From positions 1 to 33,635 of the forward strand of contig PLLC01000045.1 in the NCBI GenBank assembly GCA_003141195.1: DNA of 33,635 bases. The letters are read 5' to 3'. Positions 1-33,635 of the stretch are shown piece after piece. Source of the stretch: Syntrophaceae bacterium (GTDB taxonomy: Bacteria > Desulfobacterota > Syntrophia > Syntrophales > UBA5619). How positions within the stretch are numbered: position 1 is the stretch's first letter; each line of letters begins with the position of its first letter. Both the position numbers and the translations under genes were made by a program. A model generated the notes under the pieces. That model saw only the letters and a program-made list of their open reading frames with translations, did no database searches and was not told the origin of the DNA.

Positions 1-2194
1 AGAACACGATCACTTTATCAGAGGCGTGTTTCCGGAGCAGGAGGTCGCACAGGATGTCCAATTTTGCGTCCTGGGCGGGGTCCCACTCGCCGCACTTCTC
101 CAGAATCCCTGATAGGGCATCGGTGTCCGTGCGGAGATTCTTCTCCATGACCTTGTCGAAAAGCTCCGGGCGAATCCATGCGAAGCGGTTCCTTCCCTGG
201 GTGGCGTACCGCTTGTAGGCCTCGGCGGCGCGGCGTCTGAAATCCTCCGGGGTCCGCATTGTAGAAACAGTATCCACCCCGCAGACGGCTTCATCATCCT
301 CTAAGATGTCCGCAACATCGTCGGCGTCTTCGTCGCAGATACGCGGGTCCAGCAGTCCGGCATCCTGGGTGCCGATGGGCAGGGGGTTCCCCGTCTCGCT
401 CGCGTGGAGATAGACGCAGTTCCTGAGGATATGCCGTTCGACCGACTGGAGAAACGCCTGCCCGCTCGACTCCAGACGTTTGAAGAGATTCGTCCGGCAG
501 AACCCCATAAGCCTCTTGCCCGCGCGAGAGAGGTTCTGGAGCAGCCGCGTCTCGTCCCTTGTCGGTGGCGTATCGGGCGACGGGGCGACATAATTGCCCA
601 GACCATAGCGGGGCAGATGAAGGGCATTGATTGCATCGACGACCTCCGGCGAATAGAGGCGTGCATACGGGTCCCGTCCGCCTTTCTCGTCGATCGCGAA
701 ACGGGCTGTTTTCGGCACGCGGGTGGGGAAGTAATAGGGCCGATCATCTTTGAGAAGTAGATACTTCCGTCCGTTTGCCGGATCGATCTCGGCGTAATTC
801 TCCATAATGAAGCTGCGCGTCCGCCGGACCAGATAGAGGCGCATGAGCTCGCGCCAGTCATCGGCATATTTGCTCTTTTCGAAGGCTGCAAGTGTGTGCG
901 GCCGACATTGATGCCGGCGGATGAATTCCGTTTCACCCATTTCGTTGAGGAGGTTCTCCGGACGGATGTGGAGTTCCTGCTCCTCCGGCAGAAAGAGCCG
1001 GAGCTGATTGGACAGATCGAGATAGGTCTTGTTGTAGGGCGTCGCGGAGAGCAGAACGCATTTACAGTCGTTCTTCCTAATGTAGTCAAGGATGACGCTG
1101 TAGCGTCTCCCCTCCCGGTTGCGGAGATTGTGACTTTCGTCGATCACCACGAGGCGATAACGTCGCATGTCAGGCAGTTCCCGGGTGGCAAGGCTGAGCG
1201 ACAGGATCTTCCCGCGCAGGTGGTAGCGTTCGCGGTAGTCGTTCCACATGGGCAGAAGGTTCTTGGGGCAGATGATGAGCGTTTCCAGATCGTAGTCGTC
1301 TTCAAAGATCCGCGCCAGGGCCGTCGCCATCAGCGTCTTGCCCAAACCGACCACATCTCCGATGAGTACGCCGCCTCGTTTGAGGAGGTGATGCGCCGCG
1401 ATCTTCACCGCCGCTTCCTGGAAACCGAAGAGCTTGTCTTTCAGTTCCGGCGGCAAATGAAACTCCGAAATGCCCTCGCGGGCCTCGCGCGCAAGATGGT
1501 AGGCCATCTTTACATAGATATGGTAAGGGGGGATCAGTTCCTCCCGCGCCCAGCTTTGTTCCACAACCTTGACCAGATCGGCGGAGATGTCGATACACCA
1601 GCGGTCGTTCCAGCGATCTTCAAACCATTTCGCCAGCTTTTTACCGGCGTCGTGATCAAGGACATCGATGTTCAGCTCTCCCTGCCGAGCAAGCCCGGCA
1701 AGCGTCAGGTTGCTGCTGCCTAAATAGCCGACGATCGGATTAATCGGATCGGGGCGAAAATGCAGATAGAGTTTTGCATGCAGGGGGTGGCGCAGGAAGA
1801 GTTTTACGACCACCTTTTTGGCTTTGATTTGGGCAGCCAAGCGACGAAGCCCTGCCTCATCTTCGTTGGTAGGCGCGCCAACCGTAAGTTGTTCCTTGAA
1901 CCTCTCGACCAGTTCCTTCTTGAGGCGCAGGGCCGTCGCCTGATCGATCTGCTCATCATCCTTCATCAAACCGAGCAGGGCACGGATCTCTTCCTGTGGC
2001 ATCCGCTGCATCCCTACGAGGAGTCGGCAGCAATGGCCATCCCCGCCGGACCATCGTTCGATGCAGGAATCCAGGGCCTTCCAGCCGCGGAGATTGAAGT
2101 AACCGACGCAGAAGTCAGCGCGGTCGGAAAGCATGATCGTTTCGCGGAGCGCCGGGAGAAGCTCCTCCTCGATATTATCGAATATACGTGGCAT
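1..2194 (-). CDS. PLD-like / SNF2-type helicase, C-terminus cut by window edge
   Basis: Open frame of 731 codons with no stop, continuing past the left edge, so the C-terminal helicase lobe is missing. The N-terminal part has a phospholipase-D-like half site: HAKLYL near residue 140 and GSSN near 159. Helicase lobe 1 follows, with motif I GLGKT at about 283-287, motif II DESH at about 352-355 and motif III SATPYN at about 383-388. The visible end DKVIVF looks like the first strand of the second lobe. The start at 2194 gives MPRIFDN and is preceded by GGAG about ten bases upstream. Proteins with a PLD module ahead of an SNF2/RapA-like ATPase are known as DNA translocases and are often found in restriction or phage-defence settings; that role is inferred here. 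It lies 91 bp downstream of the regulator gene on the same strand and may be read through from it. Confident on family, not on function. Confidence 0.88.
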   Translation of the reverse strand, partial: MPRIFDNIEEELLPALRETIMLSDRADFCVGYFNLRGWKALDSCIERWSGGDGHCCRLLVGMQRMPQEEIRALLGLMKDDEQIDQATALRLKKELVERFKEQLTVGAPTNEDEAGLRRLAAQIKAKKVVVKLFLRHPLHAKLYLHFRPDPINPIVGYLGSSNLTLAGLARQGELNIDVLDHDAGKKLAKWFEDRWNDRWCIDISADLVKVVEQSWAREELIPPYHIYVKMAYHLAREAREGISEFHLPPELKDKLFGFQEAAVKIAAHHLLKRGGVLIGDVVGLGKTLMATALARIFEDDYDLETLIICPKNLLPMWNDYRERYHLRGKILSLSLATRELPDMRRYRLVVIDESHNLRNREGRRYSVILDYIRKNDCKCVLLSATPYNKTYLDLSNQLRLFLPEEQELHIRPENLLNEMGETEFIRRHQCRPHTLAAFEKSKYADDWRELMRLYLVRRTRSFIMENYAEIDPANGRKYLLLKDDRPYYFPTRVPKTARFAIDEKGGRDPYARLYSPEVVDAINALHLPRYGLGNYVAPSPDTPPTRDETRLLQNLSRAGKRLMGFCRTNLFKRLESSGQAFLQSVERHILRNCVYLHASETGNPLPIGTQDAGLLDPRICDEDADDVADILEDDEAVCGVDTVSTMRTPEDFRRRAAEAYKRYATQGRNRFAWIRPELFDKVMEKNLRTDTDALSGILEKCGEWDPAQDAKLDILCDLLLRKHASDKVIVF

Positions 2195-2285
2195 TTTACC
2201 GTCTCCGTGCTGTCTGAAACTGTTTTGCGTCAGTTCTTGACCATCAAACCCGCGACCCATCTATCGCAGGTAGGAAAACGGTTCT

Positions 2286-3653
2286 TTACGACGCCTTCAG
2301 TCCGTACTTTTTGAGCTTGTAGCGGAGCATCCGCTCGCTGATCCCGAGGAACTCGGCGGCGCGGATCTGGTGGTCGCCCGCCTTCTCCATCGCCTCGACG
2401 ATCAGCTTCTTCTCCAGTTCCTCGATCGATCCGCGGAGCAGCCCTTCCTCCGCCTTCCGACTCTCCGTGGTCTCCTCCATGCTTTCGCTGAAGGGGAGGT
2501 CCTCCACGGAGATCACATCCTCCCGGGCGATGACGACGGCCCGCTCGATGATGTTCTCCAACTCCCGGACGTTCCCGGGGTAGTCGTACTTGAGGAGGAC
2601 GTCCTGCGCCTCGCTGCTGAGTCCCGCGATCTCCTTCCCGTTCTCCTCCGCGTACCGCTTGAGGAAATGGTCAATCAGAATCGGGATGTCCTCCTTTCGC
2701 TCCCGAAGCGGCGGGAGGGACATCAAAACGACGTTCAGGCGGTAGAAGAGGTCATCCCGGAAGGCCCCCTCTTTTACCCTTTGCTCCAGTTCGCGGTTGG
2801 TCGCACTGATCACCCGGACATCGGTGCGGAGCGTCTGGTTCCCGCCGAGGCGCTGGAACTCGTGTTCCTGGAGGAAACGGAGGAGTTTGACCTGGACCTG
2901 CGGCGAGAGCTCGCCGATTTCGTCGAGGAAGAGGGTCCCCCCGTCCGCCTCTTCGAACCGGCCGATCCGCCGTGCCGTCGCCCCCGTGAAGGCCCCCTTC
3001 TCGTGGCCGAAAAGCTCGCTCTCTAAGAGATTCTCATGCAGGGCGCCGCAGTTCACGGCGATGATCCGCCGCGCCGCACGCGGGCTCAGGTGATGGATCA
3101 GCCGTGCGAGGAGCTCCTTTCCCGTTCCGCTCTCCCCCTGGAGGAGAACGGTGGCGCGGCTCGCAGCCACCCGTCCGGCCATGTTGATCAGGGCGCTCAT
3201 CTTCTCGCTCCGGTAGATGATCCGGTCCGTCGTCACCCCCTTTTCGCCCAACTGCTCGCGGAGGATCTCGTTCTCCTTGAGCAGCGTCCGCCGCTCCGAA
3301 ACGCGGTCCACCAGAAGCAGGAGCTCTTCGAACTCCACGGGTTTGGTAATGTAGTCCAGGGCGCCCGCCTTCATCGCGTCCACGGCCATATCGATGGTCC
3401 CGTAGGCCGTGATGATAACAACGTCGATCTCGGGATTGATCCCTTTCACCGCCTGGAGGACCTGCATCCCGTCCATCCCGGGCATCTTGTAGTCGAGGAG
3501 AAGCAGGTCGTAATGGCCTTCCCGGACCCGCTGCACCGCCCGTTCGCCGTTTTCGGCCTCGCCGACGGTGTGGCCCTCCTTCCGGAGGAAATCCCGGAGC
3601 ATCTCCCGCTGCGACCGGCCGTCTTCCACCACCAGGATGTTAAGCTTCTTCAT
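2286..3653 (-). CDS. NtrC-family sigma54-dependent response regulator
   Basis: 455-residue cytoplasmic regulator. The receiver domain is residues 1-120 with phospho-acceptor D54 (LLLLDYKMPGMDG) and the TKP lysine near 104. A sigma54-interacting AAA+ domain follows, with Walker A GESGTGKE, the GAFTGA loop that contacts sigma54 and Walker B GTLFLDEIGEL. The C-terminal Fis-type helix-turn-helix contains AAEFLGISERMLRYKL. Length and order are typical of the family. An in-frame extension to 3863 exists but overlaps the kinase gene and has no domain match; the start at 3653 gives MKKLNILVVEDG and overlaps the kinase stop as ATGA, so translation is coupled. It should activate sigma54 promoters when phosphorylated by the adjacent kinase. 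No convincing sigma54 promoter was found by eye in this window, so its targets are unknown. Confidence 0.95.
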   Translation of the reverse strand: MKKLNILVVEDGRSQREMLRDFLRKEGHTVGEAENGERAVQRVREGHYDLLLLDYKMPGMDGMQVLQAVKGINPEIDVVIITAYGTIDMAVDAMKAGALDYITKPVEFEELLLLVDRVSERRTLLKENEILREQLGEKGVTTDRIIYRSEKMSALINMAGRVAASRATVLLQGESGTGKELLARLIHHLSPRAARRIIAVNCGALHENLLESELFGHEKGAFTGATARRIGRFEEADGGTLFLDEIGELSPQVQVKLLRFLQEHEFQRLGGNQTLRTDVRVISATNRELEQRVKEGAFRDDLFYRLNVVLMSLPPLRERKEDIPILIDHFLKRYAEENGKEIAGLSSEAQDVLLKYDYPGNVRELENIIERAVVIAREDVISVEDLPFSESMEETTESRKAEEGLLRGSIEELEKKLIVEAMEKAGDHQIRAAEFLGISERMLRYKLKKYGLKAS

Positions 3654-5455
3654 GAGCTTTTCGCCCCCTTGTCGTTGTGTCTCTCCGAGGGAAGCAGGAT
3701 CTCGAAGGTCGTCCCCTCCCCTTTCCGGCTCAGGACGCGGATCTCGCCCCCGTGGCCGCGGATGATCTCGTGCGCAAGGGGAAGGCCGAGCCCCAGCCCC
3801 TTCTCCTTGGTCGTGTATTCGGGGTTGAAGATCCGATCCACCTCCTCGGTGATCATCCCGCACCCCGTATCGGTGACCCGGATGCTCACGCGGCCATTCT
3901 CCGCATTCCGGATGGAAAGGGTGACGATCCCATCCCCGCTGATCGACTCCATCGCGTTCTTGACGAAATTGAACAGGGCCTGCTGGAGCTTGTCCATGTC
4001 CATCGGGATGACGATCGGCTTGTTTCCCCAGTCGGTCCGGAGGCTGATGCCCCTGGCGGCGGCCTCCTCGGAGATCAGGGTCGTGATCTTCCGGAGGACC
4101 TCCTGAACGGGACAGTCGTGAAGCTCCAGGCGCCGACTCTTCGAGAAGGTCAGAAACTCCTCGATGATCCCGTTGAGCCGCCGGATCTCGTCGCGGATCA
4201 CTCCGGTCAGGGTCCCGAATTCCTTGTTCTTTTCCTCATCTTCGGGCATATACTCCCGCTTCAGCCGCTGGCTCGCCATGCTAATTGCATTCAGGGGATT
4301 GCGGATCTCGTGCGCCACCCCGGCGGCGAGTTGCCCTAGGGAGGAGAGCCGCTCCGCCTTTCCAAGTTGTCTCGTCATCTCCACAACCCCCGCCAGGTGA
4401 CGGTTCTGGTTGTGGTAAAGAAGCCACATCGACAAGAGCGCAATCAGGACGACGAAGGATAGGAAGATGAACATGTTCCGCCGGTTCTCGTCGAGGATCT
4501 GATCGGTGTTCCCCCGTTCCAGCCCGACGCGGACGATCCCGGCGATCTCGCCGCCCAGACGGAAGGGAGCGACAATCTCCAACAGGCTCTTCCCGCCAAA
4601 ACTCACCTTCCGGCTCTCGAACGTCACGGCCCCGGCGAGGATCTTTGGGAACAGCGGATCTTCCTTTGTCCGCTCCGGGGGAAGTTCTCCGGCATTCCCC
4701 AGAGGCATCGCCTTCTTGTCCCGAACGGTGAGATAGACGATGCCCTGTCCTTCACCTAACTTTTCCATTGCCTTTTCTACGGAAACCCGCGTCCCCCAGT
4801 ACCGGAGGCTGTCGCGGTCCAGGGCAAGGATGATCGTCCCGCTTTTGTCTTTTCGGCTGAGGGCAATAAAACCGATCTTCTTCAAACGGTTGAGCTGGTT
4901 GAGACGGCTGATCAGATCGGCGGTCTTCTTCGAACGATCCGCGGTCATCGCGGGCACCTTTCCGTCGAAAAGGTTGTCCGGAAGCGTCCGGCTCTGGAAG
5001 ATCACATCCCCCCAGCCATTGAGGACGGCCACCAGATAGAGGTTTTTTTCCTGCGCGTATTTGCGGATATAGGCCTCGCTCAGATGCTCCCTTTTCCACC
5101 GGTTGTCGATCTCGCGCCCCATTGCGACGATCGCATCCGTGAGAAGCTTTTGCGGGGTGAGAACCTGCTCGCTCAGAGGGACGAAAGCGCCTCCCGTCGT
5201 CCTCTGCGAAGCGATGATCATGGTTTTCAGGTTCTCCTCGGTGAGCCGCTCGACCACCTCGATGATCCGATTTCCCTGGTCTTCCATGAAGCCGATGAGG
5301 GTCCGTTCGCTCCGCCGGAGGTCCATGATCCCCATCATCAGGATGAGGGCTATCAAGACGGCGCAGACGAGGCCGACGGCCAGAGGCTGGAGAAAGGGGC
5401 GGTTGAAACGGGGGAATTGCTGTTGCCAGACGACCTTCTTTTCAGGGCTCATCAT
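3650..5455 (-). CDS. Membrane sensor histidine kinase (NtrB/ZraS-like)
   Basis: 601-residue inner-membrane sensor kinase. A transmembrane segment at about 24-43 and another at about 328-347 bracket a roughly 285-residue periplasmic sensor region, of the double-Cache kind by length. The cytoplasmic part has the H-box GVAHEIRNPLNAI with phospho-acceptor H382, an N-box NFVKNAMESI, G1 box DTGCGM and G2 box GLGLGLPLA. It has no PAS domain that I can recognise between membrane and H-box. The start at 5455 (MMSPEKK) has AAGGA seven bases upstream. The stop overlaps the response-regulator start by four bases, making a clear two-component pair. The stimulus is unknown. Confidence 0.94.
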   Translation of the reverse strand: MMSPEKKVVWQQQFPRFNRPFLQPLAVGLVCAVLIALILMMGIMDLRRSERTLIGFMEDQGNRIIEVVERLTEENLKTMIIASQRTTGGAFVPLSEQVLTPQKLLTDAIVAMGREIDNRWKREHLSEAYIRKYAQEKNLYLVAVLNGWGDVIFQSRTLPDNLFDGKVPAMTADRSKKTADLISRLNQLNRLKKIGFIALSRKDKSGTIILALDRDSLRYWGTRVSVEKAMEKLGEGQGIVYLTVRDKKAMPLGNAGELPPERTKEDPLFPKILAGAVTFESRKVSFGGKSLLEIVAPFRLGGEIAGIVRVGLERGNTDQILDENRRNMFIFLSFVVLIALLSMWLLYHNQNRHLAGVVEMTRQLGKAERLSSLGQLAAGVAHEIRNPLNAISMASQRLKREYMPEDEEKNKEFGTLTGVIRDEIRRLNGIIEEFLTFSKSRRLELHDCPVQEVLRKITTLISEEAAARGISLRTDWGNKPIVIPMDMDKLQQALFNFVKNAMESISGDGIVTLSIRNAENGRVSIRVTDTGCGMITEEVDRIFNPEYTTKEKGLGLGLPLAHEIIRGHGGEIRVLSRKGEGTTFEILLPSERHNDKGAKSS

Positions 5456-5577
5456 GCATATCCTTGATCACAACGAGACGGCCTCGATTTTCCTTTTCAA
5501 AGCCATCGCCAAACCGGCAGGCAAGGACAGGATCACCCCTTACCGAAGCCGGAAAGCCGCGGGAAATTGTGGGTGTC

Positions 5578-5605
5578 ATCATAGGTCATTCGCCCGAAAA
5601 GTCAA
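5578..5605 (-). promoter_or_regulatory. sigma70-type promoter of the kinase-regulator operon
   Basis: Read on the minus strand, TTGACT (5605-5600), a 16-base spacer and TATGAT (5583-5578) form a good housekeeping-type promoter. The predicted transcript starts near 5571, giving a leader of about 115 bases before the kinase start. No competing promoter of this quality was seen between here and 5455. Confidence 0.6.
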
Positions 5606-5661
5606 CGATTTCTTGCATCACCCTGAAGAGTCGCAGGACCGGAACCGCCCCGGCGGGCATT

Positions 5662-5677
5662 TCGACATTTTTGTCGA
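5662..5677. promoter_or_regulatory. Perfect 6+6 palindrome upstream of the kinase promoter
   Basis: TCGACA and TGTCGA are separated by four T residues, about 57 bases upstream of the kinase-operon -35 box. A second TGTCGA half site occurs near 5730. The position suits an upstream regulator-binding site. Binding is inferred only from symmetry and location. A GC-rich stem (GCCGG/CCGGC) sits directly beside it at 5680-5695. Confidence 0.3.
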
Positions 5678-5968
5678 TTGCCGGCCACAACCGGCTTATG
5701 CATGTAAGGGCATGTTTCTAAATTGATTTTGTCGATAGCTTCGGGGGATGGCGACAATTCTTGCCGCGCGTTTTCCGCCTTCGGAGGGGCCGCCGAAACA
5801 GCCTGACTTGATAATATTAATCGATTCCGATGTGTTACAAATTTTTCGCGCCGCTGGCACAGGAGATGCATCATTGTCTAACCGAAAACACCAGTTGACT
5901 GAACGCGGGCACGATCAGCCGACAGTAAAACGACCCAAGGAAGACCGGCGGGTTTTCCACTCCTGAAA

Positions 5969-6002
5969 ACGGGGAGGTTCTCGGAACCTCCCCGTTTTTT
6001 TT
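5969..6002 (+). terminator. Strong rho-independent terminator
   Basis: A perfect 12-bp stem (ACGGGGAGGTTC with its complement) closes a three-base TCG loop and runs into a tract of eight T residues. It is one of the clearest intrinsic terminators in the window. It points along the plus strand, but no recognisable gene ends just upstream, so it either ends a small RNA from 5700-5968 or is a relic. Upstream A residues make it weakly usable from the other strand as well. Confidence 0.85.
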
Positions 6003-6217
6003 ATACCATTCAAAACACGCATTGGCAACCATCACCCTTTCAAGGCGGTGAATCAAAATTTCAGCCTCCGGCGGACATCCTGCTGATACCCCCGATTCCC
6101 ATGAACCCGGAAAGGAACAAGAGAACTTTCCCCGGGAAACCGGGAGCAGAAATGCAAGTGTGGGAGAATCCTCCTGTTCAGGGTATTTGTGAAAGATACT
6201 TATGTGAAAGATGCTTC
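6003..6217. other. Non-coding spacer ahead of the oxidoreductase promoter
   Basis: Between the terminator and the next promoter I see no gene with a ribosome-binding site. The nonamer GTGAAAGAT occurs twice (6189-6197 and 6204-6212), 15 bases apart start to start, ending just upstream of the -35 box at 6218. That spacing places it where an activator would bind. Confidence 0.4.
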
Positions 6218-6246
6218 TTGACATAAGGCAATGTCGTGCGTATGCT
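6218..6246 (+). promoter_or_regulatory. Near-consensus sigma70 promoter of the sugar operon
   Basis: TTGACA (6218-6223), an exact 17-base spacer and TATGCT (6241-6246) give a strong sigma70-type promoter. Transcription should start near 6253, about 90 bases before the oxidoreductase start at 6343. The duplicated nonamer immediately upstream may be an operator or activator site. Confidence 0.75.
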
Positions 6247-6342
6247 GAGGCGCAATAAAAACAGATCCTTGCCAAACCAGTATCCCCCTGTCTCTTTTGA
6301 AGGAATGAACAAATCCCTGAAACCGCGGAAAGGGAAGTATTC

Positions 6343-7584
6343 ATGCCACCCCTGCGAATTGGAATCATCGGGGCTCAATTTGCGGCCCATCTGCATCTGC
6401 ATAATTACAAGCCCCTGCGGGGCTCGAAGGTTGAAATTCTGGCGGTAGCGTCCCGGACAAAAGAGAGTGCCGAGGCATTTGCGAACAGATTCGGGATCCC
6501 TCAATTTTTCGATGACTACCGGCGCCTCTTGGATCGAGAGGATATTGATGCCGTCGATATCTGTGTCCCCTCCGACCTGCATCACGAATTCGTCATCCTG
6601 GCGGCCCGGGCCGGAAAACACGTGATCTGCGAAAAGCCTCTGACGGGTTATTTCGGCAAAGATCGGCCGGAAGAACTGGTGGGGCTGACCGTGGACCGCG
6701 GGACCATGTTCCGCGAGGCCCTGGCGAATTGTGAGGCGGTGGCCGGGGCCATCCGGGAGAACAGGGTCAAATTCTGCTATGCGGAAAACTGGGTCTACGC
6801 CCCGCCCGTGGCCAAGCTGAAAAATCTGATCAAGGTCAGCAAGGGAACGGTCATGGACATCCGGGGGGAAGAGAGCCATTCCGGGTCGCACGCAGCCTAT
6901 TCCCGGAAGTGGAAGTATGCCGGGGGAGGCGCCCTTTTGAGATTGGGAGCCCACCCCGTATCCGCTGTTTTACACCTGAAAGCCTACGAAGGGAAATTGA
7001 AGGAAGAAAAGGGGATCGGGCTCAAATCCGTGACCGCCGAAGTCGGACGGCACACCCTTATGGAGTCTTTCCGGAAAGAACCAAAAAAGTGGATCGTCAG
7101 CGCTTGGGAGGACGTGGAAGACTGGGCTACGATGATCATGAATTTTGAGGACGGCTCCCAGGCGGTCGTCACCGCTTCCGACGGGGTTCTCGGCGGGGTC
7201 CGCAATACCATGACCGTCTATATGTCGAATGCGGTGGTGCAGGTGAACATCAATCCCAGCGACACCGTGGTGGCCTATGCGCCGGAGCCCCATATCTTCG
7301 GCGACGAGTATATCGCCGAGAAGCTGGAGACGAAAGCCGGCTGGAACTTTGCCAGCCCGGATGAGGATTGGGTTCGTGGCTATCCCCAGGAGCTGGAGGA
7401 TTTTGCGGACTGTATCCTCATGGGAAAGGAGCCCGTCTCCGGGCTGGATCTGGCGATCGATACGGTCAAGGCGATCTATGCCGGCTACCTTTCGGCGGAG
7501 CAGGGGATGCGGGTCGAACTGGATAAAATATTAGGATCAGGACGGGACGTACATACCAAAACCAATGAAGGAGGTTTCAGATGA
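6343..7584 (+). CDS. Gfo/Idh/MocA-family NAD(P)-dependent oxidoreductase
   Basis: 413-residue cytoplasmic dehydrogenase. The N-terminal Rossmann fold begins GIIGAQFAA, and the family EKP motif is at 97-99 (CEKPL), where Lys98 normally takes part in hydride transfer. The rest matches the C-terminal substrate domain of sugar or cyclitol dehydrogenases. An insertion of about 25 residues follows EKP, which is longer than usual. The start has GGGAAG upstream and lies about 90 bases after a strong promoter. The stop overlaps the dctP start as ATGA, so it is the first gene of the transporter operon and presumably oxidises an imported sugar, uronate or cyclitol. The substrate cannot be read from the sequence. 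Confidence 0.9.
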   Translation: MPPLRIGIIGAQFAAHLHLHNYKPLRGSKVEILAVASRTKESAEAFANRFGIPQFFDDYRRLLDREDIDAVDICVPSDLHHEFVILAARAGKHVICEKPLTGYFGKDRPEELVGLTVDRGTMFREALANCEAVAGAIRENRVKFCYAENWVYAPPVAKLKNLIKVSKGTVMDIRGEESHSGSHAAYSRKWKYAGGGALLRLGAHPVSAVLHLKAYEGKLKEEKGIGLKSVTAEVGRHTLMESFRKEPKKWIVSAWEDVEDWATMIMNFEDGSQAVVTASDGVLGGVRNTMTVYMSNAVVQVNINPSDTVVAYAPEPHIFGDEYIAEKLETKAGWNFASPDEDWVRGYPQELEDFADCILMGKEPVSGLDLAIDTVKAIYAGYLSAEQGMRVELDKILGSGRDVHTKTNEGGFR

Positions 7585-8591
7585 AAAAAGTTACGACGAT
7601 TTTGTGTTACCTTTTGATTGGGGCCTTAGCAATGGCCGTTCTCGCAGGCGGCGCCCAGGCTCAAGAGAAGAAGTACGTGGCCAAACTGGCGGATGTCCTC
7701 ACTCCGGATCATCCCCACACCCGCTCCTGGGTGTATTTCGCCGACAAGGTGAAAGAAAAAACCAACGGCCGGGTCGAGATCCAGGTATATCACAGCGGAC
7801 AGCTGGGCCAGACCAAGGACCTCTATCTGGGCATGCAGATGGGCAACGTGGAGATGGCCAAGTTGCCCACCTCTTTTACCGGGGAATGGATTCCGGAGGT
7901 TTATGTGTTCGATCTGCCCTATCTCTTCCAGAACCGGGAGGAAATGTGGCGAGTGTTCAAGAGTCCGGTCGGCACGAAATTCTTCAATGAAATTTATGCC
8001 AAGCAGAACCTCGTGGGGATGATGTGGGCGGACGACGGCGGGCGGAACATCTATACGGTGGATAAACCCGTCCGCAAACCCGAAGACTTGAAGGGCCTGA
8101 AGATCCGGGTGCAGCCCAGCGCCATTCAAATCCAGGCCATCAATGAGATGGGCGGCATCGCCACCCCCACGGCCTGGGGCGAAGTCTATCTCGCCCTGCA
8201 GCAGAAGGTGATCGACGGGGCCGAGAACTCGCCCGTTCTCTTCTGGACCTCGAGACACTGGGAGGTCTGCAAGGTTTACTCGATGACCCAGCAGTTCTGG
8301 CTCCCCACGCCTCTGATGGCGAGCAAGAAGTGGTGGGATTCCATCCCCAAGGATCTCCAGGTTCAAGTCAAGGCCGCGGCGGCGGAAGCGGAAAAATATT
8401 TCATCCAGATCTATACGGCTGATGAAGACAAAGCGCTGGGGTGGGCGAAGGAAAAGGGCGTGCAGATCATCACCGATGTCGACAAACAGGCCTTCAAAAA
8501 TCGGATCAAACCGGTCTATGAATCCTTCGGAAAAAAATACAACTTCGGAAACGCGCTGTTAGAAGAGGTTCAAGCCGTAAACAGGAAATAG
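7581..8591 (+). CDS. dctP: TRAP transporter solute-binding protein (DctP family)
   Basis: 336 residues with a Sec signal peptide cut after about residue 27 (GGAQA/QEKK), so periplasmic. The mature protein is a standard DctP fold. R176 in LKGLKIRV matches the conserved arginine that salt-bridges the substrate carboxylate, so the ligand is expected to be an organic or sugar acid. A strong GAAGGAGG precedes the start, and the gene overlaps the oxidoreductase by four bases. A stable stem-loop separates it from dctQ, which could keep binding-protein mRNA more abundant than that of the membrane subunits. With a glucuronyl hydrolase downstream, a uronate or unsaturated uronide ligand is the best guess. 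Confidence 0.95.
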   Translation: MKKVTTILCYLLIGALAMAVLAGGAQAQEKKYVAKLADVLTPDHPHTRSWVYFADKVKEKTNGRVEIQVYHSGQLGQTKDLYLGMQMGNVEMAKLPTSFTGEWIPEVYVFDLPYLFQNREEMWRVFKSPVGTKFFNEIYAKQNLVGMMWADDGGRNIYTVDKPVRKPEDLKGLKIRVQPSAIQIQAINEMGGIATPTAWGEVYLALQQKVIDGAENSPVLFWTSRHWEVCKVYSMTQQFWLPTPLMASKKWWDSIPKDLQVQVKAAAAEAEKYFIQIYTADEDKALGWAKEKGVQIITDVDKQAFKNRIKPVYESFGKKYNFGNALLEEVQAVNRK

Positions 8592-8602
8592 CCGGTGACG
8601 GG

Positions 8603-8642
8603 ACGGGGGAGCCTGGTTTCACAAAAATCATGGCTCCCCCGT
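8603..8642 (+). other. Intercistronic stem-loop between dctP and dctQ
   Basis: An 11-bp perfect stem (ACGGGGGAGCC at 8603-8613 with its complement at 8632-8642) encloses an 18-base loop. No long T-tract follows, so it is more likely an mRNA 3'-end stabiliser or partial attenuator than a full terminator. Confidence 0.6.
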
Positions 8643-8672
8643 TTATTGATGAGGGGTAAAGGGGAGTTTAAA

Positions 8673-9146
8673 GTGAAAAAAGTACTGGATAATCTGGTAG
8701 AAGGAGTCTGTATGGCCCTGGTTACGGCCCTGGCCGTCGTGGTCTTCCTGCAGGTGTTCAACCGGTTTATCTTGAAAGCCCCCTTGTCCTGGTCGGAAGA
8801 TCTGGCCATGCTTCTCTTCCAGTGGGTGGCGTTTCTCGGAGCGGCGGTGGGAGTCAAGCGGTCGCGCCATTTCGGGATCGAGCTGGTGGTGAAGAAGCTG
8901 TCCGCCGGAACGCGCTACTGGATAGAGATGGCGGTGGTTCCCGTCATTGTGGGCATCGTCGCTGTGGTTATGATTACCGAGGGGTACAGGGCAATTCAAT
9001 TCAATTACACCCGGGTCTATTCATCGATGGATTTGTCTTATGTCTGGGCTTATCTCCCTATTCCCATCAGCGGTTTATTGATCCTCATCTATCTGATCCA
9101 GCGGGAAGTTCAACGGCTCAGGGGCCAAAAAACGGAGAGGGGCTAA
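8673..9146 (+). CDS. dctQ: TRAP transporter small membrane subunit (DctQ family)
   Basis: 157 residues with four hydrophobic segments at about 15-35, 45-65, 85-105 and 125-145, as expected for the small TRAP permease subunit that pairs with DctM. The GTG start at 8673 (VKKVLDN) is chosen because GGGGAG lies six bases upstream; a longer in-frame reading from 8595 would translate through the intercistronic hairpin. Conserved features include LSWSEDLAMLLFQWV and a buried EL pair after the HFGIELVV segment. It lies 3 bp upstream of dctM. Confidence 0.92.
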   Translation: MKKVLDNLVEGVCMALVTALAVVVFLQVFNRFILKAPLSWSEDLAMLLFQWVAFLGAAVGVKRSRHFGIELVVKKLSAGTRYWIEMAVVPVIVGIVAVVMITEGYRAIQFNYTRVYSSMDLSYVWAYLPIPISGLLILIYLIQREVQRLRGQKTERG

Positions 9147-9149
9147 CCG

Positions 9150-10439
9150 ATGGGAACCATATACATCCTCCTTTGCACCTTCGGTATTTTCTTGGTGGTC
9201 AATGTTCCCGTGGCGTTCTCCATGACCCTGGCATGCATCCTGGCCCTGCTCTGGCAGGGGGCTATTCCCATCTCCACTGTGACCTTGAAGCTCTATTCCG
9301 GGATTGACACCTTCCCCTTTCTGGCCATCCCCCTGTTCATCCTTGCCGGCGGATTTATGGAACAGGGCGGGATTTCGCAGCGGTTGATCCAGTTTGCCAA
9401 GAACCTGGTGGGACATATCCGGGGGGGATTGGGATTTGTCGTGGTTGTCGCGGAAATATTCTTTTCGGGGATTTCCGGCTCTTCCATCGCCGATGCATCG
9501 GCGATCGGGTCCCTTCTTTTACCCTCCATGGCCAAGGCGGGTTATACGCCTCCCCGGGCGGCGGCCATCGTGGCGGCGGCCACGGGTATGGGCATGCTGA
9601 TCCCCCCCTGTTTGAATATGGTGGTCCTGGGCGCAATGGCCAATATTTCCATCGCGGGCCTCTTCATGGGGGGGTTCCTCCCCGGCTTTCTGATGGCCGC
9701 CACGCTGATGATCGTCATCTATATTCAATCCGTCAAGGGGATCCTCCCCGGGGCGGAAGGAAAGCGGGCCTCGTTGAGGAGCATCATGGCCTCGTTTCGC
9801 GACAGTGTAATTCCCCTGATGATGCCGGTCATCATCTTCGGGGGGATCTTCAGCGGGATCTTTACGGCGACCGAAGCCGCCTCCGTGGCCACGATCTATG
9901 CTTTTATAGTCTCGGTGTTCGTCTATAAGGAGATCACCCTGAAGGATGTGGAGAAGACCCTGGTCGATACGGCGATCCTGACCGGGGTGGTGTGCCTGCT
10001 GGTAGGGGCCGCTTCCGGGTTTTCCTGGATCCTGGCGACCCACCAGGTTCCGAATATCCTCGGAAATTTTATTGGATCCGTGTCCGAAGGCCGGGCCGTT
10101 TTTTTGATTCTGACGATCGCCCTTTTCCTTTTTTTCGGGATGATCCTCGACGGCCTGCCGGCCATTCTCATCTTCTTCCCCATCCTCTACCCCATCGCCA
10201 TCTCCCTGGGTATCCATCCCATCCATTTCGGAGTCCTGGTTATCGCGGTGGTGGGAATATCGAACGTCGCCCCTCCCATCGGCCTGTGTCTGGTGATCAT
10301 CTGCAGTCTGGCCCGGATCAGTCTGACGGACACCATACGCCCCCTGATTCCTTACATCTCGATCCTGGTGATCGATCTGGTGGTGATCGCCTTCTGGCCC
10401 TGGCTGATCCTGTTCCTTCCCAACCTGTTCAAGCTGTAA
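9150..10439 (+). CDS. dctM: TRAP transporter large membrane subunit (DctM family)
   Basis: 429 residues, a usual DctM length, with about a dozen hydrophobic segments throughout. Family signatures are visible: FPFLAIPLFILAGGFME, SGISGSSIADASAIGS, and IPPCLNMVVLGAM in the transport domain, with a second repeat around GMILDGLPAILIFFPI. It forms the sodium-coupled translocation channel with DctQ. GGAGAGG precedes the start and only three bases separate it from dctQ. GH88 follows 42 bp downstream in the same direction. Confidence 0.96.
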   Translation: MGTIYILLCTFGIFLVVNVPVAFSMTLACILALLWQGAIPISTVTLKLYSGIDTFPFLAIPLFILAGGFMEQGGISQRLIQFAKNLVGHIRGGLGFVVVVAEIFFSGISGSSIADASAIGSLLLPSMAKAGYTPPRAAAIVAAATGMGMLIPPCLNMVVLGAMANISIAGLFMGGFLPGFLMAATLMIVIYIQSVKGILPGAEGKRASLRSIMASFRDSVIPLMMPVIIFGGIFSGIFTATEAASVATIYAFIVSVFVYKEITLKDVEKTLVDTAILTGVVCLLVGAASGFSWILATHQVPNILGNFIGSVSEGRAVFLILTIALFLFFGMILDGLPAILIFFPILYPIAISLGIHPIHFGVLVIAVVGISNVAPPIGLCLVIICSLARISLTDTIRPLIPYISILVIDLVVIAFWPWLILFLPNLFKL

Positions 10440-10481
10440 AAGACCGACGGACGGCTAAAACGTAATCAAACCGGGGGAAAC

Positions 10482-11579
10482 ATGACAGACCTCAGACCAA
10501 AAACGGACCGGACATTCGCCTTTGCGCAGCGGCAGCTGCGCCATCTGATCGAGACGCACCCCGACCATTTTCCGATCTACACTGTGAACGGCAAATGGAT
10601 CCACGGCGGCGAGGCGTGGACGAACTGGTGCGAGGGGTTTCTCGGCGGGCAGCTCTGGCTGCTGTACGAGCGGACGCACGATGACTATTGGCGCGGCAAG
10701 GCCGAACACTATTCCCGCCTGATCGAGGAGCGCAAAACCGACCGCACCGTCCACGACATTGGCTTCCTGTTCTGGTCCACGTGGAAGCGGTGGTATGATC
10801 TGACCGGCGATCCCGCGATCCAAAAGGTCGTGATCGAGGCAGGGCGGACGATGGGGCTGCGCTTCCGCGAGAAGGGCCGGTACCTTCGCTCCTTTGTCGC
10901 GGAGGAGAGCCTGTTTGTCGACGTCATGATGAACGTCGGCATCGTCTTTTATGCGGCGGAGCAGTCCGGCGACGTCAAGCTGTTTCAAAAGGCAACGGAT
11001 CATTGCCTGACAACGCGCAAGTACCTTGTCCGCGGCGACGGCGGCACGTCGCACGAGGGGATCTTCGATACGCAGACGGGCGAGTTCCTGCGGCAGACGA
11101 CCCACCAGGGATGGCGAAACGATTCGTCCTGGGCCCGCGGTCTGGCCTGGGCACTGTACGGCTTCGGGACGGCGTACTCCTTTACGCGAGACGTCCGTTT
11201 CCTGCAGACGGCGGAGGCTTGCGCCGATTACTACATCGAACGCACGCCCAGCCACGGCATTCCGCCGAACGACTGGGACGAACCTAACCCCGCACTCCCG
11301 TACGAGAGTTCCGCCGCCGCGATCGCCGCAAGCGGGATGCTGAACCTCGCGAAGCTGACGGGTGATGCGGCACGCAAACGGCTCTACCGTGATTATGCCT
11401 TCCGGATCCTCGACACCTTGACCACGCCGCAATTTCTGGCGGATGAAACACTGGGGTGGGAGGGCATCCTCATGCACGGGATGTATCATCAGAAAAAAGG
11501 GCTGGGCGTGGACGAAAGCGTCATGTGGGGCGAATTCTTCTTCCTCGAAGCGCTGGGCAAGGCGGCCGAATATGAATGA
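10482..11579 (+). CDS. GH88-type unsaturated glucuronyl hydrolase
   Basis: 365 residues without a signal peptide, so cytoplasmic. The (alpha/alpha)6-barrel family motifs are present: HDIGF with D92, and VDVMMN with D147, which match the two catalytic Asp residues of Bacillus UGL (Asp88 and Asp149). [11 protein letters not shown] is at 213-223, and the C-terminal [15 protein letters not shown] matches the conserved family end. The enzyme hydrates the 4,5-double bond of terminal unsaturated uronic acid, left by polysaccharide lyases, to release the sugar. GH105 relatives act on unsaturated galacturonides and cannot be fully excluded. The start has GGGGGAAA upstream. The stop overlaps the next gene by eight bases. 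Its context behind a TRAP importer suggests that imported unsaturated disaccharides are cleaved inside the cell. Confidence 0.88.
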
Positions 11580-12333
11580 ACGGGTAGCGCTAGTCACGGG
11601 TGCCGCGCGCGGCATCGGCCGCGCGATTGCGGTCGCACTGGCGAAAGAGAAATGGCGCGTCGTCATCAACTATCGCGCCAATGAGGATGCGGCCAAAGAA
11701 GCGCTGAAACTGGTGGAAGAAGTCGGGGGGAAAGGCATCCCCATTCAGGCCGACATCGCGGATTCGGCGGACCGCGCGCGGTTGGTCGCGCAGACGCTGG
11801 AGACGTTCGCACGGATCGACCTTCTCGTGAACAATGCCGCAATGGGGCCGCGGCGGCGGGTGGATTTGCTCGAAATGACGGAATCGAGTTACGATGAGGT
11901 AATGGCGACAAATCTCAAGGGGCCTTTGTTCCTCACCCAGCTCGTCGTGCGGCGGATGATCGAACTCAAAATCGAAAAGGCCCGAATCATCAACATCGGC
12001 TCGATCAGTGCCTATACGAGCAGCACGAGCCGCGGCGAATACTGCCTCTCCAAGGCCGGAATGGGAATGATGACCGCACTTTTCGCCCACCGCCTGGCGG
12101 AGTGCGGGATCAATGTTTACGAGTTGCGGCCCGGCTTCATTCGCACCGATATGACCAGCCCTGTATGGGATAAATACGAACGGATGATCGCTGACGGATT
12201 AACGCCGATTGCCCGGTGGGGCGAACCGGAAGAAGTCGCGCGCGCGGTAGTCGCCATTGCTCAGGATTGCTTTCCGCTGTCGACCGGGGAAGTTATCAAC
12301 GTGGACAGTGGATTCCATCTGCGCAGGTTGTAG
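11572..12333 (+). CDS. Classical short-chain dehydrogenase/reductase
   Basis: 253 residues. Cofactor motif TGAARGIG at 9-16, NNAA at 87-90 and the catalytic S-Y157xxxK161 set (SISAY, EYCLSK) are intact, so an active NAD(P)-dependent oxidoreductase is expected. The start at 11572 overlaps the GH88 stop by eight bases, implying translational coupling; the longer in-frame reading into GH88 has no domain match. In uronate pathways such enzymes reduce or oxidise keto-sugar acids, for example in 5-keto-4-deoxyuronate or 2-keto-3-deoxygluconate conversion. That role is inferred from position only. Confidence 0.9.
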
Positions 12334-12400
12334 TTTTTCGGGAATTTTGCATCGGCGGGCGCCCATTAAAATCCCCATGGAAAGCGCAGGGAAAGGCAAA

Positions 12401-13225
12401 ATGAAATTCGGCATCTGCAACGAGCTGTTCGAGAACTGGCCGTGGGAAAAGCTTTGCGATTTTGTGCGCTCAGTTGGCTACCAGGGCATCGAGGTGGCGC
12501 CCTTCACGCTGGCCGACCGCGCGGAAGGAATCACACAGCAGCGGCGGGCGGCGCTGCGCGAATCGGCCGGATCACGGGGGCTGGAGATTATCGGCCTGCA
12601 CTGGCTGTTAACGAAACCGCCGAGGCTTTACATCACACACCCGGATTCGGGTATCCGAAGGGAAACGGCCCGGTATTTCGCGGAACTCGTCGGCCTCTGC
12701 GCGGACCTGGGGGGAAAGGTGATGGTGATCGGTTCGCCGAAGCAGCGGAGCTTGCTGCCCGGCGTGAGGCGCGAGCAGGCGATGGGGTACGCGGCGGAAG
12801 TCTTCACGCCCTGCCTGGAGTCCGCGGCAGAGCGCGGCGTGACGCTCGCGATCGAGCCCCTCAGCACGCGCGAAACCGATTTTCTCACATGCGCCGCCGA
12901 TGCCGTGGAGCTGATCGAGCGGATCAACCACACCAATTTCCGTCTGCAACTGGATGTCAAGGCCATGAGCTATGAGTACAAGCCGATCCCGCAGATCATC
13001 CTGGAATCGGCAAGGCACCTGGCCCACTTCCACGTCAACGACCCCAATCTGCTGGGGCCGGGCATGGGTAAGATCCGCTATGAACCGATCATCGCGGCCC
13101 TGCGCGAAGCGGGATACGACGGGTGGCTCTCCGTCGAGGCCTTCGATTTTGGCTACGGGGCCCGGGAGATCGCCAGAAAGAGCGAGGTCTACCTGAAGCG
13201 GGTCATGGCCTACTCTTCAAAATAG
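12401..13225 (+). CDS. Sugar phosphate isomerase/epimerase-like TIM barrel
   Basis: 274 residues of the AP-endonuclease-2/xylose-isomerase-like fold. Metal-ligand positions are visible on successive strands: E in LAIEPLS, D in LQLDVKAM, H in AHFHVNDPN and E in LSVEAFDF. These enzymes isomerise, epimerise or dehydrate keto-sugars and cyclitols. The start at 12401 has AGGGAAAGG upstream; a frame reading from 12257 overlaps the SDR and is not supported. It is the last gene of the operon, and its end overlaps the convergent IclR gene by nine bases. Confidence 0.85.
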   Translation: MKFGICNELFENWPWEKLCDFVRSVGYQGIEVAPFTLADRAEGITQQRRAALRESAGSRGLEIIGLHWLLTKPPRLYITHPDSGIRRETARYFAELVGLCADLGGKVMVIGSPKQRSLLPGVRREQAMGYAAEVFTPCLESAAERGVTLAIEPLSTRETDFLTCAADAVELIERINHTNFRLQLDVKAMSYEYKPIPQIILESARHLAHFHVNDPNLLGPGMGKIRYEPIIAALREAGYDGWLSVEAFDFGYGAREIARKSEVYLKRVMAYSSK

Positions 13226-13978
13226 TTTCATACAAATCCGTTGTGAAATTGACTCTGCGGTTTGCAGAACAAGCACTCGGATTTCCTCTCTCTTTGTTCT
13301 ACTCATTCTTTGTTTTGGAACGCTCACGCTAATAGCTGCAATGATGGTCCCGCTGCTATCTTTAATAGGGGCGGCCAAGCATTGAACCCCCTCGTGACAC
13401 TCCCCGTCATCGAAAGCATAACCCTGCTTTTTGATCTTTCTCACTTCTTTTAACAATTCGGATATATTGAAAATAGTTTTATTTGTTAATCGTACAAGAG
13501 GTGTACGACCAAAAGTTCCTAATAGCTCCTCCTCCGTCATATTAGAGATGAGCATTTTCCCTAGGGAGGATCCATGAACTGGAGCTCTTCCACCGACTTG
13601 CGTGCCTATAGTTAAGGCTCGGCTTCGCCCTCTTTTCTCAAGGGACACAACTTCGTTCTTGTCTAAAACTCCCAAATGAACTATTTCATCCGTCTGTTTC
13701 GCCAGTTCATCTAAAAAAGGAATTGCTGCAACTCTAATATCGAAATACCTACTCATTACAGCATTCCCAAGTTTAAGCAACTTCCAACTTAAACTATACG
13801 TTTTGTTTGATTCATTTTTTTCAAGGTAACCCGCCGATGAAAGCGACGCAAGGATCCGCGAGACAGTGCTTTTATCTAGGCATGCTTGTCGACTGATGTC
13901 CGTAACCCTCAATTCAGTATCTGCTGTACCGAAGACATCAAGTATTTTGTATAATTTTTTTAGAGATGAAAGAGTCAT
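13217..13978 (-). CDS. IclR-family transcriptional regulator
   Basis: 253 residues with an N-terminal winged helix-turn-helix (about 5-65; the ITDISRQA-like segment and DKSTVSRILASL form the recognition region) and a C-terminal effector-binding domain (ECHEGVQCLAAPIKDSSG). IclR proteins such as KdgR commonly control uronate and aromatic-acid catabolism. The gene is visibly more AT-rich than its neighbours, which suggests separate acquisition. Its upstream region contains one arm of a 96-bp inverted repeat whose other arm is the promoter region of the aldehyde dehydrogenase, so it probably regulates itself and that gene in parallel. The ribosome-binding site is weak (GGTGA). Confidence 0.92.
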   Translation of the reverse strand: MTLSSLKKLYKILDVFGTADTELRVTDISRQACLDKSTVSRILASLSSAGYLEKNESNKTYSLSWKLLKLGNAVMSRYFDIRVAAIPFLDELAKQTDEIVHLGVLDKNEVVSLEKRGRSRALTIGTQVGGRAPVHGSSLGKMLISNMTEEELLGTFGRTPLVRLTNKTIFNISELLKEVRKIKKQGYAFDDGECHEGVQCLAAPIKDSSGTIIAAISVSVPKQRMSRTKREEIRVLVLQTAESISQRICMKLF

Positions 13979-14003
13979 CTTTTGTCACCATAAAGTTAGT
14001 CTG

Positions 14004-14099
14004 CCCAACCCATTTTTATACTAACGATGTTCTCATTATAGACAACTATGTTGAATATTGTGATTCATACTAATTCCGCTATAATAAATTTGTCAAGAA
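14004..14099 (-). repeat. 96-bp inverted repeat, left arm (IclR promoter region)
   Basis: This arm is the reverse complement of 14660-14755, with two mismatches by eye. On the minus strand it carries TTGACA (14096-14091), then TAGTAT after 18 bases (14072-14067), and further down a perfect TATAAT. It ends 25 bases before the IclR start and therefore acts as the IclR promoter/operator region. It contains a GAAT-N6-ATTC dyad that could be a regulator site. Confidence 0.9.
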
Positions 14100-14179
14100 T
14101 AAATTTACTCGGTTTCACGAGCAGATGATATGTCCGGTTATGTAGCCCAAAAGGCAGCAATACGCAAAAGAATCAATAA

Positions 14180-14597
14180 AATACATATTGCATAGCCACG
14201 GAAAATCACAATTATCTGAAATATTTCTATCATGTTTTGGTGAAGGAGATCAAGCCACGGCTCCGCGAGATTCTGATGGAGTTATGCGAGTGGCTGGATA
14301 TCACGGTTATAGAAGGTGCGATATGCCAGGATCATGTGCATATGTATTTATCGGTACCGCCGAAGCACTCTCCGGCGTTCGTGATGAAGATGCTGAAGGG
14401 GAAAAGCGTGGAGTATCTGCGTAAGGAGTTTCCGGAATTAGGGAAAAAGTACTGGGGCCTGCATATCTGGGCACGAGGGTATTTCGTCAGTACCGTGTGC
14501 ATCAACAGCACCGTGATACAGAAATCATGTGAAAGAGCAATCAGAGGAACAAATTCGAGAAGAACAGCCTAGGCTATGGAATGACAACAGCAAATGA
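14180..14597 (+). pseudogene. Decayed IS200/IS605-type TnpA (Y1 transposase)
   Basis: The readable core starts at a TTG codon at 14237 (VKEIKPRLREIL) and includes the metal-binding HUH motif DHVHMYLSVPP and the conserved YWGLHIWARGYF segment. The normal N-terminal 30 or so residues are missing or unrecognisable between the stop at 14177 and 14237. Near 14526 one extra C breaks the frame; removing it restores an ending VKEQSEEQIREEQPRLWN typical of the family and turns the disrupted codon into TAT. By family alignment that is the expected catalytic tyrosine near the C-terminus. The element is therefore dead. It lies exactly between the two promoter repeats. Confidence 0.85.
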
Positions 14598-14615
14598 CAT
14601 TGTCCGGAGTTGTCG

Positions 14616-14645
14616 TCATTGAACAAAGCCACCGACAAGGTCGAT
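14616..14645 (+). other. Probable right-end hairpin of the IS200-type remnant
   Basis: CCACCGAC, an AAG loop and GTCGATGG form an imperfect eight-pair stem shortly after the transposase remnant. IS200/IS605 elements carry subterminal hairpins like this that TnpA recognises. The assignment is by position and shape only; the exact end cannot be set. Confidence 0.35.
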
Positions 14646-14659
14646 GGTAGTTTACTATT

Positions 14660-14755
14660 TTCTTGACAAATGTATTTTAGCGGAATTAGTATGAATCACA
14701 ATATTCAACATAGTTGTCTATAATGAGAACATCGTTAGTATAAAAATGGGTTGGG
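14660..14755 (+). repeat. 96-bp inverted repeat, right arm (aldehyde dehydrogenase promoter region)
   Basis: Reverse complement of 14004-14099 with about 94 of 96 positions matching by eye. On the plus strand it has TTGACA at 14663-14668 with TAGTAT 18 bases on (14687-14692), and a perfect TATAAT at 14719-14724 that lacks a good -35 box. The repeat stops 13 bases before the aldehyde dehydrogenase start. Whichever promoter is used, both arms should drive their flanking gene in the same manner. Confidence 0.9.
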
Positions 14756-14768
14756 TAGAGGAGGAGAT

Positions 14769-16190
14769 ATGGCTAAGGTACTGACAGAGGAAGAAAAAAA
14801 GCTTGCCCAGGAAATGTTGGTGCGGGCTAAGAAAGCGATGAAGGCGATCGAACACTACGACCAGAAGCAGGTCGACCGGTTATGCCAAGCGGTCGGTTGG
14901 CAGATCGGCAACGAGAAAAACGCCATCCAGTTGACCAACATGGCAGTCGATGAAAGCGACATTGGAGACCGGGCGCCGACCCGACGCTTCAAGGTTCTGG
15001 GTATCCTCAGGGACGCCCTCCGCCAGAAGAGCATGGGGATCATCGAGGAGATTCCCGAGAAGGGGATCACCAAGTATGCCAAGCCCGCCGGGATCGTCTG
15101 CGCGCTAATACCGACAACCAACCCCATTAATACCCCCATGGGAATCGCCATTTACGCCATTAAATGCAAAGATGCCGTGATTTTTGGGCCTCATCCGTCC
15201 AGCAAGAAGAGCACCAATGAAGCCGTGCGCCTGATGCGCAAGGCGCTCAGGAAGGCGGGTGCGCCAGAGGACCTTCTCCAATGCGTCGCGCAGCCGAGTA
15301 TCCCGATGGCGCAGAAATTGATGTCTATCTGCGATTTGACTGTAGCCACGGGCGGCGGACCGATGGTGAAGGCTGCCTACAGTTCCGGCAAACCGGCCCT
15401 TGGCGTGGGACCTGGAAACTCAACAATGGTGATCGATGAAACGGCGGATGTCGAGCAAGCGGCGAGGAACACCCGCGAGAGCAAGACCAACGACAACGGT
15501 TCCGGCTGTTCAGCGGACGGAAACCTCGTAGTCCATGAATCCATCTACGATCGGTTTCTGGAGCGGCTCCAGAAAGAAGGCGGATACCTTTGCTCCGATG
15601 CGGAGAAGGAACTGGTCAGGAAAGTGTGGTGGGATGATGAGGGACATCGAATCTCAAAAACGGTTGCCCGTCCGGCATGGAAAGTCGGTGAAATGGCCGG
15701 TTTCAAGCTTCCCGAGGGCAAGACGTTCCTCATCGTTAAGGAGGATAATATTGGCAAGGAGCATTTGTTCTCGGGTGAAAAACTTGGCACCATGCTGGCG
15801 ATTTTCAAATACAGCGGCGAATTCGAGGTGGCCCTGGACATGGTACGCCAGATCTACGATGTCGGCGGGAAGGGCCATTCATGCGGCATCTACTCCTTCA
15901 ATGACGACCACATCCACCGTTTGGCGCTGGTGGCCCCCGTCTGCCGTATGATGGTCAGACAGGCCCAGTCTAAGGCCAATGCGGGATCCTTCACCAACGG
16001 CATGCCGATGACCGGTAGCCTAGGTTGCGGTTACTGGGGCGGTAATGCTACCTGCGAGAACATCCATCTCAAGCATTACATGAATGTGACTTGGGTCAGC
16101 AGACCGATCCCGGAGGATAGACCTTCAGAACAGGAACTCTTCGGTGAGTTTTACAACAGCGAAATTTTCGAAGTCGGTCGTGATGACTGA
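14769..16190 (+). CDS. CoA-acylating aldehyde dehydrogenase
   Basis: 473 residues, matching single-domain acylating dehydrogenases (EutE, SauS, AdhE N-terminal half). The motifs PTTNPINTP, GVGPGNSTMVIDETAD and the catalytic C247 in NDNGSGCSADGN are present. It should convert an aldehyde plus CoA and NAD(P) to the acyl-CoA. The start at 14769 (MAKVL) has GAGGAGG upstream; an upstream TTG reading adds only six residues. It is the first gene after the right arm of the promoter repeat and, with the TPP lyase downstream, would take the aldehyde that the lyase produces. The aldehyde is not identifiable; sulfoacetaldehyde, a semialdehyde or glycolaldehyde-type substrates are possible. Confidence 0.9.
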   Translation: MAKVLTEEEKKLAQEMLVRAKKAMKAIEHYDQKQVDRLCQAVGWQIGNEKNAIQLTNMAVDESDIGDRAPTRRFKVLGILRDALRQKSMGIIEEIPEKGITKYAKPAGIVCALIPTTNPINTPMGIAIYAIKCKDAVIFGPHPSSKKSTNEAVRLMRKALRKAGAPEDLLQCVAQPSIPMAQKLMSICDLTVATGGGPMVKAAYSSGKPALGVGPGNSTMVIDETADVEQAARNTRESKTNDNGSGCSADGNLVVHESIYDRFLERLQKEGGYLCSDAEKELVRKVWWDDEGHRISKTVARPAWKVGEMAGFKLPEGKTFLIVKEDNIGKEHLFSGEKLGTMLAIFKYSGEFEVALDMVRQIYDVGGKGHSCGIYSFNDDHIHRLALVAPVCRMMVRQAQSKANAGSFTNGMPMTGSLGCGYWGGNATCENIHLKHYMNVTWVSRPIPEDRPSEQELFGEFYNSEIFEVGRDD

Positions 16191-16209
16191 AACGGATTGT
16201 AACCTGGAA

Positions 16210-16270
16210 GGTAGAGCTATGCAGATGCGGTCTCAAGGACCCTGCCGGCCGACAGGGCGTCTACCTTTTT
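16210..16270 (+). other. Stem-loop with short T-run between two catabolic genes
   Basis: GGTAGA (16210-16215) pairs with TCTACC (16260-16265), followed by five T residues. An inner CCTG/CAGG stem adds structure. This could act as a leaky terminator between the dehydrogenase and the flavoenzyme. An isolated AGGAGG at 16311-16316 further on has no start codon at a proper distance. Confidence 0.35.
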
Positions 16271-16349
16271 GTCGGCGAGTGTTGTTGAGGAAACCGTCCG
16301 AGAAACATAAAGGAGGAAATTAACAAAAGACTATTAAGGAAGATAAGAT

Positions 16350-18290
16350 ATGAACTACAAACATCTTTTTGAGCCTTACACGCTAAGAGGGGTCACACTT
16401 AAAAATCGTCTCATCAGTGCTCCCTGCGAAAGAAATTATGCAAACACCGATGGTTCGGTTACACAACGGTATATCGACTACGTGGAGGAAAGGGCCAAAG
16501 GCGGTGTCGGCCTGATCAACATAGAGTCGATCTATGTGGACCCTGTGGGTCGAGGACATATACGACAGTTGGGGATCCACAACGACAGAATGATTCCAGG
16601 GCTAAAGCGGATGGTTGGTGCGGCCCATAAGCACGGCGCCATGATCGTGGCCCATCTCTACTCGGCAGGTCGGGAGGCGTCGTCGTACATTACCGGCAGG
16701 CAGCCGATCGCCCCTTCAAGCGTGCCCTGCAAGACCTTGGCGGGTGGGGACATGCCGAGGTCATTAACGCTGGTGGAGATTCAGGACCAGATCGAGATGT
16801 ACGGAGAGGCCGCCCACCGGGCTGTAGAGGCGGGATTCGACGTCATGATGATCCACGGCGCCCACGGTTACATGGTTGGTCAGTTCCTGTCCCTCTTCAG
16901 CAACAAGCGAAGCGATCAATATGGCGGCTCTTTCGAGAACCGTATGCGTTTCCCCCTGGAGGTCCTAGCCAAGATCCGCAGCGTCGTGGGGGACAAGGTG
17001 CCCATCGCCTATCGGATGAGCGGTGAAGAAAAACTGGAAGGCGGACTGGCCATCGAAGATTCGGTCCGGTTCTCGATCGCCTTGGAGCAGGCGGGTATCG
17101 ATCTGATTGATGTTTCCTCCGGGATCTACGAGTCGGTGGGCTGGATTGCCCAGTCGATGGCCTTTCCTCGAGGCTGTCTCGTGGAGGACGGTTGGAAGAT
17201 CAAACAGAATGTGAAGATTCCGGTTTCGATTGTGGGCAGGATCAATCATCCCGATCTGGCCGAGGAGATCCTGGCAGCGGGCAAGGCGGACTTCATTTCG
17301 TTGGGACGGGCGTTACACGCTGATCCCTATTGGCCGATGAAGGCGCTGGAAGGCCGGGTCGACGATATCCGAATCTGTCCGGCCTGCATGAGTTGCTCCG
17401 ACCAGTTGGCGACCAATCTCCCGATCACCTGCGCCATCAATCCGGAGGCTGGGAGGGAGAGCGAATTGAGAATCAAGCCGGCGCCAAAAACCAAGAAAGT
17501 CCTGGTTGTGGGGGCGGGCCCAGCCGGCATGGAAGCGGCGCGGGTGGCCTCTCTGCGCGGACACAAGGTGATCCTGTGCGAGAAGAGCGATCAGATGGGC
17601 GGACAGATCAACTATGCCTCCAGGCCCCATCATAAGAAGGAATTTTTGGGGATCATCAATTATCTTGAAGGCCAGCTGAGAAAATCGGACGTTGAGATCC
17701 GGATGGGGACGGCCGTTACGACTGACTTGATCAAGCGGATCAATCCTGATGCCGTGATCATCGCAACGGGTGCGGAGCCTGCCGTTCCTTTTACCCCGGG
17801 TGCGGACAAAAAACATGTATGCACGGCTATCGATGTGCTTTCCGGGAAAACCATTCTGAGGAAGGGACCGACAGTTCTGATCGGAGCTGGATTGGTGGGG
17901 ATGGAAACCGCACTGTTTCTGGAGGAAGAAGGGATCACGCCGATCATCATCATTGAACCTACGGACAAACTGGGCGGGAATATCGGGTTGCGGACTGGCC
18001 TGTTTGCACGTAATTCCGTAAACAGCAGCCCCAATATCGAGGTCAAGCTCAAGACGACCGTCGAAGAGATCAAGGACGATTCAATCATCATCCAGAAAGA
18101 GGGAAGGTATGACGAACTTCTGGTGAAAAATATCGTGTTGGCCGCGGGGATGAGAAACAACAACGACCTTGCCGAAGAGCTCAAGGCGGCGGGGTTTGCC
18201 GCCGAATTATATCTGGTCGGGGATTGCAATTTCCCCCGCACGATCAAGGAAGCCACTGAAGAAGGGGCAATTGCAGCCCACAAAATATAG
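16350..18290 (+). CDS. FadH-like FMN/FAD/4Fe-4S NADH:flavin oxidoreductase
   Basis: 646 residues, the usual length of 2,4-dienoyl-CoA reductase, 2-enoate reductase and BaiCD-type enzymes. An old-yellow-enzyme TIM barrel (1-340) carries IHGAHGYMVGQFLS with H169 and H172. The Fe-S cluster cysteines are C343, C346, C349 and C361. The C-terminal FAD/NAD part has GAGPAG at 388-393 and a second Rossmann motif GAGLVGMETA. Electrons pass from NADH through FAD and the cluster to FMN, which reduces an activated C=C bond. The start has AAGGAAG seven bases upstream. The chemistry suggests reduction of an unsaturated carbonyl intermediate under anaerobic conditions; the substrate is unknown. Confidence 0.93.
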   Translation: MNYKHLFEPYTLRGVTLKNRLISAPCERNYANTDGSVTQRYIDYVEERAKGGVGLINIESIYVDPVGRGHIRQLGIHNDRMIPGLKRMVGAAHKHGAMIVAHLYSAGREASSYITGRQPIAPSSVPCKTLAGGDMPRSLTLVEIQDQIEMYGEAAHRAVEAGFDVMMIHGAHGYMVGQFLSLFSNKRSDQYGGSFENRMRFPLEVLAKIRSVVGDKVPIAYRMSGEEKLEGGLAIEDSVRFSIALEQAGIDLIDVSSGIYESVGWIAQSMAFPRGCLVEDGWKIKQNVKIPVSIVGRINHPDLAEEILAAGKADFISLGRALHADPYWPMKALEGRVDDIRICPACMSCSDQLATNLPITCAINPEAGRESELRIKPAPKTKKVLVVGAGPAGMEAARVASLRGHKVILCEKSDQMGGQINYASRPHHKKEFLGIINYLEGQLRKSDVEIRMGTAVTTDLIKRINPDAVIIATGAEPAVPFTPGADKKHVCTAIDVLSGKTILRKGPTVLIGAGLVGMETALFLEEEGITPIIIIEPTDKLGGNIGLRTGLFARNSVNSSPNIEVKLKTTVEEIKDDSIIIQKEGRYDELLVKNIVLAAGMRNNNDLAEELKAAGFAAELYLVGDCNFPRTIKEATEEGAIAAHKI

Positions 18291-18453
18291 AAGATGGGAA
18301 TTCTGAATCCTATCAATCGGCATTGTAAAGTGAACAACATTTCCGTTCGAAGAACGTCATATCCCCTCGACCCGGAAATCCTGACCCGATTCCGGAAAAC
18401 CGAACGGCTGATTTCTACCGACTGCACCATCAATATTCAAAGGAGAAAAAGCC

Positions 18454-18570
18454 ATGGCCGATGAACCAGAATTTAAAAGACTTCTATCCCCCTGTGCCCA
18501 TGAATTGTATAAAGCGGAAGAACAGGATGGTAAAAAATGCAGCCAGGGGAACTTCGCCGTTTGTTCTTAA
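18454..18570 (+). CDS. Small 38-residue Cys-containing ORF
   Basis: The ORF MADEPEF...FAVCS is preceded by AAAGGAG with eight bases of spacing, a better ribosome-binding site than many true genes here. It has cysteines at 14, 29 and 37 and no recognised domain. A second overlapping frame (ATG at 18500 to a stop near 18610) ends in FVLNEIGKGGLIAHAI, which looks protein-like, so this may instead be one decayed longer gene with a frameshift. It fills part of a 413-bp gap between the flavoenzyme and the TIM-barrel gene. Function unknown. Confidence 0.4.
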   Translation: MADEPEFKRLLSPCAHELYKAEEQDGKKCSQGNFAVCS

Positions 18571-18703
18571 TGAGATCGGCAAAGGCGGTCTGATCGCCCA
18601 TGCCATTTGAGAAACAAACCGGCTCTTTAGGATAGCGAGATAAAGGGAAACACGCGTGTCGTATAACGATGAGAATTGCCATGCCCAATGAAGGAGGTCG
18701 AAA

Positions 18704-19525
18704 GTGCAGGCATTGAAACTCGGGACCGCTCAATACGCATACATCTTAAACTACACGATGGATTATACGCTCAAGGAACTCAAGGAGCTGGGATTTCGAT
18801 ACATCGAAATCATGACGGCGCCGCCCCATATCTGGCCGCCGGCCTTCGATCAGAATCAGCGGAAGGCCTTGCGCAATCAAATCGAAAACCTCGGCCTGGA
18901 GCTGGTCGCGATCAATCCGACCTATCTGGATCTCAACATGGCCAGCCCCAACCCCGGCATGAGAGAGGAGAGCGTCCGGCAGATCATCGACCAGATTACG
19001 TTGGCCCATGATCTGGGGGCCAAGCTCATCGTGGTAATCATCGGCAAGCGCCATCCGCTGATCGCCTACCCGGTGGAGGTCGTGTGGGATAAATTTGCCA
19101 AAGAGGGGGTCCTGCGATGCGTGGAGCATGCCGAAAAGATGAACGTCATTTTCGGCTTGGAGAACGGTCCCTCCCTGTTTATCGACACGGTGGACAGGAT
19201 ACGCTTTGTGCTCGATCAGGTCCGCAGCAGCCATATGAAGGTCGTCTTTGACGTCGCCAACGCCTCCGTTGTCGAACCCATCGTTCCGGCCTTCGACAAG
19301 ATCAAGGAGGATCTCGTCCACATCCACCTGTCCGATACGGATATGAAGACCTGGACCCATTCGGGTATCGGAGAAGGGAAGATCGATTTTATTTCTATAG
19401 CAGCGAAACTTAGAGGGATCGACTACCAGGGCATTTCGATTCTGGAGACCACGATGCCGAATGAGCCCAGGGTGTCCATTATCGACTCAGTGGAAAAACT
19501 GACCCGTCTGGGATGGCACATCTGA
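18704..19525 (+). CDS. TIM-barrel sugar isomerase/dehydratase (IolE/IolI-like)
   Basis: 273 residues of the xylose-isomerase-like fold. Predicted metal ligands fall on successive strands: E in FGLENGPS, D in VVFDVANA, H in LVHIHLSDTD and E in ISILETTM. The GTG start has a strong AAGGAGG seven bases upstream. It lies only 31 bp before the TPP-dependent enzyme, an arrangement like the iolE-iolD step in inositol breakdown, where a keto-cyclitol is dehydrated before TPP-dependent ring cleavage. Whether this protein is a dehydratase, epimerase or isomerase cannot be told from motifs. It is not a close copy of the other TIM-barrel gene at 12401. Confidence 0.85.
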   Translation: MQALKLGTAQYAYILNYTMDYTLKELKELGFRYIEIMTAPPHIWPPAFDQNQRKALRNQIENLGLELVAINPTYLDLNMASPNPGMREESVRQIIDQITLAHDLGAKLIVVIIGKRHPLIAYPVEVVWDKFAKEGVLRCVEHAEKMNVIFGLENGPSLFIDTVDRIRFVLDQVRSSHMKVVFDVANASVVEPIVPAFDKIKEDLVHIHLSDTDMKTWTHSGIGEGKIDFISIAAKLRGIDYQGISILETTMPNEPRVSIIDSVEKLTRLGWHI

Positions 19526-19556
19526 ACATAAAATTCTTTCAAGGAGGAGATGTACG

Positions 19557-21347
19557 ATGACGAAAATGAGAGGGGCGGATATCATCGCGGAATACTTAAC
19601 CAAAGAAAAGGTCCCGTACCTTTTTGGTCTTTGCGGCCATGGGGATATCGGATTCCTAGATGCCTTCTATGATCGGAAAGACAAGATCAAAACCATATCG
19701 GTCAGACACGAGCAGGCGGCGGGCCATATGGCAGACGCCTATTTCCGGGTGGCCCATAAACCGGTAGCGACGTTTACTTCCTGCGGACCCGGTTCCACCA
19801 ACCTTCCCACGGCCCTGGCCTCGGCGATGATGGATTCTTCAGCCTTCCTGTCCATAACCGGAAATGTTCCCACCTCTCAGTTTGGCAGATCCCCTTTTCA
19901 GGAGACGGGCCGTCATTATCAGGCGGAATTCTTCAATGTGGTTCGTCCGTATGTAAAGAAAAGCTATCAGGTAACCCGTGTGGAGCAGATTCCTCTCATG
20001 GTGAGACAGGCCTTCAAAACGATGATGACCGGCAGGACGGGACCGGTGCATCTCGATGTGCCGTTGAACTGCTTTGCGGAAGAAGCGGATGTGGAGGTTC
20101 CGGAACCCTCCCTCTGGCGGGACGGGATTTCCTCACGCAGTACAGGGGGCTCGGAACTTATGGAAAGGGCTATGGAGCTGCTGTTGGGGACGGACAAGCC
20201 CTGCATCATTGCCGGGCATGGGGCCGTCCTTTCAGAAGCCGCCCCCGAACTCATCAAGCTGGCGGAGCTGCTCAATATTCCTGTGGCGACGACGGCGAAC
20301 GGCAAAGGCGTCATCCCTGCAGACCATCAGCTCAGCCTGGGGCCGGTCGGGAGAAACGGAAGCTATATGGCCAATGAATCCTGCCGGTCCTGTGATGTCC
20401 TGCTGGCCCTCGGGGTGAAGTTCGATGATCGGCAAAGCAGCTCCTGGATTCCCGGCTACACCTTCAACATCCCACCGACGAAGCTCATTCACGTCGAGAT
20501 CGATTCTGATGAGATGGCCAGGAATTATCCACCCACAATAGGGATCCTGGGTGACGCAAAGACATTCCTGAAGGAGCTGCTGACCAAGCTGGAAAACCGC
20601 AAGATCAAGTTCGATGCCAAACGGAATGCGGAATGGCTCGGCAGCATCAGCGAATGGAGGAAAGGTTGGGAGTCTTTCAACCAACCCCAGTATATCTCCG
20701 ACGCTGTTCCCATCCAGCCGGAGAGACTTGTCAAGGACATTCGGGCGATCATGCCAAGGGACGGCATCCTCCTTGCGGACGTGGGCGAGCACCACAACTG
20801 GTTACTCCAGTTCTACGATGTCTACCAGCCCGGTGGGATGCTTCAGTCCTGGGGATTCGCCTCGATGGGTTTCGGCATTTGCGGCGTGCTGGGGGCCAAG
20901 CTGGCGGCTCCCGACAAGGTTTGCGTTTCCGTCTGCGGAGATGGGGGCTTCATGATGACGCCTCATATCCTCTGCACGGCGGTGGAATATGACATCCCAG
21001 CCGTCTGGATCATCTGGAACAACTACGGCTTTAATGTGATCCGTCATCAGGCAAACGGAGCGTGGCCCAAACGCGAGATTGCGACAAGCTTCCGGTGCGA
21101 AAAAACAGGTGAGCTGTTCAATCCCGATTTTGCGTCCCTGGCTGTTGCCTGCGGTGCCAAGGGTGCACGGGTTGAAAAACCGGGCGACTTCAAGGGCATC
21201 TTTGAGGAGGCCATCAGGTCAAACAGACCTTTCGTTATCGATGTGGCCGTCAACCGGCAGGTATTCGCCCCCTCCACGGGGACTTGGGTTCTGCCACCCT
21301 TTGGCTATGCGGAACCCTCGTATGGCAAACGAAATCTGAGAAAATAG
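19557..21347 (+). CDS. Thiamine-diphosphate-dependent C-C lyase or carboligase
   Basis: 596 residues with the three-domain order of the acetolactate synthase superfamily. The catalytic glutamate E52 in VRHEQAAGHMADAY activates TPP; GDGGF near 461 and the NN pair about 25 residues later bind Mg-diphosphate. RTGPVHLDVP marks the end of the first domain. Relatives include acetolactate synthase, IolD, cyclohexane-1,2-dione hydrolase and sulfoacetaldehyde acetyltransferase, and I cannot choose between them by eye. GGAGG precedes the start. The tandem with a TIM-barrel gene and an upstream CoA-acylating aldehyde dehydrogenase suggests cleavage of a 2-keto or 1,2-dione compound to an aldehyde or acid. 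Confidence 0.88.
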   Translation: MTKMRGADIIAEYLTKEKVPYLFGLCGHGDIGFLDAFYDRKDKIKTISVRHEQAAGHMADAYFRVAHKPVATFTSCGPGSTNLPTALASAMMDSSAFLSITGNVPTSQFGRSPFQETGRHYQAEFFNVVRPYVKKSYQVTRVEQIPLMVRQAFKTMMTGRTGPVHLDVPLNCFAEEADVEVPEPSLWRDGISSRSTGGSELMERAMELLLGTDKPCIIAGHGAVLSEAAPELIKLAELLNIPVATTANGKGVIPADHQLSLGPVGRNGSYMANESCRSCDVLLALGVKFDDRQSSSWIPGYTFNIPPTKLIHVEIDSDEMARNYPPTIGILGDAKTFLKELLTKLENRKIKFDAKRNAEWLGSISEWRKGWESFNQPQYISDAVPIQPERLVKDIRAIMPRDGILLADVGEHHNWLLQFYDVYQPGGMLQSWGFASMGFGICGVLGAKLAAPDKVCVSVCGDGGFMMTPHILCTAVEYDIPAVWIIWNNYGFNVIRHQANGAWPKREIATSFRCEKTGELFNPDFASLAVACGAKGARVEKPGDFKGIFEEAIRSNRPFVIDVAVNRQVFAPSTGTWVLPPFGYAEPSYGKRNLRK

Positions 21348-21381
21348 CGTAGGACGGTTTAACGAAGCATGGTATAAGTCC

Positions 21382-21420
21382 GACTACTCAAGCCGCCTCG
21401 CCAGGGCGGCTTGAGTAGTC
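21382..21420. other. Perfect 16-bp-arm palindrome without T-tract
   Basis: GACTACTCAAGCCGCC and its exact complement flank a seven-base loop, 35 bp after the TPP gene stop. The RNA stem would be very stable, but only ACATAGGG follows, so it is not a canonical intrinsic terminator. It may stabilise the upstream mRNA, work with Rho, or be a protein-binding or repeat-family site. Confidence 0.75.
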
Positions 21421-21621
21421 ACATAGGGAACAAGAAGACCCTTTTAAAATCCGATAGAACTCCATCCTCAGTGAAAAATGCAACGCATCAGTAATTATGA
21501 AAGTGACAATTGAAAGCTTGATACATCATTTCTGAGGAAGATTATGATAATTCCTCTGGGTAATGAAATTCACTTGGTGAACAGAACAAGCCATCACTTC
21601 GATATCAGCGGGGGTTAGAAT
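21421..21621. promoter_or_regulatory. Leader of the liv operon with dyad GAGGAA-N11-TTCCTC
   Basis: This gap upstream of livH has no gene. TTGATA near 21519 and TATGAT near 21543 are spaced 19 bases, a suboptimal promoter. GAGGAA (21534-21539) and TTCCTC (21551-21556) flank the putative -10 box, a layout that would suit a repressor operator. Both are weak calls. Confidence 0.3.
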
Positions 21622-22500
21622 ATGGATCTTTCGATTTTCATTCAAACAGTCACATCTGGAGTGCTCCTGGGTGGTCTGTATGGCTTGATTGCCCTGGGAA
21701 TGACGCTGATCTTCGGCGTCATGAGAATTATCAACTTGGCCCACGGCGAATTTCTGATGATCGGGATGTACGTCAGTTACATCCTCTTTACAAAATTTGG
21801 GGTGGATCCTTACGTCTCCATTGTCGTAAGTGTCCCTCTGTTATTTGTCATCGGCATTGCGATTCAGCGTTTCCTCCTGATGCCCCTCATCAAGGCCAAG
21901 GCCCCGGGGGAAAATCAGATCCTGATGACCGCCGGAATCGGGCTTGTCTTGACGAACGCCGCCCTGCTGATTTTTTCACCAAACTATTTCACCGTATTGA
22001 CCACCTACTCGAACGCAACCGCCAGTATCGGGAAAATATCGGTCAGCCTTCCGCTGCTCTGGGATTTTCTCATTTGCTTCGGCATCACCGGGATCCTCTA
22101 CCTCTTCATCATGAAGACCGATACGGGCTGCTCGATTCGGGCCGTAGCACAGAACATTGATTCCGCGCGTCTCATGGGGATCAACATCGACAGGATCATG
22201 ATCATCACCTTCGGCGTCGGGGCCGCCTTGGTCGGCGCGGCGGGGACGCTCCTCATGCCCATCTTCTACGTATTCCCGGCGATCGGAGAACTCTTTACCC
22301 TCAAGGCCTTCATCGTCACGGTCCTCGGGGGAATGGGAAGCGCTCTCGGCGCCCTGGTCGGCGGCGTGACACTGGGTGTGGTCGAGCAGATGGGAGCCAC
22401 CTATATCTCCATGGCGTTGAAGGATGCGCTCGGGTTTGTCATCTTCGTGTTGGTATTGATCTTCAGACCGTCCGGGCTGGTCGGTAAGTCGAGATTTTAG
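21622..22500 (+). CDS. livH: Branched-chain amino acid-type ABC permease LivH
   Basis: 292 residues with about eight hydrophobic segments. Family signatures GLYGLIALGMTLIFGVMRIINLAHG near the N-terminus (about 18-42) and the conserved coupling region RAVAQNIDSARLMGIN are clear. It is the first gene of livHMGF, with livM 17 bp after. Liv-type importers also carry aromatic acids, amides and short carboxylates, so the name does not fix the substrate. Confidence 0.94.
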   Translation: MDLSIFIQTVTSGVLLGGLYGLIALGMTLIFGVMRIINLAHGEFLMIGMYVSYILFTKFGVDPYVSIVVSVPLLFVIGIAIQRFLLMPLIKAKAPGENQILMTAGIGLVLTNAALLIFSPNYFTVLTTYSNATASIGKISVSLPLLWDFLICFGITGILYLFIMKTDTGCSIRAVAQNIDSARLMGINIDRIMIITFGVGAALVGAAGTLLMPIFYVFPAIGELFTLKAFIVTVLGGMGSALGALVGGVTLGVVEQMGATYISMALKDALGFVIFVLVLIFRPSGLVGKSRF

Positions 22501-22517
22501 AGGCAATAAGGTCTGCT

Positions 22518-23468
22518 ATGACAAAATGGAACGACATACTGAAAAACCGTCATTTACCTGCGGTGTTGCTTGCTTTGATTGCCCTGGTCTTGCCGCTCGT
22601 GCTCCGAAATGAGTATTACCTCCATCTGGCCATACTCATCTTGCTCTGGACGGCCCTGGGCGCGAGTTGGAATCTGCTGGGCGGATATACGGGACAGGTC
22701 TCCTTCGGTCACAGCGTCTTCTTCGGAATGGGCGCCTACGTCTCGTTGCTCCTCCATACTAAGCTGGGGGTTTCCCTCTGGATGGGCCTCCTCTACGCCG
22801 GGATCGCCGCCTCGCTCATTGCCATCCCGATCGGCTGGATCTGTTTTCGGTTGCGAGGCCCTTACTTTTCTCTCTCGATCCTGGCCTTTTCCGAGGTCCT
22901 GCGGCTCATCGTCCTGCACTGGAAAGAGGTGACCGAAGGTGCCGTGGGGATCCTCCTGATCAATTCGATCGTTGATTCAAAGGTCAGCTTCTACTATCTC
23001 ATGCTGATTGTGACCGCGATCATTCTGCTTGTCGTCAACTTCGTCGTCAAACGAAAGCTGGGCTTCTATTTCATCGCCATCCGCGACGATGAAGAAGCGG
23101 CAGAGGCATTGGGCATCTATACGACCCGCTATAAGATTTACTCCCTCATGATCAGCGCCTTTTTCACGGGGGTGATGGGCAGTCTGTTTGCCAACTACAC
23201 CTCCTATATCGATCCCTACATTGTCTTTTCCGTCGGCGACGTCGCGATCGCGATGGTGCTTGTTGTTGTCCTGGGCGGGATCGGAACTTTCTGGGGTCCG
23301 CTGGTCGGGGCCATCTGCGTCGTCATGGTCAATGAAGGATCCCGGCTCATGTTTGCCAATGCCAGTGTTCTCATCTACGGTGCGCTGGTCGTCATCGTCA
23401 TCCTGTTTTTGCCCAAGGGAGTCGTGGGGAGTCTGAAACAATACACCGGCAAGTGGTTTCATGCATAA
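22518..23468 (+). CDS. livM: Branched-chain amino acid-type ABC permease LivM
   Basis: 316 residues, eight to ten hydrophobic segments. The conserved LGASWNLLGGYTGQVSFGH region lies near 50-68 and the EAA-like coupling segment RDDEEAAEALGI near 192-203. It pairs with LivH as the second half of the channel. AAGG precedes the ATG. The LivG ATG at 23461 would overlap it, but a better-spaced LivG start lies 16 bp after the stop. Confidence 0.94.
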   Translation: MTKWNDILKNRHLPAVLLALIALVLPLVLRNEYYLHLAILILLWTALGASWNLLGGYTGQVSFGHSVFFGMGAYVSLLLHTKLGVSLWMGLLYAGIAASLIAIPIGWICFRLRGPYFSLSILAFSEVLRLIVLHWKEVTEGAVGILLINSIVDSKVSFYYLMLIVTAIILLVVNFVVKRKLGFYFIAIRDDEEAAEALGIYTTRYKIYSLMISAFFTGVMGSLFANYTSYIDPYIVFSVGDVAIAMVLVVVLGGIGTFWGPLVGAICVVMVNEGSRLMFANASVLIYGALVVIVILFLPKGVVGSLKQYTGKWFHA

Positions 23469-23484
23469 AGGGGGGATTCAGTCG

Positions 23485-24207
23485 ATGCTGCTCGAAGTGA
23501 ATGGATTGACCAAAGCTTTTGCAGGCCTTGTGGCGGTGAACGAAGTGGATTTCACCGTTCAGAAGGGGGAGATCCTGGGATTGATCGGGCCCAACGGCGC
23601 CGGTAAGACGACGATTTTCCATCTGCTGACAGGTTACTACACGCCGACGGCCGGGACGGTCCTTTTCAATGGAAAAGACATGACCCGTGTGACGCCGCCC
23701 GCTGCTTGCCGTCTCGGTCTGACGCGGACCTTCCAGATCGTCAAACCGCTAGTGCAGTTGACGGTCCTGGAAAACGTCATGGTGGGCGCCTTCGCCAAGA
23801 TCGGGAACGCCAAAAAGGCAAAAGAACTTGCCCTGGAGATTCTCGAATTTACCGGTCAGCTCGCCTGCAAGGACATGTTGGCGGGGAACCTCACCCTGGG
23901 AATGCGCAAGCGTTTGGAGGTCTCCCGGGCCTTGGCGACGCAACCGGAGCTGCTACTCCTTGATGAGACCATGGCCGGTTTGAATTCCAAAGAGATTGCC
24001 GATGCCGTGAAGCTGATCATGAAGATCAGAGAGAGGGGAATTACCCTGGTGGTGATCGAGCATGTGATGAAGGCGATCATGTCGATCTCCGACCGCATCG
24101 TCGTCATTAACTATGGCAAGAAGATTATGGAAGGATGCCCGGATGCTGTCTGCAACGATCAGCAGGTCATACAGGCCTATTTAGGAGCAGATTATGCTAA
24201 GCGTTAA
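23485..24207 (+). CDS. livG: ABC transporter ATPase LivG
   Basis: 240 residues from the start at 23485 (MLLEVNGLTK), chosen because AGGGGGG lies nine bases upstream; a start at 23461 adds eight residues. Walker A GPNGAGKTT, Walker B LLLLDETMAGL and the H-loop VIEHVM are intact. The signature loop reads LTLGMRKRLEVSRAL rather than LSGGQ, in line with the variation seen in the LivG group. It hydrolyses ATP with LivF. The end overlaps livF by 14 bases. Confidence 0.94.
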   Translation: MLLEVNGLTKAFAGLVAVNEVDFTVQKGEILGLIGPNGAGKTTIFHLLTGYYTPTAGTVLFNGKDMTRVTPPAACRLGLTRTFQIVKPLVQLTVLENVMVGAFAKIGNAKKAKELALEILEFTGQLACKDMLAGNLTLGMRKRLEVSRALATQPELLLLDETMAGLNSKEIADAVKLIMKIRERGITLVVIEHVMKAIMSISDRIVVINYGKKIMEGCPDAVCNDQQVIQAYLGADYAKR

Positions 24208-24898
24208 GTGTCTCAATGTGTTTTATGGGGATGCCCAAGCCTTGTGGGATGTCTCCTTTGAAGTGCCTGAAAAGAAACTCGTCACCATTATTGGTTCCAA
24301 TGGCGCCGGTAAATCGACCCTCCTGAAGGCCATTTCCAACCTTCTGGTGTCCCGTTCCGGGGAGATTCAGATCCAGGGCCACGTGACCACGGGCTTGGCT
24401 GCCCACCACGTTGCAGAGCTGGGCGTGGCCCACGTCCCCGAAGGCCGCCAGCTCTTCCCGTTGATGACTGTGATGGAGAATCTCCGGATCGGTTCGGTCC
24501 TGCCGGAGGCGAAGGCGAAGAGGGAGGAAACCCTCCGCGAGGTTTTCGACCTGTTTCCGGTTCTTGGGGAGAGGCAATCCCAGATGGCCAACACCTTGAG
24601 CGGCGGCGAACAGCAGATGCTCGCCATCGGCAGAGGGTTGATGTTGAGGCCGAAGCTTCTTCTTCTGGACGAGCCTTCTCTGGGCTTGGCGCCCATGCTG
24701 GTGAGCCAGATTTTCGAGGTCATCAAGGAGATCAACTCCCGGGGGATCACTGTTTTATTGGTGGAACAGAATGTCCAGCGCTCCCTGGAGATGGCGGACG
24801 AAGGCTTCGTTCTCGAGAACGGTCGTATTACCATGAGCGGTTCGGGCCAGGAACTGCTGGTGAATGAGCATATCAAAACTGCATACCTCGGCTTGTAG
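24194..24898 (+). CDS. livF: ABC transporter ATPase LivF
   Basis: 234 residues. Walker A GSNGAGKST, canonical signature LSGGEQQMLAIGRGL, Walker B LLLLDEPSLGLAP and the H-switch-region LLVEQNV are present, as usual for LivF. AGGAG precedes the start, inside livG, so the two ATPases are coupled in translation. An IS3 scar begins about ten bases after its stop and separates it from the binding-protein gene. Confidence 0.95.
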   Translation: MLSVKCLNVFYGDAQALWDVSFEVPEKKLVTIIGSNGAGKSTLLKAISNLLVSRSGEIQIQGHVTTGLAAHHVAELGVAHVPEGRQLFPLMTVMENLRIGSVLPEAKAKREETLREVFDLFPVLGERQSQMANTLSGGEQQMLAIGRGLMLRPKLLLLDEPSLGLAPMLVSQIFEVIKEINSRGITVLLVEQNVQRSLEMADEGFVLENGRITMSGSGQELLVNEHIKTAYLGL

Positions 24899-24907
24899 AA
24901 CATCGGG

Positions 24908-25100
24908 GTGTGAGATATTCTACTCTATGAAAGAAGCCCAGGTGCTCATTGAGCAGTGGCGGCTGGAATACAACACGTTCAGGCCGCACAGCTCATTGAA
25001 GTATCGCCCCCCGGCACCGGAGGACTGGCTGCACTGAAAGACATAAAAAAAAGGAGGAAACTCTAACTCTGAATGTGGTACATATTTCGGGGGCAGGCCA
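24908..25100 (+). mobile_element. IS3-family right-end remnant with transposase tail
   Basis: The frame EIFYSMKEAQVLIEQW up to a stop at 25035-25037 ends LKYRPPAPEDW, the characteristic C-terminus of IS3-family OrfB (DDE integrase, with the RPHSSL motif). About 60 bases later GGGGGCAGGCCA at 25089-25100 looks like the IS3 right inverted repeat. The remaining element, including the catalytic core and left end, is absent. The junction is within about ten bases of the livF stop, so insertion plus deletion removed only spacer DNA. No open frame here is likely to be functional. Confidence 0.85.
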
Positions 25101-25223
25101 GTGTTGCGAAACTTTAACATGGAATACAGAAAGGAGGCGTATCGTCAAGTTCCGTGGCAAGAGCATGTAAAATCGAAAACTTCTGAGTGTTATTTTTTAA
25201 CTGAAAAACATAGGAGGGGAGAT

Positions 25224-26429
25224 ATGAAGAAAATAGCTATCGTTTTGTTTGCGGCGTTTTTCATGCTGTCTTTCGGCTCAACCGTATCGGTTCAGACACT
25301 TTTTGCACAGGACACCGTCAAAATTGGTGTTCCCAACTCACTGACGGGACGACACGCACCCTTTGGACAGCACATGAAACGCGCCTTCGATCTAGCAGCG
25401 GAGGAGATCAACGCCGCCGGCGGGATCAACGGGAAAAAACTGGTATTGGTCCATGAGGACGATCAGAGTAAGCCGGAAATCTCCATCACCGTCACCCAGA
25501 AGCTGATCCAGGATCCCAGCATCCTCATGCTGACGGGCCAGTATAGCAGCAGCGATACGTACCCGGCCGCCGCCCTGGCCGAAAAGGCGAAGATGCCCTT
25601 CATGATTTCCACCGCCGCCGCCGACAACATCACCCAGTCCGGGTGGAAGTACATCTTCAGAATGGCGCAGCCGGCGACCGACTTCGACACAGGTATACAG
25701 GAATGGCTCCTCAAGGATATCAAACCCAAAAGCGTCGTCATGATCTACGAAAACTCGTTGTTCGGGACGAGCACGGCCAAGGCCATGAAGAAGTGGGCAG
25801 ACGACAACAAGATCGCTGTTCCCATCTTCGAGGCATACGATGCAACTTCGGTCGATTTCAAGCCCCTCCTTCTCAAATTGAAGGCCGTCAACCCCGATGT
25901 GGTCTATGCCGTTTCTTATCTGATGGATGCGACCCTGATCGCCCGGCAGATGAAGGAGATCGATTTCAATGTGAAGGCCTTCTGCGGTAGCGCGGCCGGC
26001 TACTCCATCCCCGAGTTCCTGACCGGTACGGGCGATGCGGCAGAATACGTTTATGCCTCCACTATGTGGGAAAAGACCGTTCCCTATCCCGGCGCCAAGG
26101 AGTTCGAAGAGAAATACCAGAAGAAATACAACATGAAACCGCCTTACCATGCGGCCCAGGCCTATGCCTCGGCCTATGTCTGCGCCGACATCCTCAAGCG
26201 GGCGAAATCCCTGACGAGAGAAGCGGTCACCGAGTCCATGGCCCAGACGGACCTCATGACGATTTACGGACGTGTCAAGTTCGGTAGCTACGGTGACTTC
26301 ACGCATCAGTGCAAACTGCCCACCCTGGTCCTCCAGGTACAGAAGAAGAATTTCGAAGTTGTGTATCCGACCAGCGCTGCGACCGCAAAGTGGGTATATC
26401 CCGTTCCCAAGTGGAACGACAGGAAATAG
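25224..26429 (+). CDS. livK: Liv-type ABC substrate-binding protein
   Basis: 401 residues with a Sec signal peptide (MKKIAIVLFAAFFMLSFG, cut near residue 28) and the periplasmic type I binding fold (KIGVPNSLTGRHAPFGQ; AAEEINAAGGINGKKLVLVHEDDQ). The start at 25224 has GGAGGGGAG upstream; an earlier reading from 25101 begins inside IS-derived DNA. A possible TAAAAT -10 box lies at about 25168. The ligand is unknown. It is divided from livHMGF by the IS3 scar, so it may need its own promoter. A G-run hairpin follows the stop. Confidence 0.92.
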   Translation: MKKIAIVLFAAFFMLSFGSTVSVQTLFAQDTVKIGVPNSLTGRHAPFGQHMKRAFDLAAEEINAAGGINGKKLVLVHEDDQSKPEISITVTQKLIQDPSILMLTGQYSSSDTYPAAALAEKAKMPFMISTAAADNITQSGWKYIFRMAQPATDFDTGIQEWLLKDIKPKSVVMIYENSLFGTSTAKAMKKWADDNKIAVPIFEAYDATSVDFKPLLLKLKAVNPDVVYAVSYLMDATLIARQMKEIDFNVKAFCGSAAGYSIPEFLTGTGDAAEYVYASTMWEKTVPYPGAKEFEEKYQKKYNMKPPYHAAQAYASAYVCADILKRAKSLTREAVTESMAQTDLMTIYGRVKFGSYGDFTHQCKLPTLVLQVQKKNFEVVYPTSAATAKWVYPVPKWNDRK

Positions 26430-26441
26430 TGCAGGGAAAAC

Positions 26442-26463
26442 GGGGGGGGGGCGCAACGCCCCC
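26442..26463 (+). other. G-rich hairpin with ten-base G run
   Basis: A run of ten G residues (26442-26451) leads into a seven-pair stem GGGGGCG-CAA-CGCCCCC (26447-26463) directly after the binding-protein gene. No T-tract follows. It may act as an mRNA 3'-end structure. Runs like this are also prone to sequencing length error. Confidence 0.45.
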
Positions 26464-26583
26464 ACCTGTTTCAACCCCTCAGGGCATCTTCCCCGAATCT
26501 TGCTCTATAGAAGACGCTCGTTTATTCATCGGGTGATGCCTGGGAGTTTTACTGCAGGGGTAGTTCATCGCGGAGGTGTCGAG

Positions 26584-26940
26584 ATGAAAGCCAAGATTTT
26601 CAAGGCCGAGGAGGTGAATTGGAGCGAAGCCCCCGGCCATTTCAGCGCTTTTTCCAAAATGCTGGTCAACGAAACCTGCGGCTCGCGATACTTTGATTTT
26701 CGGGTTTCAAGTTACCAGCCGAAGGGTTACTGCGAGACCCATTCTCATCAGACGGCTGAAAATATTTATTACATTCTGAAGGGCGAGGGTATCGTGGAGT
26801 TGGATGGCAAAAGGCATCTGGTCAGCCCGGGCGTGGTGATTTTTATCCCCCCCAAGGTGAAGCACGCGATCATCAATACGGGATTTGAGGATCTTATTTT
26901 CATTGTTGCCGCTTCTCCGCCGCAGGACATGCCCAAATAG
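26584..26940 (+). CDS. Single-domain cupin protein
   Basis: 118 residues, one cupin fold. Metal ligands H53, H55, E59 and H94 (ETHSHQTAEN; KVKHAI) are all present, so a divalent metal site is likely. The start has GGAGG eight bases upstream; the longer in-frame reading begins inside the binding-protein gene. Such small cupins act as isomerases, dioxygenases or sugar-modifying enzymes; nothing here decides which. It sits downstream of the liv genes, possibly cotranscribed. Confidence 0.85.
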   Translation: MKAKIFKAEEVNWSEAPGHFSAFSKMLVNETCGSRYFDFRVSSYQPKGYCETHSHQTAENIYYILKGEGIVELDGKRHLVSPGVVIFIPPKVKHAIINTGFEDLIFIVAASPPQDMPK

Positions 26941-26999
26941 ACCGCCTTACAGAACGGCCTTTGCGGTATCATTTGTGAGTCCGCTCTTTGTAAAGGGAT

Positions 27000-27872
27000 A
27001 TGGATGATCGCATTATAATCCGAGCCTTCAGACCCAATGACATTCCCTTTGGGATGATGCTGAAGGATATCGCCGGCTGGAATCAGCTTCCCGCTGATTG
27101 GGAGCGGCTCATCGCATTGGAGCCCGAGGGGTGTTTTGTCGCCCGATACGATGGCCGTGATGTCGGCACGGCGACCGTGACGGCGTATCAGAAGCGATTC
27201 GGTTGGGTCGGCATGGTCCTTGTGCACCCCGACATGCGCCGCAAGGGGATCGGCACGATGCTGCTGAGGCACGGGATCCGCTACCTTGAGCGGAAGGACG
27301 TTACGGCCGTGAAACTGGATGCCACGGCGGCGGGGAAACAGCTCTATCTAACGCTCGGTTTCGCGGACGAGTATCTGCTCGAAAGACGGCAAGGGAGGGG
27401 TGAAACAGTCGATTCACCTGCGGATCCGTCCATCGTGTCAACCCGGTCGGCCCTGTCCGGCGTGCTGGACCGTCTCTGCGAATACGACGGGCCGGTATTC
27501 GGCGCTGACCGTTCGCGCGTTCTCCGCCGTCTAATTGCCGAGCCGGAGGTGCAAAGCGCGGTTGCCGTCGATTCTTACGGCGCCATTCGGGGCTACATCA
27601 TGGTCCGCTACGGCTCCAGCCGCCATTACATCGGTCCGTGGGTCGCGGACAATGCCGATGTCGGTCGAGCCCTTTGGCGCTGGGCTCTGTCCCGAATTCC
27701 CGGCGAGCCTTTTTTTGTGGATGTTTGTCTTGCCAATCCGGACGCAGATGGCATCGTGCCAAGAGAATTTTTCCCTCTGCAGCGGCAGCTCATCCGTATG
27801 GTTCGCGGCGAAAACCGGTATCCCGGAGAGTCCCGGCGGGTGTTCGGGATCGCCGGTCCCGAGATGGGTTGA
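27000..27872 (+). CDS. Two-domain GNAT-family N-acetyltransferase
   Basis: 290 residues. The N-terminal GNAT domain has the acetyl-CoA loop VHPDMRRKGIGTML with R80-G85 at the pyrophosphate site. A second domain (about 145-290) looks like the YitH/Acetyltransf_18 type fused after GNAT. The acceptor substrate is unknown. AAAGGG precedes the start. No link to the neighbouring catabolic genes is visible, so it could be a passenger. Confidence 0.85.
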   Translation: MDDRIIIRAFRPNDIPFGMMLKDIAGWNQLPADWERLIALEPEGCFVARYDGRDVGTATVTAYQKRFGWVGMVLVHPDMRRKGIGTMLLRHGIRYLERKDVTAVKLDATAAGKQLYLTLGFADEYLLERRQGRGETVDSPADPSIVSTRSALSGVLDRLCEYDGPVFGADRSRVLRRLIAEPEVQSAVAVDSYGAIRGYIMVRYGSSRHYIGPWVADNADVGRALWRWALSRIPGEPFFVDVCLANPDADGIVPREFFPLQRQLIRMVRGENRYPGESRRVFGIAGPEMG

Positions 27873-28034
27873 CCGAACACCTGTGCCTGTAGCCCGCTTC
27901 TCGAGGGGGGGGCAGCGCGTTGAACGAGGTGCCATCGGGGAGGGCTCTATAACCGGTTTGAAGCTTGGGATGTCCGTTAGGACAAGGTTGGATTGCGCCG
28001 AGGGTGCGCTTCTGAGAACGAGGAGGAGATGAAG

Positions 28035-28343
28035 ATGATTCATGTGATCGCTACGGTACGCGTAAAACCAGGCAGACGTGATGATTTTATTGAGCTTGTG
28101 AAATCCATCACAGGCCAGGTGACAGAAGAGAAGGGATGCATCCGGTATATCCTGACGGTGGATATCGTCTCGGGTTTGCCGCCGCAGGTGCTGGATGAGA
28201 ATCTGGTCACGATGATTGAGGCGTGGGAGAGCCTTCAGGCGCTCCGCAACCACCTGACGACCCCCCACATGGCGCTTTTTTTCGAAAAGCGAAAAGAGAT
28301 GGTGGAGGGAGGCTCCTCCCTCAAGGTGCTGCAGGAGGCATAA
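28035..28343 (+). CDS. Antibiotic-biosynthesis-monooxygenase-like (ABM) protein
   Basis: 102 residues with the dimeric ferredoxin-like fold of the YgiN/LsrG group (MIHVIATVRVKPGRRDDF; CIRYIL). The start at 28035 is chosen because AGGAGG at 28021-28026 is eight bases away; an earlier ATG at 28029 is only two bases from it. Family members are cofactor-free oxygenases or isomerases. It lies 38 bp before an SDR and they are probably cotranscribed. Confidence 0.8.
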   Translation: MIHVIATVRVKPGRRDDFIELVKSITGQVTEEKGCIRYILTVDIVSGLPPQVLDENLVTMIEAWESLQALRNHLTTPHMALFFEKRKEMVEGGSSLKVLQEA

Positions 28344-28381
28344 ATTACACAACAGTCAGTCTGAATGATATGGAGGCACCC

Positions 28382-29095
28382 ATGGCAACTCTCAACGGCA
28401 AAAATGTCTTGGTGATCGGCGGCAGCTCCGGAATCGGCTTCGCGACGGCGGCGGGCGCGCTTGCGGCAGGCGCAAAGGTGACAATTGCCAGCCGCTCGGA
28501 GGAAAAGCTTCGCTCCGCCCAGGAGCTGCTTCAGGCCCCGGTCGAGGCCCGCCGGATCGATGTCGCGGACGGCGCAAGCGTCTCGGCCTTTTTCGATGCT
28601 TCACCCGTCTACGACCATATCGTGATCAGCGGCGCCGCGTTCAAGTTCGGCACCGTTCGCGATCAGGATATTGAAGAGGCCTATGCTGCGATGAACGTCA
28701 AGTTCTGGGGCGCGTATCGCGTGGTGAAAAAGGCGAAAGTTGCCCCGGATGGCTCGTTCGTATTCGTCTCGGGCTTCCTGAGCCGCCGCCCGAAGCCCGG
28801 CATGGCGCTTGTCGGCGCCATCAACGCCGCCCTCGAAACCCTGGCTCAGGGGCTCGCGCTGGAGATGGCGCCGATCCGCTTTAATGTGGTCTCTCCCGGT
28901 ATTGTTGACACCCCGACTCGGGCCGCGATGCCGGCGGAGGCGAGAAAAACGATGCTCGAAAACATTGCCAGGACCCTCCCGGTCAAGCGTGTCGGCCTGG
29001 CCGAGGACATCTCCGACCAAATCCTGCTATTCCTGCGGAATACGTTTGCGACCGGAACCGTCGTCTATCTCGATGGCGGAGGTCTGCTGGTCTGA
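28382..29095 (+). CDS. SDR-fold protein lacking the catalytic Tyr-xxx-Lys
   Basis: 237 residues. The cofactor motif GGSSGIG is intact and the fold matches SDRs, ending PVKRVGLAEDISDQI and GTVVYLDGGGLLV. In the place of YxxxK the sequence reads GMALVGAINAALETL, with no Tyr or Lys, so standard proton-relay chemistry is not expected. A related SDR subgroup of this type is known to me by pattern, with AINAALE in this position. It may bind NAD(P) and work by other residues. GGAGG precedes the start. Compare the canonical SDR at 11572. Confidence 0.82.
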   Translation: MATLNGKNVLVIGGSSGIGFATAAGALAAGAKVTIASRSEEKLRSAQELLQAPVEARRIDVADGASVSAFFDASPVYDHIVISGAAFKFGTVRDQDIEEAYAAMNVKFWGAYRVVKKAKVAPDGSFVFVSGFLSRRPKPGMALVGAINAALETLAQGLALEMAPIRFNVVSPGIVDTPTRAAMPAEARKTMLENIARTLPVKRVGLAEDISDQILLFLRNTFATGTVVYLDGGGLLV

Positions 29096-29175
29096 GTCGG
29101 TACCGGGAAGCCCCACCCTTTGGGCCGGGAGCTTCACATGGCGGAAGTATTCAGCGAATCGAAGGAGGAATGACA

Positions 29176-29676
29176 ATGGTGAAAAAAGCCGCGCAATCGT
29201 GGTCGCTCAAGATGACGACGCCGCTGGAGTCGGGGATCGTATGCAACGATATTGAGCAAATGCTCAAGTTCTATGTTGACGTCCTGGGTCTCAGGCTGGT
29301 CGCGGATGCCAGCACGACGCCGGAACTCAGCAGGCGTTTGGGCAGTACGCCCCACGGATATCGGATTGTCCGATTGCAAACGCCTTATGGTGAAAGAATT
29401 AAACTTGTCCAGCCGGCCAAGCAACCCCCGAAACCGAATCCTGTTCCGGAATGGCTCTATGAACGTCACGGAATTGCCTACCTTACCTTCGTTATCGATG
29501 GGATCAAGCGAGTGGCAAAGCACTTGAAAGAGCACGGGGTGAAACTGACCAGCGACGAACCCATCGAGGTGCGTAACGGTGTCTTTGCATTATATGCGAC
29601 CGATCCGGAAGGTAATTTCATCGAGTTTGTCGAGTATCCCGATATCGCTTCCTATCGACCCGACCTTGTAAAATGA
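29176..29676 (+). CDS. Glyoxalase/VOC-superfamily protein
   Basis: 166 residues, two beta-alpha-beta-beta-beta repeats (DIEQMLKFYVDVLGLRL and a second ending DPEGNFIEFVEY). Ligand residues appear as E in FIEFVEYP and H in RHGIAYLTF. The start at 29176 has AAGGAGG seven bases upstream; ATG at 29170 is one base from it. Relatives include glyoxalase I, methylmalonyl-CoA epimerase and ring-cleaving dioxygenases. The reaction is not resolved. Confidence 0.82.
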   Translation: MVKKAAQSWSLKMTTPLESGIVCNDIEQMLKFYVDVLGLRLVADASTTPELSRRLGSTPHGYRIVRLQTPYGERIKLVQPAKQPPKPNPVPEWLYERHGIAYLTFVIDGIKRVAKHLKEHGVKLTSDEPIEVRNGVFALYATDPEGNFIEFVEYPDIASYRPDLVK

Positions 29677-29832
29677 TTTAGACAACCGCCGCGGCAGCCG
29701 TTTTCACGACCGCCACGGCAGATCACACCCTGTGTTTCTGTTGCCGATTGTGACGGATCATCTCCTCACATTCCGCTTTCCGTAAGAGGGCTCGCCATGC
29801 GGGAACGGCGGAGGATCAAGGAATGTATTTAC

Positions 29833-29851
29833 ATTCGCTATGTGAGCGAAT
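29833..29851. promoter_or_regulatory. Perfect 7+7 palindrome upstream of the stress gene
   Basis: ATTCGCT and its complement surround a five-base loop, 53 bases before the universal stress protein start. It looks like an operator or a short leader hairpin. The rest of the 228-bp gap (29677-29904) holds no gene I can support. Confidence 0.4.
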
Positions 29852-29904
29852 ATAACCCTGAGCCACCCCCTCCATAATTTAATCCATGCAGAAAGGAGAT
29901 AAAA

Positions 29905-30297
29905 ATGAAAATTGTTGTGGGATATGATGGATCAGATGCGGCAAACGAGGCCTTGAATGTAGCCAAAAAACACGCCAGGGCTTTCGATGGTAGAATCTAT
30001 GTTATCACGTCCCTCGTTGGGGGGACTGAGGAAAGTGCAGAAGAAATTATAAAAGTCAGAAGCCAATTGGAAAATGCCGTAAAATCCATTCAAAAAGAGG
30101 GCATCCCCTGTGAAGAACACCTCTTGATCCGAGGTATGGAACCCGGTGAGGATATCGTCCAATTTGCTGAAGATCATCAGGCCGACGAGATCATTATCGG
30201 GGTGATCAAAAAATCAAAAGTACAAAAATTCCTTTTAGGCTCGAATGCACAGTATGTGATTCTGCACTCACCCTGCATGGTGATCGCGGTCAAGTAG
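29905..30297 (+). CDS. Universal stress protein (UspA family)
   Basis: 130 residues, a single Usp domain starting KIVVGYDGSDAANEAL. The usual ATP loop G-x2-G-x9-G-(S/T) is only partly kept (GVIKKSKVQKFLLGS lacks the second glycine), so ATP binding is uncertain. GAAAGGAG precedes the start. It is cytoplasmic and often starvation-induced in relatives; here it stands alone with an upstream palindrome. Confidence 0.9.
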   Translation: MKIVVGYDGSDAANEALNVAKKHARAFDGRIYVITSLVGGTEESAEEIIKVRSQLENAVKSIQKEGIPCEEHLLIRGMEPGEDIVQFAEDHQADEIIIGVIKKSKVQKFLLGSNAQYVILHSPCMVIAVK

Positions 30298-30322
30298 TTG
30301 GCGATTTGGAGGAATCACCAAC
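30297..30322 (+). other. Stem-loop directly after the stress gene stop
   Basis: GTTGGCGATT and AATCACCAAC pair over nine of ten positions around a six-base loop, beginning at the last base of the stop codon. No T-tract follows, so its role as a terminator is uncertain. Confidence 0.4.
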
Positions 30323-30475
30323 AGCACTCTCGATCATCCGTCGGGAAGATGAGTGTCTCGATCACTAATATTTTAGGGCGGAGAGATGGGCCGACCTCGA
30401 TCAAGGTTTCAGCACCCGGCCAGCTCTAAAAAATGCTTCCGGACACCCCCGTCGGTAAGGCTTGAAAGAAACGAC

Positions 30476-30960
30476 ATGAAATTCCGCTACAACCTCAACG
30501 ACCATCCGCCCCTCTTGGAATCCATTCTGATCGGGCTTCAGTTTTGCGCCGTTGTCGTCCCCTAGATCATCATCCTGGGGAAGATTGCCGGGTCCTTCCA
30601 TTTTGAAAACGAAGGAGAGAGGACCATTTACCTCCAGAAGCTTTTTTTCGCGGCGCCGTCTTCACCCTGATGGAGATCCTGGCCGGACACAAGCTCCCCG
30701 TAGTTTTTGGCCCGTCGACAGTCAGCCTGATTGGGATCATTTCTAGCGTGGGGTTCAATATGTCAACCATATACACGTCTGCGTTGATCGGGAGTCTGTT
30801 GTTGACGGCATGTGCTGTAACCGGAATTTTCGGGACGCTCCAGAAGATGTTCACCCCGAGGGTCGTTTCTGTGGTTTTGCTGTTGGTCTCTTTCTGCATG
30901 ATACCCACGGTGATCCGTCTTGTAACAAATGTAAAAAGTCGGCGGACCCGTCAGTTCCCC
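30476..30960 (+). pseudogene. Broken NCS2 (xanthine/uracil) permease
   Basis: The reading MKFRYNLNDHPPLLESILIG starts at 30476, stops at TAG 30563, then continues in the same frame as IIILGKIAGSFHFENEGERT and LYLQKLFF-like sequence. A frameshift near 30650 leads to the adjacent frame FTLMEILAGHKLPVVFGPST, then YTSALIGSLLLTACAVTGIFG and FTPRVVSVVLLL. This order and these motifs match the N-terminal half of NCS2 permeases. Homology fades after RLVTN near 30940 and the C-terminal half is missing. It has at least one nonsense mutation, one frameshift and a truncation. Confidence 0.75.
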
Positions 30961-31070
30961 TCGGGATCCAATGTGAACAAAGCAAAGACGCCTTTCCGCA
31001 CCTCAACGGGTTCCTCGCTGACCCTTTTCACCCCATGATTCTCTTGATCCACCATCAAAAAAATAGAAAA

Positions 31071-31136
31071 CCTCGTTGATCCTGATAAAACAGGGTGATA
31101 AAGTTTTTGTGAGCGCAAAAACCATCATCAACGAGG
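31071..31136. repeat. Nested inverted repeat ahead of a short ORF
   Basis: CCTCGTTGAT (31071-31080) is the exact complement of ATCAACGAGG (31127-31136). Inside, GTTTTTG (31103-31109) pairs with CAAAAAC (31116-31122). The right arm overlaps the ribosome-binding site of the next ORF. This could be a mobile-element end or an RNA switch-like leader. Confidence 0.55.
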
Positions 31137-31146
31137 TGAATTGAGT

Positions 31147-31284
31147 ATGTCACAAGGGGTTCCCGGCCGGATTGTTGAAAGGTCCCGTGAACTGATCGTC
31201 CGGTTGGTGAAAGGCCATTCTGCCCTTGAGCTTTACCTGGAGACCAGGCGCCGGATTATGGCGATGATGCCAGTTTATTGGTGA
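31147..31284 (+). CDS. Unknown 45-residue ORF, possibly truncated
   Basis: MSQGVPGRIVERSR starts at 31147 with GAGGTG eight bases upstream, and ends ALELYLETRRRIMAMMPVYW. It is rich in charged residues and may be helical. I do not recognise a family; it could be the first part of a transposase or a regulator cut off by degradation, since the following 350 bp hold no good frame. It follows the nested inverted repeat directly. Confidence 0.3.
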   Translation: MSQGVPGRIVERSRELIVRLVKGHSALELYLETRRRIMAMMPVYW

Positions 31285-31630
31285 TAACAATCGGTAATCA
31301 TTGAGATTGAATGTATTTAGTGGTGGATTTTTGGGGCATAATTTTCCGACCGGTGGCGGAAGTGTGTTCCGAGAGGGACACGTCACAAGGAGTTTCGGTA
31401 AACTTTGGAAAATATGAGGTCGTCATGGCATTCTTAAGCGGATAACCGGCCCAGGAACGAACAGAATGAGTTTCAAATGTACGAAAACCCGTCCATCCAA
31501 AAGTTGGTGGTGGATTATGGGCACTTGAAAGGCTTGACCCCCGCCCGAGAAGCGGATATGAAAGGACCACCGTCCAGGTCACCCAAAGCGGTTATCCCGG
31601 GACGCACGAGGTTGTTAAAAAAAAGAAGGT
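31285..31630. other. Degraded spacer without a supported gene
   Basis: Frames here are short and lack good ribosome-binding sites on either strand. One at 31477 begins MYENPSIQKLVVDYGHLKG but ends inside the next gene in another frame. I see no clear mobile-element end or promoter. The region looks like decayed DNA continuing from 30960. Confidence 0.4.
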
Positions 31631-31639
31631 ATGATGGTC

Positions 31640-33103
31640 ATGGCAAAATCCTATCCCCGCATGGTCCGTTTCAAAACGGCCGACTCCTTTCTTGAATACC
31701 TCCGCTCGCTGGAGATCGAGATCCCCTTCGACAAAGAGGTGACCCGAGCCCCGGAGGGCCCCCTGGCACAGCCGTACCGGCTATCCGACAGTCGCAGGAT
31801 CGGCAACCGGTTCTGCATCCATCCCATGGAAGGCTGGGACGGAACGCAAGACGGCAAACCGACCGACCTGACCTTCCGCCGCTGGCGTAATTTCGGCCTG
31901 AGCGGCGCCAAGCTCATCTGGGGCTGTGAGGCCACCGCCGTAAGGCCCGACGGACGTGCCAACCCCAATCAGCTCATGATCATCGATCAGACGATGAGCG
32001 AGATAGAAAGGCTCCGCCTAGCGCTGGTCGATGAACACCGCGCCCGCTTCGGCACGACGGAGGACCTGATGGTCGGTCTCCAGCTGACCCATTCCGGCCG
32101 CTTCTGCCGCCCGAACGACAAAGAGAAACTCGAACCCAAGATCCTCTACCACCATCCTCCCATCGAGGCGATCTACCAGACCCCGCCCGATTGGCCGGTG
32201 ATGACCGATGGCGAGATCGACGATCTGATCGGCGATTATGTCCTGGCAGCCCGCCGCGCCAAGGAGATCGGCTTCGAGTTTGTGGATATCAAACACTGTC
32301 ACGGCTATCTGGGGCACGAGTTCCTGAGCGCCTATTCCCGGCCGGGGCGCTACGGTGGCAGCTTTGAAAACCGCACCCGTTTCCTGCGGGAGATCGTCGC
32401 CGGCATCCGCAGGGACTGTCCCGGCCTGCGCATCGGCGTGCGCGTCAGCGCCTTCGATTTCCCGCCCTTTGCACGCAGCGAGGACGGCACCGGCCGGATG
32501 GTGGAGTACCGGGATGAAAGCGGCCGCTACCCCTTTGCCTTCGGCGGCGATCCCGTGCACCCGGATAGGCTCAATGTCGAAGAGACGGCGGAATTCATCA
32601 CTCTGCTTGAGAAGCTGGGGATCCGCCTGGTCAACATCTCCGCCGGCAGCCCGTACTACAATCCGCACACGACGCGGCCGGCAACCTTCCCGCCCAGTGA
32701 TGGCTACCTGCCCCCGGAAGACCCGCTGATCGGCGTGGCGCGTCACATCCACCTGTGCGCCGAACTGAAGAAACGCGTCCCCGGCCCGGCGATCGTCGGA
32801 TCGGCCTATACCTATCTCCAGGAATGGCTGCCGAACGTTGCCCAGGCGGCGGTCCGTGAAGGCATGGTCGATTTCGTCGGCTTGGGCCGCATGGTGCTGG
32901 CCTACCCGGAAATGCCCGCCGATGTGCTGGCCGGACGTCCGCTCGCCCGGACACGCATCTGCCGGACATTCAGCGACTGCACGACCGCCCCGCGCAGCGG
33001 CCTGGTCTCGGGCTGCTACCCGCTGGATGACTTCTACAAGCAACGCCCCGAATACGAACAGCTCAAGCGGATCAAAACCCCAGGCAAGGAGAAACACCCG
33101 TGA
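31640..33103 (+). CDS. Old-yellow-enzyme-type NADH:flavin oxidoreductase
   Basis: 487 residues, one FMN TIM barrel with an N-terminal extension of about 50 residues and no FAD/NAD domain. Family motifs [30 protein letters not shown]-like [13 protein letters not shown] and FVGLGRM are clear. At the substrate-binding pair the first histidine is K218 ([12 protein letters not shown]) and only H221 is kept. The C-terminus has CRTFSDC and a later SGCYP instead of the spaced four-cysteine cluster, so Fe-S binding is uncertain. Three ATGs (31631, 31634, 31640) compete; 31640 is taken because it is ten bases from AGAAGG, but this is not settled. The stop overlaps the CoA-transferase start as GTGA. Confidence 0.87.
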
Positions 33104-33635
33104 AGGTCGTATCTTTTGAAGAGGCCGTCGGCTACATCCACGACGGCGACACCCTGCTGATCGGTGGCTCGGGGGGCGGCCATGCCGTTCCCGAGGCGTT
33201 GATCGTGGCCCTGGAACAGCGCTACCGGAAGGAGGACCGGCCGAAGGGCATTACGCTGCTGCATCCCGTCGGCCTCGGCGACAACATCAGTCAGGGGGTC
33301 GGCCGGCTGGCCCATCCCGGCCTGCTCAAGCGCATCGTCACCGCCGCGCTGGTCAACAGTCCGGCGATCCAGAAGATGGCCGAACAGGACACCGTCGAGG
33401 CCTATACGCTGCCTCAGGGCGCCCTTTCGCAACTCATGCGCGAGATGGCCGCCGGACGGCCGGGCCTGCTTTCGCATGTCGGCCTGCACACCTTCGTCGA
33501 CCCGCGCCTGGGCGGGGGCCGGCAGAGCGCCTGCGCCCGCGAGGACCTGGTCGAGCTGACGACCCTGGCCGGAAAGGAGTGGCTCTTCTACAAGCCGTAC
33601 AGCGTCGATGTCGCCTTCCTGCGCGGCACCACCGA
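33100..33635 (+). CDS. CoA-transferase (family I, YdiF/propionate CoA-transferase-like), cut by window edge
   Basis: 178 residues are visible before the right edge; the catalytic glutamate region lies beyond it. The N-terminus [22 protein letters not shown] and [17 protein letters not shown] match the glycine-rich CoA-site of family I transferases, and [16 protein letters not shown] fits the acetate/propionate branch. The GTG start overlaps the previous stop by four bases, with AAGGAG upstream, so the two proteins are coupled in translation. It would activate an acid to its CoA thioester or the reverse. Substrate unknown. Confidence 0.85.

Follow-up and report, generated by a model that had tools for sequence, protein, structure and literature searches.

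An inverted repeat of the iclR promoter region, probably duplicated in front of a catabolic operon, with insertion-sequence remnants at its centre

In the 33,635-nt stretch of Syntrophaceae DNA that we analysed (the window), the divergent genes for an IclR-family regulator and a CoA-acylating aldehyde dehydrogenase are separated by an inverted duplication of a promoter region, which is well preserved, holds insertion sequences in its middle and would represent a testable route of regulon rewiring. The left arm, corresponding to the promoter region of iclR (14000–14099, minus strand), and the right arm, its inverted copy (14660–14759, plus strand), are identical as reverse complements at 97 of 100 positions. 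Each arm adjoins the leader of one gene, iclR on one side and the aldehyde dehydrogenase operon on the other, and the right arm extends as far as the Shine-Dalgarno sequence that precedes the enzyme gene. The three mismatches are found at 14003, 14082 and 14087, two of them in the spacer between the -35 and -10 hexamers and one at 3 nt from the outer end of the arm, and the promoter hexamers and the dyad of the arms are untouched by them. A previous reading of this DNA from the sequence alone (the sequence-only reading) had described a 96-bp inverted repeat with about two mismatches, lying just upstream of iclR and of the aldehyde dehydrogenase gene, and had named exact alignment of the arms as a check. 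The alignment bears out both the placement and the high identity, with two mismatches in the 96-bp core, and shows that the true arms are 100 bp long, with three.

This pair of arms is the only one of its kind in the window, and in single-stranded form the inverted-repeat DNA folds better than its shuffles (z = -15), which rules out a chance occurrence. As control, about 1.5 Mb of DNA was scanned for inverted repeats. This comprised loci totalling 1.14 Mb, almost all of them in other genomes, where the same kind of scan gave no inverted repeat with arms of at least 50 bp, and 371 kb of the same genome, where the next-best inverted repeat has arms of only 31 bp at 90% identity.

The regulator gene, iclR (13217–13978, minus strand, with the ATG at 13978), codes for a protein of 253 amino acids that has both the N-terminal winged-helix domain HTH_IclR (PF09339, 6.7e-13, 48.6 bits against a cut-off of 22) and the C-terminal effector domain IclR_C (PF01614, 4.6e-44, 150.5 bits against a cut-off of 24), and thus belongs to the IclR family. 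The nearest NCBIfam models are PcaR/PcaU, BhcR and KdgR, all of them scoring under their cut-offs. A close orthologue of this protein accompanied by its promoter was not found, the best match having 46% identity, and from its base composition iclR looks horizontally acquired. The gene is part of an A+T-rich segment of about 1.5 kb (13217–14759, 30–47% GC in a window of 56% GC), which has tight borders at the stop codon of a TIM-barrel gene (ending at 13225) and at the Shine-Dalgarno sequence that precedes the aldehyde dehydrogenase. An iclR gene is also found just upstream of a related aldehyde dehydrogenase, in the same orientation, at three loci (L078, L102 and L113) from two Chloroflexi MAGs and one Spirochaetaceae MAG, and the pairing of regulator and enzyme therefore recurs.

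The aldehyde dehydrogenase gene (14769–16190, plus strand) is the first of a catabolic operon-like run that also includes an OYE-type flavoenzyme, a TIM-barrel isomerase, a TPP enzyme and an ABC transporter. Its best NCBIfam match is AcylSulfactDhSauS (1.2e-136), with 456 bits against an equivalog cut-off of 600 bits, so that we do not identify it as the acylating sulfoacetaldehyde dehydrogenase SauS but as a member of a related family. In many phyla, relatives of this enzyme have a TPP enzyme as neighbour, frequently together with TRAP transporters. Its nearest relatives (83–87% identity), which come from an uncultured Syntrophobacterales MAG and a Deltaproteobacteria MAG, have upstream DNA that is unrelated to the arm except for the Shine-Dalgarno sequence. 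This divergence is compatible with a breakpoint at that position, without proving it, since the Shine-Dalgarno sequence is conserved by function.

On the outward strand of both arms there is a TTGACA-N18-TAGTAT element (14096–14067 in the left arm, 14663–14692 in the right arm) followed downstream by a TATAAT (14040–14035 and 14719–14724), the hexamers being identical between arms; the -35 sequence upstream of TATAAT is poor (ATCACA). Both arms also contain, 3' of TAGTAT, the dyad TGAAT-N6-ATTCA (14052–14067 and 14692–14707). The sequence-only reading had pointed to TTGACA/TAGTAT, TATAAT and the dyad (as GAAT-N6-ATTC) in both copies, and their presence stands. As an operator the dyad is a candidate without statistical distinction: shuffled arms give one such dyad each, which makes its presence in an arm a chance expectation, and the genome has seven occurrences, two in the arms and five elsewhere. 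The leader common to both arms was searched for structured RNA and gave no Rfam match. In the upstream DNA of other IclR genes, read by eye, seven out of ten show a TTGACN promoter with an inverted repeat between it and the gene (L133, L134, L135, L020, L023, L025 and L038; examples are GTTTCATAATGTGATAC and GTTTCGCAATGCGAAAC). Because this layout is shared, the arm fits the arrangement of an autoregulated iclR promoter, with an operator whose identity we infer.

The 560-bp spacer between the arms is composed of two mobile-element remnants and about 62 unassigned nt. After the unique flank TAAATTTACTCGG (14100–14112) comes the left-end remnant of an insertion sequence (14113–14152, plus strand), which has 77–87% identity over 38–54 nt to element ends at three loci (L125, L126 and L127) of two relatives; the intact copies of this element encode a helix-turn-helix transposase, with an HTH_29 domain in that of L127. 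The following 62 nt or so (14153–14214) have no convincing match to the 5' part of an IS200-type element. What remains (14215–14655, plus strand) comes from the 3' part of an IS200/IS605-type element and has 88% DNA identity to an intact copy from another genus of the family (L008). Its transposase matches Y1_Tnp (7.4e-25) over profile positions 22–107 only, and keeps the HVH motif, but the N-terminus is gone and a 1-nt insertion (frameshift) removes the segment with the catalytic tyrosine, so this is a dead remnant of the IS200/IS605 family rather than a complete Y1 HUH transposase. Thus, the dead IS200-type transposase of the sequence-only reading is present, although it does not fill the whole spacer as had been proposed, since 14113–14152 derive from another kind of insertion sequence and some 62 nt have no assignment.

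The right end of the IS200-type element is intact, with a subterminal hairpin, CCACCGACAAGGTCGATGGTAGTTTAC, followed by GTTTAC in the same location as in the relatives, and it stops at 14655, at the same base as their right ends and 4 nt from the right arm. The element has no terminal inverted repeats, which is a trait of the IS200/IS605 family. Its differences from the intact copy are distributed over the three codon positions as 7, 7 and 25, and because most of them (25 of 39) are at third positions, the element diverged mainly while functional; this sequence pattern suggests that it probably died recently. Short non-autonomous elements of MITE-like type, in which the two IS200-type ends enclose little or nothing of a transposase gene, are present in the same genome and in a relative (L144 at G000:C3, near 1600–1786, and L128 at G024:C36, 487–722).

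Fusing the left flank, taken to 14108, to the right flank, which starts at 14656, reconstructs an empty site of 244 nt, in which the arms surround a 13-nt centre and the only TTTAC on either strand sits in this centre, within the unique flank. With the left flank extended to 14112, where the first remnant starts, the centre has 17 nt. As reconstructed from the sequence, the site without the mobile-element DNA and the stretch of about 62 nt is an interrupted palindrome, with arms 13–17 nt apart. An interrupted palindrome studied in Escherichia coli, with 111-bp repeats and a 24-bp centre, forms hairpins on the lagging-strand template and is tolerated in recombination-proficient cells (PMC4245961), and the lagging-strand template is the insertion target of IS200/IS605 elements (PMC6006769). 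As both processes involve the same template, insertion at or near the exposed apex is an attractive possibility. It is not demonstrated, because the left end of the element is lost and the left flanks of its relatives are of the form TTANC (TTAAC, TTAGC and TTACC), a poor fit to TTTAC, and for the same reason we do not claim TTTAC as the exact target site.

The explanation that we favour, and consider probable, is that the iclR promoter was duplicated by fold-back in front of the enzyme operon and that mobile elements subsequently inserted at the apex or close to it. In this scenario, a fold-back or template switch would have made an inverted copy of the core promoter and leader of the IclR-type regulator, which most likely arrived with the A+T-rich iclR gene, and would have fused this copy directly to the Shine-Dalgarno sequence in front of the aldehyde dehydrogenase operon. 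Each gene would then have a copy of the one promoter to itself, driving transcription outward. The product would be a near-perfect interrupted palindrome with 100-bp arms and a centre of 13–17 nt, in which mobile elements, at least one of them a single-strand transposon of the IS200/IS605 type, may have landed at or near the apex and decayed to the present 560-bp spacer. The sequence directly shows the two arms with their identity, their placement before both genes, their copy number and the make-up of most of the spacer, whereas we infer the copying direction and the order of events, as well as promoter activity and co-regulation by IclR. Since the ancestral state, either single-arm or empty, was not found in any relative (the closest iclR has 46% identity, and the nearest aldehyde dehydrogenases, at 83–87%, are unrelated upstream), the copying direction rests on base composition and promoter layout. 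The GC content of the arms (30%), of iclR (41.5%) and of the aldehyde dehydrogenase gene (55%), in a window of 55.8% GC where the other gaps checked have 43–51%, suggests that the promoter arrived together with iclR. Both the small divergence of the arms, at three differences per 100 bp, and the recent death of the element point to a young duplication, unless the arms were homogenised. The recent inverted duplication or gene conversion proposed in the sequence-only reading agrees with the 97% identity, with the lack of other copies and with the dead element lying between the arms.

The opposite order of events is unlikely in our view. In that case the insertion-sequence remnants were already beside iclR and a later template switch copied the promoter past them, so that no close palindrome ever existed. 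Inverted segments can be copied at a distance by template switching, and the start of the right arm at 4 nt past the right end of the IS200-type element is a possible breakpoint. However, this order requires a coincidence, in that the copy breakpoint must lie no more than 4 nt from the end of the element, whereas both close boundaries follow together from an insertion into a short apex. Similarly, we give little weight to an old duplication whose arms have been kept alike by gene conversion, by template switching between the arms or by selection for an operator in common. The arms do have identical promoter motifs, and template switching is known to homogenise the arms of inverted repeats (PMC8604942), but three differences in 100 bp need no special upkeep if the event was recent, and the intervening element likewise seems to have died recently.

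It is highly improbable that a mobile element of the fold-back type inserted between the two genes and that the arms are its long terminal inverted repeats, even though long inverted repeats flanking a transposase remnant resemble a transposon. The sequence-only reading had raised against itself the case of the arms being ends of an element present elsewhere. The search for it was negative: the arm sequence has two copies in its own genome, which are the two arms, it is absent from 155 genomes of the order and has no match in the PLSDB plasmids, and its 23-nt core has no exact match in the IMG/VR viral contigs. Furthermore, no target-site duplication is visible, as the outer flanks have no direct repeat in common, and IS200/IS605 elements do not have such long terminal repeats. 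Thus, on the genomes, plasmids and viral contigs searched, we rejected a transposon with the arms as its ends. Least credible of all is an assembly artefact of this metagenome-derived contig, which would be conceivable in a draft genome of 108 contigs whose nearest named relatives are MAGs, inverted repeats being prone to misassembly, but a chimera normally yields identical arms and a mirrored flank, whereas these arms differ at three positions, are flanked differently at either side and have unique DNA between them.

Under the favoured explanation, a fold-back duplication followed by insertion, iclR and the enzyme operon would plausibly be driven by one promoter sequence and respond to one regulator, IclR, in line with the common signal that the sequence-only reading had predicted for them. 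The suggestion that the arms could be inverted by recombination turns out to have no regulatory consequence: the promoters sit inside the arms and point outward, and therefore inversion of the spacer leaves each gene with its same promoter. A phase switch or invertible promoter was rejected, as this geometry speaks against it and no live recombinase, only the dead Y1 transposase, lies between the arms.

The usual picture of regulon rewiring is that a point mutation makes a new operator, or that a promoter is brought in by an insertion sequence. Copying an entire promoter with its leader, in mirror image, to the exact front of another operon would be a single-step route, and its signature of two outward, near-identical promoters around a short centre can be searched for in all genomes. 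More speculatively, fold-back copying of a regulator's promoter-operator may be a one-step mode of operon recruitment in which the apex attracts single-strand transposons that spread and stabilise the arms. If such transposons do prefer these apices, palindrome instability would be linked to transposon target choice; if the arms are inactive, the locus would be merely the scar of a local rearrangement.

Divergent regulator/target regions normally have two unrelated promoters around a shared operator. As in the divergent intergenic regions of the IclR family, here iclR diverges from its likely target with sigma-70-like promoters in between, but in contrast to them the two promoters are 100-bp mirror copies of each other. 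Like invertible promoters of phase variation, the locus has inverted repeats around a short segment near promoters, but there is no live recombinase, the promoters are in the repeats and directed outward, and inversion changes nothing. With IS608 and ISDra2, of the IS200/IS605 family, the element shares the Y1 transposase, the subterminal hairpin at the right end and the absence of terminal inverted repeats; in this case, however, the copy is dead, its left end is gone and, on present evidence, it is a passenger and not the author of the structure. The 246-bp lacZ palindrome of E. coli (PMC4245961, PMC3315005) likewise has arms of about 100–111 bp and a short asymmetric centre, as does this site once the insertion-sequence DNA is removed, whereas the palindrome described here is natural, is located at a promoter and has its centre filled by dead insertion-sequence DNA.

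Follow-up and report, generated by a model that had tools for sequence, protein, structure and literature searches.

Genes at the locus

The window, by which we mean the whole 33,635-nucleotide stretch of Syntrophaceae DNA that was analysed, carries the gene for a ThDP-dependent enzyme within a series of genes on the same strand, with an IclR-family regulator divergent from the cluster (Table 1). ORF coordinates and Pfam and NCBIfam matches confirmed an earlier note on this DNA, which had described a TIM-barrel gene 31 bp from the ThDP gene (gap at 19526–19556), after a CoA-acylating aldehyde dehydrogenase gene. The gaps between the aldehyde dehydrogenase and old-yellow-enzyme (OYE) genes and between the OYE and TIM-barrel genes are 159 and 413 bp. 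Pfam and NCBIfam matches likewise bore out the FadH-like reductase and Liv importer of that note; the CoA-transferase, named from its sequence, is also present and runs beyond the window, and the contig past this point encodes its partner together with enoyl-CoA-hydratase-like, FAH-family and Zn-alcohol-dehydrogenase-like proteins (L138 ORFs).

Table 1. Features of the cluster in the window, with the matches on which each name is based.
Feature	Position	Strand	Basis
IclR-family regulator, divergent from cluster	13217–13978	−	Pfam IclR_C, 4.6e-44
CoA-acylating aldehyde dehydrogenase, SauS/AdhE-N type	14769–16190	+	Pfam Aldedh, NCBIfam
FadH/BaiCD-type OYE reductase, Fe-S and FAD domains	16350–18290	+	Oxidored_FMN and Pyr_redox_2
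TIM-barrel isomerase/epimerase/dehydratase	18704–19525	+	AP_endonuc_2 (PF01261)
ThDP-dependent enzyme, IolD side of POX family	19557–21347	+	All three TPP_enzyme domains (Pfam)
Liv-type ABC importer LivH, LivM, LivG, LivF, LivJ	21622–26429	+	Pfam, NCBIfam
Small cupin	26581–26940	+	Without any NCBIfam family
SDR oxidoreductase (PRK07041)	28385–29095	+	278 bits, above cut-off of 257
VOC/glyoxalase-fold protein	29170–29676	+	Pfam Glyoxalase
Second OYE-like protein	31631–33103	+	NamA model, 92 bits of 431
CoA-transferase subunit, cut by window end	33100–33635	+	Named from reading of the sequence

The aldehyde dehydrogenase keeps a Cys at residue 247 and has SauS (NF047625; 456 bits of 600) and the AdhE N-domain (365 bits) as its best families, followed by EutE-like proteins (315 bits), all under the cut-offs; it also matches PDB 8cei, an acetylating succinate-semialdehyde dehydrogenase (6e-86). 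The parallel that had been drawn with IolA stands for the type of reaction only; the protein is not of the IolA/MMSDH kind. Unlike for SauS, no sulfonate genes were recognised in the window cluster. An alternative TTG start lies upstream at 14751. The OYE reductase contains a CPACMSC...C cluster motif and scored 506 bits of 825 with the BaiCD model and 486 of 793 with mycofactocin OYE 2, below both cut-offs. The TIM-barrel protein retains the metal ligands E-D-H-E in the alignment. Its proposed likeness to IolE/IolI holds for the fold but not for the family: the match to the IolE model TIGR04379 is partial and reaches 22 bits of the 290 needed, and the top family is fructoselysine epimerase (69 bits of 305).

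The ThDP protein is related to IolD

We built a tree of 39 rows, leaving out other main-clade rows (including the fragments L050 and L055) as well as CDH (cyclohexane-1,2-dione hydrolase) and BbmA (HKA synthase). The window ThDP protein, IolD and several unnamed groups formed one side of a 100/99 split that survived dropping the motif columns (97 SH-aLRT), and an AU test rejected grouping of the window protein with the acetolactate synthases IlvB/IlvI (p 0.00019). The split and the AU test rule out an acetolactate synthase; judged by its sequence, the protein is kin to IolD, as the earlier note had supposed, so the grouping that the note had named as its refutation was not found. Neither is the protein IolD itself, given a match of 242.5 bits to the IolD model TIGR04377 (cut-off 715); in the tree it lies on the same side of the split as IolD, in a separate clade. 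Full-length models of acetolactate synthase scored higher than IolD, at 414–434 bits (TIGR00118, 414 bits, cut-off 538), all far under their cut-offs. The IolD branch, with ~2 changes per column, was placed with haloarchaeal and HisD-associated groups, the latter found in sugar-type clusters.

The window protein has a GHG motif at residues 27–29, with His28, and Glu52, Gln115, GDG at 461–463, Ile495 and a retained FDDR. G-H-[GTA] occurs in 25/25 rows on the window/IolD side of the tree versus 0/14 remaining rows, and the Gln–Lys spacing is 20–22 in all 25 rows of that side versus 14–15 in 13 of the 14 others. Like IolD, the window protein has a 6-residue insert after Gln115, which is absent from other POX-family rows, and Ile at position 495, which is present in 33/33 members of its group A2. 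A TIM-barrel gene also adjoins in both cases, with iolE after iolD in Paracoccus. By contrast with the IolD operon, the window has an acylating aldehyde dehydrogenase, an OYE reductase and a Liv importer, and the IolB, IolC and IolJ families, already reported as lacking, were not among the NCBIfam matches listed for 20 window proteins (at most 25 families each).

Among solved structures, AHAS (Z 46.8) comes nearest, followed by HKA synthase (Z 45.7), at 29–33% identity. AHAS lacks His at position 28 and the insert and lies apart in the tree; BbmA (8x3x) lacks His at the position of His28, and a literature search on BbmA/CsmA gave nothing bearing on the window protein. CDH (P0CH62; PDB 2pgn, 4d5e) was not among the 60 matches listed in the profile search; it has the same fold (Z 42, aligned residue 2 to 2) but 26% identity and N484 in place of Ile495. 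Gln115 is conserved as against CDH Gln116, and a His carries residue number 28 in both proteins. Excerpts of two papers describe CDH His28 as an active-site position with named variants (PMC12247030) and the CDH reaction as yielding an aldehyde acid (PMC13327070).

Recurrent neighbours of the ThDP relatives

We counted neighbour families around ThDP relatives twice. The first count compared 30 clade loci with 58 controls, mostly from Psychrobacter and Moraxella, using models built partly from the loci counted. The second compared 13 new loci with 20 stretches from five genomes, three of which (G579, G829 and G807) also contain test loci, the other two (G447 and G448) containing loci of the first set. 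Because gene calling was rough in G+C-rich loci, hits were scored over all open frames.

Small cupin homologues were found in 15/30 and 11/13 clade loci versus 1/58 and 0/20 controls, and a FAD_binding_2 flavoprotein in 9/13 test loci versus 0/20 same-genome controls; these are the most faithful partners of the ThDP enzyme. The flavoproteins match models of ketosteroid and 4-oxocyclohexene-carboxylate dehydrogenases, below their cut-offs. NAD-dependent aldehyde dehydrogenases were present in 10/30 and 4/13 clade loci (4/13 versus 0/20 controls, p 0.017), and an aldehyde oxidiser of any kind in 6/13 test loci versus 1/20 same-genome controls (p 0.008), a count for which two of the 13 test loci had supplied the Mo model. 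Across all loci the oxidisers belong to unrelated families: besides the NAD-dependent enzymes, acylating aldehyde dehydrogenase (window, L140, L179), AOR-like (L151, L152) and Mo-hydroxylase (L175, L178). IclR genes were found in 7/30 clade loci and 5/13 independent loci. The TIM barrel, by contrast, did not hold up as a faithful partner, with 14/30 among the loci that supplied its model but 2/13 among independent loci, which is not significant. LivF was as common in same-genome controls (9/20) as in test loci (7/13), and we therefore dropped Liv transport in general as support.

The earlier note would have been refuted if the gene set were found together in no other genome. This is half the case: the exact five-gene set of the window occurs in no other genome examined, and subsets recur. 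L038 has three of the five genes (OYE, 67% identity; TIM barrel, 64%; ThDP, 79%), and close homologues of the acylating aldehyde dehydrogenase directly adjoin ThDP genes in L140 (G007) and L179, so that this pair accompanies three ThDP groups including that of the window. More distant homologues were found in L039 (OYE, 38%) and L049 (TIM barrel, 40%). L040 repeats the order ThDP-LivHMGFJ-cupin, with Liv proteins 58–76% identical; a 61% homologue of the VOC/glyoxalase-fold protein lies directly upstream of the ThDP gene in L037, and others adjoin it in L057 and L149. In L036, a ThDP protein 85% identical stands without partners across the 12.9 kb examined. Overall, the recurrent neighbours exceed controls by far, though not as the exact window set. 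Cultured members of the clade include Siculibacillus lacustris SA-279, Methylobacterium nodulans ORS 2060 and Aminobacter sp. MSH1. We found no paper on such a gene cluster.

Several loci encode enzymes of ring compounds. AroQ and AroE scored above cut-off in L179 and L152, and the order in the Desulfobacterales locus L179 is AroQ-cupin-ThDP-acylating aldehyde dehydrogenase-Gfo/Idh. L122 has a type I dehydroquinase and a QuiC-like TIM barrel, L041 a gallate dioxygenase above cut-off beside the ThDP gene, and Haloterrigena L121 IolM and MMSDH. Dehydroquinase or shikimate dehydrogenase neighbours occur in 3/4 loci of a sister Azoarcus-type group versus 2/30 and 0/13 in the window's clade. In the main clade, the two AroQ-like proteins have diverged, and the one in L119 falls below cut-off.

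Proposed function and alternatives

The earlier note is thus partly supported, and the window cluster probably degrades a ring-shaped acid other than inositol. Of the undescribed route that it had suggested for a cyclitol, cyclic dione or 2-keto acid, we favour, as an inference from the neighbours of the ThDP relatives, a carbocyclic substrate. Specifically, we propose, at close to even odds, that the cluster imports and degrades an organic acid whose carbon ring has six members, by means of an IolD-type ThDP enzyme and an acylating aldehyde dehydrogenase. The Liv importer would bring the acid in, the OYE and SDR oxidoreductases would adjust the ring, and the TIM-barrel isomerase/dehydratase would probably help to turn it into a hydroxy-ketone or 1,2-dione. 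The ThDP enzyme most likely cleaves a C–C bond of a six-membered carbocyclic keto acid: the C2 ylide would attack the ring carbonyl and the adjoining bond would be broken with water, releasing an open-chain aldehyde acid, as with IolD and CDH. The acylating aldehyde dehydrogenase would convert this aldehyde to an acyl-CoA, for entry into central metabolism through the CoA-transferase, enoyl-CoA-hydratase-like and FAH-family proteins. The SDR oxidoreductase, the second OYE-like protein, and the CoA-transferase and downstream genes are presumed members of the pathway, and the order of steps and every substrate are likewise our proposal.

It is possible, though on balance unlikely, that the ThDP enzyme instead decarboxylates a linear 2-oxo acid, derived from a sugar acid or from ring cleavage, and that the neighbouring dehydrogenase oxidises the resulting aldehyde, yielding acyl-CoA in the window but free acid in aerobes. 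The adjoining aldehyde oxidisers fit this equally well, and many clusters contain PF01370 proteins and TIM barrels that weakly resemble D-erythronate dehydrogenase and sugar-acid isomerases. The product of gallate dioxygenase is a 2-oxo acid, which the enzyme in L041 would provide. The kinship with IolD argues against a decarboxylase, as do the ring-dehydrogenase-like proteins and dehydroquinases near the relatives. Two active-site residues also count against it. Pyruvate-type decarboxylases have Glu at the position of AcHACL E493 and His at that of Q128 in an excerpt of PMC13327070; carried over to our alignment through the Gcl and AHAS rows, these positions are Ile495 and Gln115 in the window protein, so that PDC/IPDC-type residues are lacking. 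In favour of a decarboxylase, according to the same excerpt, benzoylformate decarboxylase is active without a carbanion-protonating Glu.

We consider it quite improbable that the enzyme is a carboligase joining two 2-oxo acids, in a biosynthetic or detoxifying cluster. Acetolactate synthase and HKA synthase are carboligases, and they are the top structures; FDDR is also kept. Against this stand the tree split and AU test, the lack of any acetolactate-synthase-type small-subunit gene seen beside the ThDP gene, and the catabolic-type importer, acylating aldehyde dehydrogenase and CoA-transferase close by. There is a similarly slight chance that the five genes lie side by side by accident and function separately, as the unique set, the 159 and 413 bp gaps and the partnerless ThDP gene of L036 would allow; the acylating pair with three ThDP groups, the three genes of L038 and the excess of partner families over controls speak against it. 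We rejected as barely credible that the genes encode the usual inositol pathway, its IolD having diverged: the kinship with IolD, a Gfo/Idh protein ~13 kb upstream (78 bits to IolG, cut-off 355) and the 3-oxoacid CoA-transferase of anaerobic inositol breakdown in Anaerostipes (an excerpt of PMC8355322) fit it, but the IolD model reached only 242 of 715 bits, no IolD scored above cut-off in the genome, IolB, IolC and IolJ were not among the matches listed for the scanned proteins, and the TIM-barrel protein is not IolE.

Returning to carbocycle cleavage, a more specific version, which we regard as unlikely, is that quinate/shikimate-type acids are broken down by an oxygen-free "hydroaromatic" route in which the ring is never aromatised, and that this ThDP family supplies the ring-opening step still missing from that route. 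AroE or the ring flavoproteins would oxidise the ring, dehydroquinase-type enzymes would dehydrate or rehydrate it, and the ThDP enzyme would split it, with the aldehyde passing to acyl-CoA (acylating aldehyde dehydrogenase) or its electrons to ferredoxin (AOR). Such a route would show most plainly in L179, with the window encoding a variant that acts on a related acid. Literature searches on anaerobic quinate breakdown found nothing that bears on the cluster.

ThDP enzymes of several phyla are thus kin to IolD and have aldehyde-oxidising and ring-modifying enzymes as neighbours. Should they indeed open carbocycles in the absence of oxygen, they would join IolD and CDH as a further ring-opening ThDP group, and might account for the way in which anaerobes dismantle alicyclic plant acids without aromatisation. 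G-H-G at 27–29 with the insert after Gln115 offers a usable annotation motif separating such enzymes from acetolactate synthase. In the records examined, the relatives, which are spread over several phyla, are named only "thiamine pyrophosphate-binding protein" or "acetolactate synthase".

Organization of the gene cluster

The gene set proposed in the earlier note was borne out: an acylating aldehyde dehydrogenase (ALDH), an old-yellow-enzyme (OYE) protein, a TIM-barrel protein, a closely spaced ThDP-dependent enzyme, a Liv importer and a CoA-transferase are all in place (see table). The TIM barrel retains the metal ligands E-D-H-E in alignment. A complete set of Liv importer genes comes after the ThDP gene; further on are genes for a cupin, a GNAT protein, an SDR, a VOC protein, a candidate universal stress protein (by reading), a second OYE-type protein and subunits of a CoA-transferase, and an IclR regulator gene is divergent from the cluster. 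The contig, part of a 3.27 Mb draft genome, is 41.4 kb long; its first 33.6 kb make up the window, and past the window's end lie the CoA-transferase partner and enoyl-CoA-hydratase-like, FAH-family and Zn-alcohol-dehydrogenase-like genes. A separate co-directional set at 6343-13225 looks like one for uronide or oligosaccharide use.

Features of the window and of compared loci
Stretch	Feature	Coordinates	Strand	Remarks
Window	Two-component pair	2286-5455	-	nearest AtoSC, 503/714 and 222/646 bits
Window	Gfo/Idh protein	within 6343-13225		78 bits to IolG
Window	TRAP transporter P/Q/M and SDR	within 6343-13225
Window	Candidate glycoside-hydrolase-88-like protein	within 6343-13225		by reading; no NCBIfam match
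Window	TIM barrel	within 6343-13225		101 bits to 5-keto-gluconate epimerase IolO
Window	Acylating ALDH	14769-16190	+
Window	FadH/BaiCD-like OYE	16350-18290	+	Fe-S and FAD domains
Window	PF01261 TIM-barrel protein	18704-19525	+
Window	ThDP enzyme	19557-21347	+	starts 31 bp past TIM-barrel gene
L041	ThDP homologue with gallate dioxygenase directly 3'	10001-13183		gallate dioxygenase 718 bits, cut-off 412
L116	Two main-clade ThDP genes	4547-6349, 10001-11782		one cluster
L124	HisD-like dehydrogenase and adjoining GHG-type ThDP	6570-9788
L126	HisD-like dehydrogenase and adjoining GHG-type ThDP	8001-11224
L179	AroQ, cupin, Azoarcus-type ThDP, acylating ALDH, IolG-like protein	8218-13524		CP070694.1; consecutive; AroQ over cut-off

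The ThDP protein is related to IolD

The best NCBIfam models for the ThDP protein are acetolactate synthases, with scores far under the cut-offs (434/866 and 414/538 bits), and in the PDB it matches HKA synthase and acetolactate synthases best, with ~30% identity. We scanned one genome per species, about 85,000 species; among the best 80 of 319 confirmed matches, 22 loci carry a ThDP protein of 50-85% identity, and the next drop to 35%. Plasmid records yielded six further homologues (50-54%), together with haloarchaeal, Azoarcus and HisD-associated ThDP proteins at 34-39%.

We tested the suggested link to IolD with a 39-row tree that included annotated IolD, Xsc, Gcl, IlvI, IlvB, AlsS, PoxB and guanidino-oxopentanoate decarboxylase. 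A single split (support 100/99) divided the tree: IolD fell together with the window protein's own (main) clade, its sister Azoarcus-type clade and the haloarchaeal and HisD-associated proteins, opposite six acetolactate-synthase-type rows and eight other rows. Grouping the main clade with acetolactate synthases was 77 log units worse and was rejected (AU p 0.00019). The split was still there without the motif columns (97 SH-aLRT). G-H-[G, T or A] occupies window positions 27-29 in 25/25 IolD-side rows, and His is found in 0/14 others; the Gln115-Lys134 spacing is 20-22 residues in all 25, versus 14-15 in 13 of the 14 others, the last (own contig 11) having 20 residues in a poorly aligned stretch. 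IolD itself is on a long branch, and its exact placement is unsure. The window protein was the top scorer in its genome against the IolD model at 242.5 bits, and no protein in that genome exceeded the 715-bit cut-off. Judged by its sequence, the window enzyme is kin of IolD and may act alike, but is not IolD itself. Proteins of the cluster also fail curated tests for IolE, SauS, BaiCD and acetolactate synthase, as for IolD.

Glu52, the GDG/NN ThDP-binding motif, Gln115 and Ile495 are all found in the window protein, and Gln115, Glu116 and Ile495 are invariant among 33 aligned members. We transferred literature positions through the Gcl and acetolactate synthase (AHAS) alignment rows. At the Ile495 and Gln115 positions, respectively, a table in PMC13327070 lists Glu and His for pyruvate-type decarboxylases, Asn484 and Gln116 for cyclohexane-1,2-dione hydrolase (CDH) and Ile and Gln for glyoxylate carboligase. 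In CDH, His28 is described as an active-site position that was mutated (PMC12247030). An AlphaFold model of the window protein (27-row alignment) had pLDDT 88.5 and pTM 0.91, with insert residues 116-123 poorly defined. CDH aligned structurally from residue 2 onward with the model from residue 2 onward; hence the two His28 residues are likely equivalent, as predicted from this alignment start.

Genes associated with the ThDP clade

In a first, partly circular comparison of 30 loci that also supplied the models (≤10 kb either side, window at full length) with 58 acetolactate-synthase controls, mostly of one family, ThDP genes were accompanied by a TIM barrel (14/30 vs 0/58), a cupin (15/30 vs 1/58), an NAD-aldehyde dehydrogenase (10/30 vs 0/58), a PF01370 protein (11/30 vs 0/58) and LivF (16/30 vs 2/58). 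Because of this circularity and the narrow controls, we searched genomes for additional clade loci and drew a second sample of 13 (phylum, cut-off 1e-120, 6/395 genomes matched, the window's own included; Siculibacillus class, cut-off 1e-150, 12/385, the starting genome included), with 20 control stretches from five genomes carrying such ThDP genes. Here cupin (11/13 vs 0/20, p 4e-7), FAD_binding_2 (9/13 vs 0/20, p 2e-5) and NAD-aldehyde dehydrogenase (4/13 vs 0/20, p 0.017) exceeded the controls, but TIM barrel (2/13 vs 0/20, p 0.15) did not do so significantly, and LivF (7/13 vs 9/20) was no more frequent than in them. FAD_binding_2 was again top (8), followed closely by cupin (5) and PF01370 (4), in a Pfam tally of this second sample that covered 68 of 89 genes called ≤5 kb from a ThDP gene, with ThDP genes and a few doubtful frames removed by hand. 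For two examples of the flavoprotein, the best families, all under cut-off, were the FAD-dependent oxidoreductases PRK12843 and PRK06134, and then ketosteroid and 4-oxocyclohexene-carboxylate dehydrogenases. These family assignments and partner statistics are what the data show. The two ThDP genes of L116 are on Aminobacter sp. MSH1 plasmid pUSP3.

A putative aldehyde product

A homologue of the window ALDH adjoins a different ThDP protein in a locus of the same genus (L140; 83%, gap about 16 bp) and an Azoarcus-type ThDP protein on a Desulfobacterales chromosome (L179). A third close ALDH (G018, 87%) starts 0.3 kb from its contig end, with the upstream side beyond view. Elsewhere the place of the acylating ALDH is taken by NAD-aldehyde dehydrogenases (e.g. 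L053, L057, L116-L118, L120), proteins of the aldehyde:ferredoxin oxidoreductase (AOR) kind (L151, L152) or a molybdenum hydroxylase (L175, L178). Since unrelated enzymes of one chemistry stand beside one ThDP family, these data point to an aldehyde as the product of the ThDP enzyme. Such release would be compatible with ring hydrolysis and equally with the main rival reading, in which the enzyme decarboxylates a 2-oxo acid and the aldehyde is processed in the same way.

As the most likely reading, with ring cleavage, we infer the following chemistry and order of steps: a carbocyclic acid would be imported, OYE and SDR would carry out ring redox, the metal-dependent TIM barrel would catalyse a dehydration or isomerisation, ThDP-dependent C-C cleavage would give an aldehyde acid, and the ALDH would acylate CoA ahead of CoA-transfer and further breakdown. 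We found no description of this gene cluster, and no anaerobic quinate route with genes, in the open-access literature, which excludes most subscription journals. In fermenting bacteria, quinate is broken down without aromatisation.

Ring-related genes in related loci

AroE, dehydroquinases, gallate dioxygenase, IolM, MMSDH and the other ring-related enzymes named here have six-membered carbocycles or their products as substrates or products. Among Azoarcus-type loci, L122 has annotated AroE and type I dehydroquinase with QuiC-like TIM and HPPD-N-like proteins; L152 has AroQ, an AOR and an AroE that is over cut-off and overlaps the ThDP gene by 4 bases; and L179 is the best candidate for a non-aromatising hydroaromatic route. 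In the main clade, an AroQ-like gene occurs on two Rhodobacterales plasmids, scoring under the cut-offs in one of them (L119), and gallate dioxygenase occurs in SAR324 (L041, 76% ThDP identity). Counted strictly, dehydroquinase or AroE was present in 3/4 Azoarcus-type loci, 2/30 and 0/13 main-clade loci and 0/78 controls; the sister clade therefore has stronger ring evidence than the window does.

Haloterrigena (L121) has annotated IolM and an MMSDH over its cut-off, and the haloarchaeal set of L121 and L127 is a candidate archaeal cyclitol route. On both plasmids a GHG-type ThDP protein occurs together with IolM; Haloterrigena additionally encodes two Gfo/Idh proteins and a TIM barrel that scores 76 bits to IolE. 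The HisD-associated loci L124-L126, whose ThDP proteins also fall on the IolD side, represent a further catabolic cluster that has no name. The HisD-like dehydrogenase lies ≤7 kb from the GHG-type ThDP gene in L125, and L124 and L126 also carry GMC oxidoreductases and sugar ABC transporters.
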